Below, in pieces: positions 1-43,053 of a stretch of 43,053 nt of DNA. Source of the stretch: Nanobdellota archaeon (GTDB lineage Archaea > Aenigmatarchaeota > Aenigmatarchaeia > QMZP01); NCBI GenBank assembly GCA_018816245.1, contig JAHIVW010000006.1:65647-108699 (forward strand), read 5' to 3'. The stretch's first letter is position 1. Each line of letters starts with the position of its first letter. Below the pieces are notes generated by a model. That model made no database searches, was not told the DNA's origin, and saw only the letters and a program-made list of their open reading frames with translations. The position numbers and the translations under genes are program-made.

Positions 1-130
1 ACTTGACGAGCTTGTACAAATCAACAAAAAGGGCCTCGAGGCCAATGAACAGTCTATCCGCAGCATGGACATGATTGAGAAGCGGCTCAAGCGTCTCCAT
101 CTGGAATTCGCAAACGCGTTCCGCCGCTAA
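1..130 (+). CDS. C-terminal end of an unknown coiled-coil protein (partial)
   Basis: The reading frame is open from base 2 and ends in TAA at 128-130, giving the last 42 residues of a protein that begins before the window. The tail is rich in Lys, Glu, Arg and Leu (for example RSMDMIEKRLKRLHLEF) and has the heptad spacing of an alpha-helical coiled coil. It is followed 21 bp later by the first complete gene of the pilus operon on the same strand, so it may be an accessory protein of that operon. No family can be assigned from so short a piece. Confidence 0.6.
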   Translation, partial: LDELVQINKKGLEANEQSIRSMDMIEKRLKRLHLEFANAFRR

Positions 131-151
131 CTTAAAGAATGGGGGGTATCT

Positions 152-409
152 ATGACGAAAATGTTAATGACACAGGTCTTTTCGGTTGTTGTCTCTATCA
201 CACTGGCCATCACCTTCTACCTGTTGCTCGCAAATGCCTTTGCAACGCGATCCACCGAGCTGTTGACACCGATGCTGTTGATTGTGGTTTCCATCATCCT
301 GATCGCAATCTTCTCGTCTGTCAGCAAGATCGAAGAGGCGTTGGAGAAGCATAAACACGTGCACCCTACAACAGCAGTGACAAGGCGACCAACTCGACGA
401 CGGCGCTAA
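152..409 (+). CDS. Small two-helix membrane protein with Arg-rich tail
   Basis: An 85-residue protein. Two hydrophobic stretches at about residues 6-28 and 38-55 look like a membrane hairpin. They are followed by a short charged segment (SKIEEALEKHK) and a strongly basic end (TRRPTRRRR) that should face the cytoplasm by the positive-inside rule. The ATG follows a run of six G (140-145), a plausible ribosome binding site. It is the first complete gene of the pilus operon and lies 49 bp before a pilin gene. No family is recognised. Similar basic cytosolic tails occur on two much larger surface proteins in this window (15093-17483 and 26976-28268). Confidence 0.65.
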   Translation: MTKMLMTQVFSVVVSITLAITFYLLLANAFATRSTELLTPMLLIVVSIILIAIFSSVSKIEEALEKHKHVHPTTAVTRRPTRRRR

Positions 410-458
410 GGCGCCTCGTTCTTTTATTTTCACGATCACAAGAAGAAGGGGGACGTTC

Positions 459-965
459 ATGCAGAAAGGAATGACACCAATTGTTGCTTCAGTTATTTTG
501 CTCTTGATCACGGTCGCCCTTGCCGGGACGGCCTGGTCCTACTTATCGGGTATTACCTCGAGTCAAATGAAAGGGAGCTTTACTATTCCAAGTGGCGGAG
601 GCGGCGCGATCTGCCGTATTGTTGATGATTGTGCAGGATCACCAGCCAGAGATTGTGCAGAATTTCTTGTCTTGGTAACGAACTCCGGCCAGGATGAGCT
701 CACGTTTGACGACTTCATTATCCGGCAAATTGATAGCAATACTATCCCAGAAAGCCTAAGTGGGTCAGCAACGCATGAATTCCCCTCTGACGGCATTACC
801 ACAGGCGAAAGTGCAAAGGTTTTGAAGTTATTTTGCACAATTGAATCAACATCAAACTGTTCAACCGCTGGGTTTATCAACGATCCAAGTGTTGGCGGCC
901 TCCACACCATCCGAATCGGCACGGGCGCAAGTAGTATTGCCCTTTCCGTGAATTGTCCTGGATGA
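459..965 (+). CDS. Archaeal type IV pilin (Pilin_N type)
   Basis: A 168-residue pilin. The N-terminus MQKGMTPIVASVILLLIT is a class III signal peptide: a short basic leader ending in KG, then a Thr-Pro-Ile motif and one hydrophobic helix to about residue 28 that ends in AWSYLSG. In this family a prepilin peptidase cuts after the Gly and the helix packs into the pilus core. The remainder is a Cys-containing beta-rich domain with a Gly-rich start (GGGGAICR). A GGGGGA ribosome binding site lies just before the ATG. The stop overlaps the start region of the next pilin, so the two are probably co-translated. No prepilin peptidase gene is seen in the window. Confidence 0.85.
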   Translation: MQKGMTPIVASVILLLITVALAGTAWSYLSGITSSQMKGSFTIPSGGGGAICRIVDDCAGSPARDCAEFLVLVTNSGQDELTFDDFIIRQIDSNTIPESLSGSATHEFPSDGITTGESAKVLKLFCTIESTSNCSTAGFINDPSVGGLHTIRIGTGASSIALSVNCPG

Positions 966-970
966 TCTCT

Positions 971-1381
971 ATGAAACGAAAGAACCGTCTCGGTGTCACC
1001 CCCATCATCGCTGTTGTCATTCTCCTGCTCATTACGGTCGCCCTTGCCGGGACGGCCTGGACGTACTTGTCTGGCTATGTCGGCACCCAGACACAGAAAA
1101 CCTTCAACATTGTTACCAACGGCGCCTTCTGCGAAGGCGGTAAGATCACCGTGTATATTGTCAATACAGGGTACCAATCCTCACTTGACGAAAGTGATTT
1201 TCCAATCATCGAGATCGATGCGGTCGCTGTTCCCCCAATTAACATTGATCCTCCCCTCACTCCGGGTGAGGCAGGCAAGCTTATCGAGTACAGTTGCGGC
1301 AGCAGCTGCGCAACGGGCTTCTATGACATCCTCCTGAGTACGTCTTCAACAACCCGTGAGGATCGCATTCTCTGTCCGTAA
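971..1381 (+). CDS. Archaeal type IV pilin, second copy
   Basis: A 136-residue pilin starting MKRKNRLGVTPIIAVVILL. The helix ends in the same ALAGTAWTYLSG string as the upstream pilin, so the two are paralogues in tandem, while the C-terminal domains have diverged. I chose the ATG at 971 because GGATGAT sits just before it and because the resulting leader (MKRKNRLG) has the usual class III length. An ATG at 962 and a TTG at 953 are in frame but would lengthen the leader. The start lies 6 bp after the previous stop. The mature domain has three Cys and ends in a short beta-rich tail. Confidence 0.83.
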   Translation: MKRKNRLGVTPIIAVVILLLITVALAGTAWTYLSGYVGTQTQKTFNIVTNGAFCEGGKITVYIVNTGYQSSLDESDFPIIEIDAVAVPPINIDPPLTPGEAGKLIEYSCGSSCATGFYDILLSTSSTTREDRILCP

Positions 1382-1415
1382 ACCCCTTTTATGTTCCCGC
1401 TGCCAAGAGATGCGT

Positions 1416-2069
1416 ATGCGACTCGGACAGACAGAAGCCGCCAGCGTTATTTTAATCACAGGCATTGTCCTTGCGCTTATTGCCGTCTCCTACTTCTGGG
1501 GCGCTCCGCTCATCAATAAACAAACTGCAAGCAGCGATATCGCCCTCGGCACGCGGTTCATGCGCGATCTTGCTGACCAAATCACCGATCTTGCGAATGC
1601 TGGCTCAGGAAGCTTCAGCGTGGCCATTCCCCTCGGATCAATGAAGGTGATCGCCTATGATGCCGGAGACCCAAAGTATGATAATACCATCTGGCTCCAG
1701 CTGCCATCAACAACCGCTCCCCTCTTCAAAGAGGGAACCCTCTACCTCGATGCCGTGAGCTACAGTGACATTGTCAACGGTGTCGGGGTCCATGGTTCTG
1801 CTTCCCACAACATCTTATCGGCGACAACAGCAGAACATGGAAGCGGCTATATCATCTCGATCATTAACAAAGAAATCCAACTCATTACTGTTGGTACGGC
1901 TGTACCGAAAGGATTTGTAATTCGCCTTTTGGGACCTTCACCGAGCGATACTATCGCCTATGGAAAGAACCGCGCAACCTTTAGCGTGGTCAGTATAGAA
2001 ACCTTTCCCCTAGCTGCTGCAAATGGTGGTGATCTTTTTGTCACGAACATTCGGGTGACCTTGGGATGA
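1416..2069 (+). CDS. Pilin-like membrane-anchored protein
   Basis: About 218 residues starting MRLGQTEAASVILITGIV. The leader is short and basic, with a Gly-Gln at the presumed cleavage point, and is followed by one hydrophobic helix. This is the layout of archaellum/pilus FlaF-FlaG-type minor subunits. The rest is a soluble, beta-rich domain expected outside the membrane. The ATG at 1410 two codons earlier is equally possible. Longer GTG-initiated versions reach into the previous gene and would place charged sequence before the signal, so I reject them. It overlaps the next gene by ATGA, which implies translational coupling. Confidence 0.72.
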   Translation: MRLGQTEAASVILITGIVLALIAVSYFWGAPLINKQTASSDIALGTRFMRDLADQITDLANAGSGSFSVAIPLGSMKVIAYDAGDPKYDNTIWLQLPSTTAPLFKEGTLYLDAVSYSDIVNGVGVHGSASHNILSATTAEHGSGYIISIINKEIQLITVGTAVPKGFVIRLLGPSPSDTIAYGKNRATFSVVSIETFPLAAANGGDLFVTNIRVTLG

Positions 2070-2497
2070 CGCAACGGAAAGGTCAATCCCTTGTGTTCGA
2101 GCAGGTGCTCCTTTTCGCAATCGGGGTTGCCATTTTCATTGTCATGCTCTCCATTTTCAGTGTCCTTCGTGGTGTGTGGAATGTTCAGGCAGCAACAGAC
2201 AAACTTGACACCGTAAGTCGGGAAGTTGCAACCGGCATTCTCTCTGTTGCGACTGATCCTGCAGATTTCACCCTTCGGACGCTTGTCATCCCACGGGACA
2301 TTGCTGGCGAGGTCTACCGTATTCAGCTGGTTGGGGAGAAGCTCCAGCTCGATCTCTCCCTTCCATCTCTTGACCTCTCTCGTGATTCAGATCTCTTTTC
2401 TCTGGGGAGCACCTATACGCTTGTCGATAGCAATGTCTGGAGCCTTCATGGGCGCCTGACCATTAAAAAGGTCGGTACGACAATTAGTATTAACTAG
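2066..2497 (+). CDS. FlaF/FlaG-like minor pilin
   Basis: A 143-residue protein starting MTQRKGQSLVFEQVLLF. RKG followed by QS and a long hydrophobic helix (about residues 8-32) is a class III signal of the kind found in archaeal minor pilins and archaellum stator-like proteins. The C-terminal about 100 residues are predicted beta-rich. Its ATG overlaps the TGA of the preceding gene (ATGA), and it ends 8 bp before the ATPase gene, so it belongs to the assembly core of this operon. FlaF/FlaG is a resemblance in architecture and position, not a sequence match I can prove. Confidence 0.7.
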   Translation: MTQRKGQSLVFEQVLLFAIGVAIFIVMLSIFSVLRGVWNVQAATDKLDTVSREVATGILSVATDPADFTLRTLVIPRDIAGEVYRIQLVGEKLQLDLSLPSLDLSRDSDLFSLGSTYTLVDSNVWSLHGRLTIKKVGTTISIN

Positions 2498-2505
2498 GGG
2501 GATGT

Positions 2506-4311
2506 ATGCGACTCAATACCAGGAGACTTGCCAAGCGATACCAAAGCGGTGCTGAGATTGTTGCGCAACGCCATCAGGGGAAACTCATCACCGGTGAAGG
2601 CGTCCAGGTCAATGTTAAGGAATTCCGTCCACCGGCCATGCAGTATCCTCCCTATCCACCATACCCTTCGTATCCACCATATCCACAACAACTTGCTGGA
2701 GAAAGCGGAGAAGGCATGACAACGGTTCCCGCAAAGATCGTTGGTATTGTCATTCCTAAAGATGCGATTTCTGTCGGCTCACCACAATATGCAGAAGAAG
2801 AAAAAGAAAAAATCATGGGTGTGAATATTGAGTATGCGCTGAAAATGCGTTCTGCGAAGGAAGAAGAAAAGATCTTCGCATACGCAAAGATCCTCTGGAA
2901 TAACAAGGAGAATCAGCTAACCTACCGTGTGTTAGAACCAGAGATTAGCGAAGTGGATAAAGAGATCGTGAAGATGATCAAGCACGACCTCGAAGAGCGG
3001 CTTGATATTGATTTTAACAAGATCGGCGAGATCCGCGCCAAGCAGATGCTTCGTCATGAAATTCAATTATCTCTTCAAGAGATCGAATTCATGACCCAGG
3101 AACGGGCAAGTGTGATTGTCTACTATCTTGAGCGCGACATTCTCGGGATGGGAAAAATCCAGCCGCTCATGAATGATTCGCAAATCGAGGATATTTCCTG
3201 CGACGGTATCGGAATCCCGTTGTACATCTACCATCGTGATCCACGCGTTGGGTCAATCAAGACAAATATTCACTTTGATGACGAAGACGAACTGAACACA
3301 TTCGTGGTTCACCTTGCACAAGCAGCGAACAAAAGCATTTCAGTGGCAGCACCACTCCTTGACGCAGCACTTCCTGACGGAAGCCGTATTCAGGCAACCC
3401 TTGGAACTGATATTGCACGGAAGGGAAGCAACTTCACGATCCGAAAGTTCACGGAAATGCCGCTGACACCGTCTCATTTGATTGCCTACAATACCATTGA
3501 CCCACTCCAAATGGCGTTCCTCTGGTTGGCAGTTGAAAACGGAAAATCAATTTTGGTTTCCGGCGGGACAGCGACCGGAAAGACGTCATTGTTGAATGCG
3601 CTTTCCTTGTTCATCCGACCCGGCTACAAAGTCGTATCAATCGAGGATACTGCCGAGCTCCGGCTTCCCCTCCCTCATTGGATTCCGCACGTCGCCCGAT
3701 CGGCATTGTCGTTGAAAGGGAGTGTCGGAGAAATCACCCTGTTCGATCTCCTCAGATCATCCCTCCGGCAGCGTCCTGATTACATCATTGTGGGTGAGGT
3801 CCGTGGGAAGGAGGCCTTTGTTCTCTTCCAACAAATTGCAACCGGTCATCCATCCATGGCAACGATCCATGCTGCTTCCACGGAGCAGCTCATGGACCGG
3901 CTGACCACACCACCAATTTCTCTTCCTTCAAGTTTGATTGAAAACCTCGATCTGATCATCTTTTTGACACAATCACGCTTGAAGGGGGCTCATGTCCGAC
4001 GTTCAAACGAGATCGTGGAGGTTGTCGGCCTCCGCGAAGGAAAACCAGTGACGAACAAAGTCTTCGCTTGGCAATCAACTGGCGACACCTTCAAGATCGT
4101 CGGTCAGTCCGTCATCCTCAAGAAACTCGCACTCCATCTCGGGATCGATGAAAAAGCGGTCATCGAAGAGCTCATGCGCCGGAAGCGCGTCCTTGAATGG
4201 CTTCATCAGAAGAATGTCTACGACTACCGGGAATTCTCTCGGGCAATCAGCGTCTATTACTCGGATCCCAACCGCGTGGTCAAAATCGTTGACCGGGAAT
4301 TGAAAGAATGA
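2506..4311 (+). CDS. Type IV pilus/archaellum assembly ATPase (FlaI/VirB11 type)
   Basis: A 601-residue type II/IV secretion-family ATPase that would power pilin insertion from the cytoplasmic side. A Walker A motif (GGTATGKTS) lies near residues 353-361 and a Walker B/Asp-box region (YIIVGEVRGKEA) near 425-436. The His-box string ATGHPSMATIHA lies between about residues 444 and 458. The N-terminal domain carries the helical and basic segments expected before the ATPase core. An unusual Pro-Tyr stretch (YPPYPPYPSYPPYPQ, about residues 46-60) sits in the N-terminal extension. GGGGGATGT precedes the ATG. The two platform membrane proteins follow directly. Family assignment is secure; the specific appendage (adhesion pilus rather than archaellum) is inferred from the pilins alongside. 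Confidence 0.93.
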   Translation: MRLNTRRLAKRYQSGAEIVAQRHQGKLITGEGVQVNVKEFRPPAMQYPPYPPYPSYPPYPQQLAGESGEGMTTVPAKIVGIVIPKDAISVGSPQYAEEEKEKIMGVNIEYALKMRSAKEEEKIFAYAKILWNNKENQLTYRVLEPEISEVDKEIVKMIKHDLEERLDIDFNKIGEIRAKQMLRHEIQLSLQEIEFMTQERASVIVYYLERDILGMGKIQPLMNDSQIEDISCDGIGIPLYIYHRDPRVGSIKTNIHFDDEDELNTFVVHLAQAANKSISVAAPLLDAALPDGSRIQATLGTDIARKGSNFTIRKFTEMPLTPSHLIAYNTIDPLQMAFLWLAVENGKSILVSGGTATGKTSLLNALSLFIRPGYKVVSIEDTAELRLPLPHWIPHVARSALSLKGSVGEITLFDLLRSSLRQRPDYIIVGEVRGKEAFVLFQQIATGHPSMATIHAASTEQLMDRLTTPPISLPSSLIENLDLIIFLTQSRLKGAHVRRSNEIVEVVGLREGKPVTNKVFAWQSTGDTFKIVGQSVILKKLALHLGIDEKAVIEELMRRKRVLEWLHQKNVYDYREFSRAISVYYSDPNRVVKIVDRELKE

Positions 4312-4348
4312 TCCTCCTCATTTAATACCACAAAGCAATAAAGAGTCC

Positions 4349-5200
4349 ATGTTCCTTGGCAAGCTCGCCTTGCGCCTTTTTGGGGGGATTGTCAAACCCA
4401 ATGAAGAATATTTCGCGAGCCTGAAGACATCCTTGCGGAAAGCAGGCATGCTCGTGTCGGTGAGCGAGTATCTGTCGGTTGTTGCGCTTTCCTCGTTGAT
4501 TGCGTTTATCGTCTCCTTGCTCGTTGGTGTGTTTCTCATTGCTTTGACCACACTGGCATCCATCTTCTCCTATACTTTTTCCATTATTATTGCGATCGGC
4601 GTGACTGGTGGGACCTTCGGGTTCGGCTACATCTACCCGTCGATGCAGGCAAAGAGCATCAGGGGAAGTATTGAGAAGGCGCTTCCCTTCGCGGTGTTCT
4701 ACATGGCAACCACATCGTCCTCCGGCATCACTCCTGTGCAAATCTTCAAGATGCTGAGCGTCCGGGGCGGTCATATTGGTAAGGAGTCCCAAAAAATCTA
4801 CACAGACGTGAAAGCTCTGGGCATGAACCTGACGGCAGCTATGCAGAAGGCTGCTTCCCGATCCCCTTCCTCAGCTTGGGCAGATCTGTTGTGGGGCATG
4901 ACCTCGGTTATCACAAGCGGCGGTGACCTGGAAGAATACCTGAACGCGAAGACGCGGACCTTCATGGCCCAGTACCGCCGCACCCTGGAAGAATACGCGA
5001 ACGCCGTGTCCTTCTACACCGAGATCTACATTACCCTGATCATCGTTGGGAGCCTGTTCTTTATCATTCTCATCGCGATCATGGCACCGCTGACCGGCGG
5101 TTCGACACTGCTGATCCAGACGTTCCTTGTGTTCTTCTTTATCCCCATTATTTCAGTAGGGTTCATCGCCCTGTTGCGGGCGATCTCTCCAGTTGAGTAG
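4349..5200 (+). CDS. Pilus platform membrane protein (GspF/TadC domain), first half
   Basis: A 283-residue integral membrane protein. Two hydrophobic segments (about residues 45-90) precede a cytoplasmic helical region with the pattern EKALPFAVFYMATTSSSGITPVQIFKML, typical of the T2SSF/FlaJ fold, and two more helices close the protein (about residues 225-275). It would form half of the platform that the ATPase turns or pushes. A TATA-like CATTTAATACC (4319-4329) lies about 25 bp before the ATG, so it may also be made from its own leaderless transcript. It stops 3 bp before the next gene, its likely partner. Confidence 0.87.
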   Translation: MFLGKLALRLFGGIVKPNEEYFASLKTSLRKAGMLVSVSEYLSVVALSSLIAFIVSLLVGVFLIALTTLASIFSYTFSIIIAIGVTGGTFGFGYIYPSMQAKSIRGSIEKALPFAVFYMATTSSSGITPVQIFKMLSVRGGHIGKESQKIYTDVKALGMNLTAAMQKAASRSPSSAWADLLWGMTSVITSGGDLEEYLNAKTRTFMAQYRRTLEEYANAVSFYTEIYITLIIVGSLFFIILIAIMAPLTGGSTLLIQTFLVFFFIPIISVGFIALLRAISPVE

Positions 5201-5203
5201 CGT

Positions 5204-6166
5204 ATGGAAGAAGAAGGCCTGTCTCCGAAAAAGAAGATCATCCTGCTCTCCGGGATTGCAGCTGCGGCACTGATCGTGGTCGGCGCCCTGATTGGTGATC
5301 CCTCGGTCCTGGGAAACTTCGTGATCTTGGCGATTTTTGCTGGTGTCGTCCCCATGGTCATCTACAACTACTTCCAATATCTCTGGCTGAAGGCAGTGGA
5401 AGACCATTTCCCTGACTTTGTTCGTGATCTTGCTGATTCCCAGCGGTCGGGAATGTCCTTCCCGGAATCCCTCACTCTTGCAACGAAAGCAAATTACGGA
5501 AAGTTGACCCCCCTGGTAAAAAGCATGCACAACCGGCTGACGTGGGGTGTTCCCATGATCCGCGTGCTCGACATCTTTCATGAGCAGATCAAGAAATCGC
5601 GAATCATCACCGAGGCACTCTTGATCGTCCGGGAATCCTACCAGTCCGGCGGGAACGTGGCTGCGACCTTGGATGCGGTCTCCCGGGACATGGTCGTCCT
5701 GCGTGAGACCGAGGCTGAAAGATCGACCATGCTTCGGTCCCAGGTCATGATCATGTACGGGATCTTCTTCATGTTCATGGGGATCGCCATTATGGTGGTG
5801 TACGTGATGGTGCCGCTGATCAAGGCAACCCCTGGGATGGACAGCACATCCAACGCAGGGGCACCTGTAGGAGGTGCAAGCATGGTTGGCTTTAGCTTTT
5901 CCGATCCATGTTCCGGGAACACGTTCTTCCCCTGTAACTACTTCTCGATTATAGGAGTGATTCTTGGTTTAACACCAGGGGTGAGCCTCTACTACATATC
6001 GATGTTCTTCACGGTCGTGATTATTCAGGCGATCTTCACTGGCTTGATTGCCGGACAGATCGGCCAGAACTCAGTGACTGCGGGCTCGAAGCACATGGTG
6101 CTGATGGTGATTTCCTCCTTCGCGGTCTTCCTGTTCCTGGCGAAGGCGGGAGTCCTGCCGGTATAA
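5204..6166 (+). CDS. Pilus platform membrane protein (GspF/TadC domain), second half
   Basis: A 320-residue membrane protein. It has two N-terminal helices, then a cytoplasmic T2SSF-like region (FPDFVRDLADSQRSGMSFPESL and IITEALLIVRESYQSGGNV), then four or so helices. Together with the preceding gene it adds up to about 600 residues, close to one two-domain FlaJ protein. The pair is therefore best read as a split platform, as in methanococcal EpdB/EpdC-type pilus loci. The region from about residue 225 to 255 has Cys residues and Gly-rich sequence between helices. It is the last gene of the plus-strand pilus operon and faces a minus-strand pilin. Confidence 0.87.
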   Translation: MEEEGLSPKKKIILLSGIAAAALIVVGALIGDPSVLGNFVILAIFAGVVPMVIYNYFQYLWLKAVEDHFPDFVRDLADSQRSGMSFPESLTLATKANYGKLTPLVKSMHNRLTWGVPMIRVLDIFHEQIKKSRIITEALLIVRESYQSGGNVAATLDAVSRDMVVLRETEAERSTMLRSQVMIMYGIFFMFMGIAIMVVYVMVPLIKATPGMDSTSNAGAPVGGASMVGFSFSDPCSGNTFFPCNYFSIIGVILGLTPGVSLYYISMFFTVVIIQAIFTGLIAGQIGQNSVTAGSKHMVLMVISSFAVFLFLAKAGVLPV

Positions 6167-6207
6167 GGAAGAAAAAATAAAGAAAAAGACCTTCAATTAC
6201 GATGGGT

Positions 6208-6657
6208 TTACACGTTGTCAGTGCATTGCTGTTGGATTGCTGAGGGCGTACCGCCGACGACGACGTCGTACTTACAAGTTGCTGTGTTGGCTCCAACGGC
6301 ACCATCATCCGCGCAATCCACTGTAACACTACTGGCATCACCACCAGGAACGGTGAGGGCTGCCCAGACAGCTATCTTCGAGGTTCCAAAGCAGCCGGTT
6401 CCTGAAACGCAGACCGGGTTTTCAACGGTAACATCACCATTGGTTGTCACTGTCTCTGTCCCAACGTTCTGGAAATAGATGATCATATCTCCATTGTTAG
6501 CACAGGTAGCCCCGGTGACCCGGACTGTCTTTCCAGCAGTGTTCGTCACAACCCCTGTAATGAAGGTGTACGCGATCCCCGCGATCGCAATGGTAATAAG
6601 CAGCAAAATTACAATCGCGATGATCGGCGTGATTCCTTTTCGTTTTTGGGTTTTCAT
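6208..6657 (-). CDS. Archaeal type IV pilin with its own regulated promoter
   Basis: A 149-residue pilin starting MKTQKRKGITPIIAIVILL. The RKG leader and the helix ending AGIAYTFITG make it a paralogue of the pilins at 459 and 971. Its mature domain has several Cys and many Val, Thr and Gly residues. It is convergent to the pilus operon and is transcribed alone from a TATA box at 6692-6701 shared with the gene on the other side. Its independent promoter could mean it is the main, most highly expressed pilin (inference). A perfect 16-bp palindrome overlaps its start codon and predicted transcription start, so repression there is plausible. Confidence 0.85.
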   Translation of the reverse strand: MKTQKRKGITPIIAIVILLLITIAIAGIAYTFITGVVTNTAGKTVRVTGATCANNGDMIIYFQNVGTETVTTNGDVTVENPVCVSGTGCFGTSKIAVWAALTVPGGDASSVTVDCADDGAVGANTATCKYDVVVGGTPSAIQQQCTDNV

Positions 6658-6671
6658 TGTGAATTCACAAT
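6656..6671. promoter_or_regulatory. Perfect palindrome over the pilin start (candidate operator)
   Basis: ATTGTGAATTCACAAT is a perfect 16-bp inverted repeat. Its left end covers two bases of the pilin start codon (minus strand, 6655-6657), and it spans the transcription start predicted from the TATA box at 6692-6701. A dimeric regulator bound here would block initiation or RNA polymerase escape. A random perfect 16-bp palindrome at this exact point is unlikely, but no protein binding is shown. Confidence 0.5.
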
Positions 6672-6691
6672 AACTTATTATGAGACAGGTC

Positions 6692-6701
6692 CCTTATAAA
6701 G
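6692..6701. promoter_or_regulatory. Shared bidirectional TATA box
   Basis: The sequence CCTTATAAAG contains the self-complementary core TTATAA (centre 6696.5). The minus-strand pilin ATG lies 39.5 bp to the left and the plus-strand lipid-kinase-like ATG 38.5 bp to the right. Read in either direction it is a good archaeal TATA box, and there is no other candidate in the 77-bp gap. Confidence 0.6.
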
Positions 6702-6734
6702 TATCTTTTTGAAGCATTCTGCACAAACGATGGT

Positions 6735-7343
6735 ATGAACCTTGAATATCGGCGCCAACTCGTGCATCTTTCCGGTATCCTGTTCGTTTTCCTTGCTCAA
6801 TACACCGGCCGGTTCATCGGCGTCTTCATATTTGCTATTTTGACCCTGACCTTCATCTACTACTCAGAATTTGTCCGGAGACAGCATCGCCACCTCTTCC
6901 TCATCAAACAACTCGAAGCCCGTGTCCGCAATTTTGCAATGAAGTTCGAACGCACAGCTGTTCCTCGTCCCTTTCTCGGTGCTATCTGGTTTTACGCCGG
7001 CTGCACTGTTGCCTTTGTTCTTTTCCCACTGGAAATCGCATCGCTTGCATGTCTTGTCCTTGCTGTCGGCGACGCGGTTGCCACAGCAATTGGTTCCAAC
7101 CTCGGCAAACATCGCTTGCTAGACAAAAAGACAATTGAAGGGACTGCTGCATTCTTCTTCGTCTCCTTGTTCGTGCTCGTCGTGTTCGTTCCACCGACAG
7201 TGGCGCTTGTCACCGCGTTGCTCGCGACGATTGCAGAGCTGCTCCCCTCAATAGAACCGCTTCGGAAAATAAAGCAGCGGGGCCTCCTCGACGACAACCT
7301 CCTCATCCCACTCGTCACTGGAATCGTGCTCGTCCTCGTATAA
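6735..7343 (+). CDS. Dolichol/phytol kinase-like integral membrane enzyme
   Basis: A 202-residue polytopic membrane protein of the SEC59/DGK1/VTE5 (CTP-dependent lipid kinase) superfamily. Family signatures are the N-terminal RRQLVHLSG, the central GDAVATAIGSNLGKH, then KKTIEGTAAFF, and the C-terminal LDDNLLIPL. Members phosphorylate polyprenols, phytol or diacylglycerol. In an archaeon a role in recycling dolichol phosphate for N-glycosylation would fit the many Asn-X-Ser/Thr sites on the surface proteins here, but the substrate cannot be told from sequence. The start fits the shared TATA box. The tRNA-Arg gene follows 25 bp downstream, and the tRNA promoter overlaps the 3' end of this gene. 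Confidence 0.82.
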   Translation: MNLEYRRQLVHLSGILFVFLAQYTGRFIGVFIFAILTLTFIYYSEFVRRQHRHLFLIKQLEARVRNFAMKFERTAVPRPFLGAIWFYAGCTVAFVLFPLEIASLACLVLAVGDAVATAIGSNLGKHRLLDKKTIEGTAAFFFVSLFVLVVFVPPTVALVTALLATIAELLPSIEPLRKIKQRGLLDDNLLIPLVTGIVLVLV

Positions 7344-7346
7344 AAA
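7338..7346 (+). promoter_or_regulatory. TATA box for tRNA-Arg
   Basis: GTATAAAAA ends 23 bp before the first base of the tRNA and overlaps the stop codon of the lipid-kinase-like gene. Spacing and sequence match an archaeal TATA element. Confidence 0.55.
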
Positions 7347-7366
7347 CTCCCTGTTCCAACAACAGG

Positions 7367-7442
<76 letters not shown>

Positions 7443-7502
7443 TGGGCGGATCGCGCACATCCCGCACCCCAACCTCTTGAAGCGCGGGAAGGAGGAAGGG
7501 AC

Positions 7503-8137
7503 ATGCGACGAAGGTGGGTGCACGACTTCGAGCGTAACCTCGAAGGAGTCCGGGCACGGATCGAGCGCGCCGCGATCCCGGAGGAGAACAAGAAGGTACT
7601 CTTCGACTTCGAGCGGTACTGCGCGGCGGAGGGCCTGCAGCTCGTCCGCCGGTGGAAACTGCTGGAGTGCCTGTACGTGGTGGCCACGCGCCACCTCACG
7701 ATCCCGTTCAAGGGTGCCACCGCGGCCGACATCTGGGACGCGGTCCTGCGGATCGAGGGGAGCGACCTCGCGCCCTGGAGCAAGCACGACTACAAGGTCG
7801 CGATTCGAAAGCTGTTCAAGTTCGTGGAGTGGGGGACCGAGGCCCTGCAGCGGCGCGGCTACCCCGACTGCGTCGCCGGCATCCGGACCCGGGTGAAGAA
7901 GCGCGACCAGGTCCGCATCCAGGCGGCGGACATCCTCACGGAGGCCGAGGCGCTCCGCCTGATCGGCGCGGCGACGGACGTCCAGGAGCGGGCGTTCGTG
8001 AGCGGGCGCCCGCGGGCTGGAAGGGCGACCAGGCGCGCGAGGCGCAGGTGCTGAATGCGCTGTTCCCGCTGCTCGACCGCAACCGCGAGGCGACGCTGGC
8101 GCTGTTTGAACTCATGAAGAACCAACCGGGATATTGA
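7503..8137 (+). pseudogene. Tyrosine integrase, catalytic domain deleted
   Basis: The first about 165 codons encode an intact N-terminal core-binding (SAM-like) domain of an archaeal Xer/XerA-type recombinase (for example LRIEGSDLAPWSKHDYKVAI and VKKRDQVRIQAADILTEAEA), ending at DVQERAFV. At about 8011 the frame changes and the next readable part (ALFPLLDRNREATLALFELM) looks like the extreme C-terminus of the same kind of protein. The central catalytic part with the Arg, His and Tyr residues is missing, roughly 150-200 codons by comparison with the family's usual length. GGAGG lies before the ATG. The stop overlaps the next ATG as TGATG, which suggests an old operon. Confidence 0.82.
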
Positions 8138-8399
8138 TGGCTGAAACGATCCAGATCGGCAACATCGTCATCTCGTTTACGCAGAAGGACGTCAAGCACG
8201 TGCATCTGTCGGTGCATCCGCCCAGCGGGCGCGTCACGCTCGTCGCCCCGACGTCCACGAGATGGTGCACCTCGTCGAGCCAACACACGGCGAGCGCTTC
8301 CTGGCGCTGATGAGCAAACACTACCCGGCCTGGTCTGTCGCTCGGGCCGAGCTGAATGAACTGCCGCTCGCCGCGCAGGCTTGGGCCTTGAAGGAATGA
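8137..8399 (+). pseudogene. YgjP-like (DUF45/SprT-type) metallopeptidase, internally deleted
   Basis: The start reads MAETIQIGNIVISF followed by KDVKHVHLSVHPPSGRVTLVAP, the typical N-terminus of the YgjP/DUF45 zinc peptidase family, often found beside restriction-modification genes. At about 8248 the frame changes and the sequence continues as DVHEMVHLVEPTHGERFLAL, the family's C-terminal HExxH zinc site, to a TGA at 8397-8399. The middle of the domain, well over a hundred residues in normal members, is gone and the two ends are out of frame. It is the second gene in a row with an internal deletion. Confidence 0.78.
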
Positions 8400-8483
8400 T
8401 TCCAAATCTCCTGAAATGCGGCTCACCTGACGATCCGGAAAACTGCCTTCCCAGCGGCGTTTTTGCGGTCGCATCGCCTTTTC

Positions 8484-8504
8484 GCCTCGATGGGTTTTCG
8501 AGGC
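8484..8504. other. Hairpin in the element's non-coding gap
   Basis: GCCTCGA and TCGAGGC form a 7-bp stem around a 7-base loop. It lies in the 213-bp gap between the broken peptidase gene and the zinc-ribbon gene. It could be a weak terminator or a protein-binding site. Nothing else is recognisable in this gap apart from the TATA box at its right end. Confidence 0.3.
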
Positions 8505-8581
8505 CGGGGTGCGTTCCCAGACTAGTTCCCTTCGGCGGCGACCGCCTCGTGAAGCCCTGGGGGCCCGCGCAGCGAGCGAAA

Positions 8582-8589
8582 CGTATAAG
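8582..8589 (+). promoter_or_regulatory. TATA box of the zinc-ribbon gene
   Basis: CGTATAAG, centred about 27 bp before the ATG at 8613, predicts a leaderless transcript. This is an archaeal promoter layout inside the foreign element. Confidence 0.55.
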
Positions 8590-8612
8590 AGCCGCCCTAC
8601 CAAGGCAACCGC

Positions 8613-8828
8613 ATGACTGACTTCGGCGACCGTTCCTCGAACCGGTACCGCGAGGAGATCAAGGACGTGCCCTGCCCCATCTGCGGCAAGGCTCACGTCC
8701 GGGTCACGTTCGTCGCGGGGCTTGAGCTTGCGGAGGACTTCGGTGATCTCCATGTGCTTCCTGAGGAGCGCATCCTCGTGATCCCTTCCTGCGAGGCCTG
8801 CCCATCTCGCCCCGCAGCCCCTGGATAA
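8613..8828 (+). CDS. Small zinc-ribbon-like protein
   Basis: A 71-residue protein with CPICGKAHV near residues 21-29 and a second pair, CEAC, near 60-63. The two CxxC knuckles make a one-zinc ribbon likely. The sequence between them is beta-rich. A TATA box at 8582-8589 supports leaderless initiation at this ATG. High third-position GC matches the rest of the element. No specific family is recognised; a DNA-binding or regulatory role in the element is a guess from the zinc ribbon. Confidence 0.6.
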   Translation: MTDFGDRSSNRYREEIKDVPCPICGKAHVRVTFVAGLELAEDFGDLHVLPEERILVIPSCEACPSRPAAPG

Positions 8829-8886
8829 TAGCACGTTCATATGCCTGCGAGTCCCATTCTCTGCCACCCACATGGAGGTGAGCGCC

Positions 8887-9746
8887 GTGAGGCTGTACCG
8901 CTCGACGCGAGAACTCGACCCAAGCGTGCGCCAGCGCCTTCTCGACGCCGGAGTGTCAAACAGCCCGGACACGTCGAGGAGCGCTACCAGATCTGGCGTG
9001 AGGTGGATGCCCAGTTCGACTGGGAGTACGTGTCGGATCGAGTCGACAGAATCATGAGGGACGATCTTCGCGGTCGAGGTCCCATGTACCGGTGGATCTC
9101 CGGTAGGCGTTACGCCATTCTCGGCGTAGAGCCCATGGCGGAGAAACATGAGTGGTTTGACTCGTACGACAAGCAGCAACGAGAAATCCTGGATGCCGCA
9201 CAGGATGCGGATGTCGTCTTCTGCGAGGAGTATCTCGATGGACTCTTCGCGATTCCATCCTCTCGACGCCTTTCGGACTACGATGTGATCAGGGAGTTCG
9301 GAAACGGCTCCGCTCTTCATGGGCTTCTGCGCCTGGGCGACCAAGGTGACAGGCACCACGACCGCTACATGCACAGGTACCTCACGGAAGACACCATGCC
9401 CATGGTGCAGAAAGCCGGCATCTGGAATGACCTACTGATCGCCACGGACGCCAGTGAAATGACGTACGACGACCTGTGCTCTGCGCGGATCCTGTTGGCC
9501 TACCTCGACCAGGTCTGGCCACTTTCCTTCCCCGAGGCTGACGAGAGACCGGTGACGACTGAGTGGCGTTCCATGATCCAGGCGACTCAAGTGCGTAAGG
9601 AGGTCACTAATCCGTCCAATTACTGGAAGCACGTGCTCGTCGTCGTCTCTCCCCAGAATGGCCCGGGACTCCTCCGCACCCTGCGCGACCCATCGACTTC
9701 GCTGACCGACCTGATGTACCACACCCGCCCGCGATCGGATATCTAG
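8887..9746 (+). pseudogene. Unknown element gene interrupted by a frameshift
   Basis: A GTG at 8887 sits 5 bp after a strong ribosome binding site, GGAGGTGA (8874-8881). It reads MRLYRSTRELDPSVRQRLLD with third positions almost all G or C. At about 8960-8972 the coding signal jumps to another frame, which runs on as VEERYQIWREVDAQFDWEYV to TAG at 9744-9746. About 285 residues would be encoded if one base were restored. The central part (YAILGVEP, then DADVVFCEEYLDGLF) weakly recalls the TraB/PrgY arrangement of a short beta motif and a DVV-E strand, but I would not name it. An in-frame ATG at 8841 gives an unbroken but Arg/Pro-rich start with poor codon bias. It could be a real lesion or a sequencing error. 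Confidence 0.55.
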
Positions 9747-10081
9747 CTGAATCGGCGTATGTCATTTCATCACAATTATTTATCTCTCCCTCGTCGCGAA
9801 TCTCAACAAAAAAACACAGCTTCCTGTCACAAACCGGCCCTTCTGAACATCCACCAACTGCGGGGGTAATGGAGGAACGACCCTCCTTCGGCCGCGCGGG
9901 GAGCGGCGCGGCGTGCCCTGAGCCGCGCAATCGCGGCCAGAATGTCCGTTCCCGGGAGCAGTACGAACCACGACGGACGAGGCGCGTCGGCGACGTCACC
10001 TCCCTTCCCGAGTCATGTCCGAGCTTCAAGGAGCGGACGCGACTGTCAGGCAAGTCGGGGAGTATTGAGCACGTCGAGCAG
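9747..10081. other. Gap in element: AT-rich spot and first repeat copy
   Basis: After the frameshifted gene there is a short AT-rich stretch (about 9763-9816, with TATA-like ATTATTTATC), which stands out in the GC-rich element and could hold a promoter in either direction. From 9886 the sequence is the first copy of the 143-bp direct repeat. I see no convincing complete gene here. Confidence 0.4.
9886..10028. repeat. Direct repeat, copy A (143 bp)
   Basis: Matches 11007-11148 in the same orientation. Exact shared blocks include a 33-bp core starting GCAATCGCGGCC (9927-9959), a 23-bp block GCGCGTCGGC...CACCTCCC, and CATGTCCGAGCTTCA at the right end. The left end shares CTTCGGCCGCGCGG. Between the blocks the copies differ by substitutions and one small indel. 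Confidence 0.8.
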
Positions 10082-10228
10082 ATGAAACAGGTTGCCGAAC
10101 ACATCACGACGATTCGCGCCCTCCCGGAGCTACCGTTTGGAGTGAGCGTCCGCATCTCCGCGATCGCCGCGTTTCTCGTCCCGAGCGGCTTCTCCGTAAC
10201 GGAGATTTTCAAGGGATTCTTCTCCTGA
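10082..10228 (+). CDS. Short ORF or remnant of a larger element gene
   Basis: From the ATG at 10082 the frame encodes 48 residues, starting MKQVAEHITTIRALPELPFG and ending TEIFKGFFS, with strong third-position GC, so this frame has been coding. The frame is open further upstream with similar residues (SIEHVEQ) but then enters the repeat, where codon bias is lost. It may be the surviving C-terminus of a longer protein whose front was replaced by the repeat. A moderately hydrophobic segment (VSVRISAIAAFLVPS) is present. It overlaps the 3' end of the minus-strand membrane gene by 20 bp. Confidence 0.35.
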   Translation: MKQVAEHITTIRALPELPFGVSVRISAIAAFLVPSGFSVTEIFKGFFS

Positions 10229-10808
10229 CGGGCGCCTCCGAAACGCCGACGAACACCCGGAGCAGCGCGACCAGGCAGAGCGTCCAGAGGACCCAGCCGA
10301 AGAGCGCGGGCAGGAGGGGAACGCCTCCAATCAGCAGTGAGGGAAATGGCTGTGAGTAGGTCCACAGCCTGGATGGCGCATTCGCGACCTCGACGAGAAG
10401 GCCGACACCGAGGGAGACTACGAGGACTGGAAGCAGGAAGCGTGAGCCGGGGCGGCAAAGGTCGGCAGCCAGAGGCGGCACGCCGCGGCGGATGGCCAGC
10501 GTATCGCCGAGCAGCCAGAGGGCGAGGAGCAGGAAGAGCGATCCGTAGTGGATGCGTAGGACGCCGAGCAGGGCGAGCGCCGAGAGCAGGACACTGAGGC
10601 TCCCGAGAGCGCCGAGTACCCGGGAGCGCGGCCAGATGAGCGCCGCGAAGGCGATCGGCAGGATGAGGAACAGCTCCGCGGTGTCCATGAGCACGGCAAG
10701 CACGTGGCGTGGCGCTGCGAGATAGGACTGAACCAGCAGGGAGGCGGTCGCGGTGAGCGCCAGGGCGCCGAGCACCAAAAGTCGATTTCGATAGGATTCT
10801 CGACCCAT
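10209..10808 (-). CDS. Polytopic membrane protein of the element
   Basis: A 199-residue protein with about six hydrophobic helices, for example LLVLGALALTATASLLVQSY, FLILPIAFAALIW, LSVLLSALALLGVL and LLPVLVVSLGVGLLVEVA, separated by short Arg-rich loops. The codon pattern supports this frame over the opposite strand. No family is recognised. It sits between the two copies of the 143-bp repeat, downstream of two small minus-strand genes that could be in the same transcript. The ATG at 10808 has only a weak ribosome binding site. Confidence 0.6.
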   Translation of the reverse strand: MGRESYRNRLLVLGALALTATASLLVQSYLAAPRHVLAVLMDTAELFLILPIAFAALIWPRSRVLGALGSLSVLLSALALLGVLRIHYGSLFLLLALWLLGDTLAIRRGVPPLAADLCRPGSRFLLPVLVVSLGVGLLVEVANAPSRLWTYSQPFPSLLIGGVPLLPALFGWVLWTLCLVALLRVFVGVSEAPVRRRIP

Positions 10809-11145
10809 GGGACACTCTTTGGACTGAGACAGAAAAAGGCGTCAGGCACGCCGGCATCGACCCCGGCGGGGGACCGGGCACTGGGAACAGTAGCCCGAGA
10901 GCCGGGAAATCGACTTGGGGAGCCGACGGCAGGAGGCAGAGGGTCCGCGCCGTCGACAGGTCCTGCCACGCTGGTCCTCGTTCCCGGTGTGTAGGAACCG
11001 AACGTACTTCGGCCGCGCGGCGAGCGGCACGAAATGTCCGCGCAAGGCAATCGCGGCCAGAATGTCCGTTCCCGGGAGCTGCGCGAAGCGCGACGGACCC
11101 AGCGCGTCGGCGACGTCACCTCCCCTCCAAAGCCATGTCCGAGCT
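10809..11145 (-). other. Gap with second repeat copy and a coding-like minus-strand trace
   Basis: On the minus strand, just after a purine-rich GGAGGGGAGGTGA, one frame reads GDVADALGPSRFAQLPGTDI and continues to KYVRFLHTGNED with high third-position GC, yet it has no start codon. The same GDVADA...LPGTDILAAIA pattern appears in repeat copy A and then shifts frame. This suggests that the repeat carries part of a once-coding segment. I cannot define a gene. Confidence 0.3.
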
Positions 11146-11148
11146 TCA
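11007..11148. repeat. Direct repeat, copy B (142 bp)
   Basis: Partner of 9886-10028, about 1.12 kb away in the same orientation. Its right edge coincides with the stop codon of the small minus-strand gene at 11146-11271. Confidence 0.8.
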
Positions 11149-11271
11149 GCGCACCAGGACCGGCAAGAGCCAGGCCCAGGCGAGCGCCTCAGGCTCGGAC
11201 CTGAAGGAGGTGGTGTCCGCGTCCTTCAGCATCCGGATGCGGCGCTCGACAATAGAACTCTGCCCGCTCAT
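11146..11271 (-). CDS. Very small protein (41 aa) in the element
   Basis: It begins one base after the stop of the upstream minus-strand gene, with GGAG in a good position. It encodes MSGQSSIVERRIRMLKDADT and ends in a Trp-rich stretch (ALAWAWLLPVLVR) that could be a short amphipathic or membrane helix. Third positions are mostly G or C. The opposite strand is also open and GC-biased, so strand choice relies on the tight spacing to its neighbour. No family is recognised. Confidence 0.4.
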   Translation of the reverse strand: MSGQSSIVERRIRMLKDADTTSFRSEPEALAWAWLLPVLVR

Positions 11272-11272
11272 C

Positions 11273-11539
11273 TCAGGCTCCGAGAATACGCAGCAGGACG
11301 CTGCCGAGTCCGCCGGACGTCGCGGCGACCAGGATCAGCTTCCAGTCGAGAACGGCGACGCGGACGCGGTTGCTGCTGACGGAGTCAGCGAGCTGCTTGA
11401 CCCGTTGGTCGACAGCACGCACGTCGTCCTGGAGCCGCGCGAAGCTGCGGGTGTGCTCGTCGGTACGTCCCTGGAGTCGGCCGACTGCGATGAGGAGCGA
11501 GTCGAGGCGCTGGTCGATCTGCGCGTTTTCGCGATTCAT
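11273..11539 (-). CDS. Coiled-coil protein with C-terminal membrane helix
   Basis: An 88-residue protein. Residues 5-58 show a heptad pattern (IDQRLDSLLIAVGRLQGR, then LQDDVRAVDQRVKQLAD), followed by a hydrophobic segment (LILVAATSGGLGSVLLRIL) that should anchor it. The layout resembles small viral or plasmid holin-associated or tail-anchored proteins, but this is architecture only. The reading frame is open further upstream, but that part is Arg/Pro-rich and has poor bias, so I start at MNREN. It is the last gene before attR and is followed after 1 bp by the 41-residue gene. Confidence 0.6.
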   Translation of the reverse strand: MNRENAQIDQRLDSLLIAVGRLQGRTDEHTRSFARLQDDVRAVDQRVKQLADSVSSNRVRVAVLDWKLILVAATSGGLGSVLLRILGA

Positions 11540-11714
11540 GAGGTGCGGTTCGTACCTGGGTTGATCACCCTTCCGAGCATGACGTGCCCGGCATGCATCT
11601 ACCGGATCGCCTGTTCCGATACCTTTATTTGCACGCGTCACCAAGGGAAGGCACCGCGACTCGGTTGGGCGGCGTGGGCAAAGCACGCGCCAGGGACGGC
11701 GGTTTGTCCGGTGC
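11540..11714. other. Right end of the element, no clear gene
   Basis: It contains an AT-rich spot (CCTTTATTTG, 11621-11630) that could be a minus-strand TATA element for the coiled-coil gene about 85 bp away, then GC-rich sequence up to the right repeat. No convincing ORF is seen. Confidence 0.35.
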
Positions 11715-11729
11715 TCCCTCCAGGGGCTT
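11715..11729 (+). repeat. attR: right direct repeat
   Basis: TCCCTCCAGGGGCTT, identical to the tRNA-Arg 3' end at 7429-7443. It is followed by TTGAATTC, probably the original sequence downstream of the tRNA. The T run formed here (CTTTTG) would have been a simple terminator for the uninterrupted tRNA gene. Confidence 0.86.
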
Positions 11730-11758
11730 TTGAATTCTGACGCGGTCAATACGTTCTC

Positions 11759-12499
11759 TTACCGTGCGAGGAAATTACGGAAACCAGCAAGTGCTGGCTT
11801 CTTGTACTGTCGTCCAAGCAACGAGCTCGCAACCATGAAGAAGGCCCGGGATGATGGTGCGTATGGTTTGTATTCCGTGACTGGCAGCCGGTGATAGAGG
11901 CTCTTCTTGATTGTCTTATCCTCAGGGATAATTCCGATGACTGGAAGTCCGAAGATATCATGCACTTGTGCTGACGGGATCTCATCCCGCCTCGTGACCC
12001 GGTTCAGAAGAACCCCAAGAACCTTCTTCTTCGCAGCCCGGGCCATCCGGACAGTTTTGTAGGCGTCGGTGATCGAAGGAACGTCAGGTGTCGACACAAC
12101 AATAACGTCATCACAGACATTGATGAGTTCCCGAACGTTCTGCCCAAGCCCAGGGGGAGAGTCAAGAAATTGCAAATGATTGAATTCGTTCACGATCTTC
12201 CTGATCCCAGTAAGGTTCTGCCGTGCGAATTTCGTTGCGATTGATGCAGGAACCATGCGCAATCCTGTGCTGTGAATGTGCACAGCTTCGAGGATGTCGC
12301 TGTTCCGTGCAAGAACATCATGAATCGTTCGCGGAAAATCATACAACCCTAAATGAAGTCCCAAGTTCGCGTTTTCAACATCGCAATCAATGACAACAAC
12401 CGGCTCTGCGAGCTTGTGTGCTGCCATGGCGAGGTTGACGGCGCACGTTGTTTTGCCCACACCACCTTTTCCGGACAGGATACCAATGACGCGCTTCAT
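11759..12499 (-). CDS. MinD/ParA-family ATPase
   Basis: A 246-residue P-loop ATPase with the deviant Walker A motif KGGVGKTTCAVNLA at residues 11-24, the switch-I-like DCDVENANLGLHLGL, and a Walker B-like HLQFLDSPPGLG near residues 130-141. The family forms ATP-dependent dimers that position proteins, DNA or surface machines. The C-terminus (ALAGFRNFLAR) is a short basic amphipathic stretch that could touch the membrane. Its ATG overlaps the TGA of a winged-helix gene, so the two are co-translated. It ends 30 bp from attR and was the immediate neighbour of tRNA-Arg before the insertion. Confidence 0.88.
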   Translation of the reverse strand: MKRVIGILSGKGGVGKTTCAVNLAMAAHKLAEPVVVIDCDVENANLGLHLGLYDFPRTIHDVLARNSDILEAVHIHSTGLRMVPASIATKFARQNLTGIRKIVNEFNHLQFLDSPPGLGQNVRELINVCDDVIVVSTPDVPSITDAYKTVRMARAAKKKVLGVLLNRVTRRDEIPSAQVHDIFGLPVIGIIPEDKTIKKSLYHRLPVTEYKPYAPSSRAFFMVASSLLGRQYKKPALAGFRNFLAR

Positions 12500-12951
12500 G
12501 CTGGTTCTCCTTCAAAATGCAGGGTCATGTCCTCACTTTGCCTGTTGCGTTCCGGAACTGCGGAAAATAACCGCTTTTTGCCGTGCAGAACACTCACTGC
12601 ATTACCTTCTCGCACTAACTCTGATAAATATTCACTTGCTCGCGCGCGCGAAAGGCCCACAAGCTCACCCAACGAGGCAGCATCAATCCCCGGATTCTCT
12701 GCTAAGGTGGCCACAACATCCTCCCGGACCCTCACTTTCCGCTTCCGAACACCATCTTCTGGCCTCGACATGAGCACGGCAACGGCCGCTTGAAGCTCAC
12801 TTATCTGCTTTGTTACCTGTGTCAACGCATCCCACACATTTGACCCGGCCTCACTCCCTTCTTCTCGGGCTGGCGCGAACTCATCGGCTTGCTCGATATG
12901 GGTTTTGAGATTTGACAAGAACAAGCGGTTCGAATGCCACAGCTGACGCAT
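12496..12951 (-). CDS. Winged-helix regulator with N-terminal coiled coil
   Basis: A 151-residue protein. A helical region rich in Glu, Ala and Gln (about residues 35-62, ending QISELQAAVAVLMSR) precedes a basic linker (RKRKVRVRED) and a winged helix-turn-helix domain (about 75-130). The likely recognition helix is LSRARASEYLSELVREGNAV and the wing is VLHGKKRLFS. GGATGG precedes the ATG. It is coupled by ATGA overlap to the MinD-type ATPase, resembling ParA/ParB-like or regulator/ATPase pairs. DNA binding is well supported; the target is unknown, but the palindrome-rich gap just upstream is the obvious candidate. Confidence 0.72.
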   Translation of the reverse strand: MRQLWHSNRLFLSNLKTHIEQADEFAPAREEGSEAGSNVWDALTQVTKQISELQAAVAVLMSRPEDGVRKRKVRVREDVVATLAENPGIDAASLGELVGLSRARASEYLSELVREGNAVSVLHGKKRLFSAVPERNRQSEDMTLHFEGEPA

Positions 12952-13309
12952 ACCATCCTTTAGTGTTGTCGATTTTTAAACATGTTTTCTGTCTCTTGAA
13001 TCTCCAGCTGTCATCTTCGCTCCTGTCCTCAAAAGACAGCAGTGCTGCAACACGAAATCGACTCTTATTATGAAATTTTTCATACTGTTCACAATTTGTT
13101 CATAAGAAGTCGTCGTTTCTACATTCGAATTGTCTCTTCGTCACGAACTCGTCGAATGTATCCAGGAGATTTCCAAAATTACCGGCATTTTTCTCGCTCT
13201 TTTTTCCTTAGTTTCTGCTGTTCCGAGCAAAAAACAGGCGTTTTGGACAGCACGAAATACCATTCAACAGAGAAATAAAAACCAGAAGCAAGAGGCTTTG
13301 TTTCAGTAT

Positions 13310-13337
13310 CGTGAAACAGTTTCACGGTTTTATACTT
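13310..13337 (+). promoter_or_regulatory. Palindromic operator abutting a TATA box
   Basis: CGTGAAACAGTTTCACG (13310-13326) is a perfect inverted repeat with 8-bp arms and a one-base centre. It is followed at once by TTTTATACTT (13328-13337), a plus-strand TATA box predicting transcription from about 13356 into a region with no protein gene. Confidence 0.45.
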
Positions 13338-13433
13338 TTGGAAAAATGCCAAAAAATGAATTTTGACGGATTTCCAATCCTACCTGGCACGAGAATAATT
13401 TGATTGTTGCAAGTGAAAACAAAAAAGAATGCA

Positions 13434-13576
13434 AAAGAAAGTGGAAACAATAAAAAGTATGTCTGCAACGGCGGAAATGTGTGGCAAAACAAAGAAAGTG
13501 AGTGTCCCTATTATGTTTGCGTATCATGGATTGATGTAATTTGAAAGAGAGTCCTAAAAGAGCCCTAAAGAAAGTG
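13434..13576 (+). repeat. Three copies of AAAGAAAGTG
   Basis: Exact decamers start at 13434, 13491 and 13567. A related GGAAAGTGAGGG follows at 13629. Spacing is 57 and 76 bp. They lie downstream of the predicted start at 13356, so they could be RNA or DNA motifs. Confidence 0.45.
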
Positions 13577-13604
13577 TCAATGAGAGGTATTGTTCCCCTT
13601 CAGA

Positions 13605-13687
13605 TCCCCTGAGAAGCGAAAAACCAGGGGAAAGTGAGGGTATCCATCAGAATTTTGCTGGAATCGTCAAGTTTTAACCCTCACTTT
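13605..13687. other. Nested inverted repeats, candidate structured RNA
   Basis: TCCCCTG (13605-13611) pairs with CAGGGGA (13625-13631). AAAGTGAGGGT (13631-13641) pairs with ACCCTCACTTT (13677-13687), an exact 11-bp match. GGGTATC and GATACCC (at about 13638 and 13688) give an alternative pairing. Mutually exclusive stems of this sort suggest RNA switching or a protein-binding site. Confidence 0.4.
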
Positions 13688-13712
13688 TGATACCCAAATA
13701 CCACATTTGATT

Positions 13713-13727
13713 ATTGACTGCGTCAAT
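13713..13727. promoter_or_regulatory. Short palindrome (candidate operator)
   Basis: ATTGACTGCGTCAAT has perfect 6-bp arms around TGC. It lies 70 bp from the stop codon of the minus-strand surface gene and has no nearby start codon. Confidence 0.3.
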
Positions 13728-13796
13728 AGGTTCACAAAAGAGAGGATTCTGCTACGAAAATGTGGGCGCTTCTTCCTTGTTTTTGTCAACACTCAC

Positions 13797-14549
13797 TTAG
13801 TGTTTGAGGGAATCACTGATCCAGTCAATCATATCCTGTAGCAAGGCTGCAAAGCCTGTCTCGCGTCGGAGTTCATGTCTCGAAAGACTCACACTGCTCC
13901 CATTATGAGAAACAATAGCAAAAGTGAGATTAACTGGTCTGAAGATGCCAGGGTCGTACCCAAGATAAACCGTGCTCCGCTCTCCTGCTTCAAGGGGGTC
14001 AATTTCTGCCTGCTCAATAATCCATCCCAAAGGGACATTAACAGGAAGCAAGATTGCCCCTGAAGTTGCTTCCTTACTTTCAACCTCGATCCGAATGACG
14101 TTGTCTCGCGTTCTGACTCGTCGTATCATGAAGTTGTCTTTCGTAGATGACCCTTCTGACCCTTTAATAACAAATGGATCCTCTGTGACAACACTGAATG
14201 CATAATTTACGCTTAGTTGACCGGAGAATGTCCCATTCCTGTTTGCTGGATACCAGTAGAGACGCTGGAGCTGTTGTTCCCCAGCGACAAGCGGCAATTC
14301 CTTACCCCACGCGTCGAATCGATACTGATCTGGACCAGTAATGACGAGATGAGGGCGTGCCCGATAGCCGATACTACCGATATTCTGAAGTTCTACTACT
14401 GCCATCCAAAGGGTTGGCACCTGCAATTCAGGAAAGGTATGAACCCGCAGATCGATGGTTTCCAGAACAGAAACAGAGACCTGCAACCCGCTAACAAGGG
14501 GAAGCAAAGCACAAACCCCAAGCATGAATACAAGAAAGAACACCTTCAT
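13797..14549 (-). CDS. Secreted beta-rich surface protein
   Basis: About 250 residues. The ATG at 14549 gives a clean signal peptide (MKVFFLVFMLGVCALLPLVSG) and lies 4 bp after the stop of the upstream gene. A longer start at 14585 would put a Cys-rich stretch before the signal. The mature part has the alternating hydrophobic pattern of Ig-like or sandwich domains (VELQNIGSIGYRARPHLVIT) and ends with an amphipathic helix (ALLQDMIDWISDSLK). A few Asn-X-Ser/Thr sites suggest glycosylation. It is the last gene of a three-gene minus-strand surface operon. No family is recognised. Confidence 0.7.
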   Translation of the reverse strand: MKVFFLVFMLGVCALLPLVSGLQVSVSVLETIDLRVHTFPELQVPTLWMAVVELQNIGSIGYRARPHLVITGPDQYRFDAWGKELPLVAGEQQLQRLYWYPANRNGTFSGQLSVNYAFSVVTEDPFVIKGSEGSSTKDNFMIRRVRTRDNVIRIEVESKEATSGAILLPVNVPLGWIIEQAEIDPLEAGERSTVYLGYDPGIFRPVNLTFAIVSHNGSSVSLSRHELRRETGFAALLQDMIDWISDSLKH

Positions 14550-14553
14550 ACCA

Positions 14554-15060
14554 TCACAGCAGAGGAAGCACCCCTTCAAGCGCACTGAACCGAGGAATTA
14601 CCACTCGGACACTAATTGTCCCGGAATAATTTCCTGACACTGCTCCTTTGGCATCAAGGGTAAGGGAAATATTCTTACTCAACCCCGGGCCGATAAGGAA
14701 ATCTTCGGGGAGGATGAGGTACGGTGAAATATTCCCGAAAGCGAACAACTGCGCCTTCACCATCACGTCATTTGGATTCTCGAATTCGATGCCCCGTGTT
14801 GCGGATTCATTCGGTTCAAATCCTCCAAAGTTCAGATTCCACCTGTCCACGGTGACCTCAATCGTCCGGTTCCCCACTGTTGAAGCGAACAACGTCACGT
14901 TCGTCGGGTAATGGGTCGTCTCTGTTGAGAAGAGGAAGAACTCGTACTGCTCAAATGGTTCTGTGGATACCCGTTGTGGAAGCAGTAACAACCCACTCCC
15001 AATGAAGAAGAGAATAACGATCGTGATACCGATCAGGAGAATCTCTGTTGTGTGTCCCAT
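14554..15060 (-). CDS. N-terminally anchored surface protein
   Basis: A 168-residue protein with one long hydrophobic helix at residues 5-28 (LLIGITIVILFFIGSGLLLL), then a beta-rich outer domain with several Asn-X-Ser/Thr sites (NVT, NRT, NES, NIS, NYS). The pattern of residues 80-150 (FENPNDVMVKAQLFAFGNIS, then LDAKGAVSGNYSGTISVRV) resembles an Ig/ASPM-like adhesion fold. It is the second gene in the operon, 4 bp from the next start. It may partner the large protein encoded just upstream. No family is assigned. Confidence 0.7.
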   Translation of the reverse strand: MGHTTEILLIGITIVILFFIGSGLLLLPQRVSTEPFEQYEFFLFSTETTHYPTNVTLFASTVGNRTIEVTVDRWNLNFGGFEPNESATRGIEFENPNDVMVKAQLFAFGNISPYLILPEDFLIGPGLSKNISLTLDAKGAVSGNYSGTISVRVVIPRFSALEGVLPLL

Positions 15061-15092
15061 TGTGTGTTAGTAGCAGGGTAAGCATTTTATAG

Positions 15093-17483
15093 TTAGCGGC
15101 GCGTCCGTCTGGTTACTCGCCGCTTGGTTCGCCGCGTCACCAACCGTTTTGTCCGTTTTTTGGGGAGGGACTCGCTTTCCACCTTCTGCCGAAGGCCGAT
15201 CAGCAAGTTCTGCATTTCTGGCGACTCCTTTCCTGCCCGCCGTCTCCGGAACAATGAAGCCAGGGTGAAGCTCCCAACGGCAATGATGACAAGGAGGGCA
15301 GTTTCAGATCCAACAGGGGCCACCAAGAAGTTCCCACTGAATAGTCCAAATGACGGCTGGTGAACAGATTCTGGCGGTGCCTCAGGAGAAATTGCGTTCT
15401 CAACCACCTCTGCGGCACTCAGGACGGTGAATCCGAACGACTGCTCACTCTTGATCAATCCGCTTGTTGCCCGGAAGGTGGCGGAATAGGTACTCTTGCT
15501 GGCATTTTCAGGAACAGTAAAGGTAACGATAACAGCCTGTTGATCCCCTACTACAAGCGAGCTCAGCGCCGTTTGTGAGAGGCTGTAGTACTCAGCAGGC
15601 ACCCCTTCGAGAGCAAGCTCAATATCAGCCAAATCAGTTTCCCCGTTATTCAGAACAAGAAATTCGATCCCCAGTTCCTTCCCTTGTTCGATCTTCACAC
15701 TTTCTGGGGCAAGCACTGAAAGCTTTTGCTTCTTGACCACTGTGATTGTGAAAGTTTCAGTTGCACTGAGATAAGGTTCCTTCGTGAAATACAGTGTCAC
15801 AGTGTAGGTTCCTTCGATTGTTGGCGAAGCCGCCTCAATCGAAAGCACGCCATCCTTATCCGTTGTTGTCGTTGGAAGTGTTGTTGTTCCAAGCGTTCCG
15901 GTCACGGTAACACCAGCAACTTGTTTCGGACTGCCTTTCTCGGACGTTGTCACAACACCGTTGATCCGGACAACATCCTTGATCGAGTAGGTTGTCTTGT
16001 CAGACGTCACTGTCGGCGTCAGGGAAACAGGAAACGCGACAATGAAGGCCGTTTCCTTGTTGGTCGTGAACGAAAGCTCGTTCTTTACCTTGTCAATATC
16101 AGCCTGAATTTCACTCCAGTCGCCGTTGCATTCCTCTTTTCCAAAATTCCACTCTGAACACCGGTAGACTGTGATTTCATCCTCGTCGGGAATCACGTTT
16201 TCATGGTAATCGAGCACAATCTCCGCTGTATTGAAGGTGATATCAGCTTCAAAGGCAACCAAAACGTCTGTTGCAAACCCTTCGATTGGAATACCGGTAC
16301 GCCATTGCACGTTGATCGGATCATCAAATTCAGAAAAGCTCGCATCGTCCAGGGTGATGACGACCTCGGGAAGCGAGACCGTGATATCATATGTTCCAGG
16401 AGGCAGTGTTCCAGTATAGGTCCCATCTGAGGCTGACGTGAAACTGAAGCTTCCTGTCGTACCGACAAACCCAATCGTTGCAGCCAAGGCACCACCATTC
16501 TTATCCAGGAACTCACCGCTGATAGGAATGGTTACAGAAATTTTCCTCGTATCGACCTTACTTGCGGAACCGTAGGTGATCGTTGTTTTGAAATCGATAT
16601 TGGAACCAGCGCTGACCGAAGGAATCTTTGCTTTGAATGTCGTTATCCCGGTACTTGAACTTAATTCAGAAAGCACCGCCTGCTGCCCGGCAACATGAAC
16701 CACAATATTCGTTGCATCGAGAACAAGCGCTTGCCCCTTTTCGAAGCTCTTTACTGTAACCGTAACAAGGTCCCCTGTTTTAACAATGTTCTTGTCAAGT
16801 GACAAGACAGACAAATCAATAACAGGAGAAACGGTCACAGGTGTTGTTACACTCACTGATCCCGTATCAAGGTGTCCTACAATCCCATAGGAATGTGTTC
16901 CTGCTAGAGGCGTTCCGACGATCAATTGAAACCATCCATCTATTGTGTATGGAGGGACAAGGAGCGTTTTGTTGACGCCGTTCTCAGTAACTGTGAAGGA
17001 AATATTTCCTGAGCTGAGCGTTTGATCAATCCCGTCTTTTTTCAGGTTTGCGGCAATGATCAGAGAGGTTGCATCGTCATAGACCGTCCCGGGAACCGTC
17101 ACAGCAAGGGTAAGCTCGGAGACAGCAAACGAGTCTTGCATCGAAATATTCTCGTCAAGCGAGTTCGTGCAGGAGATCGTCACATCATAGTGGCCGGTTT
17201 TGGTGAGGTAGGCAGCAGGAACAGTGAGTTTGTACTTCCCTAACTGAAGTGTGAATTCCTGATCAGGGAGTTCCACTCCAGGCGGTCCATCAATACTTGC
17301 AATGACGGTATCGATTGTCGTATTCGGGATCGTTTCCGTGCAGACAACAGAAAGTTGGGCGTTTCCACCAAGCCAGACAGTCTCTGGAACTGTGGCGTTC
17401 TCAAGAAGTGGTGTCGCCATGACCGACGGACTTATTATAAGAAGGAGCGCGGCACCTAGAAGGATAGCGCACACCCTCAGCAT
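15093..17483 (-). CDS. Large Ig/NEW3-type surface protein with basic cytosolic tail
   Basis: About 796 residues. A signal peptide (MLRVCAILLGAALLLIISPS) is followed by a series of beta-sandwich modules of about 90-120 residues. One has the carboxypeptidase-regulatory-like pattern GGALAATIGFVG then TYTGTLPPGTYDITVSL. The last, about residues 600-690, has the NEW3-like pattern VKIEQGKELGIEFLVLNNGE. A C-terminal helix (TALLVIIAVGSFTLASLF) is followed by a tail of about 50 residues ending in repeated Arg/Lys-Thr-Arg units. The start at 17483 has GGAGG at a suitable distance; the TTG at 17501 is less likely. Adhesion or scaffolding at the cell surface is inferred. The promoter is shared with the divergent gene at 17566. 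Confidence 0.8.
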   Translation of the reverse strand: MLRVCAILLGAALLLIISPSVMATPLLENATVPETVWLGGNAQLSVVCTETIPNTTIDTVIASIDGPPGVELPDQEFTLQLGKYKLTVPAAYLTKTGHYDVTISCTNSLDENISMQDSFAVSELTLAVTVPGTVYDDATSLIIAANLKKDGIDQTLSSGNISFTVTENGVNKTLLVPPYTIDGWFQLIVGTPLAGTHSYGIVGHLDTGSVSVTTPVTVSPVIDLSVLSLDKNIVKTGDLVTVTVKSFEKGQALVLDATNIVVHVAGQQAVLSELSSSTGITTFKAKIPSVSAGSNIDFKTTITYGSASKVDTRKISVTIPISGEFLDKNGGALAATIGFVGTTGSFSFTSASDGTYTGTLPPGTYDITVSLPEVVITLDDASFSEFDDPINVQWRTGIPIEGFATDVLVAFEADITFNTAEIVLDYHENVIPDEDEITVYRCSEWNFGKEECNGDWSEIQADIDKVKNELSFTTNKETAFIVAFPVSLTPTVTSDKTTYSIKDVVRINGVVTTSEKGSPKQVAGVTVTGTLGTTTLPTTTTDKDGVLSIEAASPTIEGTYTVTLYFTKEPYLSATETFTITVVKKQKLSVLAPESVKIEQGKELGIEFLVLNNGETDLADIELALEGVPAEYYSLSQTALSSLVVGDQQAVIVTFTVPENASKSTYSATFRATSGLIKSEQSFGFTVLSAAEVVENAISPEAPPESVHQPSFGLFSGNFLVAPVGSETALLVIIAVGSFTLASLFRRRRAGKESPEMQNLLIGLRQKVESESLPKKRTKRLVTRRTKRRVTRRTRR

Positions 17484-17532
17484 ACTCAATCGGTCCTCCA
17501 ACCCATAACGTCACACTATCATTGTTTTTGTC

Positions 17533-17541
17533 CTATATAAT
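17533..17541. promoter_or_regulatory. Shared bidirectional TATA box
   Basis: CTATATAAT with core TATATA centred at 17536.5. It lies 29.5 bp before the plus-strand ATG at 17566 (near-leaderless) and 53.5 bp from the minus-strand ATG at 17483, which has a leader with GGAGG. No second TATA box is seen in the gap. Confidence 0.5.
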
Positions 17542-17565
17542 CACATAATGAATAACTGTTACCAT

Positions 17566-18522
17566 ATGAGATTCCTCATTTTCTTTCTGTTCCTTGCTAT
17601 GCTTCCCACGGCAGCTGCCCAGTCTGCCCCACAAGTCGGGATTTCACCAACTGTCCTCGACCTCGGCAATCTTTCTCCAGGATCAGCCAAATTTACCACC
17701 CTTACCCTCATCAGCGAATCAAGCGACGACATTTTGGTCCAGCTCACAAAAAATCCTATTGATTCGACCTTTTTTGGGGGTCACATGGGCACGATCCTCT
17801 ATCCAAACAGTTCTGAAGAACCCATTCTTCCCTGGATCGAGTTCTTTGAGAATCCGGTGACACTTACCACTCTTGACAACACTATCGTTGTCGGAAGTGC
17901 CAGAATTAAGCGAGCAGCAGAAACCAACATTCTTGTCACGGTCCCTGAAGACAGCGAGCCCGGATATCATATCGCCTATATTCATGCGGCACCCAAAGTC
18001 ATCCCAACAGGCGGTTCACAAGCGATCATTATTGCTGCAGCCCAGATTCCTCTGATGTTCAATGTTCCCGGTGATGTTGTCCGGGAAGGACAGATTATTG
18101 ACATTGTTGCTGGAACCCTCACGGATGCTGGTGTCCCAATCAACATCTACTTCAAGAATACAGGGACGGTGACAATCCAGGCTCGAGCAACCGAGCTCGT
18201 TGTAAGCGACACAGAGACCCGCTTCGAGGGAACGTCAACATTCATGTTTGTCCCTCCTGGTAAAACTGTTGCGCTCGAGGCATCTGCACCTTCCGGTGTC
18301 CTTTCTGTAGGCACATATGACGTCTATGCATACGTGAGTTATGGGACAGGTGAGGACGCAATGGAGACGACCCTCTTTGTCGAGGCACCTGGTCCACTCT
18401 CCCAACCAACTCCTCTCTTCCTAGGCATCGAAGCCATTGAAGGTGTTCCCCTCTGGATTATCCTCCTCCTGGTTCTCATCGCGATCCTTATCTACCTCCA
18501 CCGGCGTGTACAAGAATTTTAA
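17566..18522 (+). CDS. Secreted Ig-like protein with C-terminal membrane anchor
   Basis: About 318 residues. Signal peptide MRFLIFFLFLAMLPTAAAQ, then beta-rich domains. The first (VGISPTVLDLGNLSPGSAKF) has the ASPM/MSP-like pattern common in archaeal surface proteins. A helix near the end (VPLWIILLLVLIAILIYLH) anchors it, leaving a short basic tail. I chose the ATG at 17566 because the TATA box at 17533-17541 would start transcription at about 17562, past the ATG at 17548. The MinD-type ATPase follows 23 bp downstream, suggesting one transcript and a functional link between surface protein and ATPase. Confidence 0.77.
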   Translation: MRFLIFFLFLAMLPTAAAQSAPQVGISPTVLDLGNLSPGSAKFTTLTLISESSDDILVQLTKNPIDSTFFGGHMGTILYPNSSEEPILPWIEFFENPVTLTTLDNTIVVGSARIKRAAETNILVTVPEDSEPGYHIAYIHAAPKVIPTGGSQAIIIAAAQIPLMFNVPGDVVREGQIIDIVAGTLTDAGVPINIYFKNTGTVTIQARATELVVSDTETRFEGTSTFMFVPPGKTVALEASAPSGVLSVGTYDVYAYVSYGTGEDAMETTLFVEAPGPLSQPTPLFLGIEAIEGVPLWIILLLVLIAILIYLHRRVQEF

Positions 18523-18545
18523 GGTAAGGTCCCAAGGGGAAGCGT

Positions 18546-19313
18546 ATGACGAGGATAATCGGGATTGTTTCTGCAAAAGGAGGTGTCGGGAAAACCACCG
18601 TGACAGCAAACCTCGGTGCAGCGCTCACCTCCTTCGGCAAACGAACCGCTGTTGTTGATTGCAACTTAACAAATCCTCATCTCGGCCTTATTCTCGGCCT
18701 CCTTCCGAATTGGAAAGTCACCCTGAATGACGTCATCAAAGGCCGCTCGAAACTGTCTGCAGCGGTCCATAATCATCCTTCTGGTCTTCAAGTCATCCCG
18801 GCTGCCTTCGAAGTTCGTGATATCCGTTCTCTCAACCTCCACCAACTCCGGAACCGTATTCGAGACACCTTTTCACGCCAACGAGTTGACTTTGTTATTC
18901 TCGATTCCTCTCCTGGCCTGTTTAATGAAGGCCTCCTTACCCTCCGGGCGTGCCAAGAGATTTACTTCGTTGCCACACCACATATGCCAGCAATCATTGA
19001 CATCACCAAGACAATCGCACTCTTGAAGAAGCGGGATGCTAAACCTTCAGGTATTATCCTGAACCGCGTCCGCAACAAACCATATGAGCTTCGGGACGAT
19101 GAGATTGAGCACTTCACCCATCTGCCGGTGCTGGCGCGCATCCCTGAAGATGAAAACGTCTTGAAAGCAACGAACTTCAAGGTGCCGGTTGTCACCCAGC
19201 ATCCCGGGAGCAAGGCAAGCGTTGCCCTTTCAAATTTTGCCGCAGATCTTGCGGGCATTCAGAAACCGACTCGTTTCTCGTTCTTTGGAAACCTATTCAG
19301 ACGAGGAAACTAG
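18546..19313 (+). CDS. MinD/ParA-family ATPase in the surface locus
   Basis: A 255-residue P-loop ATPase: deviant Walker A KGGVGKTTVTANLG at residues 11-24, DCNLTNPHLGLILGL at about 39-53, Walker B-like VDFVILDSSPGL near 116-127, and the family's ATPHMPAIIDITKTI. The C-terminal end (TRFSFFGNLFRRG) is a basic amphipathic helix like the membrane-targeting sequence of MinD. It is the second such ATPase here; the two share the fold but are clearly diverged. AAGGGGAAG precedes the ATG. Positioning of surface structures is inferred from family and location. Its TAG is interlocked with the TAG of the convergent beta-helix gene (CTAG, 19310-19313). Confidence 0.88.
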   Translation: MTRIIGIVSAKGGVGKTTVTANLGAALTSFGKRTAVVDCNLTNPHLGLILGLLPNWKVTLNDVIKGRSKLSAAVHNHPSGLQVIPAAFEVRDIRSLNLHQLRNRIRDTFSRQRVDFVILDSSPGLFNEGLLTLRACQEIYFVATPHMPAIIDITKTIALLKKRDAKPSGIILNRVRNKPYELRDDEIEHFTHLPVLARIPEDENVLKATNFKVPVVTQHPGSKASVALSNFAADLAGIQKPTRFSFFGNLFRRGN

Positions 19314-21892
19314 AATTTAAAGATTGGCGTTGCGTGGCAGAAGAGGCAATAGATATTGAGCTCAAAGTTCTGGATGTCAAATCCGTCGTGATTGTCTTCA
19401 ACCAACACGGAAACTGGATAGGTCCCAGGGCCAGAGGCAAACGGCTTCCACGAAACCTGGCCGTTTTGTTGTATTGTCATCCCCGGCGGTCCTTGCAGCA
19501 GGGTGTAAGTAAGCGGATCGTCGTTTGCGTCAAGGGTCTGTACCTTGTACTTGAACTTTTCGACGTTCGAAATCGTTGTCGTTGGCGTAGAAGTGATCGT
19601 TGGATAAGCATTCACCACCGGCGTTTCAAGGGGAAGATAGTCAGTATTTGTTCCTCCAGGAACGCCGGGTAAAATAATATACACATTGCTGCAGATATTA
19701 TTCACAGGATTCTGGCAATCATGGTCGTACCAGAAGTTCCCTTCGGTACTACTATTGAACTTGTTTGTTGTTGGTTGAATTGAATCTGCTCCCTGTTTGC
19801 TGTTTTCAATGAAGGCGTTCCGGTAAACAAGATCGTTGGCTTCAGATGAAAGCCGGATTCCAAATCCGTCATGGCTTGATCCCTGACAGAATTGACCAAC
19901 ATTATCCGTGAAGGTATTTGATCCGCCACCAATTGCTCGCATGCAAAACTGACTTCGCCGAATCTGGTTCCCGGAGATCATACTGTTTGTCACGCTTTCC
20001 AAATCGAGATTGAATCCCGTGTCTTCCCCGTTCCGGTCAAGGTAATTCGAAAGAACATTGGCATCAGCAACAGAGATGAGGTAGATCCCTTTGAAGATAT
20101 TATCCGTAATGGTATTCCCGTCAATCGTGATATTCGATCCACCGTCACCAAGAATTCCCGCTTCAGGTGAACTGGGATTTGTGCTCGTTCCGGTTTCTGT
20201 AATTAGGTTTCCAAGAAGCTGCGCGTCTGTTGCGCCGCTCAGGTCAAACCCATTCTTGAAGTTCCGGACAGCGATGTTCTTGACCGTGACCCCAGTGGTC
20301 CCGCTGAGGTCCAGTCCTGTTCCGTCTTGGAAGCCGACAAGAGTAGTTCCTTGACCATCCAAGACAGCACCATCTGCAAAGAAGATGCCGCTTGGTCGCA
20401 AGAACTCCTGGCTGTCTGCAATCAGTTGTCCTCGGACAGTACATCCATTCGGCAGCTGTGCAGTGCACGTGTCATCAGCATCAAGGACGACAACAGGGAC
20501 GACTGTCTGGTTCGCGAGTTCGAGGAAACTCGAGTCTCGCACGGTCACAGTCGCATAATAGGTTCCTGTATCAGTGAAGTCTGTATACCATTTCCAGCTC
20601 CCTGGACCGACTTCAACGAAGTTGGGATCATCAATCTCGTAGGTTAGGGGACCATTCTCGCTGACGACATTGACATCCAAGTCAACAATCTCCCCTTCAT
20701 TTACCGTGATCTGTTGTGGCACAGGATCGAACTGGGGAGGCTTGAGCCCAAAAACCAACTCAGGGGTAAGCGGCGAGTGATCAATCGAATTGATATCATG
20801 AACCATTTCTATGTCACACCGGAGATCCCCATTCGTATCAGGGCAACCTTCAAGAACGTCCGCATGATTGTCGTAAAAATTCCCCATATCACCTTCATTG
20901 AAATAATTGTCGTACTCATCGAAGACAGGCCCGTTTCGTAGGAAAATGTTGTCAGTGAATAACATTCCCCGTGACGGCTGTGGCTGTCCGGACTTCAGGA
21001 AGCTCTGGAAGTCATGAATGACAATCGATTGGTTATTGTCGGTCATGTTATTGGCGGAAACAGTATTGTTGGGGGAGTAGGCAATCTGAATGCCAATAAG
21101 ATTATTGGCAATGACATTCCCTTCAATCAAACTTCTCGTGACACCGGCAGCAAAATTGATTCCTACTCCACTGAAGGTCACCTGATTATTCCGGATGGTG
21201 TGATTCACAATCGGAAGCATATCAGGAGACGCACTTGCCTCAAGCCGGATTGCCGATCCCCGGCATTTGGTAATGGTGTTCCCTTCAATTATTGAGTCTC
21301 GAACACCGTAAATCATGTCAGCATACTGGACCACGATCCCGTCCTCAGCAGTGGTAATCCCGTTGCAGGTAATGCTATTATCTTTCACAAGCGCGTTTTT
21401 CGAATGAGCGATAGTGATCCCCTTCACACCAGAGGGACTAAAGACAATCGTATTGTTCGAAACGACGGTGCCTTTAATATAGGGAGGATAAGGATCCCCA
21501 TTGATATGGGTAACAATGATGCCCATATCAGATTCCATCAACGTATTATTCGTGAAGAGACCCCAGGATGAATTTTCCGCATCAATGGCATAGGTAAAGG
21601 ATATAAAATGACAGTTCTTAATCGTGATATTGTCATGACTTTTTACGACAATCCCCGCAAATAGTGCCGGTTGCGTCCCGAGAAGGGTTGCTCCATTACA
21701 ATCAATAACAAGGTCATTCGCTGCAACATACGTTCCATGAGGAATATAGTATGTTCCTGGATCCATGGTAACAGATTGAGTATATTCACACCAGTCAGCG
21801 GGGGTTTCATTACAAGAAACTGCCTGCGCAGTCGGCACAAGAAGAAGCCCGACAAGCAAAGCTGCCATGAGACCCCAGCGCATACCTCTCAT
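19310..21892 (-). CDS. Secreted parallel beta-helix (NosD/PbH1-type) surface protein
   Basis: An 860-residue protein with signal peptide MRGMRWGLMAALLVGLLLVP. Two blocks of right-handed parallel beta-helix repeats, about residues 50-340 and 490-730, show the repeated N-N/D-hydrophobic pattern (IEGNTITKCRGSAIRLEASA; ITIDGNTITDNIFKGIYLIS). Between them lies a cadherin/Ig-like module (about 395-470), and a second such module (VEKFKYKVQTLDANDDPLTY) lies near the C-terminus. The family includes NosD-like and carbohydrate-active or adhesive surface proteins. No catalytic residues can be named. There is no C-terminal anchor, so it is secreted or held by partners. A TATA-like CTTTATTAG (complement of 21915-21923) lies 27 bp before the ATG, supporting a leaderless start. 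Confidence 0.82.
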   Translation of the reverse strand: MRGMRWGLMAALLVGLLLVPTAQAVSCNETPADWCEYTQSVTMDPGTYYIPHGTYVAANDLVIDCNGATLLGTQPALFAGIVVKSHDNITIKNCHFISFTYAIDAENSSWGLFTNNTLMESDMGIIVTHINGDPYPPYIKGTVVSNNTIVFSPSGVKGITIAHSKNALVKDNSITCNGITTAEDGIVVQYADMIYGVRDSIIEGNTITKCRGSAIRLEASASPDMLPIVNHTIRNNQVTFSGVGINFAAGVTRSLIEGNVIANNLIGIQIAYSPNNTVSANNMTDNNQSIVIHDFQSFLKSGQPQPSRGMLFTDNIFLRNGPVFDEYDNYFNEGDMGNFYDNHADVLEGCPDTNGDLRCDIEMVHDINSIDHSPLTPELVFGLKPPQFDPVPQQITVNEGEIVDLDVNVVSENGPLTYEIDDPNFVEVGPGSWKWYTDFTDTGTYYATVTVRDSSFLELANQTVVPVVVLDADDTCTAQLPNGCTVRGQLIADSQEFLRPSGIFFADGAVLDGQGTTLVGFQDGTGLDLSGTTGVTVKNIAVRNFKNGFDLSGATDAQLLGNLITETGTSTNPSSPEAGILGDGGSNITIDGNTITDNIFKGIYLISVADANVLSNYLDRNGEDTGFNLDLESVTNSMISGNQIRRSQFCMRAIGGGSNTFTDNVGQFCQGSSHDGFGIRLSSEANDLVYRNAFIENSKQGADSIQPTTNKFNSSTEGNFWYDHDCQNPVNNICSNVYIILPGVPGGTNTDYLPLETPVVNAYPTITSTPTTTISNVEKFKYKVQTLDANDDPLTYTLLQGPPGMTIQQNGQVSWKPFASGPGTYPVSVLVEDNHDGFDIQNFELNIYCLFCHATPIFKF

Positions 21893-21935
21893 ATGTAGAA
21901 TAGAGTAAGGAAGACTAATAAAGAAATTTGACCAC

Positions 21936-21944
21936 CTTTAAGAG
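21936..21944 (+). promoter_or_regulatory. TATA box for the giant LamG-like protein gene
   Basis: CTTTAAGAG, centred about 37 bp before the ATG at 21977, predicts a short leader. The divergent beta-helix gene appears to use a separate TATA element at 21915-21923, so this gap holds two promoters back to back. Confidence 0.4.
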
Positions 21945-21976
21945 CTGTTTTTATTCCTTCCTTCGGGTAGTATGAC

Positions 21977-24900
21977 ATGCGAACTTGGGGGCTTCTGGCA
22001 CTCCTTCTTGGCCTGATCATCCTTGGAACACAGGGCTCTTCCCAGCAGGGCTTCGATATCTCAATTGACCCGGTCTCACCTTCTGTCGGTTCCCCGTTCA
22101 TTATCACGATTCACGGCTCACCGGAGACCACTTTTGACCTATCTATTTTCTCATCTCAGGAGAACCTCGTTTTCCCTTCGGCTCCACAACCCTGGGAAAC
22201 CGACCTTGGAGGAAGTTACAACATTCTTGTTCCTGGTATTGATGATGAGGGATCGTATGAAATCCGCCTCTCTGCAGCAGGAACCCTCTATACAAAATCT
22301 TTCACACTCGGGGATTCGGTCTCCGAAGAAGAGAACCCACATGTTCCCAAAGTCACCACAACAAGAGACGCGCAGAGCGAAATCACCTGCGTCGGCAATG
22401 ACTGTACAGGCAGGTTCTATTCTGCTCCCCGTTTCTACGAGGAAAATGGTGAATGGATTCCCCTTAATTTTTCCTTTGGTACAACAAACTGCCTTGCTGG
22501 GTACACCTACTGCCAGCCTGTCAACAATTATTACAAAGCGCACGTCAAACCTATCTTCTCGGAAGACAACATCGCTTTGACGACCAATAACCGGACATTC
22601 AGCATGACGCTTAAGAGCGTCGGATCTCCGACGGCACCGCTTCATGCTGTTGTTCCGCAGATCAATGACAATCAAGTTCTATATAAAAACATTACCCCAT
22701 TCGTTGATCTTCTCTATACCTATCAAATAGACACCTTCAAAGAAACAATCGTTATCAATGACCCAAGCATTTTTGAAACGATACCAGAAAAAGATGTTCT
22801 TATAACATTTACCTTGAAAGGGTCGGAGTCTTCTCCGTTCCTCCTCCTCCAACCGTTTGCCCTTGACGGGAATGATTCGGTTCTTTTCCCAACCCAAACA
22901 CAAACTCCAGCCGGCACAGAAACAGTAACCTACACCATGCGCTTCCCCCGGTCGTGGTTTACTGATCCTCAGCGGATCTATCCCATTCTCATTGACCCAA
23001 GTGTGACAATTAACAATGGGAACATTACCAGCGATCTCCGTATCTATAAGAATATGGGTTCTATCCCCCCCCTCTATATTCGTACTGATGATGCGTACCT
23101 TGCTGTTGGTCGCCAACAAATAAAACAAGGTTTTTTCTATTGGACTTATATGCATCGTTCTGTTGTCGAATTTAATGTTACCGGAATCCCACGAGGTGCA
23201 AACATTACGGAAATCAATCTGACCCTCTGGCACAAACAGACTGGCAATGCCGCCAATCAAGATTTCACAGTCATGGAAATTGAGGGCGAAAGTTCAACGT
23301 ATCCAAGTCAGAACCCAACGTGTCAAGGAAACTGCTTATACTGGGGAGACATGGGAAACGGTTCCGTCTACAACACCACACAGGACTACAACGGCGGTAT
23401 TGGTATAAGTTATACCATCATGATAAACCAAAACGCCACAGACAATCTTACCGAGCGCCGTTATTCGCAAGGTGAAGATTGGTTTGGTTTTGGATTGTAC
23501 AGTCAAGGAGGAGAAGCAGACTCAACGTCACTAACATCCGAAAAACAATGGTACAGTACTGGAAACGCGAATGATACATTACATCCGTCAATGGACGTGA
23601 GCTGGACACAAATTGACCCGGACATCGCTCTCATCGATCCACAGAATGGCGCATCCTTCAGTTTCATCAAAGAGACCATGAACCTCAGTTTTGACTTCAC
23701 AGATAACGAGAATGAACTTCAGTGGATTGAGGTATTCGCAAGCAATGAGACAACAGAACCATTGGGCGAGAGTCTTGTCTTTCTTGCGAGGAATGTCAGC
23801 AAAGATTCGCGACTCAATTATAGCTATACTGCACCACTTTGGAAAAAAGACCCGTATACAACATTATTGTTACATTTCGATAACCGAACAGCGTATGCAG
23901 AAAATGATACGCTTGTGTATGATTTTTCGGGGAGCGGCAACAATGCAACACCATCACCGGGATCAGCAGCATTTCAACCAACCTTCAACCACTCTGCCGG
24001 GAAATTCGCTGGATCATTCGAATTCGATGGAACAGACGACAACTTGACGCTTGGTGATGCGGATAGTCTGACCGGTCTCCCGGCAACCTACATGTTTTGG
24101 ATCAAACTCTTTGAGGGAGATACACAAAACCATGGCATCCTTGAGAAGTTGTCCGGTTCAACTGGCATTGCGATCAGGCAAGAACTCGGGACATTTACAG
24201 TCTATGTTGATTCTGCAACTGCTTTACATAGCATTCCCAGATTTCTCCCTTCTGTTGATACGTGGTATCATGTTGCCGTTGTGATCAATACAACAGGAGG
24301 TATTTCTGTCTACCGAGACGGGATCTTCAATTCCAGTGGATCAGCAGCCGCTATGACAGATAACAACGCCGATTTTGTCATCGGCGGTGCCGGTACCAAC
24401 AGGCTTAATGGCACGATAGATGAACTCGTTATTCTCAACAGGACCTTATCGTCCGCAGAAATTCGTGACGCAGCCCGCCTTCCCTCAGGAGTCTACCATT
24501 GGTTTGTCAATGCAACAGACTTCCTCCAACCAAACAAGAGTGCTGTATACACCTTTACGATTAACGTCACCCCTGAAGTGACGATTGGGGGCATTGACAA
24601 CGGATCCATCTTTTCCAGCATTGGGAAGATTATCCCTGGCGCATTTGGTGATGACGATCAAAAGGAAAACATCTCTGTTTCCTTTTACGGCGGCCGTTCA
24701 GCAACGCCGGATACGCACGATCTCCTCTGGCGGCAAACCGTTACCAACGGGACAAACGTAACCTTTAACTGGTCAGTACCGTTGACCCTGAACGACAGCA
24801 GCACGATCTTCCTGTACCATTTCGACAACCGATCTGATTTGGGCGAAGATCATAACGAGCAAACGAAAACAACTTCCAGAATTTACGACTTTACCTACCA

Positions 24901-26371
24901 CAACCTGAATGGGAGCGGGGAGATGCTCACGTTCAATCATACTGGTGGTGTTCTTGGAGGCGGATTCATGCTCAATTCAACAACAGGTGCATCGGCACCG
25001 CGTATCCGAGTCGGTGGTGCAGGCGCAGAAACCCAGCTCGATTTCGGAACAAATGATAACTTCACAATGATGGCTTGGATAAAACTTTCCGGTTCCCAGG
25101 GAGTGGACGGCATTGTTTATGCACGATTTAATTTATACGCTAATCAAGGGTATGCTTTTGGATACGATGATGCGACAGGACGAATTCTCTGTACAACAGT
25201 AATTACATCCAATAATACCGTTGTGAATGGGATAACGCCCATTAACGATAGTGCATGGCACCTTATCGCCTGTACAAGGAATATCAGCGGCTCCGGGGCA
25301 ATTATCCGCGTGTATCTTGACGGCGTTCTTGACGGTGAGAATACAAGTGCGACGATGGCAGACGTTTCATCGACCGGACAAGGATACATCGGGACACTCA
25401 GCGTTTACGGTATGTACTTGAATTCAGGAAACGGAACCCTTGACGAAGTCTCTCTCTGGAACAGGACCTTGACCCAACAGGAGATTCGCAACCATTACCG
25501 TCTGAACAGCGGTCACTGGTACTGGCACGCGAACACAACGGACTGGAACGAGAGTTCCCAGGACAAGTCGGAAGTCCGCGAGTTTACGATTGCACCGGCC
25601 ATGAACGTCAATCTCACCTTCCCGCAAATCGATCCCGTAACTGTTGTCCTTAATACCACCTTCAGAGTAAATGCAACAATACTCTGCGGTGGTGGTGATT
25701 GTGATGCAGTCACTGGGGCGCTCCGATATAACAATTCAATATCCTTACCTGATACAAACATCAGTACAACTTTTGCTGATATTCCTTTCCATACAGCAGA
25801 AAGCAACCCACAACTTTGCGGTCTTAACCCGCTCCCTGAACTTGTTCAATGCAACCTTACATGGCTTGTTAATGCAACTGGTGATGTCGGTTCGAATTAC
25901 GAGATCGGAGCCATGCTGAATTCAAACCTTAGCGATGTTCCTGACAATTTCACGGAGAACATCACAGTAAATATTGTGAGCTGCATTCTGTCGACATCAC
26001 TTGGGTTCAGTACCATTGAATTTGATAATACTTCGGTGGGAACAATTACAAACGCAACAGGAAACAACCAAACGTTGTATAATCTTACCATTGAAGACAC
26101 AACGACGTGTGACACCAACATACTGATTAACGCAACCAATGTTGTCCATACAACCATTGCTGACTATGTTATCACCCCTGCCAACATTACCTTTAACAAT
26201 GTTAGCAACGATCTAGCGACAGGAACAAACCTCTCATTAGTAAGCACCATCGTGAACACGAGCGTTGCTGTCGGTTACAATCAAACAATGTATTTCTGGT
26301 TTACAACCCCACTTGGGATGCTCGCAGGTGAATACGAAGGAACAGTGAACATCATAACGGAGGAAGCATGA
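21977..26371 (+). CDS. Giant multidomain secreted protein with two LamG-like domains
   Basis: A 1464-residue protein. A signal peptide (MRTWGLLALLLGLIILGTQG) is followed by an Ig-like module and a domain of the 'RFYEENGEWIPLNF' type seen at the front of Rhs/DNRLRE proteins. Next is a DNRLRE/CBM96-like beta-sandwich (about residues 345-545: AYLAVGRQ, SVVEFNVTGIPRGANITEIN). Two concanavalin A/LamG-like domains follow at about 624-845 and 940-1190, each with the FEFDGTDDNLTLG- or GFMLNSTTG-type strand and ending GTIDELVILNRTLSSAEIR or GTLDEVSLWNRTLTQQEIR. The C-terminal about 270 residues are beta-rich, without an anchor. Dozens of Asn-X-Ser/Thr sites are present. Glycan or cell binding is the likely role. 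It is coupled by ATGA to the next gene. Confidence 0.85.
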   Translation: MRTWGLLALLLGLIILGTQGSSQQGFDISIDPVSPSVGSPFIITIHGSPETTFDLSIFSSQENLVFPSAPQPWETDLGGSYNILVPGIDDEGSYEIRLSAAGTLYTKSFTLGDSVSEEENPHVPKVTTTRDAQSEITCVGNDCTGRFYSAPRFYEENGEWIPLNFSFGTTNCLAGYTYCQPVNNYYKAHVKPIFSEDNIALTTNNRTFSMTLKSVGSPTAPLHAVVPQINDNQVLYKNITPFVDLLYTYQIDTFKETIVINDPSIFETIPEKDVLITFTLKGSESSPFLLLQPFALDGNDSVLFPTQTQTPAGTETVTYTMRFPRSWFTDPQRIYPILIDPSVTINNGNITSDLRIYKNMGSIPPLYIRTDDAYLAVGRQQIKQGFFYWTYMHRSVVEFNVTGIPRGANITEINLTLWHKQTGNAANQDFTVMEIEGESSTYPSQNPTCQGNCLYWGDMGNGSVYNTTQDYNGGIGISYTIMINQNATDNLTERRYSQGEDWFGFGLYSQGGEADSTSLTSEKQWYSTGNANDTLHPSMDVSWTQIDPDIALIDPQNGASFSFIKETMNLSFDFTDNENELQWIEVFASNETTEPLGESLVFLARNVSKDSRLNYSYTAPLWKKDPYTTLLLHFDNRTAYAENDTLVYDFSGSGNNATPSPGSAAFQPTFNHSAGKFAGSFEFDGTDDNLTLGDADSLTGLPATYMFWIKLFEGDTQNHGILEKLSGSTGIAIRQELGTFTVYVDSATALHSIPRFLPSVDTWYHVAVVINTTGGISVYRDGIFNSSGSAAAMTDNNADFVIGGAGTNRLNGTIDELVILNRTLSSAEIRDAARLPSGVYHWFVNATDFLQPNKSAVYTFTINVTPEVTIGGIDNGSIFSSIGKIIPGAFGDDDQKENISVSFYGGRSATPDTHDLLWRQTVTNGTNVTFNWSVPLTLNDSSTIFLYHFDNRSDLGEDHNEQTKTTSRIYDFTYHNLNGSGEMLTFNHTGGVLGGGFMLNSTTGASAPRIRVGGAGAETQLDFGTNDNFTMMAWIKLSGSQGVDGIVYARFNLYANQGYAFGYDDATGRILCTTVITSNNTVVNGITPINDSAWHLIACTRNISGSGAIIRVYLDGVLDGENTSATMADVSSTGQGYIGTLSVYGMYLNSGNGTLDEVSLWNRTLTQQEIRNHYRLNSGHWYWHANTTDWNESSQDKSEVREFTIAPAMNVNLTFPQIDPVTVVLNTTFRVNATILCGGGDCDAVTGALRYNNSISLPDTNISTTFADIPFHTAESNPQLCGLNPLPELVQCNLTWLVNATGDVGSNYEIGAMLNSNLSDVPDNFTENITVNIVSCILSTSLGFSTIEFDNTSVGTITNATGNNQTLYNLTIEDTTTCDTNILINATNVVHTTIADYVITPANITFNNVSNDLATGTNLSLVSTIVNTSVAVGYNQTMYFWFTTPLGMLAGEYEGTVNIITEEA

Positions 26372-26979
26372 AACCTCTCCTTTGCTCATTTTTTCTCACA
26401 ACACTCCTTCTCATATCGAGTGTTCAGGCCTTTGGCAGCGTCCAAAATACAAAAAACCTTTCCGTTGTCGCAGGAGAGAAAACATCATTCAATCTTTTGT
26501 TGTTTCCAACAAATGACGTTCTTGATCCCCTTGTTCGTTTCGAGGTCATCGGACCTGAGAATTGGGAGATCACGATCGATCCGTCACCACTCTCTCTCAA
26601 CCCGGAAACAGCAACAGAACATCTCTTGCTCAACGATGTCTCGTTACCGGTTTCAAAAACAACGATTACCGTTCATGTTCCCAAAGAAACCCTGCTTGGC
26701 ACCTATGTGCTCGCCGTCCGTGCGATCCAGGATCCTCAAGAAGGCGGCTTTGCTGTTGGGCAGGTAAGACTCTTCACAGTTGATGTGAACGTCATTGCGC
26801 CACCACCATTTTCTGATGTTGGCGAAACTGAGCCGGGAATGCTCCCCCCTATCGGATCACGAGGTGAACCATTCCCATTCCTCTCTGATATTGTTCAAGA
26901 GAAAAACATTCCTTCACTCATCTTTTTCATTGCCCTTGCGATCGTTTTAATTGCCGCCTGGCGAATATATAGATCATGA
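26368..26979 (+). CDS. Membrane-anchored surface protein of the adhesin operon
   Basis: A 203-residue protein with signal peptide MKPLLCSFFLTTLLLISSVQ, one beta-sandwich domain (LSVVAGEKTSFNLLLFPTND, then GPENWEITIDPSPLSL), a Pro-rich linker and a C-terminal helix (IPSLIFFIALAIVLIAAW) with a short basic tail. The NEW3-like pattern resembles the modules of its neighbours. It overlaps the giant protein and the following gene by ATGA on both sides, so the three are tightly coupled. It may provide the membrane anchor that the giant protein lacks (inference). Confidence 0.76.
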   Translation: MKPLLCSFFLTTLLLISSVQAFGSVQNTKNLSVVAGEKTSFNLLLFPTNDVLDPLVRFEVIGPENWEITIDPSPLSLNPETATEHLLLNDVSLPVSKTTITVHVPKETLLGTYVLAVRAIQDPQEGGFAVGQVRLFTVDVNVIAPPPFSDVGETEPGMLPPIGSRGEPFPFLSDIVQEKNIPSLIFFIALAIVLIAAWRIYRS

Positions 26980-28268
26980 ATCGGTATCCAGCAACCATCC
27001 TCGTCGTTCTCCTCGGCTTGTTGGTCATTGTTGGAATAACCGATGTTCGATTAACAGGACTCGCGTTTGATACAAACGCGATCTCAATAAACGTTGGTCC
27101 GAATACGAACGGTGAAATTGTTAATTTTTCTGTTACATCCGCGGTTGAAGTGGACAATGATGTTTCTTTACAAACAACATTCAACAACACGGGAAGTAGT
27201 GCCTATGCTATTATCATGTCAATCTTTGTGTTGAATGGCACAACAATTTACCAATCCTATATTGATACCAAAGTAACGCTCACTCCTGGTTCAACACGAA
27301 CCTTTTCTGCAACCTATACACCATCAGTTGCTGGGACGTATGAGGCTTTAACAAACGTGACGTTTAGCATCGCGAGTGTTGCATCGACCAATACAACCTT
27401 TACCGTGACGTCACCCGAACAAGAAGAACCACCAGGACCTGGTATTGTTGGAGGTGGCGGTGGTCCGTCACGTCCTCCAGGAAATGTGAGTGCTCCTGAA
27501 CAACCACAACCTGAGAAGGGACCTGAACTGACTCTTTCCTTCCCCCAAACAGTGACTCTTCCGCAAGGTGAAACAGCAAGCATCCTCGTTATCGCGAAAA
27601 ATCAAGGAAACGAACCCCTGACCAATCTCATCCTTTCTGCGAAAAGCGACGCGTTTGAAATTGATATCCTTCCCAGCAGGATCGCAACCTTAGCCGCGGG
27701 CGATGACGTTGTTTTCTTGGTCACCATTCAAGCACCGGCCTACCTTCCGGTAGGAACCTACTTTGTCGTCCTCGAGGCAACGGCAACTGAAGACAGCATC
27801 TCAGGAACCATGGCAGTGATCGTGTCGGACGAGCTGACGAAGCTTGAGCACGTCTGTAACCAAATCGAAGAACTGAACACCATCATTGGCGCCCTCACCG
27901 GGGAGATTGCCCAAGCAGCCCTTGAAGGAAAGGATATTGCTGAGGCGGACGCCCTCCTCAAGAAGGCGGCCATCCTCTTGAAGCAGGCAGGCGAGGCCTG
28001 TAGCGTGAGTGATGTCACAAACGCAGACCACCTTTTGAAAGAGGCCCGGGAAATCATTAGCGACGTGGTTGTGGCCATCGGAATCGCACAACCGCGCCTT
28101 GATTTTCTCTTCATCATCGTTTTCCTCCTGCTCGCAATCCTGATCGTACTTCTCCTCCACTTACTGTTGCTCCTCTGGCGGCGGCGCAAGAAAAAAGAGA
28201 AAAAGAAACCGAAAAAGAAGTCCCGGGTATATAAACGTCACCGGAACCGCCGGGTCAAACGGAGATAA
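26976..28268 (+). CDS. Surface protein with CARDB/NEW3-like domains, anchor and basic tail
   Basis: A 430-residue protein. An N-terminal signal/anchor (ATILVVLLGLLVIVGITDV) is followed by a CARDB-like domain (about residues 35-145), a Gly/Pro-rich linker (GIVGGGGGPSRPPG) and a NEW3-like domain (about 180-270, FPQTVTLPQGETASILVIAK). A helical section follows (about 280-360, with EADALLKKAAILLKQAGE), then a strong membrane helix (LDFLFIIVFLLLAILIVLLL) and a tail of about 35 residues that is almost all Lys and Arg. The outside adhesive part with a nucleic-acid-like basic inside tail matches the 15093-17483 protein. It is the last gene of the ATGA-coupled three-gene operon. Confidence 0.78.
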   Translation: MNRYPATILVVLLGLLVIVGITDVRLTGLAFDTNAISINVGPNTNGEIVNFSVTSAVEVDNDVSLQTTFNNTGSSAYAIIMSIFVLNGTTIYQSYIDTKVTLTPGSTRTFSATYTPSVAGTYEALTNVTFSIASVASTNTTFTVTSPEQEEPPGPGIVGGGGGPSRPPGNVSAPEQPQPEKGPELTLSFPQTVTLPQGETASILVIAKNQGNEPLTNLILSAKSDAFEIDILPSRIATLAAGDDVVFLVTIQAPAYLPVGTYFVVLEATATEDSISGTMAVIVSDELTKLEHVCNQIEELNTIIGALTGEIAQAALEGKDIAEADALLKKAAILLKQAGEACSVSDVTNADHLLKEAREIISDVVVAIGIAQPRLDFLFIIVFLLLAILIVLLLHLLLLLWRRRKKKEKKKPKKKSRVYKRHRNRRVKRR

Positions 28269-28317
28269 TATACTTTAATACCAACAACTATATGTTAGTA
28301 TATATTTGGTGGGTTGG

Positions 28318-29220
28318 ATGAAGGGACAACAGGCACGGATAGTATTTTATCTCTTTTTCATAGTTCTCTTTGCTGGTGCTACTATCCTCCCTTTCACTCA
28401 AGGTGCAACCACGACCGACAGTGCGACGGTCACACTCTCTATCTCAACATCGCTTGCGATTAGTGTTAATCCAGCAACCCTCGCCTTTGGAAACGTCAGT
28501 CCTGGAGGAGAATCTCCCGGTCAGCTTCAGCTAATTATCAAGAATACTGGTTCAAACAACATCAGTTTTGTCTTCATCACGAGCGGGTCATATTATGGAA
28601 CGAGCAAAAATCCCCTCCCAGGTGGTGACCCCAACTTGTACAATGCTTCGTCATTCGTCTTCCTCAGGAACTCGACAAATGCAACCTTCTTCCATGCAGG
28701 ACGTGTCGAGTGGAACCTTTCTGACATCCCGGGGAATGCGACCATGAACACGACGGCAGGCACCGAAGAACAGATTGTCGGATGGTACCGAAACAACACC
28801 GGTTGGTACCTTTTCCGTGTTGATAACGGTTCAACGGGCTGGTGTAATGCCTCAACAATTCACATGGTCATCAGCGAGGTAGAGGAAAATTCGACAAGCA
28901 TGTATAGGGATCTCTCTGTAGCTGCGAATGTGGTTACCGGAACGATTGAAAGCAACAACAGTGTCCTCACCGCAGTTACCTTTGCGAGCGGCCCACTTAA
29001 TGACAACTGTGTTTACATTGACAAAGATTGCAAAAACATTTTCATCACAAAATATGACCTGAATTCAAGTTATCCTGCTTGTTCTGTTGAGTCAGGAATC
29101 CGAAGCTCCAACTTTGCCCCAGGAGATGAGGAGACCGTCACCACCTTTGCCTCGGTTCCTGAAGGAGTCCCTGCTGGTGTCGCAGGAACCGGAACACTCA
29201 CGATTACCGCAAGTGAGTAA
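28318..29220 (+). CDS. Secreted glycoprotein-like surface protein
   Basis: About 300 residues. The ATG at 28318 is preceded by GGTGGGTTGG, a good ribosome binding site, and by a TATA-like CTTTAATACC (about 28272). The GTG at 28306 is an alternative. A signal peptide (VFYLFFIVLFAGATILPFTQ) is followed by an ASPM-like strand (SVNPATLAFGNVSPGGESPG) and a Thr/Ser/Asn-rich beta domain with about a dozen Asn-X-Ser/Thr sites and a few Cys. It has no C-terminal anchor. Similar modular exported proteins are common in archaeal surface loci, and I cannot name a function. Confidence 0.72.
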   Translation: MKGQQARIVFYLFFIVLFAGATILPFTQGATTTDSATVTLSISTSLAISVNPATLAFGNVSPGGESPGQLQLIIKNTGSNNISFVFITSGSYYGTSKNPLPGGDPNLYNASSFVFLRNSTNATFFHAGRVEWNLSDIPGNATMNTTAGTEEQIVGWYRNNTGWYLFRVDNGSTGWCNASTIHMVISEVEENSTSMYRDLSVAANVVTGTIESNNSVLTAVTFASGPLNDNCVYIDKDCKNIFITKYDLNSSYPACSVESGIRSSNFAPGDEETVTTFASVPEGVPAGVAGTGTLTITASE

Positions 29221-29230
29221 ACAGGTGACT

Positions 29231-29887
29231 ATGGTTGATATGCGCGTCCTTCCTGAGTACAAGAATTTTTGGCTCCTCTGGCTTTCAGCTGCGGGCTCTG
29301 CCCGGGGCCAGAGCTTGTTTGCTATCCAGAAATCCTGGGGAATCACCAGCAACTACCTCTACCACAATGAGCACCGGATAGGCAAACCACTTGTGCAGGC
29401 GATGATCGACAGCGGCTACCTCAATAAGGAGAAGGGTCGCATTTCCGCCCGCTTTGCGTGGATCCCGTCCTACGTTGAGGAAACCTTTGTCGCCGCAGAC
29501 GAACAGACGCATGGCATCCGCAAAGCATCAGCCCAGAGCTGGCAACAAATCCAACCATTCATCGAGCAACACCATGAGACTCTTTTTGGGAAAGAAGCAC
29601 TTCAGGCCCTCTACGGGTTCAACCCGGATGCCGTCAGACGAACGGGCTTTTCAATCTTTCACGATCTCTATCTTCTCGTGTTGCATGAAAACGTTGCGCG
29701 ATTTGCGAATAAATTCCAGGCACCTTTCATTCCCCGCTTGACCCACGCTCTCTTAGCTCATGCACCGCGTCGAGACCTCCTTTCCTATGCTCGAACGATT
29801 CGACAGGCGCTTCCTGAAAACACTGTGCCACGGATCCTTCCGAACGAACAGGCACTTGGGCAATTTCTGGCCCTGAGCCCGAGGTGA
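29231..29887 (+). CDS. Cytosolic protein with predicted winged-helix start, unknown role
   Basis: About 218 residues (ATG at 29231; the ATG at 29240 has better spacing to AGGTGA at 29223). There is no signal or membrane helix. Residues 10-70 (FWLLWLSAAG, IQKSWGITSNYLYHNEHRIG, MIDSGYLNKEKG) have the helix pattern of a winged HTH domain. The rest is helical with aromatic patches. A longer upstream frame exists inside the previous gene but reads out-of-frame surface-protein DNA, so I reject it. It could regulate the surface genes, but that is inference from position and fold only. Confidence 0.6.
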   Translation: MVDMRVLPEYKNFWLLWLSAAGSARGQSLFAIQKSWGITSNYLYHNEHRIGKPLVQAMIDSGYLNKEKGRISARFAWIPSYVEETFVAADEQTHGIRKASAQSWQQIQPFIEQHHETLFGKEALQALYGFNPDAVRRTGFSIFHDLYLLVLHENVARFANKFQAPFIPRLTHALLAHAPRRDLLSYARTIRQALPENTVPRILPNEQALGQFLALSPR

Positions 29888-29894
29888 TTTATAA
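29888..29894 (+). promoter_or_regulatory. TATA box of a small-gene transcript
   Basis: TTTATAA starts one base after the previous stop codon and ends about 32 bp before the ATG at 29926. It predicts a transcript start near 29917 and a new transcription unit for the genes from 29926 to about 31257. Confidence 0.45.
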
Positions 29895-29925
29895 CATCGT
29901 GACCAAAGGATGAAGGGGTGGGTGG

Positions 29926-30066
29926 ATGCAACTTTTCCGATACAAAAAGGCTCTTTTTGGGGAGACGACCGAACTCCAACAATTGTCTTCTCAGATCGCC
30001 CTGCTCCGGAATCACGTCACAACACGCATGCGCCTTGCCGAACACCTGAAAGCAGAACTTGGATAA
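29926..30066 (+). CDS. Very small helical protein (46 aa)
   Basis: It encodes MQLFRYKKALFGETTELQQL and continues as an amphipathic helix (SSQIALLRNHVTTRMRLAEH) to TAA at 30064-30066. GGGGTGGGTGG directly before the ATG is one of the strongest ribosome binding sites in the window, and a TATA box lies at 29888. It is followed 3 bp later by the coiled-coil gene, so it leads an operon. No family is recognised; the heptad-like pattern suggests it may bind the next protein. Confidence 0.6.
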   Translation: MQLFRYKKALFGETTELQQLSSQIALLRNHVTTRMRLAEHLKAELG

Positions 30067-30069
30067 ACC

Positions 30070-30924
30070 ATGGAAATACAAAAAGAAGAACAGGACAATG
30101 AGCTGAGCGGACTTGCAGCACTCGCTGCACTTGTTGAAAAGGGAATTGATAATAAAAGGCCCGAAGAAGAGATTCCTGATCCGTCCTTCATTCTCCGATT
30201 ACAAGACGATGATGAACCGGAGCCAGAACCAGATGAACCAGACGAGGGGCCTGATACCGAGCCAGATGAAAAGCCAGACAGAGAACCAGAGCCCGACGCT
30301 CCTGAAGAAGAACCCGACGAGCCTGATGGGGATGCAGAAGAACAAGAAGAGCAACTTGCAGAAACATTACAACCGCTCATTAAAGCACTTGAAAAACGGC
30401 TCATGACAATTGAAGAAAAATTCGAACAACATCATACCCGACATGTCCCGAAGCCGCCTACCCCACACCCCTTCAGTCATGATGCAGAGACACGACTTTC
30501 TCGGCTCACGGTCGAACTTGTTCGGCTCGCAACAGATGCAGACAAAGCAAACAAGCGAATTCTGGCGGCACTTGATAACGTCCGTCACGTCTATCACACC
30601 CTTGATCGCCACGAGCGACGAATGGAATCACTTGAAAAACGACACCAAGACGTCAAGGATCTTGCGCGTCACGTGAGCCACCTCGATGAACGATTCTTGA
30701 CCTTCTCTCAGGAACGGTCCCGACCACAGATTGTTGAACATCAGGAACCAGTGCATGAGATGCCGGTGCCCTCTCCAGTGGAACAACCAACACCACGGAC
30801 ACCCTTTAACGTCAATGCAACAGACCTTGAACGCTCATATAAAAAGGGCCTGATCCCGTACGAATGGTACATTGCTGCAAAGCGCCGCATCAGCCCACAA
30901 GCCTATTTATCCACCCAACGCTAA
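30070..30924 (+). CDS. Acidic-repeat and coiled-coil protein
   Basis: A 284-residue cytosolic-looking protein. Residues about 48-90 are a low-complexity acidic region of Asp, Glu and Pro (DDDEPEPEPDEPDEGPD). Then come coiled-coil helices (about 95-120 and 140-215, for example TLQPLIKALEKRLMTIEEKF and RRMESLEKRHQDVKDLARHV), a Pro-rich linker and a compact C-terminus (ATDLERSYKKGLIPYEWYIA). The layout, a coiled-coil adaptor with an ordered end, is loosely like archaellum accessory proteins FlaC/D/E, but no motif proves that. It lies between a small helical gene and a small membrane gene in one operon. Confidence 0.65.
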   Translation: MEIQKEEQDNELSGLAALAALVEKGIDNKRPEEEIPDPSFILRLQDDDEPEPEPDEPDEGPDTEPDEKPDREPEPDAPEEEPDEPDGDAEEQEEQLAETLQPLIKALEKRLMTIEEKFEQHHTRHVPKPPTPHPFSHDAETRLSRLTVELVRLATDADKANKRILAALDNVRHVYHTLDRHERRMESLEKRHQDVKDLARHVSHLDERFLTFSQERSRPQIVEHQEPVHEMPVPSPVEQPTPRTPFNVNATDLERSYKKGLIPYEWYIAAKRRISPQAYLSTQR

Positions 30925-30933
30925 CACAATGAT

Positions 30934-31257
30934 ATGGCACGCCGAACGCGATCCGCCGGTGGGGAGGAAGCGATTGCTGTTATTCTGATGATTGTATTTT
31001 CAGTTTTATTGATTGGGAATGTTACGACACCTGTAGTTCCTGAAAACAATCTAGCCGGTGCGTTTACCATTCCTCAGGATACCTGTACCCGCCTTGAAGC
31101 TGTTACTCGATGTCCTGTGAAAAAATCATACCAGATGTTCTACGATTTCTGTGATGGGGATAAGAGGGGTTATCGCACTGCCTCAGGCACAATTCTCTAT
31201 GAAGATTGTATATCTGGATGCGCCAAGGGACGCTGTCTTATTTCTTCTTCAGAATAA
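30934..31257 (+). CDS. Small Cys-rich membrane-anchored protein
   Basis: A 107-residue protein with a basic start (MARRTRSAGG), a helix (AIAVILMIVFSVLLIGNV) and an outer domain with six Cys that could form three disulfides. The MARR(R/T) start followed by a helix is shared with the exported proteins at 34488 and 35332, so these may be one class of anchors. Its 3' end overlaps the convergent pilin-like gene by 20 bp. The function is unknown. Confidence 0.65.
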   Translation: MARRTRSAGGEEAIAVILMIVFSVLLIGNVTTPVVPENNLAGAFTIPQDTCTRLEAVTRCPVKKSYQMFYDFCDGDKRGYRTASGTILYEDCISGCAKGRCLISSSE

Positions 31258-31756
31258 GCTGCACTTTGAGCAGGAACTGCCCGCTTTGTGAAACCCGTGA
31301 AATCCGTTCATTTGCAGTGATTTTTTCTCCCTTTTCTGTTGCTAAGGTACCATCACCAATATTGATTGAAAAAGGAGTCCCTGCGGCGTCCTTCACCACG
31401 AATCCTTCAGGTTCGACGCGGAAAAGATAGCGATAGGACTTCTTGATAATTTCGAATTGATCCATTGCCTCGGTTATTTTTTCTTCTGCAAGACTCCGGC
31501 AGGTTGGTCCTGACCCGTCACATTGCCATGTCGGGGTAAAGAACGAACAGGAAATTACGTCAGAGACGAGCTTGCAATTGCTATCCGTATATCCCGTGTC
31601 TTCCCGGAGTACCGAAAGCAACGAATTATGTGCATAGAGATTGAGATATTCCACCGGGTTCAAGGTGCGTGCTGCAGAAAGAAGGAAGGCAATGACGCCA
31701 ACAACAATCAACAGAATGAAAACAAAGACAACAATATTCGTTTGTGCGCGTTTCAT
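31238..31756 (-). CDS. Pilin-like protein with class III-type signal
   Basis: A 172-residue protein starting MKRAQTNIVVFVFILLIVVG. RA followed by QT and a hydrophobic helix resembles a prepilin leader with Ala-Gln at the cut site. The outer domain has four Cys and mixed alpha/beta character. It is the last of five genes in a minus-strand operon, coupled to the previous gene by ATGA (31753-31756). A minor pilin or pseudopilin is the best reading. Confidence 0.68.
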   Translation of the reverse strand: MKRAQTNIVVFVFILLIVVGVIAFLLSAARTLNPVEYLNLYAHNSLLSVLREDTGYTDSNCKLVSDVISCSFFTPTWQCDGSGPTCRSLAEEKITEAMDQFEIIKKSYRYLFRVEPEGFVVKDAAGTPFSINIGDGTLATEKGEKITANERISRVSQSGQFLLKVQLILKKK

Positions 31757-32262
31757 GTGTAGACCCCCACAGTTACGACGCCTAAATCGGTCTGTGTCAG
31801 AAAGTCAGTTGGTGTGGTTATTGCAAACGTCCGGTAGACATTCACTGGCAATGCAAATGCCGTGAATTTCCTTCCACTTTGTTCACAGAAACTCCATTGA
31901 TTACAGTTTGTGACCTCCCCTGGCGCACACCGAACAGGTGCTTTCCCATCGAACACGGTAACGTTAAAAAACCAGTCACCACCCCCAACAAACGACGCGA
32001 GTTTGGTACAGGTTTCCTCACCACCCACCGCGAACATGGCAAGTTTCCGATCGTCAAAAAGGGAAACGTCCTTGACGAGAAGCGGTGTTGCTGTTGTATA
32101 TTTGAGTAGGAACAGGGCACGGTCTGTTATACCTTTTGATTTTTCGAAATTAAGTTGCGTGACTTGCCATCCAATTAGGAAGATGATAATCATGGTGACA
32201 GCAACCATTAACAGGAAGGTTAAGAAAACATAATTCATCAGTTCAGATTGTGCTTTTTTCAT
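31753..32262 (-). CDS. Pilin-like protein with class III-type signal
   Basis: About 169 residues from the ATG at 32262, MKKAQSELMNYVFLTFLLMV, with the same KA-QS leader style as its neighbour. A frame extending further upstream would run 120 bp into the preceding gene, so I use the ATG 4 bp after that gene's stop. The outer domain (about residues 35-169) has a few Cys and is beta-rich. Fourth gene of the operon. Confidence 0.68.
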   Translation of the reverse strand: MKKAQSELMNYVFLTFLLMVAVTMIIIFLIGWQVTQLNFEKSKGITDRALFLLKYTTATPLLVKDVSLFDDRKLAMFAVGGEETCTKLASFVGGGDWFFNVTVFDGKAPVRCAPGEVTNCNQWSFCEQSGRKFTAFALPVNVYRTFAITTPTDFLTQTDLGVVTVGVYT

Positions 32263-32266
32263 ATCA

Positions 32267-33397
32267 TCACGTGAAGAGATAGTCACATCCCAAATCAACA
32301 ACTGTCGTATATGCGTTCTTTGACGCTGTGAGTGTTGCAACAAGAGCAGTTGCCTCGCTTGGCGTCTTTCCTTCAGTTTCTGCAAGGGGGATGAGAGGAG
32401 CCGTTACGGTTGCAAAGGACGTTAACGCCGAGAAGCATCTGTGATCCGGATGGACGGTATGAATCGCTTCTGCGAGATCAAGCGCCCGGACTGTCGCCAA
32501 CTCTGTCGCAAGTCCAAGTTCCTGAAAAAATGACGCCCGCTTGTAATTATAGAGGAGTTTTCCTTGTGGTCCGAAAAGTGTTTCCTCATCTCCACCGAGA
32601 CTGAGGGCAATCACATCAAGCGGATCAATGATCGTGAATTGTTGTGAGACATTTGCAATCATCGCACTCCCAATCCCATTTGATCCAAGCGGTTGAACAC
32701 AGATACCGTTTGTTGGAACGTCACAAATCGCACCAACAGAGATGAGCAGAGCATTATCCGGGAGCGTTGCTGTGCATGCTCCTGACATGGTTCCCTGGGT
32801 TGCAGGAAGAATGGATGCCACAAAATCAAATGCTGAACATCCTGCTGAACCGCAGACACCTTCATCGATTTTCCCACTATCACACAAGGCAAACCGAACC
32901 TTGGTTTCAGTATTATCAGTTTCCGGAAACGCGAGTGTTACATCACGAATGAAATCCCAGGTGGCATCGTTCCCGTCACGAGGAGAAAACACAACGAGCG
33001 TCTCTGGTATGACAATTGCCATGGAATACTCCCACCACCCAAGATTGATGGTGCGCGCATCAATCACCACTTCTTCCCCGGGCTTTGAGAGAACAGGAAC
33101 TGTTGCCCGAATATAACCACAATTTTCCGTCGCATCATCAACAATCTGAAATGCAGGCGGTGATTGCCATGGCTGGAATGCTGCCGTGAACTGGAGCCGT
33201 TTGAAATCAGTAAAGTCAATCTCATTTTCCGTGAGGTAGACGTCTTCTACGCTTTTCAAAAAGTTCTTCAAAGCGATATTCTTCCCGGTACAACCACCGA
33301 CACCAGCATAGAGGCCAGCAAAATTGATAAGGAAGAAGAGGATAAAACCAGATGCGATGAGCCCGAATACCATCTTGAACAGCTCGTAGACCTCCAT
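32267..33397 (-). CDS. Large membrane-anchored protein of the pilin-like operon
   Basis: A 376-residue protein. One N-terminal helix (MVFGLIASGFILFFLINFAG) and a large outer domain with about ten Cys, several in a clustered region (CGSAGCSAFDF, SGACTATL). It is much larger than its pilin-like neighbours and could be the tip adhesin or a platform partner of that assembly. AGGA precedes the ATG. It lies 26 bp from the gene upstream and 4 bp from the one downstream. No family is recognised. Confidence 0.66.
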   Translation of the reverse strand: MEVYELFKMVFGLIASGFILFFLINFAGLYAGVGGCTGKNIALKNFLKSVEDVYLTENEIDFTDFKRLQFTAAFQPWQSPPAFQIVDDATENCGYIRATVPVLSKPGEEVVIDARTINLGWWEYSMAIVIPETLVVFSPRDGNDATWDFIRDVTLAFPETDNTETKVRFALCDSGKIDEGVCGSAGCSAFDFVASILPATQGTMSGACTATLPDNALLISVGAICDVPTNGICVQPLGSNGIGSAMIANVSQQFTIIDPLDVIALSLGGDEETLFGPQGKLLYNYKRASFFQELGLATELATVRALDLAEAIHTVHPDHRCFSALTSFATVTAPLIPLAETEGKTPSEATALVATLTASKNAYTTVVDLGCDYLFT

Positions 33398-33423
33398 ATC
33401 GTTCCTATTGGATGCGAGGGCTC

Positions 33424-33897
33424 TTATGCGCGCTCAACCAGAACAGCTGGGCCGATATTAGTGAGGTAAGCAGTCGCTTTTCCTGTGAAACAGAAATTGA
33501 TTTTCGAGACAAGATGACCGATCTTGTATCCATTCTCCACATCATTGACGTCTGTCCAAACATTCGATCCATAGAGAGGGTCAGTCGGCGTTTCAAGGTG
33601 ATATCGTGTGATTGTTCCGGGGAGCCACCCATCTATGACCGATGGTTTTGTTGGCTCGCTCACATTCAAGAAGCAGAATTTGGTGTTCTTTGGAATGACA
33701 ACAATGAATTCCTTGGACGATCCCTCGGCGAGGTTGTAAACATCGGCAACGCTCTTCTCAAGAGATTCAACCTGTCGGAGGATTGTGGCTTCGTCATTGA
33801 AACTAAAAATCGTCATCACCTGATCGAACCCAAACACGAGGAGAAGCCCCAACGCAATCAAGGCAAATATGATCCCGAAGACTGGACCAACATTCAT
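33424..33897 (-). CDS. Pilin-like membrane-anchored protein
   Basis: A 157-residue protein: MNVGPVFGIIFALIALGLLL is an N-terminal helix with almost no basic leader, followed by a helical neck (ATILRQVESLEKSVADVYNL) and a beta-rich domain with two Cys. The neck-plus-head layout is like a pseudopilin. Its start overlaps the stop of the preceding gene (ATGA, 33894-33897). Confidence 0.66.
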   Translation of the reverse strand: MNVGPVFGIIFALIALGLLLVFGFDQVMTIFSFNDEATILRQVESLEKSVADVYNLAEGSSKEFIVVIPKNTKFCFLNVSEPTKPSVIDGWLPGTITRYHLETPTDPLYGSNVWTDVNDVENGYKIGHLVSKINFCFTGKATAYLTNIGPAVLVERA

Positions 33898-34430
33898 GCT
33901 TCCACCGAAATGCCGAACTTTTTGGTTTCAAGAAGTGTATCTGCATTAGGTTCACACGGGCCAGAACAAACAAGAACCTGGATAGTATAGGGACCGATTG
34001 CGGTTTGGGGAATCGTCAGAGAGACGCTCGTCTGATTAGTACCAGAAGGGGCCATGTGGAGAACGGGTGTATAGGCAAACCACGATGTTCGGGTTGTTTG
34101 ACCCTGCTGCGTGGCACCAATCCAGAGATATCGACTTATTGGCGTTGTTGTTGGGTTTCTGATGCCAACAAGAAACTCAGCTGTTTCACCAGCCGGGATA
34201 AGGGGCGTGCTTGGTGGAATGATTGCGAGGGTCTTGTCACCAGCAAGCAACTCCGCGAGTTGCATTTGTGCATTTGGGTCCAAGGGGATACTCACGGGTG
34301 GCTTATATCGGATGAGCAGCACGATGGCAACAATAGCAATAAGGACGATGATAATTGCAATTCCGGCGCTGATTTGGGAACGATGAGAAGGCTCTCGTGG
34401 CACAGACTCTCTTTGGTGTTGCTGATACAT
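33894..34430 (-). CDS. Membrane-anchored Ig-like protein, first gene of operon
   Basis: A 178-residue protein with a cytosolic start of about 20 residues (MYQQHQRESVPREPSHRSQI), a helix (AGIAIIIVLIAIVAIVLLIR) and an outer beta-sandwich domain with paired Cys near the end (VCSGPCEPN). The transcript is predicted to be nearly leaderless from the shared TATA box at 34456-34464. It leads a five-gene operon running to 31238 and is divergent to another exported protein. Confidence 0.68.
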   Translation of the reverse strand: MYQQHQRESVPREPSHRSQISAGIAIIIVLIAIVAIVLLIRYKPPVSIPLDPNAQMQLAELLAGDKTLAIIPPSTPLIPAGETAEFLVGIRNPTTTPISRYLWIGATQQGQTTRTSWFAYTPVLHMAPSGTNQTSVSLTIPQTAIGPYTIQVLVCSGPCEPNADTLLETKKFGISVEA

Positions 34431-34455
34431 AAGAGTATTTTGACAACAAAAACAG

Positions 34456-34464
34456 CTTTAAATC
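34456..34464. promoter_or_regulatory. Shared bidirectional TATA box
   Basis: CTTTAAATC with core TTTAAA centred at 34459.5. The minus-strand ATG (34430) is 29.5 bp away and the plus-strand ATG (34488) 28.5 bp, an almost exact mirror. Both transcripts would be leaderless. Confidence 0.6.
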
Positions 34465-34487
34465 CGTGTAGATGTAAAAGAAGGGTA

Positions 34488-35288
34488 ATGGCACGCAGAC
34501 GGCGAAAAACCAATCAATTTTCACCAGCTTTGGTTCTCTTGCTGTTTGCCATCGGTCTCTTCCTTGCAAGTTTATCACTGGTTGCAATGAGCCCCAATGC
34601 CGATCAGGTTGCCGGTGCCCAGTTTTTTGTTGCAAAAGTCCAAAGTGTTCCCTGGTGTGCTGATAACGACGGTGGGATGAATATTGTCCAGCAAGGAACC
34701 TGCCGTGCAGGAACAATCAATCCTAAGACTGATTTTTGTTTGAGTTCTGTTGATCTGAACGAATTCAGTTGTGGATCAAGAGGCTGCATTAATACGATCT
34801 TTGATTGCCGAACCGAAGGTTATCAAGAGTGTTACAATGGAGCGTGCACAAACACGACAAGTAATACCCATCTTGAATGCATCCTCAATAGGTGTGTAGT
34901 TGTGAATGGTACCGGAACAAACCAATGTTCCCCACAAGGCTCATACTGTACAAATTCAACAACACCAGATCTGACCGTCCTCAGCCTCTCAATCTCTGGG
35001 AACACTACTGTAAACGTTACTGCTGTGATTAAGAACATCGGAAACGCAACAATCATCAATGCCTCAACAACCTCCTTCATCCTGAAGCAGGTCCCGGCAA
35101 ACATATCATTCTCAGACTACTTCACACTCCCAATCCCATTTGCGCCCGGCCAGCAAGTAACCTATATCCGAGGCTACTTCCTCCCCTATGGAGCGCAGTG
35201 GTCACTCGTCGTCACCGCGGACGCATTCAATACCGTCATTGAATCGAACGAGTTCAACAACCAACAGATCCAGAACTTCAGTACCTAG
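34488..35288 (+). CDS. Cys-rich surface protein with C-terminal CARDB-like domain
   Basis: About 266 residues from the ATG at 34488: MARRRRKTNQ, an anchor helix (LVLLLFAIGLFLASLSLVAM), a Cys-rich region (about residues 50-150, more than ten Cys in spaced pairs) and a CARDB-like domain (PDLTVLSLSISGNTTVNVTA, ending DAFNTVIESNEFNNQQIQNF). CARDB domains are extracellular adhesion modules. The reading frame extends about 480 bp upstream but would be antisense to the minus-strand operon, and the TATA box at 34456 fixes the start at 34488. Confidence 0.75.
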   Translation: MARRRRKTNQFSPALVLLLFAIGLFLASLSLVAMSPNADQVAGAQFFVAKVQSVPWCADNDGGMNIVQQGTCRAGTINPKTDFCLSSVDLNEFSCGSRGCINTIFDCRTEGYQECYNGACTNTTSNTHLECILNRCVVVNGTGTNQCSPQGSYCTNSTTPDLTVLSLSISGNTTVNVTAVIKNIGNATIINASTTSFILKQVPANISFSDYFTLPIPFAPGQQVTYIRGYFLPYGAQWSLVVTADAFNTVIESNEFNNQQIQNFST

Positions 35289-35297
35289 AATGCTCAG

Positions 35298-35305
35298 TTT
35301 ATAAG
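35298..35305 (+). promoter_or_regulatory. TATA box of the next exported-protein gene
   Basis: GTTTATAAG (box 35298-35305) lies about 30 bp before the ATG at 35332 and predicts a leader of a few bases. Confidence 0.5.
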
Positions 35306-35331
35306 CGGTGAGGACCAAATAGAAGATAGTT

Positions 35332-35973
35332 ATGGCACGACGGCGTTCCCGGAAAGTCCATCAAGAAAAAGCTGCATTCCAGATGAGCCTTGGGTTCATC
35401 GTGGCAGTCGTCTTTGCAATCGTTCTTCTCACCCTGTCCATTACCTGGCTCCAGCAGCTGATCGGGAACATTGGCGGATTGACAGACGACCTGACCCAAC
35501 AAGCACAAGCAAAAATCCAAGAGACGTTCCAGGCTCAAAAAACGAATTTCGCTGTTTGGCCAACACAATATGCAATTTCTTCTGGAAACACCCTCAAGAT
35601 GTCAGCGGGGATTCTGAACAATGACCCAGCAGGTAGCAACAGGATCTTTGCATTGAATGTGGTTCCGGTAGCATCAAGCATCTGCCAAACCGGGCAATTT
35701 GAGAGCTGTACTGTCAAAGGGACGGACATGAAATCCTACATGCGAAACTGGGTGACCTTTCCTGACAGTGCTGAAACCGTGCTCGTTGGAACAACAGGGT
35801 ACCGATTCATTACCATCACCGCCCCTCTGGATGCACCAAAAGGACAATACCTATTCAGCGTTGTGGCATGCGCCGATGTGCCAAAAGGAACACTCCCTGT
35901 TTCAAGCACCTGTACCCAAACATCGAGTAGCCTCTGGGGAAATTCAGCATCCCTCGCAATCACAGTTAAGTAA
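35332..35973 (+). CDS. Membrane-anchored exported protein
   Basis: A 213-residue protein: a basic start (MARRRSRKVHQEK), a helix (MSLGFIVAVVFAIVLLTLSI), an amphipathic neck (LTDDLTQQAQAKIQETFQAQ) and a beta-rich outer domain with four Cys. The layout is shared with the operon on the other strand (the 33424 and 33894 products). It ends 2 bp before the convergent PCNA gene stop. No family is recognised; it may be another subunit of the same surface apparatus. Confidence 0.68.
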   Translation: MARRRSRKVHQEKAAFQMSLGFIVAVVFAIVLLTLSITWLQQLIGNIGGLTDDLTQQAQAKIQETFQAQKTNFAVWPTQYAISSGNTLKMSAGILNNDPAGSNRIFALNVVPVASSICQTGQFESCTVKGTDMKSYMRNWVTFPDSAETVLVGTTGYRFITITAPLDAPKGQYLFSVVACADVPKGTLPVSSTCTQTSSSLWGNSASLAITVK

Positions 35974-35975
35974 CG

Positions 35976-36725
35976 TTACTCTTCTGAAACGCGCGGCGCG
36001 AGAACAAACGACAGCTGCAGCTTGTCTGTTGCGATAAACGAGAGCCGGAGCGGATAATCTGCACCGAATTCAAGGGAAAGGTTTGATGCCAATTTACTGG
36101 CTTTGATCATCTTCTTCAGGTATTCGAGTGGGTACTGTGATCTGATCGTGCCACCAACACCGATTTTCAACAGCCCTTTATCTTCCTTTGACAGATCAAG
36201 CCTAGCGCTCGAGACATCACCCTTTGCGTACATACTGAATTGTTCCGGGGTGGCCTCCATGAATACCGAATCACCGATGACATCCGCATCTGCGATCCCT
36301 TCTTCAAGCACTTGGGAATCAACATCAACTTTTCCTGTGAACGAGAGCTGGTCAATTGGTGGTTTATCGGTAGTGATGTCAAGCAGCGGAATTTCAAAGG
36401 AGCGGATTCGTCCATTCTTGAGGGTAATCTTGAGTCGGTTCTTTTCGCCCACTTCCATAATCATCTTGTCCCCGCTTTTGGCGCGTCGCAGGATGGCCAC
36501 AAAGCTTGTCATGTTCAGTCCGAGTGTTGGCTTTCCTTCAACCTTGAATTCATCGAAGGCGGTTGAGAGAATCTTGAAGTCAACGACCGCAACCATGGTC
36601 CGGTCAGCGGACATCAGGGTGAGTCCGTTTTCGTCTGCACGGAAGACTCCTTCGTCGATAATCTCGGAAATAATCGGAATCGAGTTCTTGAGCAAGTCGA
36701 CGTCAGAAAGCACTGCGCGGAACAT
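35976..36725 (-). CDS. pcn: DNA polymerase sliding clamp (PCNA)
   Basis: About 249 residues, the usual length for archaeal PCNA. Two topologically related domains are visible: MFRAVLSDVDLLKNSIPIIS at the start, DENGLTLMSADRTMVAVVDF in the first domain, and SVFMEATPEQFSMYAKGD followed by IRSQYPLEYLKKMIKASKLA in the second. The C-terminal strand is DKLQLSFVLAPRVS. Three copies form a ring that tethers polymerases and repair enzymes to DNA. AGGTG sits 5 bp before the second ATG (36725), so I prefer it to the ATG at 36728. A TATA box TATAAATAA (about 36757-36765) lies upstream on the minus strand. PCNA is alone in its transcript. Confidence 0.96.
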   Translation of the reverse strand: MFRAVLSDVDLLKNSIPIISEIIDEGVFRADENGLTLMSADRTMVAVVDFKILSTAFDEFKVEGKPTLGLNMTSFVAILRRAKSGDKMIMEVGEKNRLKITLKNGRIRSFEIPLLDITTDKPPIDQLSFTGKVDVDSQVLEEGIADADVIGDSVFMEATPEQFSMYAKGDVSSARLDLSKEDKGLLKIGVGGTIRSQYPLEYLKKMIKASKLASNLSLEFGADYPLRLSFIATDKLQLSFVLAPRVSEE

Positions 36726-36765
36726 CATGACACCTGTCTATTCCTTGGCCATTGTTTATTTATAC

Positions 36766-38028
36766 CTATGGCACGAGCATCTCGGGCGTCCGGGGGAAGA
36801 GGATCACTTCCTTGACATTATCGAGTCCGGTGAGCTGCTGGACAACGCGATCGAGGCCAAGACCGAAGCCACCATGGGGCGGCATCCCGTACCGGAAGGC
36901 ATCCACGTAGAACCGGAATTGTTCTGGATCGAGCCCTTTCTGTTTCATCATCTTAACGAGTTCCTTGGGGCGGTGTTCCCGCTGCCCACCACTTGAGATT
37001 TCCATTCCTTTGTAAGCGAGATCAAAACCGAAAGATACCTTCCCATCCATCATGATATAGAACGGCTTGCTCACAGCAGGATAACCGGTGATAAAGTACC
37101 ACTCATGCCCCTCTTTTGCAAGGAGGTCGCCGAGGACCTTTTCCTGGGAATCGTCCATATCTGATCCCCACTCGATGGTGATGTTTGCTTTCTTCAGCAG
37201 CTTCAACGCTTCATCATAAGTGACGCGTTTGAAAGGAAGTTTGGGAATTGTAATCTCCTGGCCGAGGACAGTAAACTCGTCCTTGGAACGTTCTTTGATG
37301 TCCTTGAGGACTTCAACGATCATATTCTCGATAAACATGAGGACATCGTCCATTCCTTTAATCCAGGCAAGCTCCACATCAACAGAGATGAACTCAGACA
37401 CATGGCGGCGAGTGTGAAATTTCTCTGCACGAAACGCAGGACCAATCTCAAAGACCCGATCCAGGCCAGAGGCCATGAGGATCTGTTTGTAGAGCTGGGG
37501 TGACTGGCGGAGGAAGGCCTCCTTGTTATAGTAGACAACGGGGAACAAGGTTGATCCACCTTCTGCACCAGCGGCCTGGATCACTGGGGTGTGGACTTCA
37601 GTAAGCCCCTTTGCAAGGAAATACTTCCGGAAGGCATCGGTGACGACTGACCGAACTTTCATTGCTGCTGAAATCTGGGGATGGCGTACGTCAAGGAAGC
37701 GATAGGCGAAGCGGGTATGCTTTCCAGATTCAATCTTCTCGCTCGTTTCGAGCGGCAGTGGACTTTCTGCTTTGGCTACAATCTCCACCTTGGTGGGAAT
37801 GAGCTCTTTTCCACCAATCGCCCGTGGTGCGGGTTGAAAATCACCATGAACAATGACACAATCTTCTCTCCCAAGCCCGGCAATCTCTTTGAACAGCTTG
37901 TCTGGAACGACCTCCTTCTTGGCTGTCACCTGTGTTGAGCCGTCCCGGTTGCGGAGGATGAAAAAGACAAGACCACCCATATCGCGGATGCTGTGGACCC
38001 AGCCGTGAAGCACGATTTCGCCAGTCAT
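36766..38028 (-). CDS. aspS: Aspartyl-tRNA synthetase, archaeal type
   Basis: About 420 residues. The N-terminal OB-fold anticodon domain begins VLHGWVHSIRDMGGLVFFIL. Class II motif 2 is FRAEKFHTRRHVSEF, and motif 3 is GGFGLGLDRVVQQL followed by LFPR. It charges tRNA-Asp with aspartate. The His in GWVHSIRDMGG is the residue found in non-discriminating archaeal AspRS, whereas tRNA-Asp-specific enzymes carry Trp there; it may therefore also charge tRNA-Asn and need a GatCAB amidotransferase. I chose the ATG at 38028 over the TTG at 38049 because a TATA-like TTTATTAG lies about 30 bp upstream. Confidence 0.95.
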   Translation of the reverse strand: MTGEIVLHGWVHSIRDMGGLVFFILRNRDGSTQVTAKKEVVPDKLFKEIAGLGREDCVIVHGDFQPAPRAIGGKELIPTKVEIVAKAESPLPLETSEKIESGKHTRFAYRFLDVRHPQISAAMKVRSVVTDAFRKYFLAKGLTEVHTPVIQAAGAEGGSTLFPVVYYNKEAFLRQSPQLYKQILMASGLDRVFEIGPAFRAEKFHTRRHVSEFISVDVELAWIKGMDDVLMFIENMIVEVLKDIKERSKDEFTVLGQEITIPKLPFKRVTYDEALKLLKKANITIEWGSDMDDSQEKVLGDLLAKEGHEWYFITGYPAVSKPFYIMMDGKVSFGFDLAYKGMEISSGGQREHRPKELVKMMKQKGLDPEQFRFYVDAFRYGMPPHGGFGLGLDRVVQQLTGLDNVKEVILFPRTPEMLVP

Positions 38029-38076
38029 ATCCGGAGGATTGGTTACCAAAGCTAATAAACGGGCAGGCTTCGGAAC

Positions 38077-38085
38077 TTTTTAATG
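38077..38085 (+). promoter_or_regulatory. TATA box of the OB-fold gene
   Basis: TTTTTAATG centred about 25 bp before the ATG at 38106, consistent with a leaderless transcript. Confidence 0.45.
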
Positions 38086-38105
38086 TTTAAGGAAAAGAGG
38101 CAGGT

Positions 38106-38414
38106 ATGCCTGAAGGATTCAATCGCCGGTTGCCTGCGATTCCGCGCCTGATCTCGGAGATTTCCTCAGATGACATCAGGGTACGAATTATGGGAACGGT
38201 ATTGGATGTTTCTGGAAACCGACTCGTTCTTGATGACGGGACAGGGAAGGTCACGGTCACATTTGAAGAGCTGCCTGCTGTTGCACCACATCAACTCGTC
38301 CGCATCTTTGGTCGTGTCATTCCCCTGGACGGAGGTGTCGAACTGTCAGGAGAATTGCTGCAGGACATGACCGGTCTTGATCTTGCATTACACCGATCAC
38401 TAACACAAGCTTAA
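38106..38414 (+). CDS. Small OB-fold nucleic-acid-binding protein
   Basis: A 102-residue protein. The central pattern VRIMGTVLDVSGNRLVLDDG, then KVTVTF, then HQLVRIFGRVIPLDGGVELS is a canonical OB-fold of the tRNA_anti/RPA-like class. The length and single domain match small archaeal RPA-associated or ssDNA/RNA-binding proteins. It is divergent from AspRS and convergent to a pilin-like gene, with which it shares interlocked stops (TTAA, 38411-38414). A replication or repair role is inferred from fold only. Confidence 0.75.
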   Translation: MPEGFNRRLPAIPRLISEISSDDIRVRIMGTVLDVSGNRLVLDDGTGKVTVTFEELPAVAPHQLVRIFGRVIPLDGGVELSGELLQDMTGLDLALHRSLTQA

Positions 38415-38800
38415 CTCGGATGGTAGAGGGACAGATCTTTCGTCAGGGTTGCAAGCGCTGTTTTGACCTCAACCGATTCTGTGGCAAGCGGCTCACCTGT
38501 TGATTCCTTTTTTCCCCAGTTATCACAATTCACATCACTTGTGATTTGGAGTGAGACGTCCCGGGGAGCCTCTGTCGCAATTTGGTAGCGGACTGCTGCA
38601 ACATTTGTTGCCACGTCCTCACATGCATAAGCAAAACGGACCGCGGTCGTGACACTACGATCAAGATCTGTGATGAGATTGTTCTCAACGGAAAAACTGG
38701 ATGCATCATCAACAACACTATAATTCAGGAGCAGAAAATGAATTGCGAACACGAGCTCCGCGAGAAAGATCATGGTGATGATGAAGAGCTGTGCGCGCAT
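38411..38800 (-). CDS. Pilin-like protein, isolated
   Basis: A 129-residue protein starting MRAQLFIITMIFLAELVFAI. The RA-Q leader and helix match the pilin-like genes of the 31-34 kb operon, although this one lies among housekeeping genes. The outer part has two Cys. A TATA box (minus strand, GATTTATAG, about 38823-38831) predicts a leaderless transcript starting at this ATG, so it is separately expressed. Confidence 0.66.
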   Translation of the reverse strand: MRAQLFIITMIFLAELVFAIHFLLLNYSVVDDASSFSVENNLITDLDRSVTTAVRFAYACEDVATNVAAVRYQIATEAPRDVSLQITSDVNCDNWGKKESTGEPLATESVEVKTALATLTKDLSLYHPS

Positions 38801-38821
38801 ACATTCTTTTTGGATTCCGGC

Positions 38822-39571
38822 CTATAAATCGAAATGCCGCTTTGCGTTCGCTGTTGTGACGCGATCGATTGTCGCAGAGTCTTCTTTCCGGATCTCCGCG
38901 ATCTTCTTAATAACGAGTTCCACGGTTAATGGGGTGTTCCGCTCTCCTGGCGTCGGGGCAACGTACGGAGCGTCGGTTTCAGTCATGAGTTGTTCAAGGG
39001 GAATGTCACGGACAATCCTCGACGGCTTGGAGTGAAGGATGCCAGCGCCGACCGAAATCATCCACCCCTGGTCGAGGATCGTCTGGAACAAGGGTTTTGA
39101 GGAGAACATGTGCCACTGAACCTTTTCTGCGCCTTGTTTGAGGAGAATTTCCAAGGTTGCTTCGTGCGCTTTTCGGGAGTGGATCACGAGCGGCTTCTTG
39201 AGGTCTTGGGCAAGTTCGATTGAGTCGAGGAACCACTGCTTTTGTTTTTTTCGTCCGTTGGGGTCAGTGACCCAGTGGTAGTCGAGGCCGGTCTCACCAA
39301 TGGCGACGATTTCCTTTGCGTGTTCCTTGACGCGTTCGAAGTACTGCTCTTTCTGGTCATTGGTGTAATGTTCGACGAATTCAGGATGGATGCCGGCGGC
39401 TGCAAACACGAAACCTTTGTATTTCTTTGTCATGTCGAGGACGCGGTCGAGATGGCTTGGTTGGGAGCAGACGGTAACGACACCGGTCATTTTCTTTTGG
39501 CACTCCTTGATCACCTTGTCGCGGTCGTCGTTGTACTTGTCGTCCTCGAGGTGGGCGTGGGAGTCGAACAT
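38822..39571 (-). CDS. tatD: TatD-family metal-dependent nuclease
   Basis: A 249-residue TIM-barrel hydrolase. Metal ligands of the family are visible: the HxH in MFDSHAHLEDD (residues 4 and 6), Glu in AIGETGLDYHW, His in VIHSRKAHE, His in VQWHMFSSK, and Asp in TETDAPYVAP. The next string, TPGERNTPLTVE, is typical of the family. Members have DNase or deoxynucleotidase activity and act in DNA turnover. Predicted leaderless transcript from the shared TATA box at 39595-39603. Confidence 0.92.
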   Translation of the reverse strand: MFDSHAHLEDDKYNDDRDKVIKECQKKMTGVVTVCSQPSHLDRVLDMTKKYKGFVFAAAGIHPEFVEHYTNDQKEQYFERVKEHAKEIVAIGETGLDYHWVTDPNGRKKQKQWFLDSIELAQDLKKPLVIHSRKAHEATLEILLKQGAEKVQWHMFSSKPLFQTILDQGWMISVGAGILHSKPSRIVRDIPLEQLMTETDAPYVAPTPGERNTPLTVELVIKKIAEIRKEDSATIDRVTTANAKRHFDL

Positions 39572-39594
39572 AGTTTATTGTTCGTATGTTGAAT

Positions 39595-39603
39595 CTTTAA
39601 ATC
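39595..39603. promoter_or_regulatory. Shared bidirectional TATA box
   Basis: CTTTAAATC, the same nine bases as at 34456-34464, core TTTAAA centred at 39598.5. The tatD ATG (39571) is 27.5 bp to the left and the HD-domain ATG (39625) 26.5 bp to the right. Both would be leaderless. Confidence 0.62.
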
Positions 39604-39624
39604 ATCTTGTCATTGACAGATAGC

Positions 39625-40191
39625 ATGGGCATCATAGAAGCTGCACGGAATTTCGCTCGAAGTGAAACAGAGCAGTATGGGACACCAATTCTCGTTCACC
39701 TTGAAATATCAGAAAAGAAGGCAATAGAACTTGCCGAACAACTTGGTGCTGACAAGAAGATCGTTCAGGTCGGTACCAATCTTATGGATGTGAAATTGGG
39801 TCAAGCTATCAAGGAAAACAAACGCGAACACCATATTGAAATGAGCGCTGAGGCGACGAGAGATTTTCTCAACAATTTCGAACTCAGTGACAAAGAGCGG
39901 CAAAAAATAATCAATTGTGTGGAAGCACATCATGGAACAGTTCCCTTCAAGTCACGTGAAGCAGAGATCTGCGCCAATGCCGATTGCTATCGTTTCATTC
40001 ACCCAAAGGGATTCTTTGCCTTTTTACTCTTGCTTGGAAAACGGGGAGGATCCTTCGCTGAATGTCTCGCACGAGCTGAAGAGAAGATGGAAGAAAAACA
40101 CAACACCCTTTCTCTTGATATTTGTAAGAAAGAACTCGAACACTATTACATTGCGTTGAAACAGTTCATCAAAGATGCAAGGTCATTCTAA
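39625..40191 (+). CDS. HD-domain phosphohydrolase-like protein
   Basis: About 188 residues from the ATG at 39625, which is fixed by the TATA box; the TTG at 39607 is too close to it. HD-superfamily features are VHLEISEKKAIELAEQLGAD near the start, the middle KREHHIEMSAEATRDFL and EAHHGTVPF. The usual adjacent His-Asp pair is not clear (the segment at that place reads VGTNLMDVKLG), so metal binding may be altered. Possible substrates are nucleotides or phosphate esters. Its stop is interlocked with that of ribD (CTAA, 40188-40191). Confidence 0.72.
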   Translation: MGIIEAARNFARSETEQYGTPILVHLEISEKKAIELAEQLGADKKIVQVGTNLMDVKLGQAIKENKREHHIEMSAEATRDFLNNFELSDKERQKIINCVEAHHGTVPFKSREAEICANADCYRFIHPKGFFAFLLLLGKRGGSFAECLARAEEKMEEKHNTLSLDICKKELEHYYIALKQFIKDARSF

Positions 40192-41225
40192 CGTTTTACA
40201 TATCCTTGATATACAATATCGTTTCCAAGCCGCGTCACCCGGACGTCAGCAAGCCGGACCGAGGGTGTTATTTTTCTGATTTCAGGAATCCGCATTGGTA
40301 TAGTGCCTCTATTGTTCGGTGCAATGAAGAAGATGACCTTGTCAACAGCATAGGCGTCAAGGAAACTTTTTGCAACCTTGCTCCCCCCTTCAACGAGTAC
40401 ACTTGTGATGTTCTCCTGCCCTAACCGGCGGAGGAGGGATCTGATATTCACGTATCCTTTCGTGCCAGGGAGTTTCCAGACCTCTGCACCGCGAATGCGT
40501 TTCTGCCTTGTTGTTGCAAGAATCGTACGCCCGCCGCGAAAGAGGGCTGATCGTGGACTCACCTTATCACCGAGCACGATGCGGATCGGATTCTTTCCTT
40601 TCATATGGCGGACCGTCAGTGATGGATTGTCCTTTCTCACGGTTTCTGCACCAACGAGGATGGACTGGTACCGGGAACGCAATCGATGCACAAAACGCTG
40701 CGATTCCTTTGAGGTGATCCATTTGCTGGCACCGGGTGGTGTTGTGGTTTTTCCATCACCCGTAAACGCGAGTTTCAACACAACAAACGGTTTCTTGGTT
40801 TTCATGAAACTGAAGAAGTCTTCATTGAGCCCTTCGGCGTCGTGTTTCAGAACATTTTCTTGGACCATAATACCTGCCTGCCGGAGCTGCTTGATCCCCT
40901 TCCCGTTGACCCGGGGATTTGGATCCCGCGTTGCAACGACAATCTTCGTGATGCCGCTCTTGATGATAGCCTTGGTGCAGGGACCTGTTTTCCCGGTGAA
41001 ACAGCAGGGTTCCAAGGAAACGTACAGTGTTGCGCCTCGTGCCCGTTTCCCGGCCTTTTTCAGCGCAACGACCTCGGCATGCGGTCCGCCGAATCGCGCG
41101 TGATACCCTTCAGCAAGAATCTTCCCATTCTTCACGACAACCGCACCGACCAACGGATTTGGTGCAGCATGTCCTGCGCCTTTGTGGGCGAGGAAGAAGC
41201 AACGACGCATGAACCTTCCGTCCAT
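40188..41225 (-). CDS. ribD: Bifunctional riboflavin deaminase/reductase RibD
   Basis: A 345-residue fusion. The N-terminal cytidine-deaminase-like domain has the zinc site HAEVVAL and EPCCFTGKTGPC. The C-terminal reductase domain (about residues 150-345) has FVVLKLAFTGDGKTTTPPG, SILVGAETVRKDNPSLTVR and TSVLVEGGSKVAKSFLD. It converts the pyrimidine product of GTP cyclohydrolase II in two steps of riboflavin synthesis. The fused form is the bacterial arrangement; most archaea use separate enzymes. Transfer from bacteria is a reasonable inference. No other rib gene is nearby. A TATA-like CTTATAGC lies about 25 bp before the ATG. Confidence 0.93.
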   Translation of the reverse strand: MDGRFMRRCFFLAHKGAGHAAPNPLVGAVVVKNGKILAEGYHARFGGPHAEVVALKKAGKRARGATLYVSLEPCCFTGKTGPCTKAIIKSGITKIVVATRDPNPRVNGKGIKQLRQAGIMVQENVLKHDAEGLNEDFFSFMKTKKPFVVLKLAFTGDGKTTTPPGASKWITSKESQRFVHRLRSRYQSILVGAETVRKDNPSLTVRHMKGKNPIRIVLGDKVSPRSALFRGGRTILATTRQKRIRGAEVWKLPGTKGYVNIRSLLRRLGQENITSVLVEGGSKVAKSFLDAYAVDKVIFFIAPNNRGTIPMRIPEIRKITPSVRLADVRVTRLGNDIVYQGYVKR

Positions 41226-41233
41226 AAGATAAT

Positions 41234-41256
41234 CTTATATGAGTGCAAAGCTATAA
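41234..41256. promoter_or_regulatory. Interleaved divergent promoters of ribD and the membrane gene
   Basis: A plus-strand TATA-like CTTATATG (41234-41241) lies about 25 bp before the ATG at 41263. A minus-strand one, CTTATAGC (complement of 41249-41256), lies about 25 bp before the ribD ATG at 41225. Each TATA box is closer to the other gene's start, so the two promoters cross. Confidence 0.45.
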
Positions 41257-41262
41257 GGGGTC

Positions 41263-41649
41263 ATGGTCATGTTGGCAGGCCTTGTAGTTGATTCCCTCGT
41301 TGCCACAGGGATCACCATCGTAGTCACTGCCTTCTTCATTTGGATCGTTCTCAAGTTCCTTGATTCCCGCTCTTTCCCAAGAGTTCTGGGAACCGTGCTC
41401 CTTGAGAAAATTATTGTCGCAATTGCATTGCCTTTTGTTCTGTCATTCTTTTTTTCACAGCTGGCAGGGTTCTGGTTTCTCATCATTGAAATCATCGTCG
41501 GCTTTCTGGTCTACAAGTACGGCCTCGACCTCTCTGTTGGCCGGACCATCATTCTGATCATTGTGACCCCGATTCTGACCATCCTGCTTGGCGTCGTCTT
41601 CGCATTGCTCGGGGTCGCCGCACTCGTCGGGCTAGCAACGCTGCTGTAA
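41263..41649 (+). CDS. Small polytopic membrane protein
   Basis: A 128-residue protein with about four hydrophobic helices (LVVDSLVATGITIVVTAFFI, IVAIALPFVLSFFFSQLAGF, WFLIIEIIVGFLVYKYGL, IILIIVTPILTILLGVVFAL) and short charged loops. The ATG at 41263 is set by the TATA spacing; an ATG at 41269 is also possible. No family is recognised. It ends just before the SRP RNA promoter. Confidence 0.65.
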   Translation: MVMLAGLVVDSLVATGITIVVTAFFIWIVLKFLDSRSFPRVLGTVLLEKIIVAIALPFVLSFFFSQLAGFWFLIIEIIVGFLVYKYGLDLSVGRTIILIIVTPILTILLGVVFALLGVAALVGLATLL

Positions 41650-41650
41650 C

Positions 41651-41660
41651 CCTTTTAAGA
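41651..41660 (+). promoter_or_regulatory. TATA box of the SRP RNA gene
   Basis: CCTTTTAAGA, centred about 25 bp before the predicted 5' end of the RNA at 41681. Confidence 0.5.
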
Positions 41661-41680
41661 CCTTTGACGAAGGAAATGCT

Positions 41681-41984
41681 GCAAGGGCCAGGCCGGGGCG
41701 TTGGGCGTGCCTTGTAACCACAAACCGTCCTTATGGTGGGGCTGCGAGCCGGTGAGCGGGCGTTGCGGCTGTGTCTGGTCCGGACGCTTGACGTCGAAGC
41801 GTTGTCCCTGCGGGTCGCTGATGCAGTGAACCGTGTCAGGCCTTGACCGGAGCAGCACTAAGCTGTACCAAATCACATCCCATGTGGGATGTGAGGGTAA
41901 CGATGTCGCAGGGGTCGCAACGTGGAGGAGAGTGTTCCGGGCAGCCAGATGCTGTCGTGCGTTCCATCACCGGACGGTCCTTGC
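41681..41984 (+). ncRNA. Signal recognition particle RNA (archaeal 7S)
   Basis: About 304 nt, the normal size for archaeal SRP RNA. Evidence: the 5' end GCAAGGGCC pairs with the 3' end GGTCCTTGC (helix 1). The Alu-domain signature GCCGGGGCG, then TTGGGCG and TTGTAACCACAAACCG, follows. The helix 8 core GTCAGG (41835-41840) and GGAGCAGC (from 41849) is the SRP54-binding site. A helix-6-like hairpin (CACATCCC/GGGATGTG, 41874-41893) is present. Together with SRP54 and SRP19 it targets signal-peptide proteins to the membrane. Base composition is GC-rich compared with its neighbours, as expected for a structured RNA. Ends are set by pairing, within a few bases. Confidence 0.92.
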
Positions 41985-41995
41985 TTTCTCTTTTG
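41985..41995 (+). terminator. Oligo-T terminator of SRP RNA
   Basis: TTTCTCTTTTG follows the last paired base directly, a pyrimidine/T run typical of archaeal transcription ends. Confidence 0.5.
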
Positions 41996-42065
41996 ATTGA
42001 TCAGTGCAACACCGGCTATATCTCATCCCCTGAAATAAAGCGTTCATGACCGTGCTGCCGGACGA

Positions 42066-42074
42066 TCATTTAAA
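42066..42074 (+). promoter_or_regulatory. TATA box of hicB
   Basis: TCATTTAAA, centred about 27 bp before the ATG at 42097, indicates a leaderless hicB transcript and decides the start. Confidence 0.5.
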
Positions 42075-42096
42075 GCAGGCCACTGAAGTCACTCTC

Positions 42097-42303
42097 ATGA
42101 AACGGGATTTCACCGTGGTTGTGGAACAAGGAGAGGACGGCTACCTCATTGCTGAGGTTGTTGAACTCCCTGGCTGCCGCACCCAGGCGAAGTCCTATGA
42201 CGAACTCATGAAACGAGCTCAGGAAGCCATTCGGCTGTACCTGAAGACCAAGCGATCCGACAGCAAGACCAAATTCGTGGGACTGCAGCGGATCGCCGTA
42301 TGA
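42097..42303 (+). CDS. hicB: HicB-family antitoxin (UPF0150)
   Basis: A 68-residue protein with the HicB fold: MKRDFTVVVEQGEDGYLIAE, then VVELPGCRTQAKSYDELMKR and AQEAIRLYL. The ELPGC-T-A-S--E pattern is diagnostic. Family members bind and block the HicA mRNA interferase. This one lacks the C-terminal DNA-binding domain of longer HicB proteins. An in-frame ATG at 42046 lies before the TATA box, so I use 42097. The stop overlaps the hicA ATG (ATGA, 42300-42303). Confidence 0.88.
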   Translation: MKRDFTVVVEQGEDGYLIAEVVELPGCRTQAKSYDELMKRAQEAIRLYLKTKRSDSKTKFVGLQRIAV

Positions 42304-42530
42304 AACTGCCACTCTTGACAGCACGAGACATGGCGAGGATTTTAACGGACCTTGGGTTTTCCTGTTGAAGGCAAAGCGGGAGCCACCAATTCTGGGAACA
42401 CCCGGGCGGCAGGACGACCTTGATTCCGAATCATCCTGGCGAAGCAATCGATCGCGGATTATTGAACAAGATTGTGAAGCACGACCTCAGGATGGAGCGG
42501 AAAGCGTTTTTGCTCTCTTGTTTGAGATGA
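42300..42530 (+). pseudogene. hicA: HicA-family toxin with an in-frame TGA
   Basis: The frame starts MKLPLLTARDMARILTDLGF, the standard HicA N-terminus, and reaches TGA at 42366-42368. Without any frame change it then continues RQSGSHQFWEHPGG, the catalytic GSH motif, and TTLIPNHPGEAIDRGLLNKI to a TGA at 42528-42530. The total of 76 codons matches intact HicA. Only one codon is wrong, just before the conserved RQxGSH. The family's mRNA cleavage needs the His that lies after the stop, so the toxin is probably dead while the antitoxin is intact. TGA is a normal stop for many genes here, so recoding is less likely than a nonsense mutation. Confidence 0.85.
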
Positions 42531-42541
42531 TTAGTTTTTTC

Positions 42542-42555
42542 GATACTATAGTATC
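42542..42555. promoter_or_regulatory. 14-bp perfect palindrome (candidate operator)
   Basis: GATACTATAGTATC is a perfect inverted repeat, 12 bp after the hicA stop and about 53 bp before the next gene's TATA box. Confidence 0.35.
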
Positions 42556-42586
42556 AATTCTGTGTGTTCATTGTTACCACTTAATT

Positions 42587-42602
42587 GCCGCCCTTCGGCG
42601 GC
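42587..42602 (+). terminator. Short GC hairpin after hicBA
   Basis: GCCGCC-CTTC-GGCGGC, a six-bp stem with a four-base loop. It could end hicBA transcripts or insulate the next promoter. No T run follows. Confidence 0.35.
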
Positions 42603-42607
42603 AAACT

Positions 42608-42617
42608 GTTTATAAAG
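42608..42617 (+). promoter_or_regulatory. TATA box of the last gene
   Basis: GTTTATAAAG, centred about 26 bp before the ATG at 42639, predicts a leaderless transcript. Confidence 0.55.
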
Positions 42618-42638
42618 TTAACTCCGTTATTCCGAATC

Positions 42639-43053
42639 ATGTCTCGCTACCACATCAATTTCAAGCTGGCAAATCTCAACGGCCGCTTCGACGAGCTGGC
42701 CCGCGAAACCGCGCTCCCGCTCGGGCGGGCTCGCATCCTGTACGAGTTGGGCATCCTGCGGAAGTACGGTCATCCCCTGCTCAACAACTCGGACGCGGCG
42801 TATCTTGGTGTCAAGCTCCACGATTTCGTGCATGCGAACGAAGGCTTCGGCACGGTGATGGCGACCGGCATCGACCAGCAGGCGCAAGGCGGGTCATATC
42901 CTGCTCGGGTCGTTGATTTTCCTAACTTCCAGAAAGATCCTGAAACCGGTGTGTATCGCATGGAACACACAGCGAACTCAAGGAAGGGGGAGACAACAAT
43001 CGTTCCGTCCGGTTTCGTGCTCTTTGTTCCTGGCGAAAAACGCCTGTACGATG
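42639..43053 (+). CDS. Unknown protein, runs off the window (partial)
   Basis: The frame is open from the ATG at 42639 to the last base (138 codons). It begins MSRYHINFKLANLNGRFDEL and continues through ARILYELGILRKYGHPLLNN, GFGTVMATGIDQQAQGGSY and VVDFPNFQKDPETGVYRMEH. It looks soluble, mixed alpha/beta, without a signal. The first 85 or so codons are GC-rich at third positions and the rest less so, which may hint at a composite or transferred gene. No family is recognised. Confidence 0.6.
   Translation, partial: MSRYHINFKLANLNGRFDELARETALPLGRARILYELGILRKYGHPLLNNSDAAYLGVKLHDFVHANEGFGTVMATGIDQQAQGGSYPARVVDFPNFQKDPETGVYRMEHTANSRKGETTIVPSGFVLFVPGEKRLYD

Follow-up and report, generated by a model that had tools for sequence, protein, structure and literature searches.

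The window analyzed here, a stretch of 43,053 nucleotides from an 886-kb genome of Candidatus Aenigmatarchaeota (DPANN), carries a run of surface-protein genes at 13797–29220. The preliminary description had placed eight exported proteins, several of them anchored, around a MinD-like ATPase in this region. Its open reading frames, strands, and lengths were borne out, and an N-terminal export or anchor segment was found in nine products rather than eight (13797, 14554, 15093, 17548, 19310, 21977, 26368, 26976, and 28306). Four products (15093, 17548, 26368, and 26976) also have a C-terminal transmembrane segment and a basic tail, a topology established by hydropathy, and with these N- and C-terminal segments the surface exposure and anchoring of several products hold. 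The proposed translational coupling is likewise established, with exact 4-base ATGA overlaps joining 21977 to 26368 and 26368 to 26976.

The conserved cluster comprises the genes of this region, minus a beta-helix gene, and a second MinD gene at 11759, outside the region. It consists of roughly eight genes for surface proteins, in most cases with a linked MinD, and is arranged in the window in rearranged order as S28306 / S17548-S14554-S13797-MinD_A-S15093-MinD_B / LamG-S26368-S26976. The 860-aa parallel beta-helix protein (19310–21892, minus strand) had been counted as a member of the assembly; its fold label stood (NosD/Beta_helix, Pfam), but no homologue was present in any other cluster locus examined, which ruled it out as a conserved component and marked it as a local insertion. 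A winged-helix protein (12496–12951, minus strand; HTH_24), whose gene has a 4-base overlap with MinD_A, is a possible regulator; the gene is absent from most clusters, and similar genes lie near clade-A MinDs in loci L037, L042, and L046. The protein x29234 (29234–29887, plus strand), a cytosolic partner of a third MinD system associated with giant proteins, is a neighbor and not part of the core. A pilus operon occupies positions 459–6657 of the window.

Of 156 Aenigmatarchaeota genomes, about 35 carry the cluster, which also recurs in Altiarchaeota- and Nanohaloarchaeota-type genomes. A profile search with S15093 identified full-length relatives in about 38 of the 156 genomes, around which a recurring order was established (S28306, S17548-S14554-S13797-MinD_A-S15093-MinD_B, and adhesin-S26368-S26976). 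The gene set was maintained across clusters although its order was shuffled: genome G017, for example, carries S28306, S15093, MinD_A, MinD_B, the adhesin, S26976, S13797, S14554, and S17548 together on a 12-kb contig in a different order. S14554 and S13797 lay downstream of S17548 in 32 of the 33 loci with room for them. Among the 156 genomes, the presence of S17548 tracked that of S15093 (32/35, Fisher p = 8e-24) and of S28306 (33/35, Fisher p = 2.5e-25), both p values being nominal because the genomes are related. Co-occurrence was kept even in three genomes where S28306 lies apart from the cluster (G064, G065, and G067).

A pattern scan for S17548 across 84,980 species, independent of the S15093 profile search, yielded 38 loci, and every hit whose title named a group was from DPANN. 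Most were from Aenigmatarchaeota, with others from Nanohaloarchaeota, Altiarchaeota, and one from Micrarchaeota, and a few were titled just ‘archaeon’; the pattern was strict, so these hits do not prove absence outside DPANN. In the phylum that includes an Altiarchaeales-labelled genome, S17548 was present in 9 of 29 genomes; in that of a Nanohalarchaeota-labelled genome, it was present in 22 of 34. Gene pairs of the cluster recurred in dozens of genera, and the recurrent adjacency together with the co-occurrence across genomes led us to reject a chance neighborhood. The distribution is patchy and not confined to known obligate symbionts. The conservation of the cluster is thus established; it is a real, conserved system, for which the open-access literature that we searched gave no description.

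The most diagnostic gene of the cluster encodes S17548 (17548–18522, plus strand), which has a signal peptide, two Ig-like domains, and a C-terminal transmembrane segment. Its AF2 model (pLDDT 88.5) showed both Ig-like domains, with a helix at the C-terminus. The best Foldseek match was WxLIP of Enterococcus faecium (9i25/9i1y; E 1.3e-10, probability 1.00, TM 0.44–0.54), followed by the pilus chaperones CfaA, CsuC, and FimC amid other Ig-fold proteins. WxLIP proteins share the layout of signal peptide, paired Ig-like domains, and transmembrane segment (PMC10599100). The window protein matched no Pfam family, including the DUF916 and DUF3324 sequence domains of WxLIP, and WxLIP_HBD was weakly matched by 2 of 32 homologues (best E 0.0013), none above the cut-off. 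The predicted fold, together with the layout, suggests a protein resembling WxLIP and pilus chaperones. A second candidate of this kind, S14554 (14554–15060, minus strand), is an N-terminally anchored single Ig domain with a profile match to the PapD-like ASH domain of HYDIN (E 6e-9). S13797 (13797–14585, minus strand), recognized from the alignment of its orthologues, is an exported Ig-like protein; many orthologues have a C-terminal transmembrane segment that the window copy lacks.

S28306 (28306–29220, plus strand; the true start is possibly the ATG at 28318) is an exported beta protein of about 300 aa, whose orthologues occur as 1–4 tandem copies beside the cluster. With an AF2 model of pLDDT 80.7, the top Foldseek match was the TasA fiber 8aur (probability 0.93), a weak match (E 0.007, TM 0.27–0.34); the third was the cannula protein CanA, and weak fold matches to the pilins CfaB, Caf1, and FimA were also found. 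By sequence, S28306 could not be assigned to TasA: the PDB profile search and Pfam were negative, hhalign against TasA gave a probability of 3%, and camelysin (PF12389) was matched by just 1 of 31 homologues (E 0.23) and had no match in the window genome. Directly after the signal peptide lies an alternating-hydrophobic strand (residues 40–54; 28423–28467, plus strand), in which residues 42, 44, 46, 52, and 54 are V, I, L, F, M, Y, or W in 97–100% of 31 homologues. DSSP assigned no strand at residues 27–51 of the monomer model, and this unpaired V/I strand is as expected for a donor strand. Taken with the weak fold match to TasA, these features make S28306 a candidate repeating fiber subunit.

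The 1464-aa LamG protein (21977–26371, plus strand) is a candidate modular adhesin. Its LamG assignment was confirmed by two Laminin_G_3 domains (Pfam), while the DNRLRE label given earlier was weak, its 21.9 bits falling short of the cut-off of 34. Counterparts in about 15 clusters ranged from 278 to 1871 aa, and only the C-terminal ~270 aa were conserved, the front being variable. In the window protein, this conserved domain, a candidate docking domain, spans about residues 1190–1460 (25544–26356, plus strand). The ATGA-coupled gene that follows encodes S26368 (26368–26979, plus strand), a small Ig protein with a C-terminal transmembrane segment, and S26976 (26976–28268, plus strand) is a NEW3/CARDB-type Ig protein with a C-terminal transmembrane segment and a long basic tail.

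S15093 (15093–17501, minus strand) is a multi-Ig surface protein of about 800 aa with a C-terminal transmembrane segment and a basic cytoplasmic tail. The tail is long (median 42 aa, charge +9.5), whereas that of S17548 is almost nil. In the window protein it contains the conserved motif LIGLRQKV (15180–15203, minus strand). The pattern hydrophobic-xx-hydrophobic-[KR]-xx-hydrophobic was present in 35 of 44 S15093 tails, compared with 3.9 in shuffles, although it was derived from the same 44 tails; it was also present in 12 of 14 tails obtained later, a few of which came from loci already included. Judged from these sequences, the motif is a candidate contact for an ATPase.

Two MinD-type ATPases belong to the cluster. 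MinD_B (18546–19313, plus strand) carries the deviant Walker A motif KGGVGKT and passes the archaeal MinD model TIGR01969 (206.8 bits against a cut-off of 201.75), so that its identification as a MinD-type ATPase was upheld. The membrane-targeting tail attributed to it is only plausible: basic and hydrophobic in composition, it did not exceed shuffles of the same residues in helical moment (p ~0.20). MinD tails in general had a mean charge of +3.3 over the last 16 residues and were hydrophobic, but as amphipathic helices they did not exceed shuffled tails in helical moment. MinD_A (11759–12499, minus strand) scored 185.7 bits, under the TIGR01969 cut-off, and still carries KGGVGKT. Genomes contain several MinD paralogues, and a tree of 83 MinDs divided by gene context: clade A, with MinD_A, lies beside S13797/S15093; clade B, with MinD_B, beside S15093 and the LamG adhesin; and clade C beside x29234 and giant Ig proteins. 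The tree also holds a copy without surface neighbors. Searching the order with MinD_B gave three close orthologues (55–57%) and many 40% paralogues, and relatives of the surface genes adjoined MinD_B in all three genomes with a close orthologue.

Co-occurrence of the ATPase with the surface genes, which the preliminary description had made its check, held in Aenigmatarchaeota, where clades A and B lie beside S15093 in nearly all cases. A MinD gene was within 1 kb of S15093 in 25 of 27 loci, mostly with a 4-base overlap, and the remaining two had no linked MinD; together with the clades following surface context, this adjacency indicated that the ATPase is not a chance neighbor. This proximity did not hold in several Nanohaloarchaeota-type clusters (L184–L191 and L203), whose surface genes have no MinD nearby, so that the linkage is strong but not universal and obligatory control by a linked ATPase is weakened. 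MinD was encoded elsewhere in all 34 genomes of that phylum, at least one in each and 2 to 5 in most. The idea that the S15093 motif was lost along with the linked MinD was ruled out, since the motif was retained in 8 of 8 such loci; MinD contact in trans, or another partner of the motif, is to be considered. In Altiarchaeota-type loci, a KaiC ATPase was observed beside the surface genes.

On balance, we lean slightly towards reading the locus as one conserved DPANN surface assembly, a fiber or adhesin system placed by MinD. In this the core idea of the preliminary description finds partial support, its beta-helix component apart. S28306 would be Sec-exported as the repeating subunit of an extracellular fiber or bundle, strand exchange linking each subunit to the next. 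PapD/WxLIP-like Ig proteins fixed in the membrane, S17548 and probably also S14554, would keep these subunits or pass them on at its outer side, with no usher. The long LamG-type protein may be a swappable adhesin at the tip or flank of the fiber, its constant C-terminus serving as the dock and its variable front as the reader, while S26368, S26976, and S13797 could act as anchors. S15093 would span the membrane, with its tail motif tying the assembly to the MinD-type ATPases, which may control the position or the number of the assemblies. MinD proteins of Haloferax are known to position archaella and chemotaxis arrays (PMC11588486).

The assembly may serve adhesion to other cells. Nanohaloarchaeota are a group known for obligate ectosymbionts. 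The attachment to a host suggested earlier is a guess, given that the cluster is patchy and also occurs in Altiarchaeota-type genomes. A fully specified version, in which DPANN-specific, usher-less donor-strand fibers for cell–cell contact are built from TasA-like subunits by anchored WxLIP/PapD-like assemblers, bear swappable adhesins, and stand on a base positioned by MinD through a peptide of a transmembrane protein, is a tentative proposal and rather unlikely to be right in every part.

Alternatively, the cluster could be an accessory to a type IV pilus, its Ig proteins decorating or docking an archaeal pilus and its MinD being the usual FleN/MinD pilus regulator. MinD is common in archaeal pilus loci (PMC4858521), the window has its own pilus operon, and loci L112–L114/L149 have pilin-like genes immediately upstream, including one with a G/xxxxE site. 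However, PilB had no match in the other cluster loci searched, on which ground we rejected the cluster as a type IV pilus operon in itself; in the window, 9 kb separate PilB from the cluster. The core proteins have signals that, judged by eye, are Sec-type and not class III. The pilus ATPase family occurs in 156 of 156 genomes, compared with the cluster in about 35, and being universal its presence says nothing on a link between cluster and pilus. We consider the accessory role improbable.

To a similar degree, we doubt that the cluster encodes a cell-coat or envelope module, an Ig-rich S-layer-like lattice or outer scaffold in which MinD couples insertion to growth and places no adhesive fiber. 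The many Ig repeats and several transmembrane anchors would fit a coat, giant Ig proteins of ~1950 aa adjoin some clusters, and the fiber is itself a prediction. Yet a coat is expected to be near universal, and S17548 was present in only 35 of 156 genomes; an appendage is also the better fit to an adhesin whose front varies and to S28306 genes in tandem. Still less probable is a MinD that is merely carried along, serving division or other cargo and co-transcribed with the surface genes without a physical link: genomes have several paralogues and Nanohaloarchaeota-type clusters manage without a linked copy, but the 25/27 adjacency across genera, the 4-base overlaps, and the clades tracking surface context argue against it.

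The fiber or adhesin assembly that we favor bears on how DPANN cells build and place structures touching other cells, and the genes behind it form a defined set open to testing, present in three or more DPANN lineages and in most searched genomes of the Nanohaloarchaeota-type phylum. If true, it would represent a third way to assemble fibers, alongside those of type IV and chaperone-usher pili, and would give MinD a new class of cargo.

Among known systems, archaeal type IV pili are often accompanied by FleN/MinD ATPases (PMC4858521), and the DPANN cluster resembles them in having MinD, or KaiC in Altiarchaeota-type loci, beside surface genes; it differs in that the other cluster loci contained no PilB and the core subunits are not prepilin-like. 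In contrast to chaperone-usher pili, the DPANN system has no outer membrane or usher and S17548 is membrane-anchored, while S17548 resembles FimC, CfaA, and CsuC and S28306 weakly resembles CfaB, Caf1, and FimA. Compared with TasA fibers and archaeal bundling pili (PMC9674648), S28306 is outside the camelysin family, itself found separately in 7 of the 156 genomes, and the clusters contained no further gene recognized as part of a TasA operon; the resemblance of S28306 lies in its best fold match, a weak one to a TasA fiber, and in the strand that follows its signal peptide. The WxL clusters of Gram-positive bacteria, which encode WxLIP and small and large WxL proteins (PMC10599100), differ in that the DPANN cluster belongs to archaeal cells, has no WxL family among the Pfam matches of its proteins and no DUF916 or WxLIP_HBD above the cut-off, and additionally contains MinD, S14554, S15093, and the TasA-like protein. 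The likeness to WxL systems lies in the signal peptide, two Ig domains, and transmembrane segment of S17548, in the clustering of the genes, and in a large modular protein that combines a constant C-terminal domain with a variable front.

A third genomic context of MinD, found at loci L054–L067, included x29234 (29234–29887), the cytosolic protein gene that neighbours the surface-protein cluster. Besides x29234, this context comprised a clade C MinD, a TM protein of ~90 aa, and large coiled-coil proteins, together with Ig proteins of ~2000 aa, whose cytoplasmic tails of ~85 aa were strongly conserved. Across the order, one MinD copy adjoined apparent PheS/PheT genes and a CBS-domain protein (L064, L070, and similar loci), with no surface genes around it.

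In Altiarchaeota-type clusters (L142, L144, and L147), an additional gene of ~250–290 aa lay between the gene for the exported Ig-like protein S13797 and the cluster ATPase gene MinD_A, and in L142 it encoded a KaiC-family ATPase. In L112–L114, L149, and L165, the cluster was immediately preceded on its upstream side by four genes resembling pilins and by a gene for a multi-TM protein of ~700 aa that had no Pfam match. In the window, the surface locus and PCNA flanked a series of small proteins (31238–35973) that had TM segments at their N-termini.

The block at 7443–11700 had a GC content of 64%, compared to ~50% for the genome, and its left edge coincided with the exact 3' end of tRNA-Arg (7369–7442). 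It contained a recombinase-like fragment (7503–8054), a stretch matching bacterial plasmid restriction/SprT genes at ~70%, and an imperfect direct repeat of 102 bases. The block may be an integrated element or, alternatively, an assembly mis-join.
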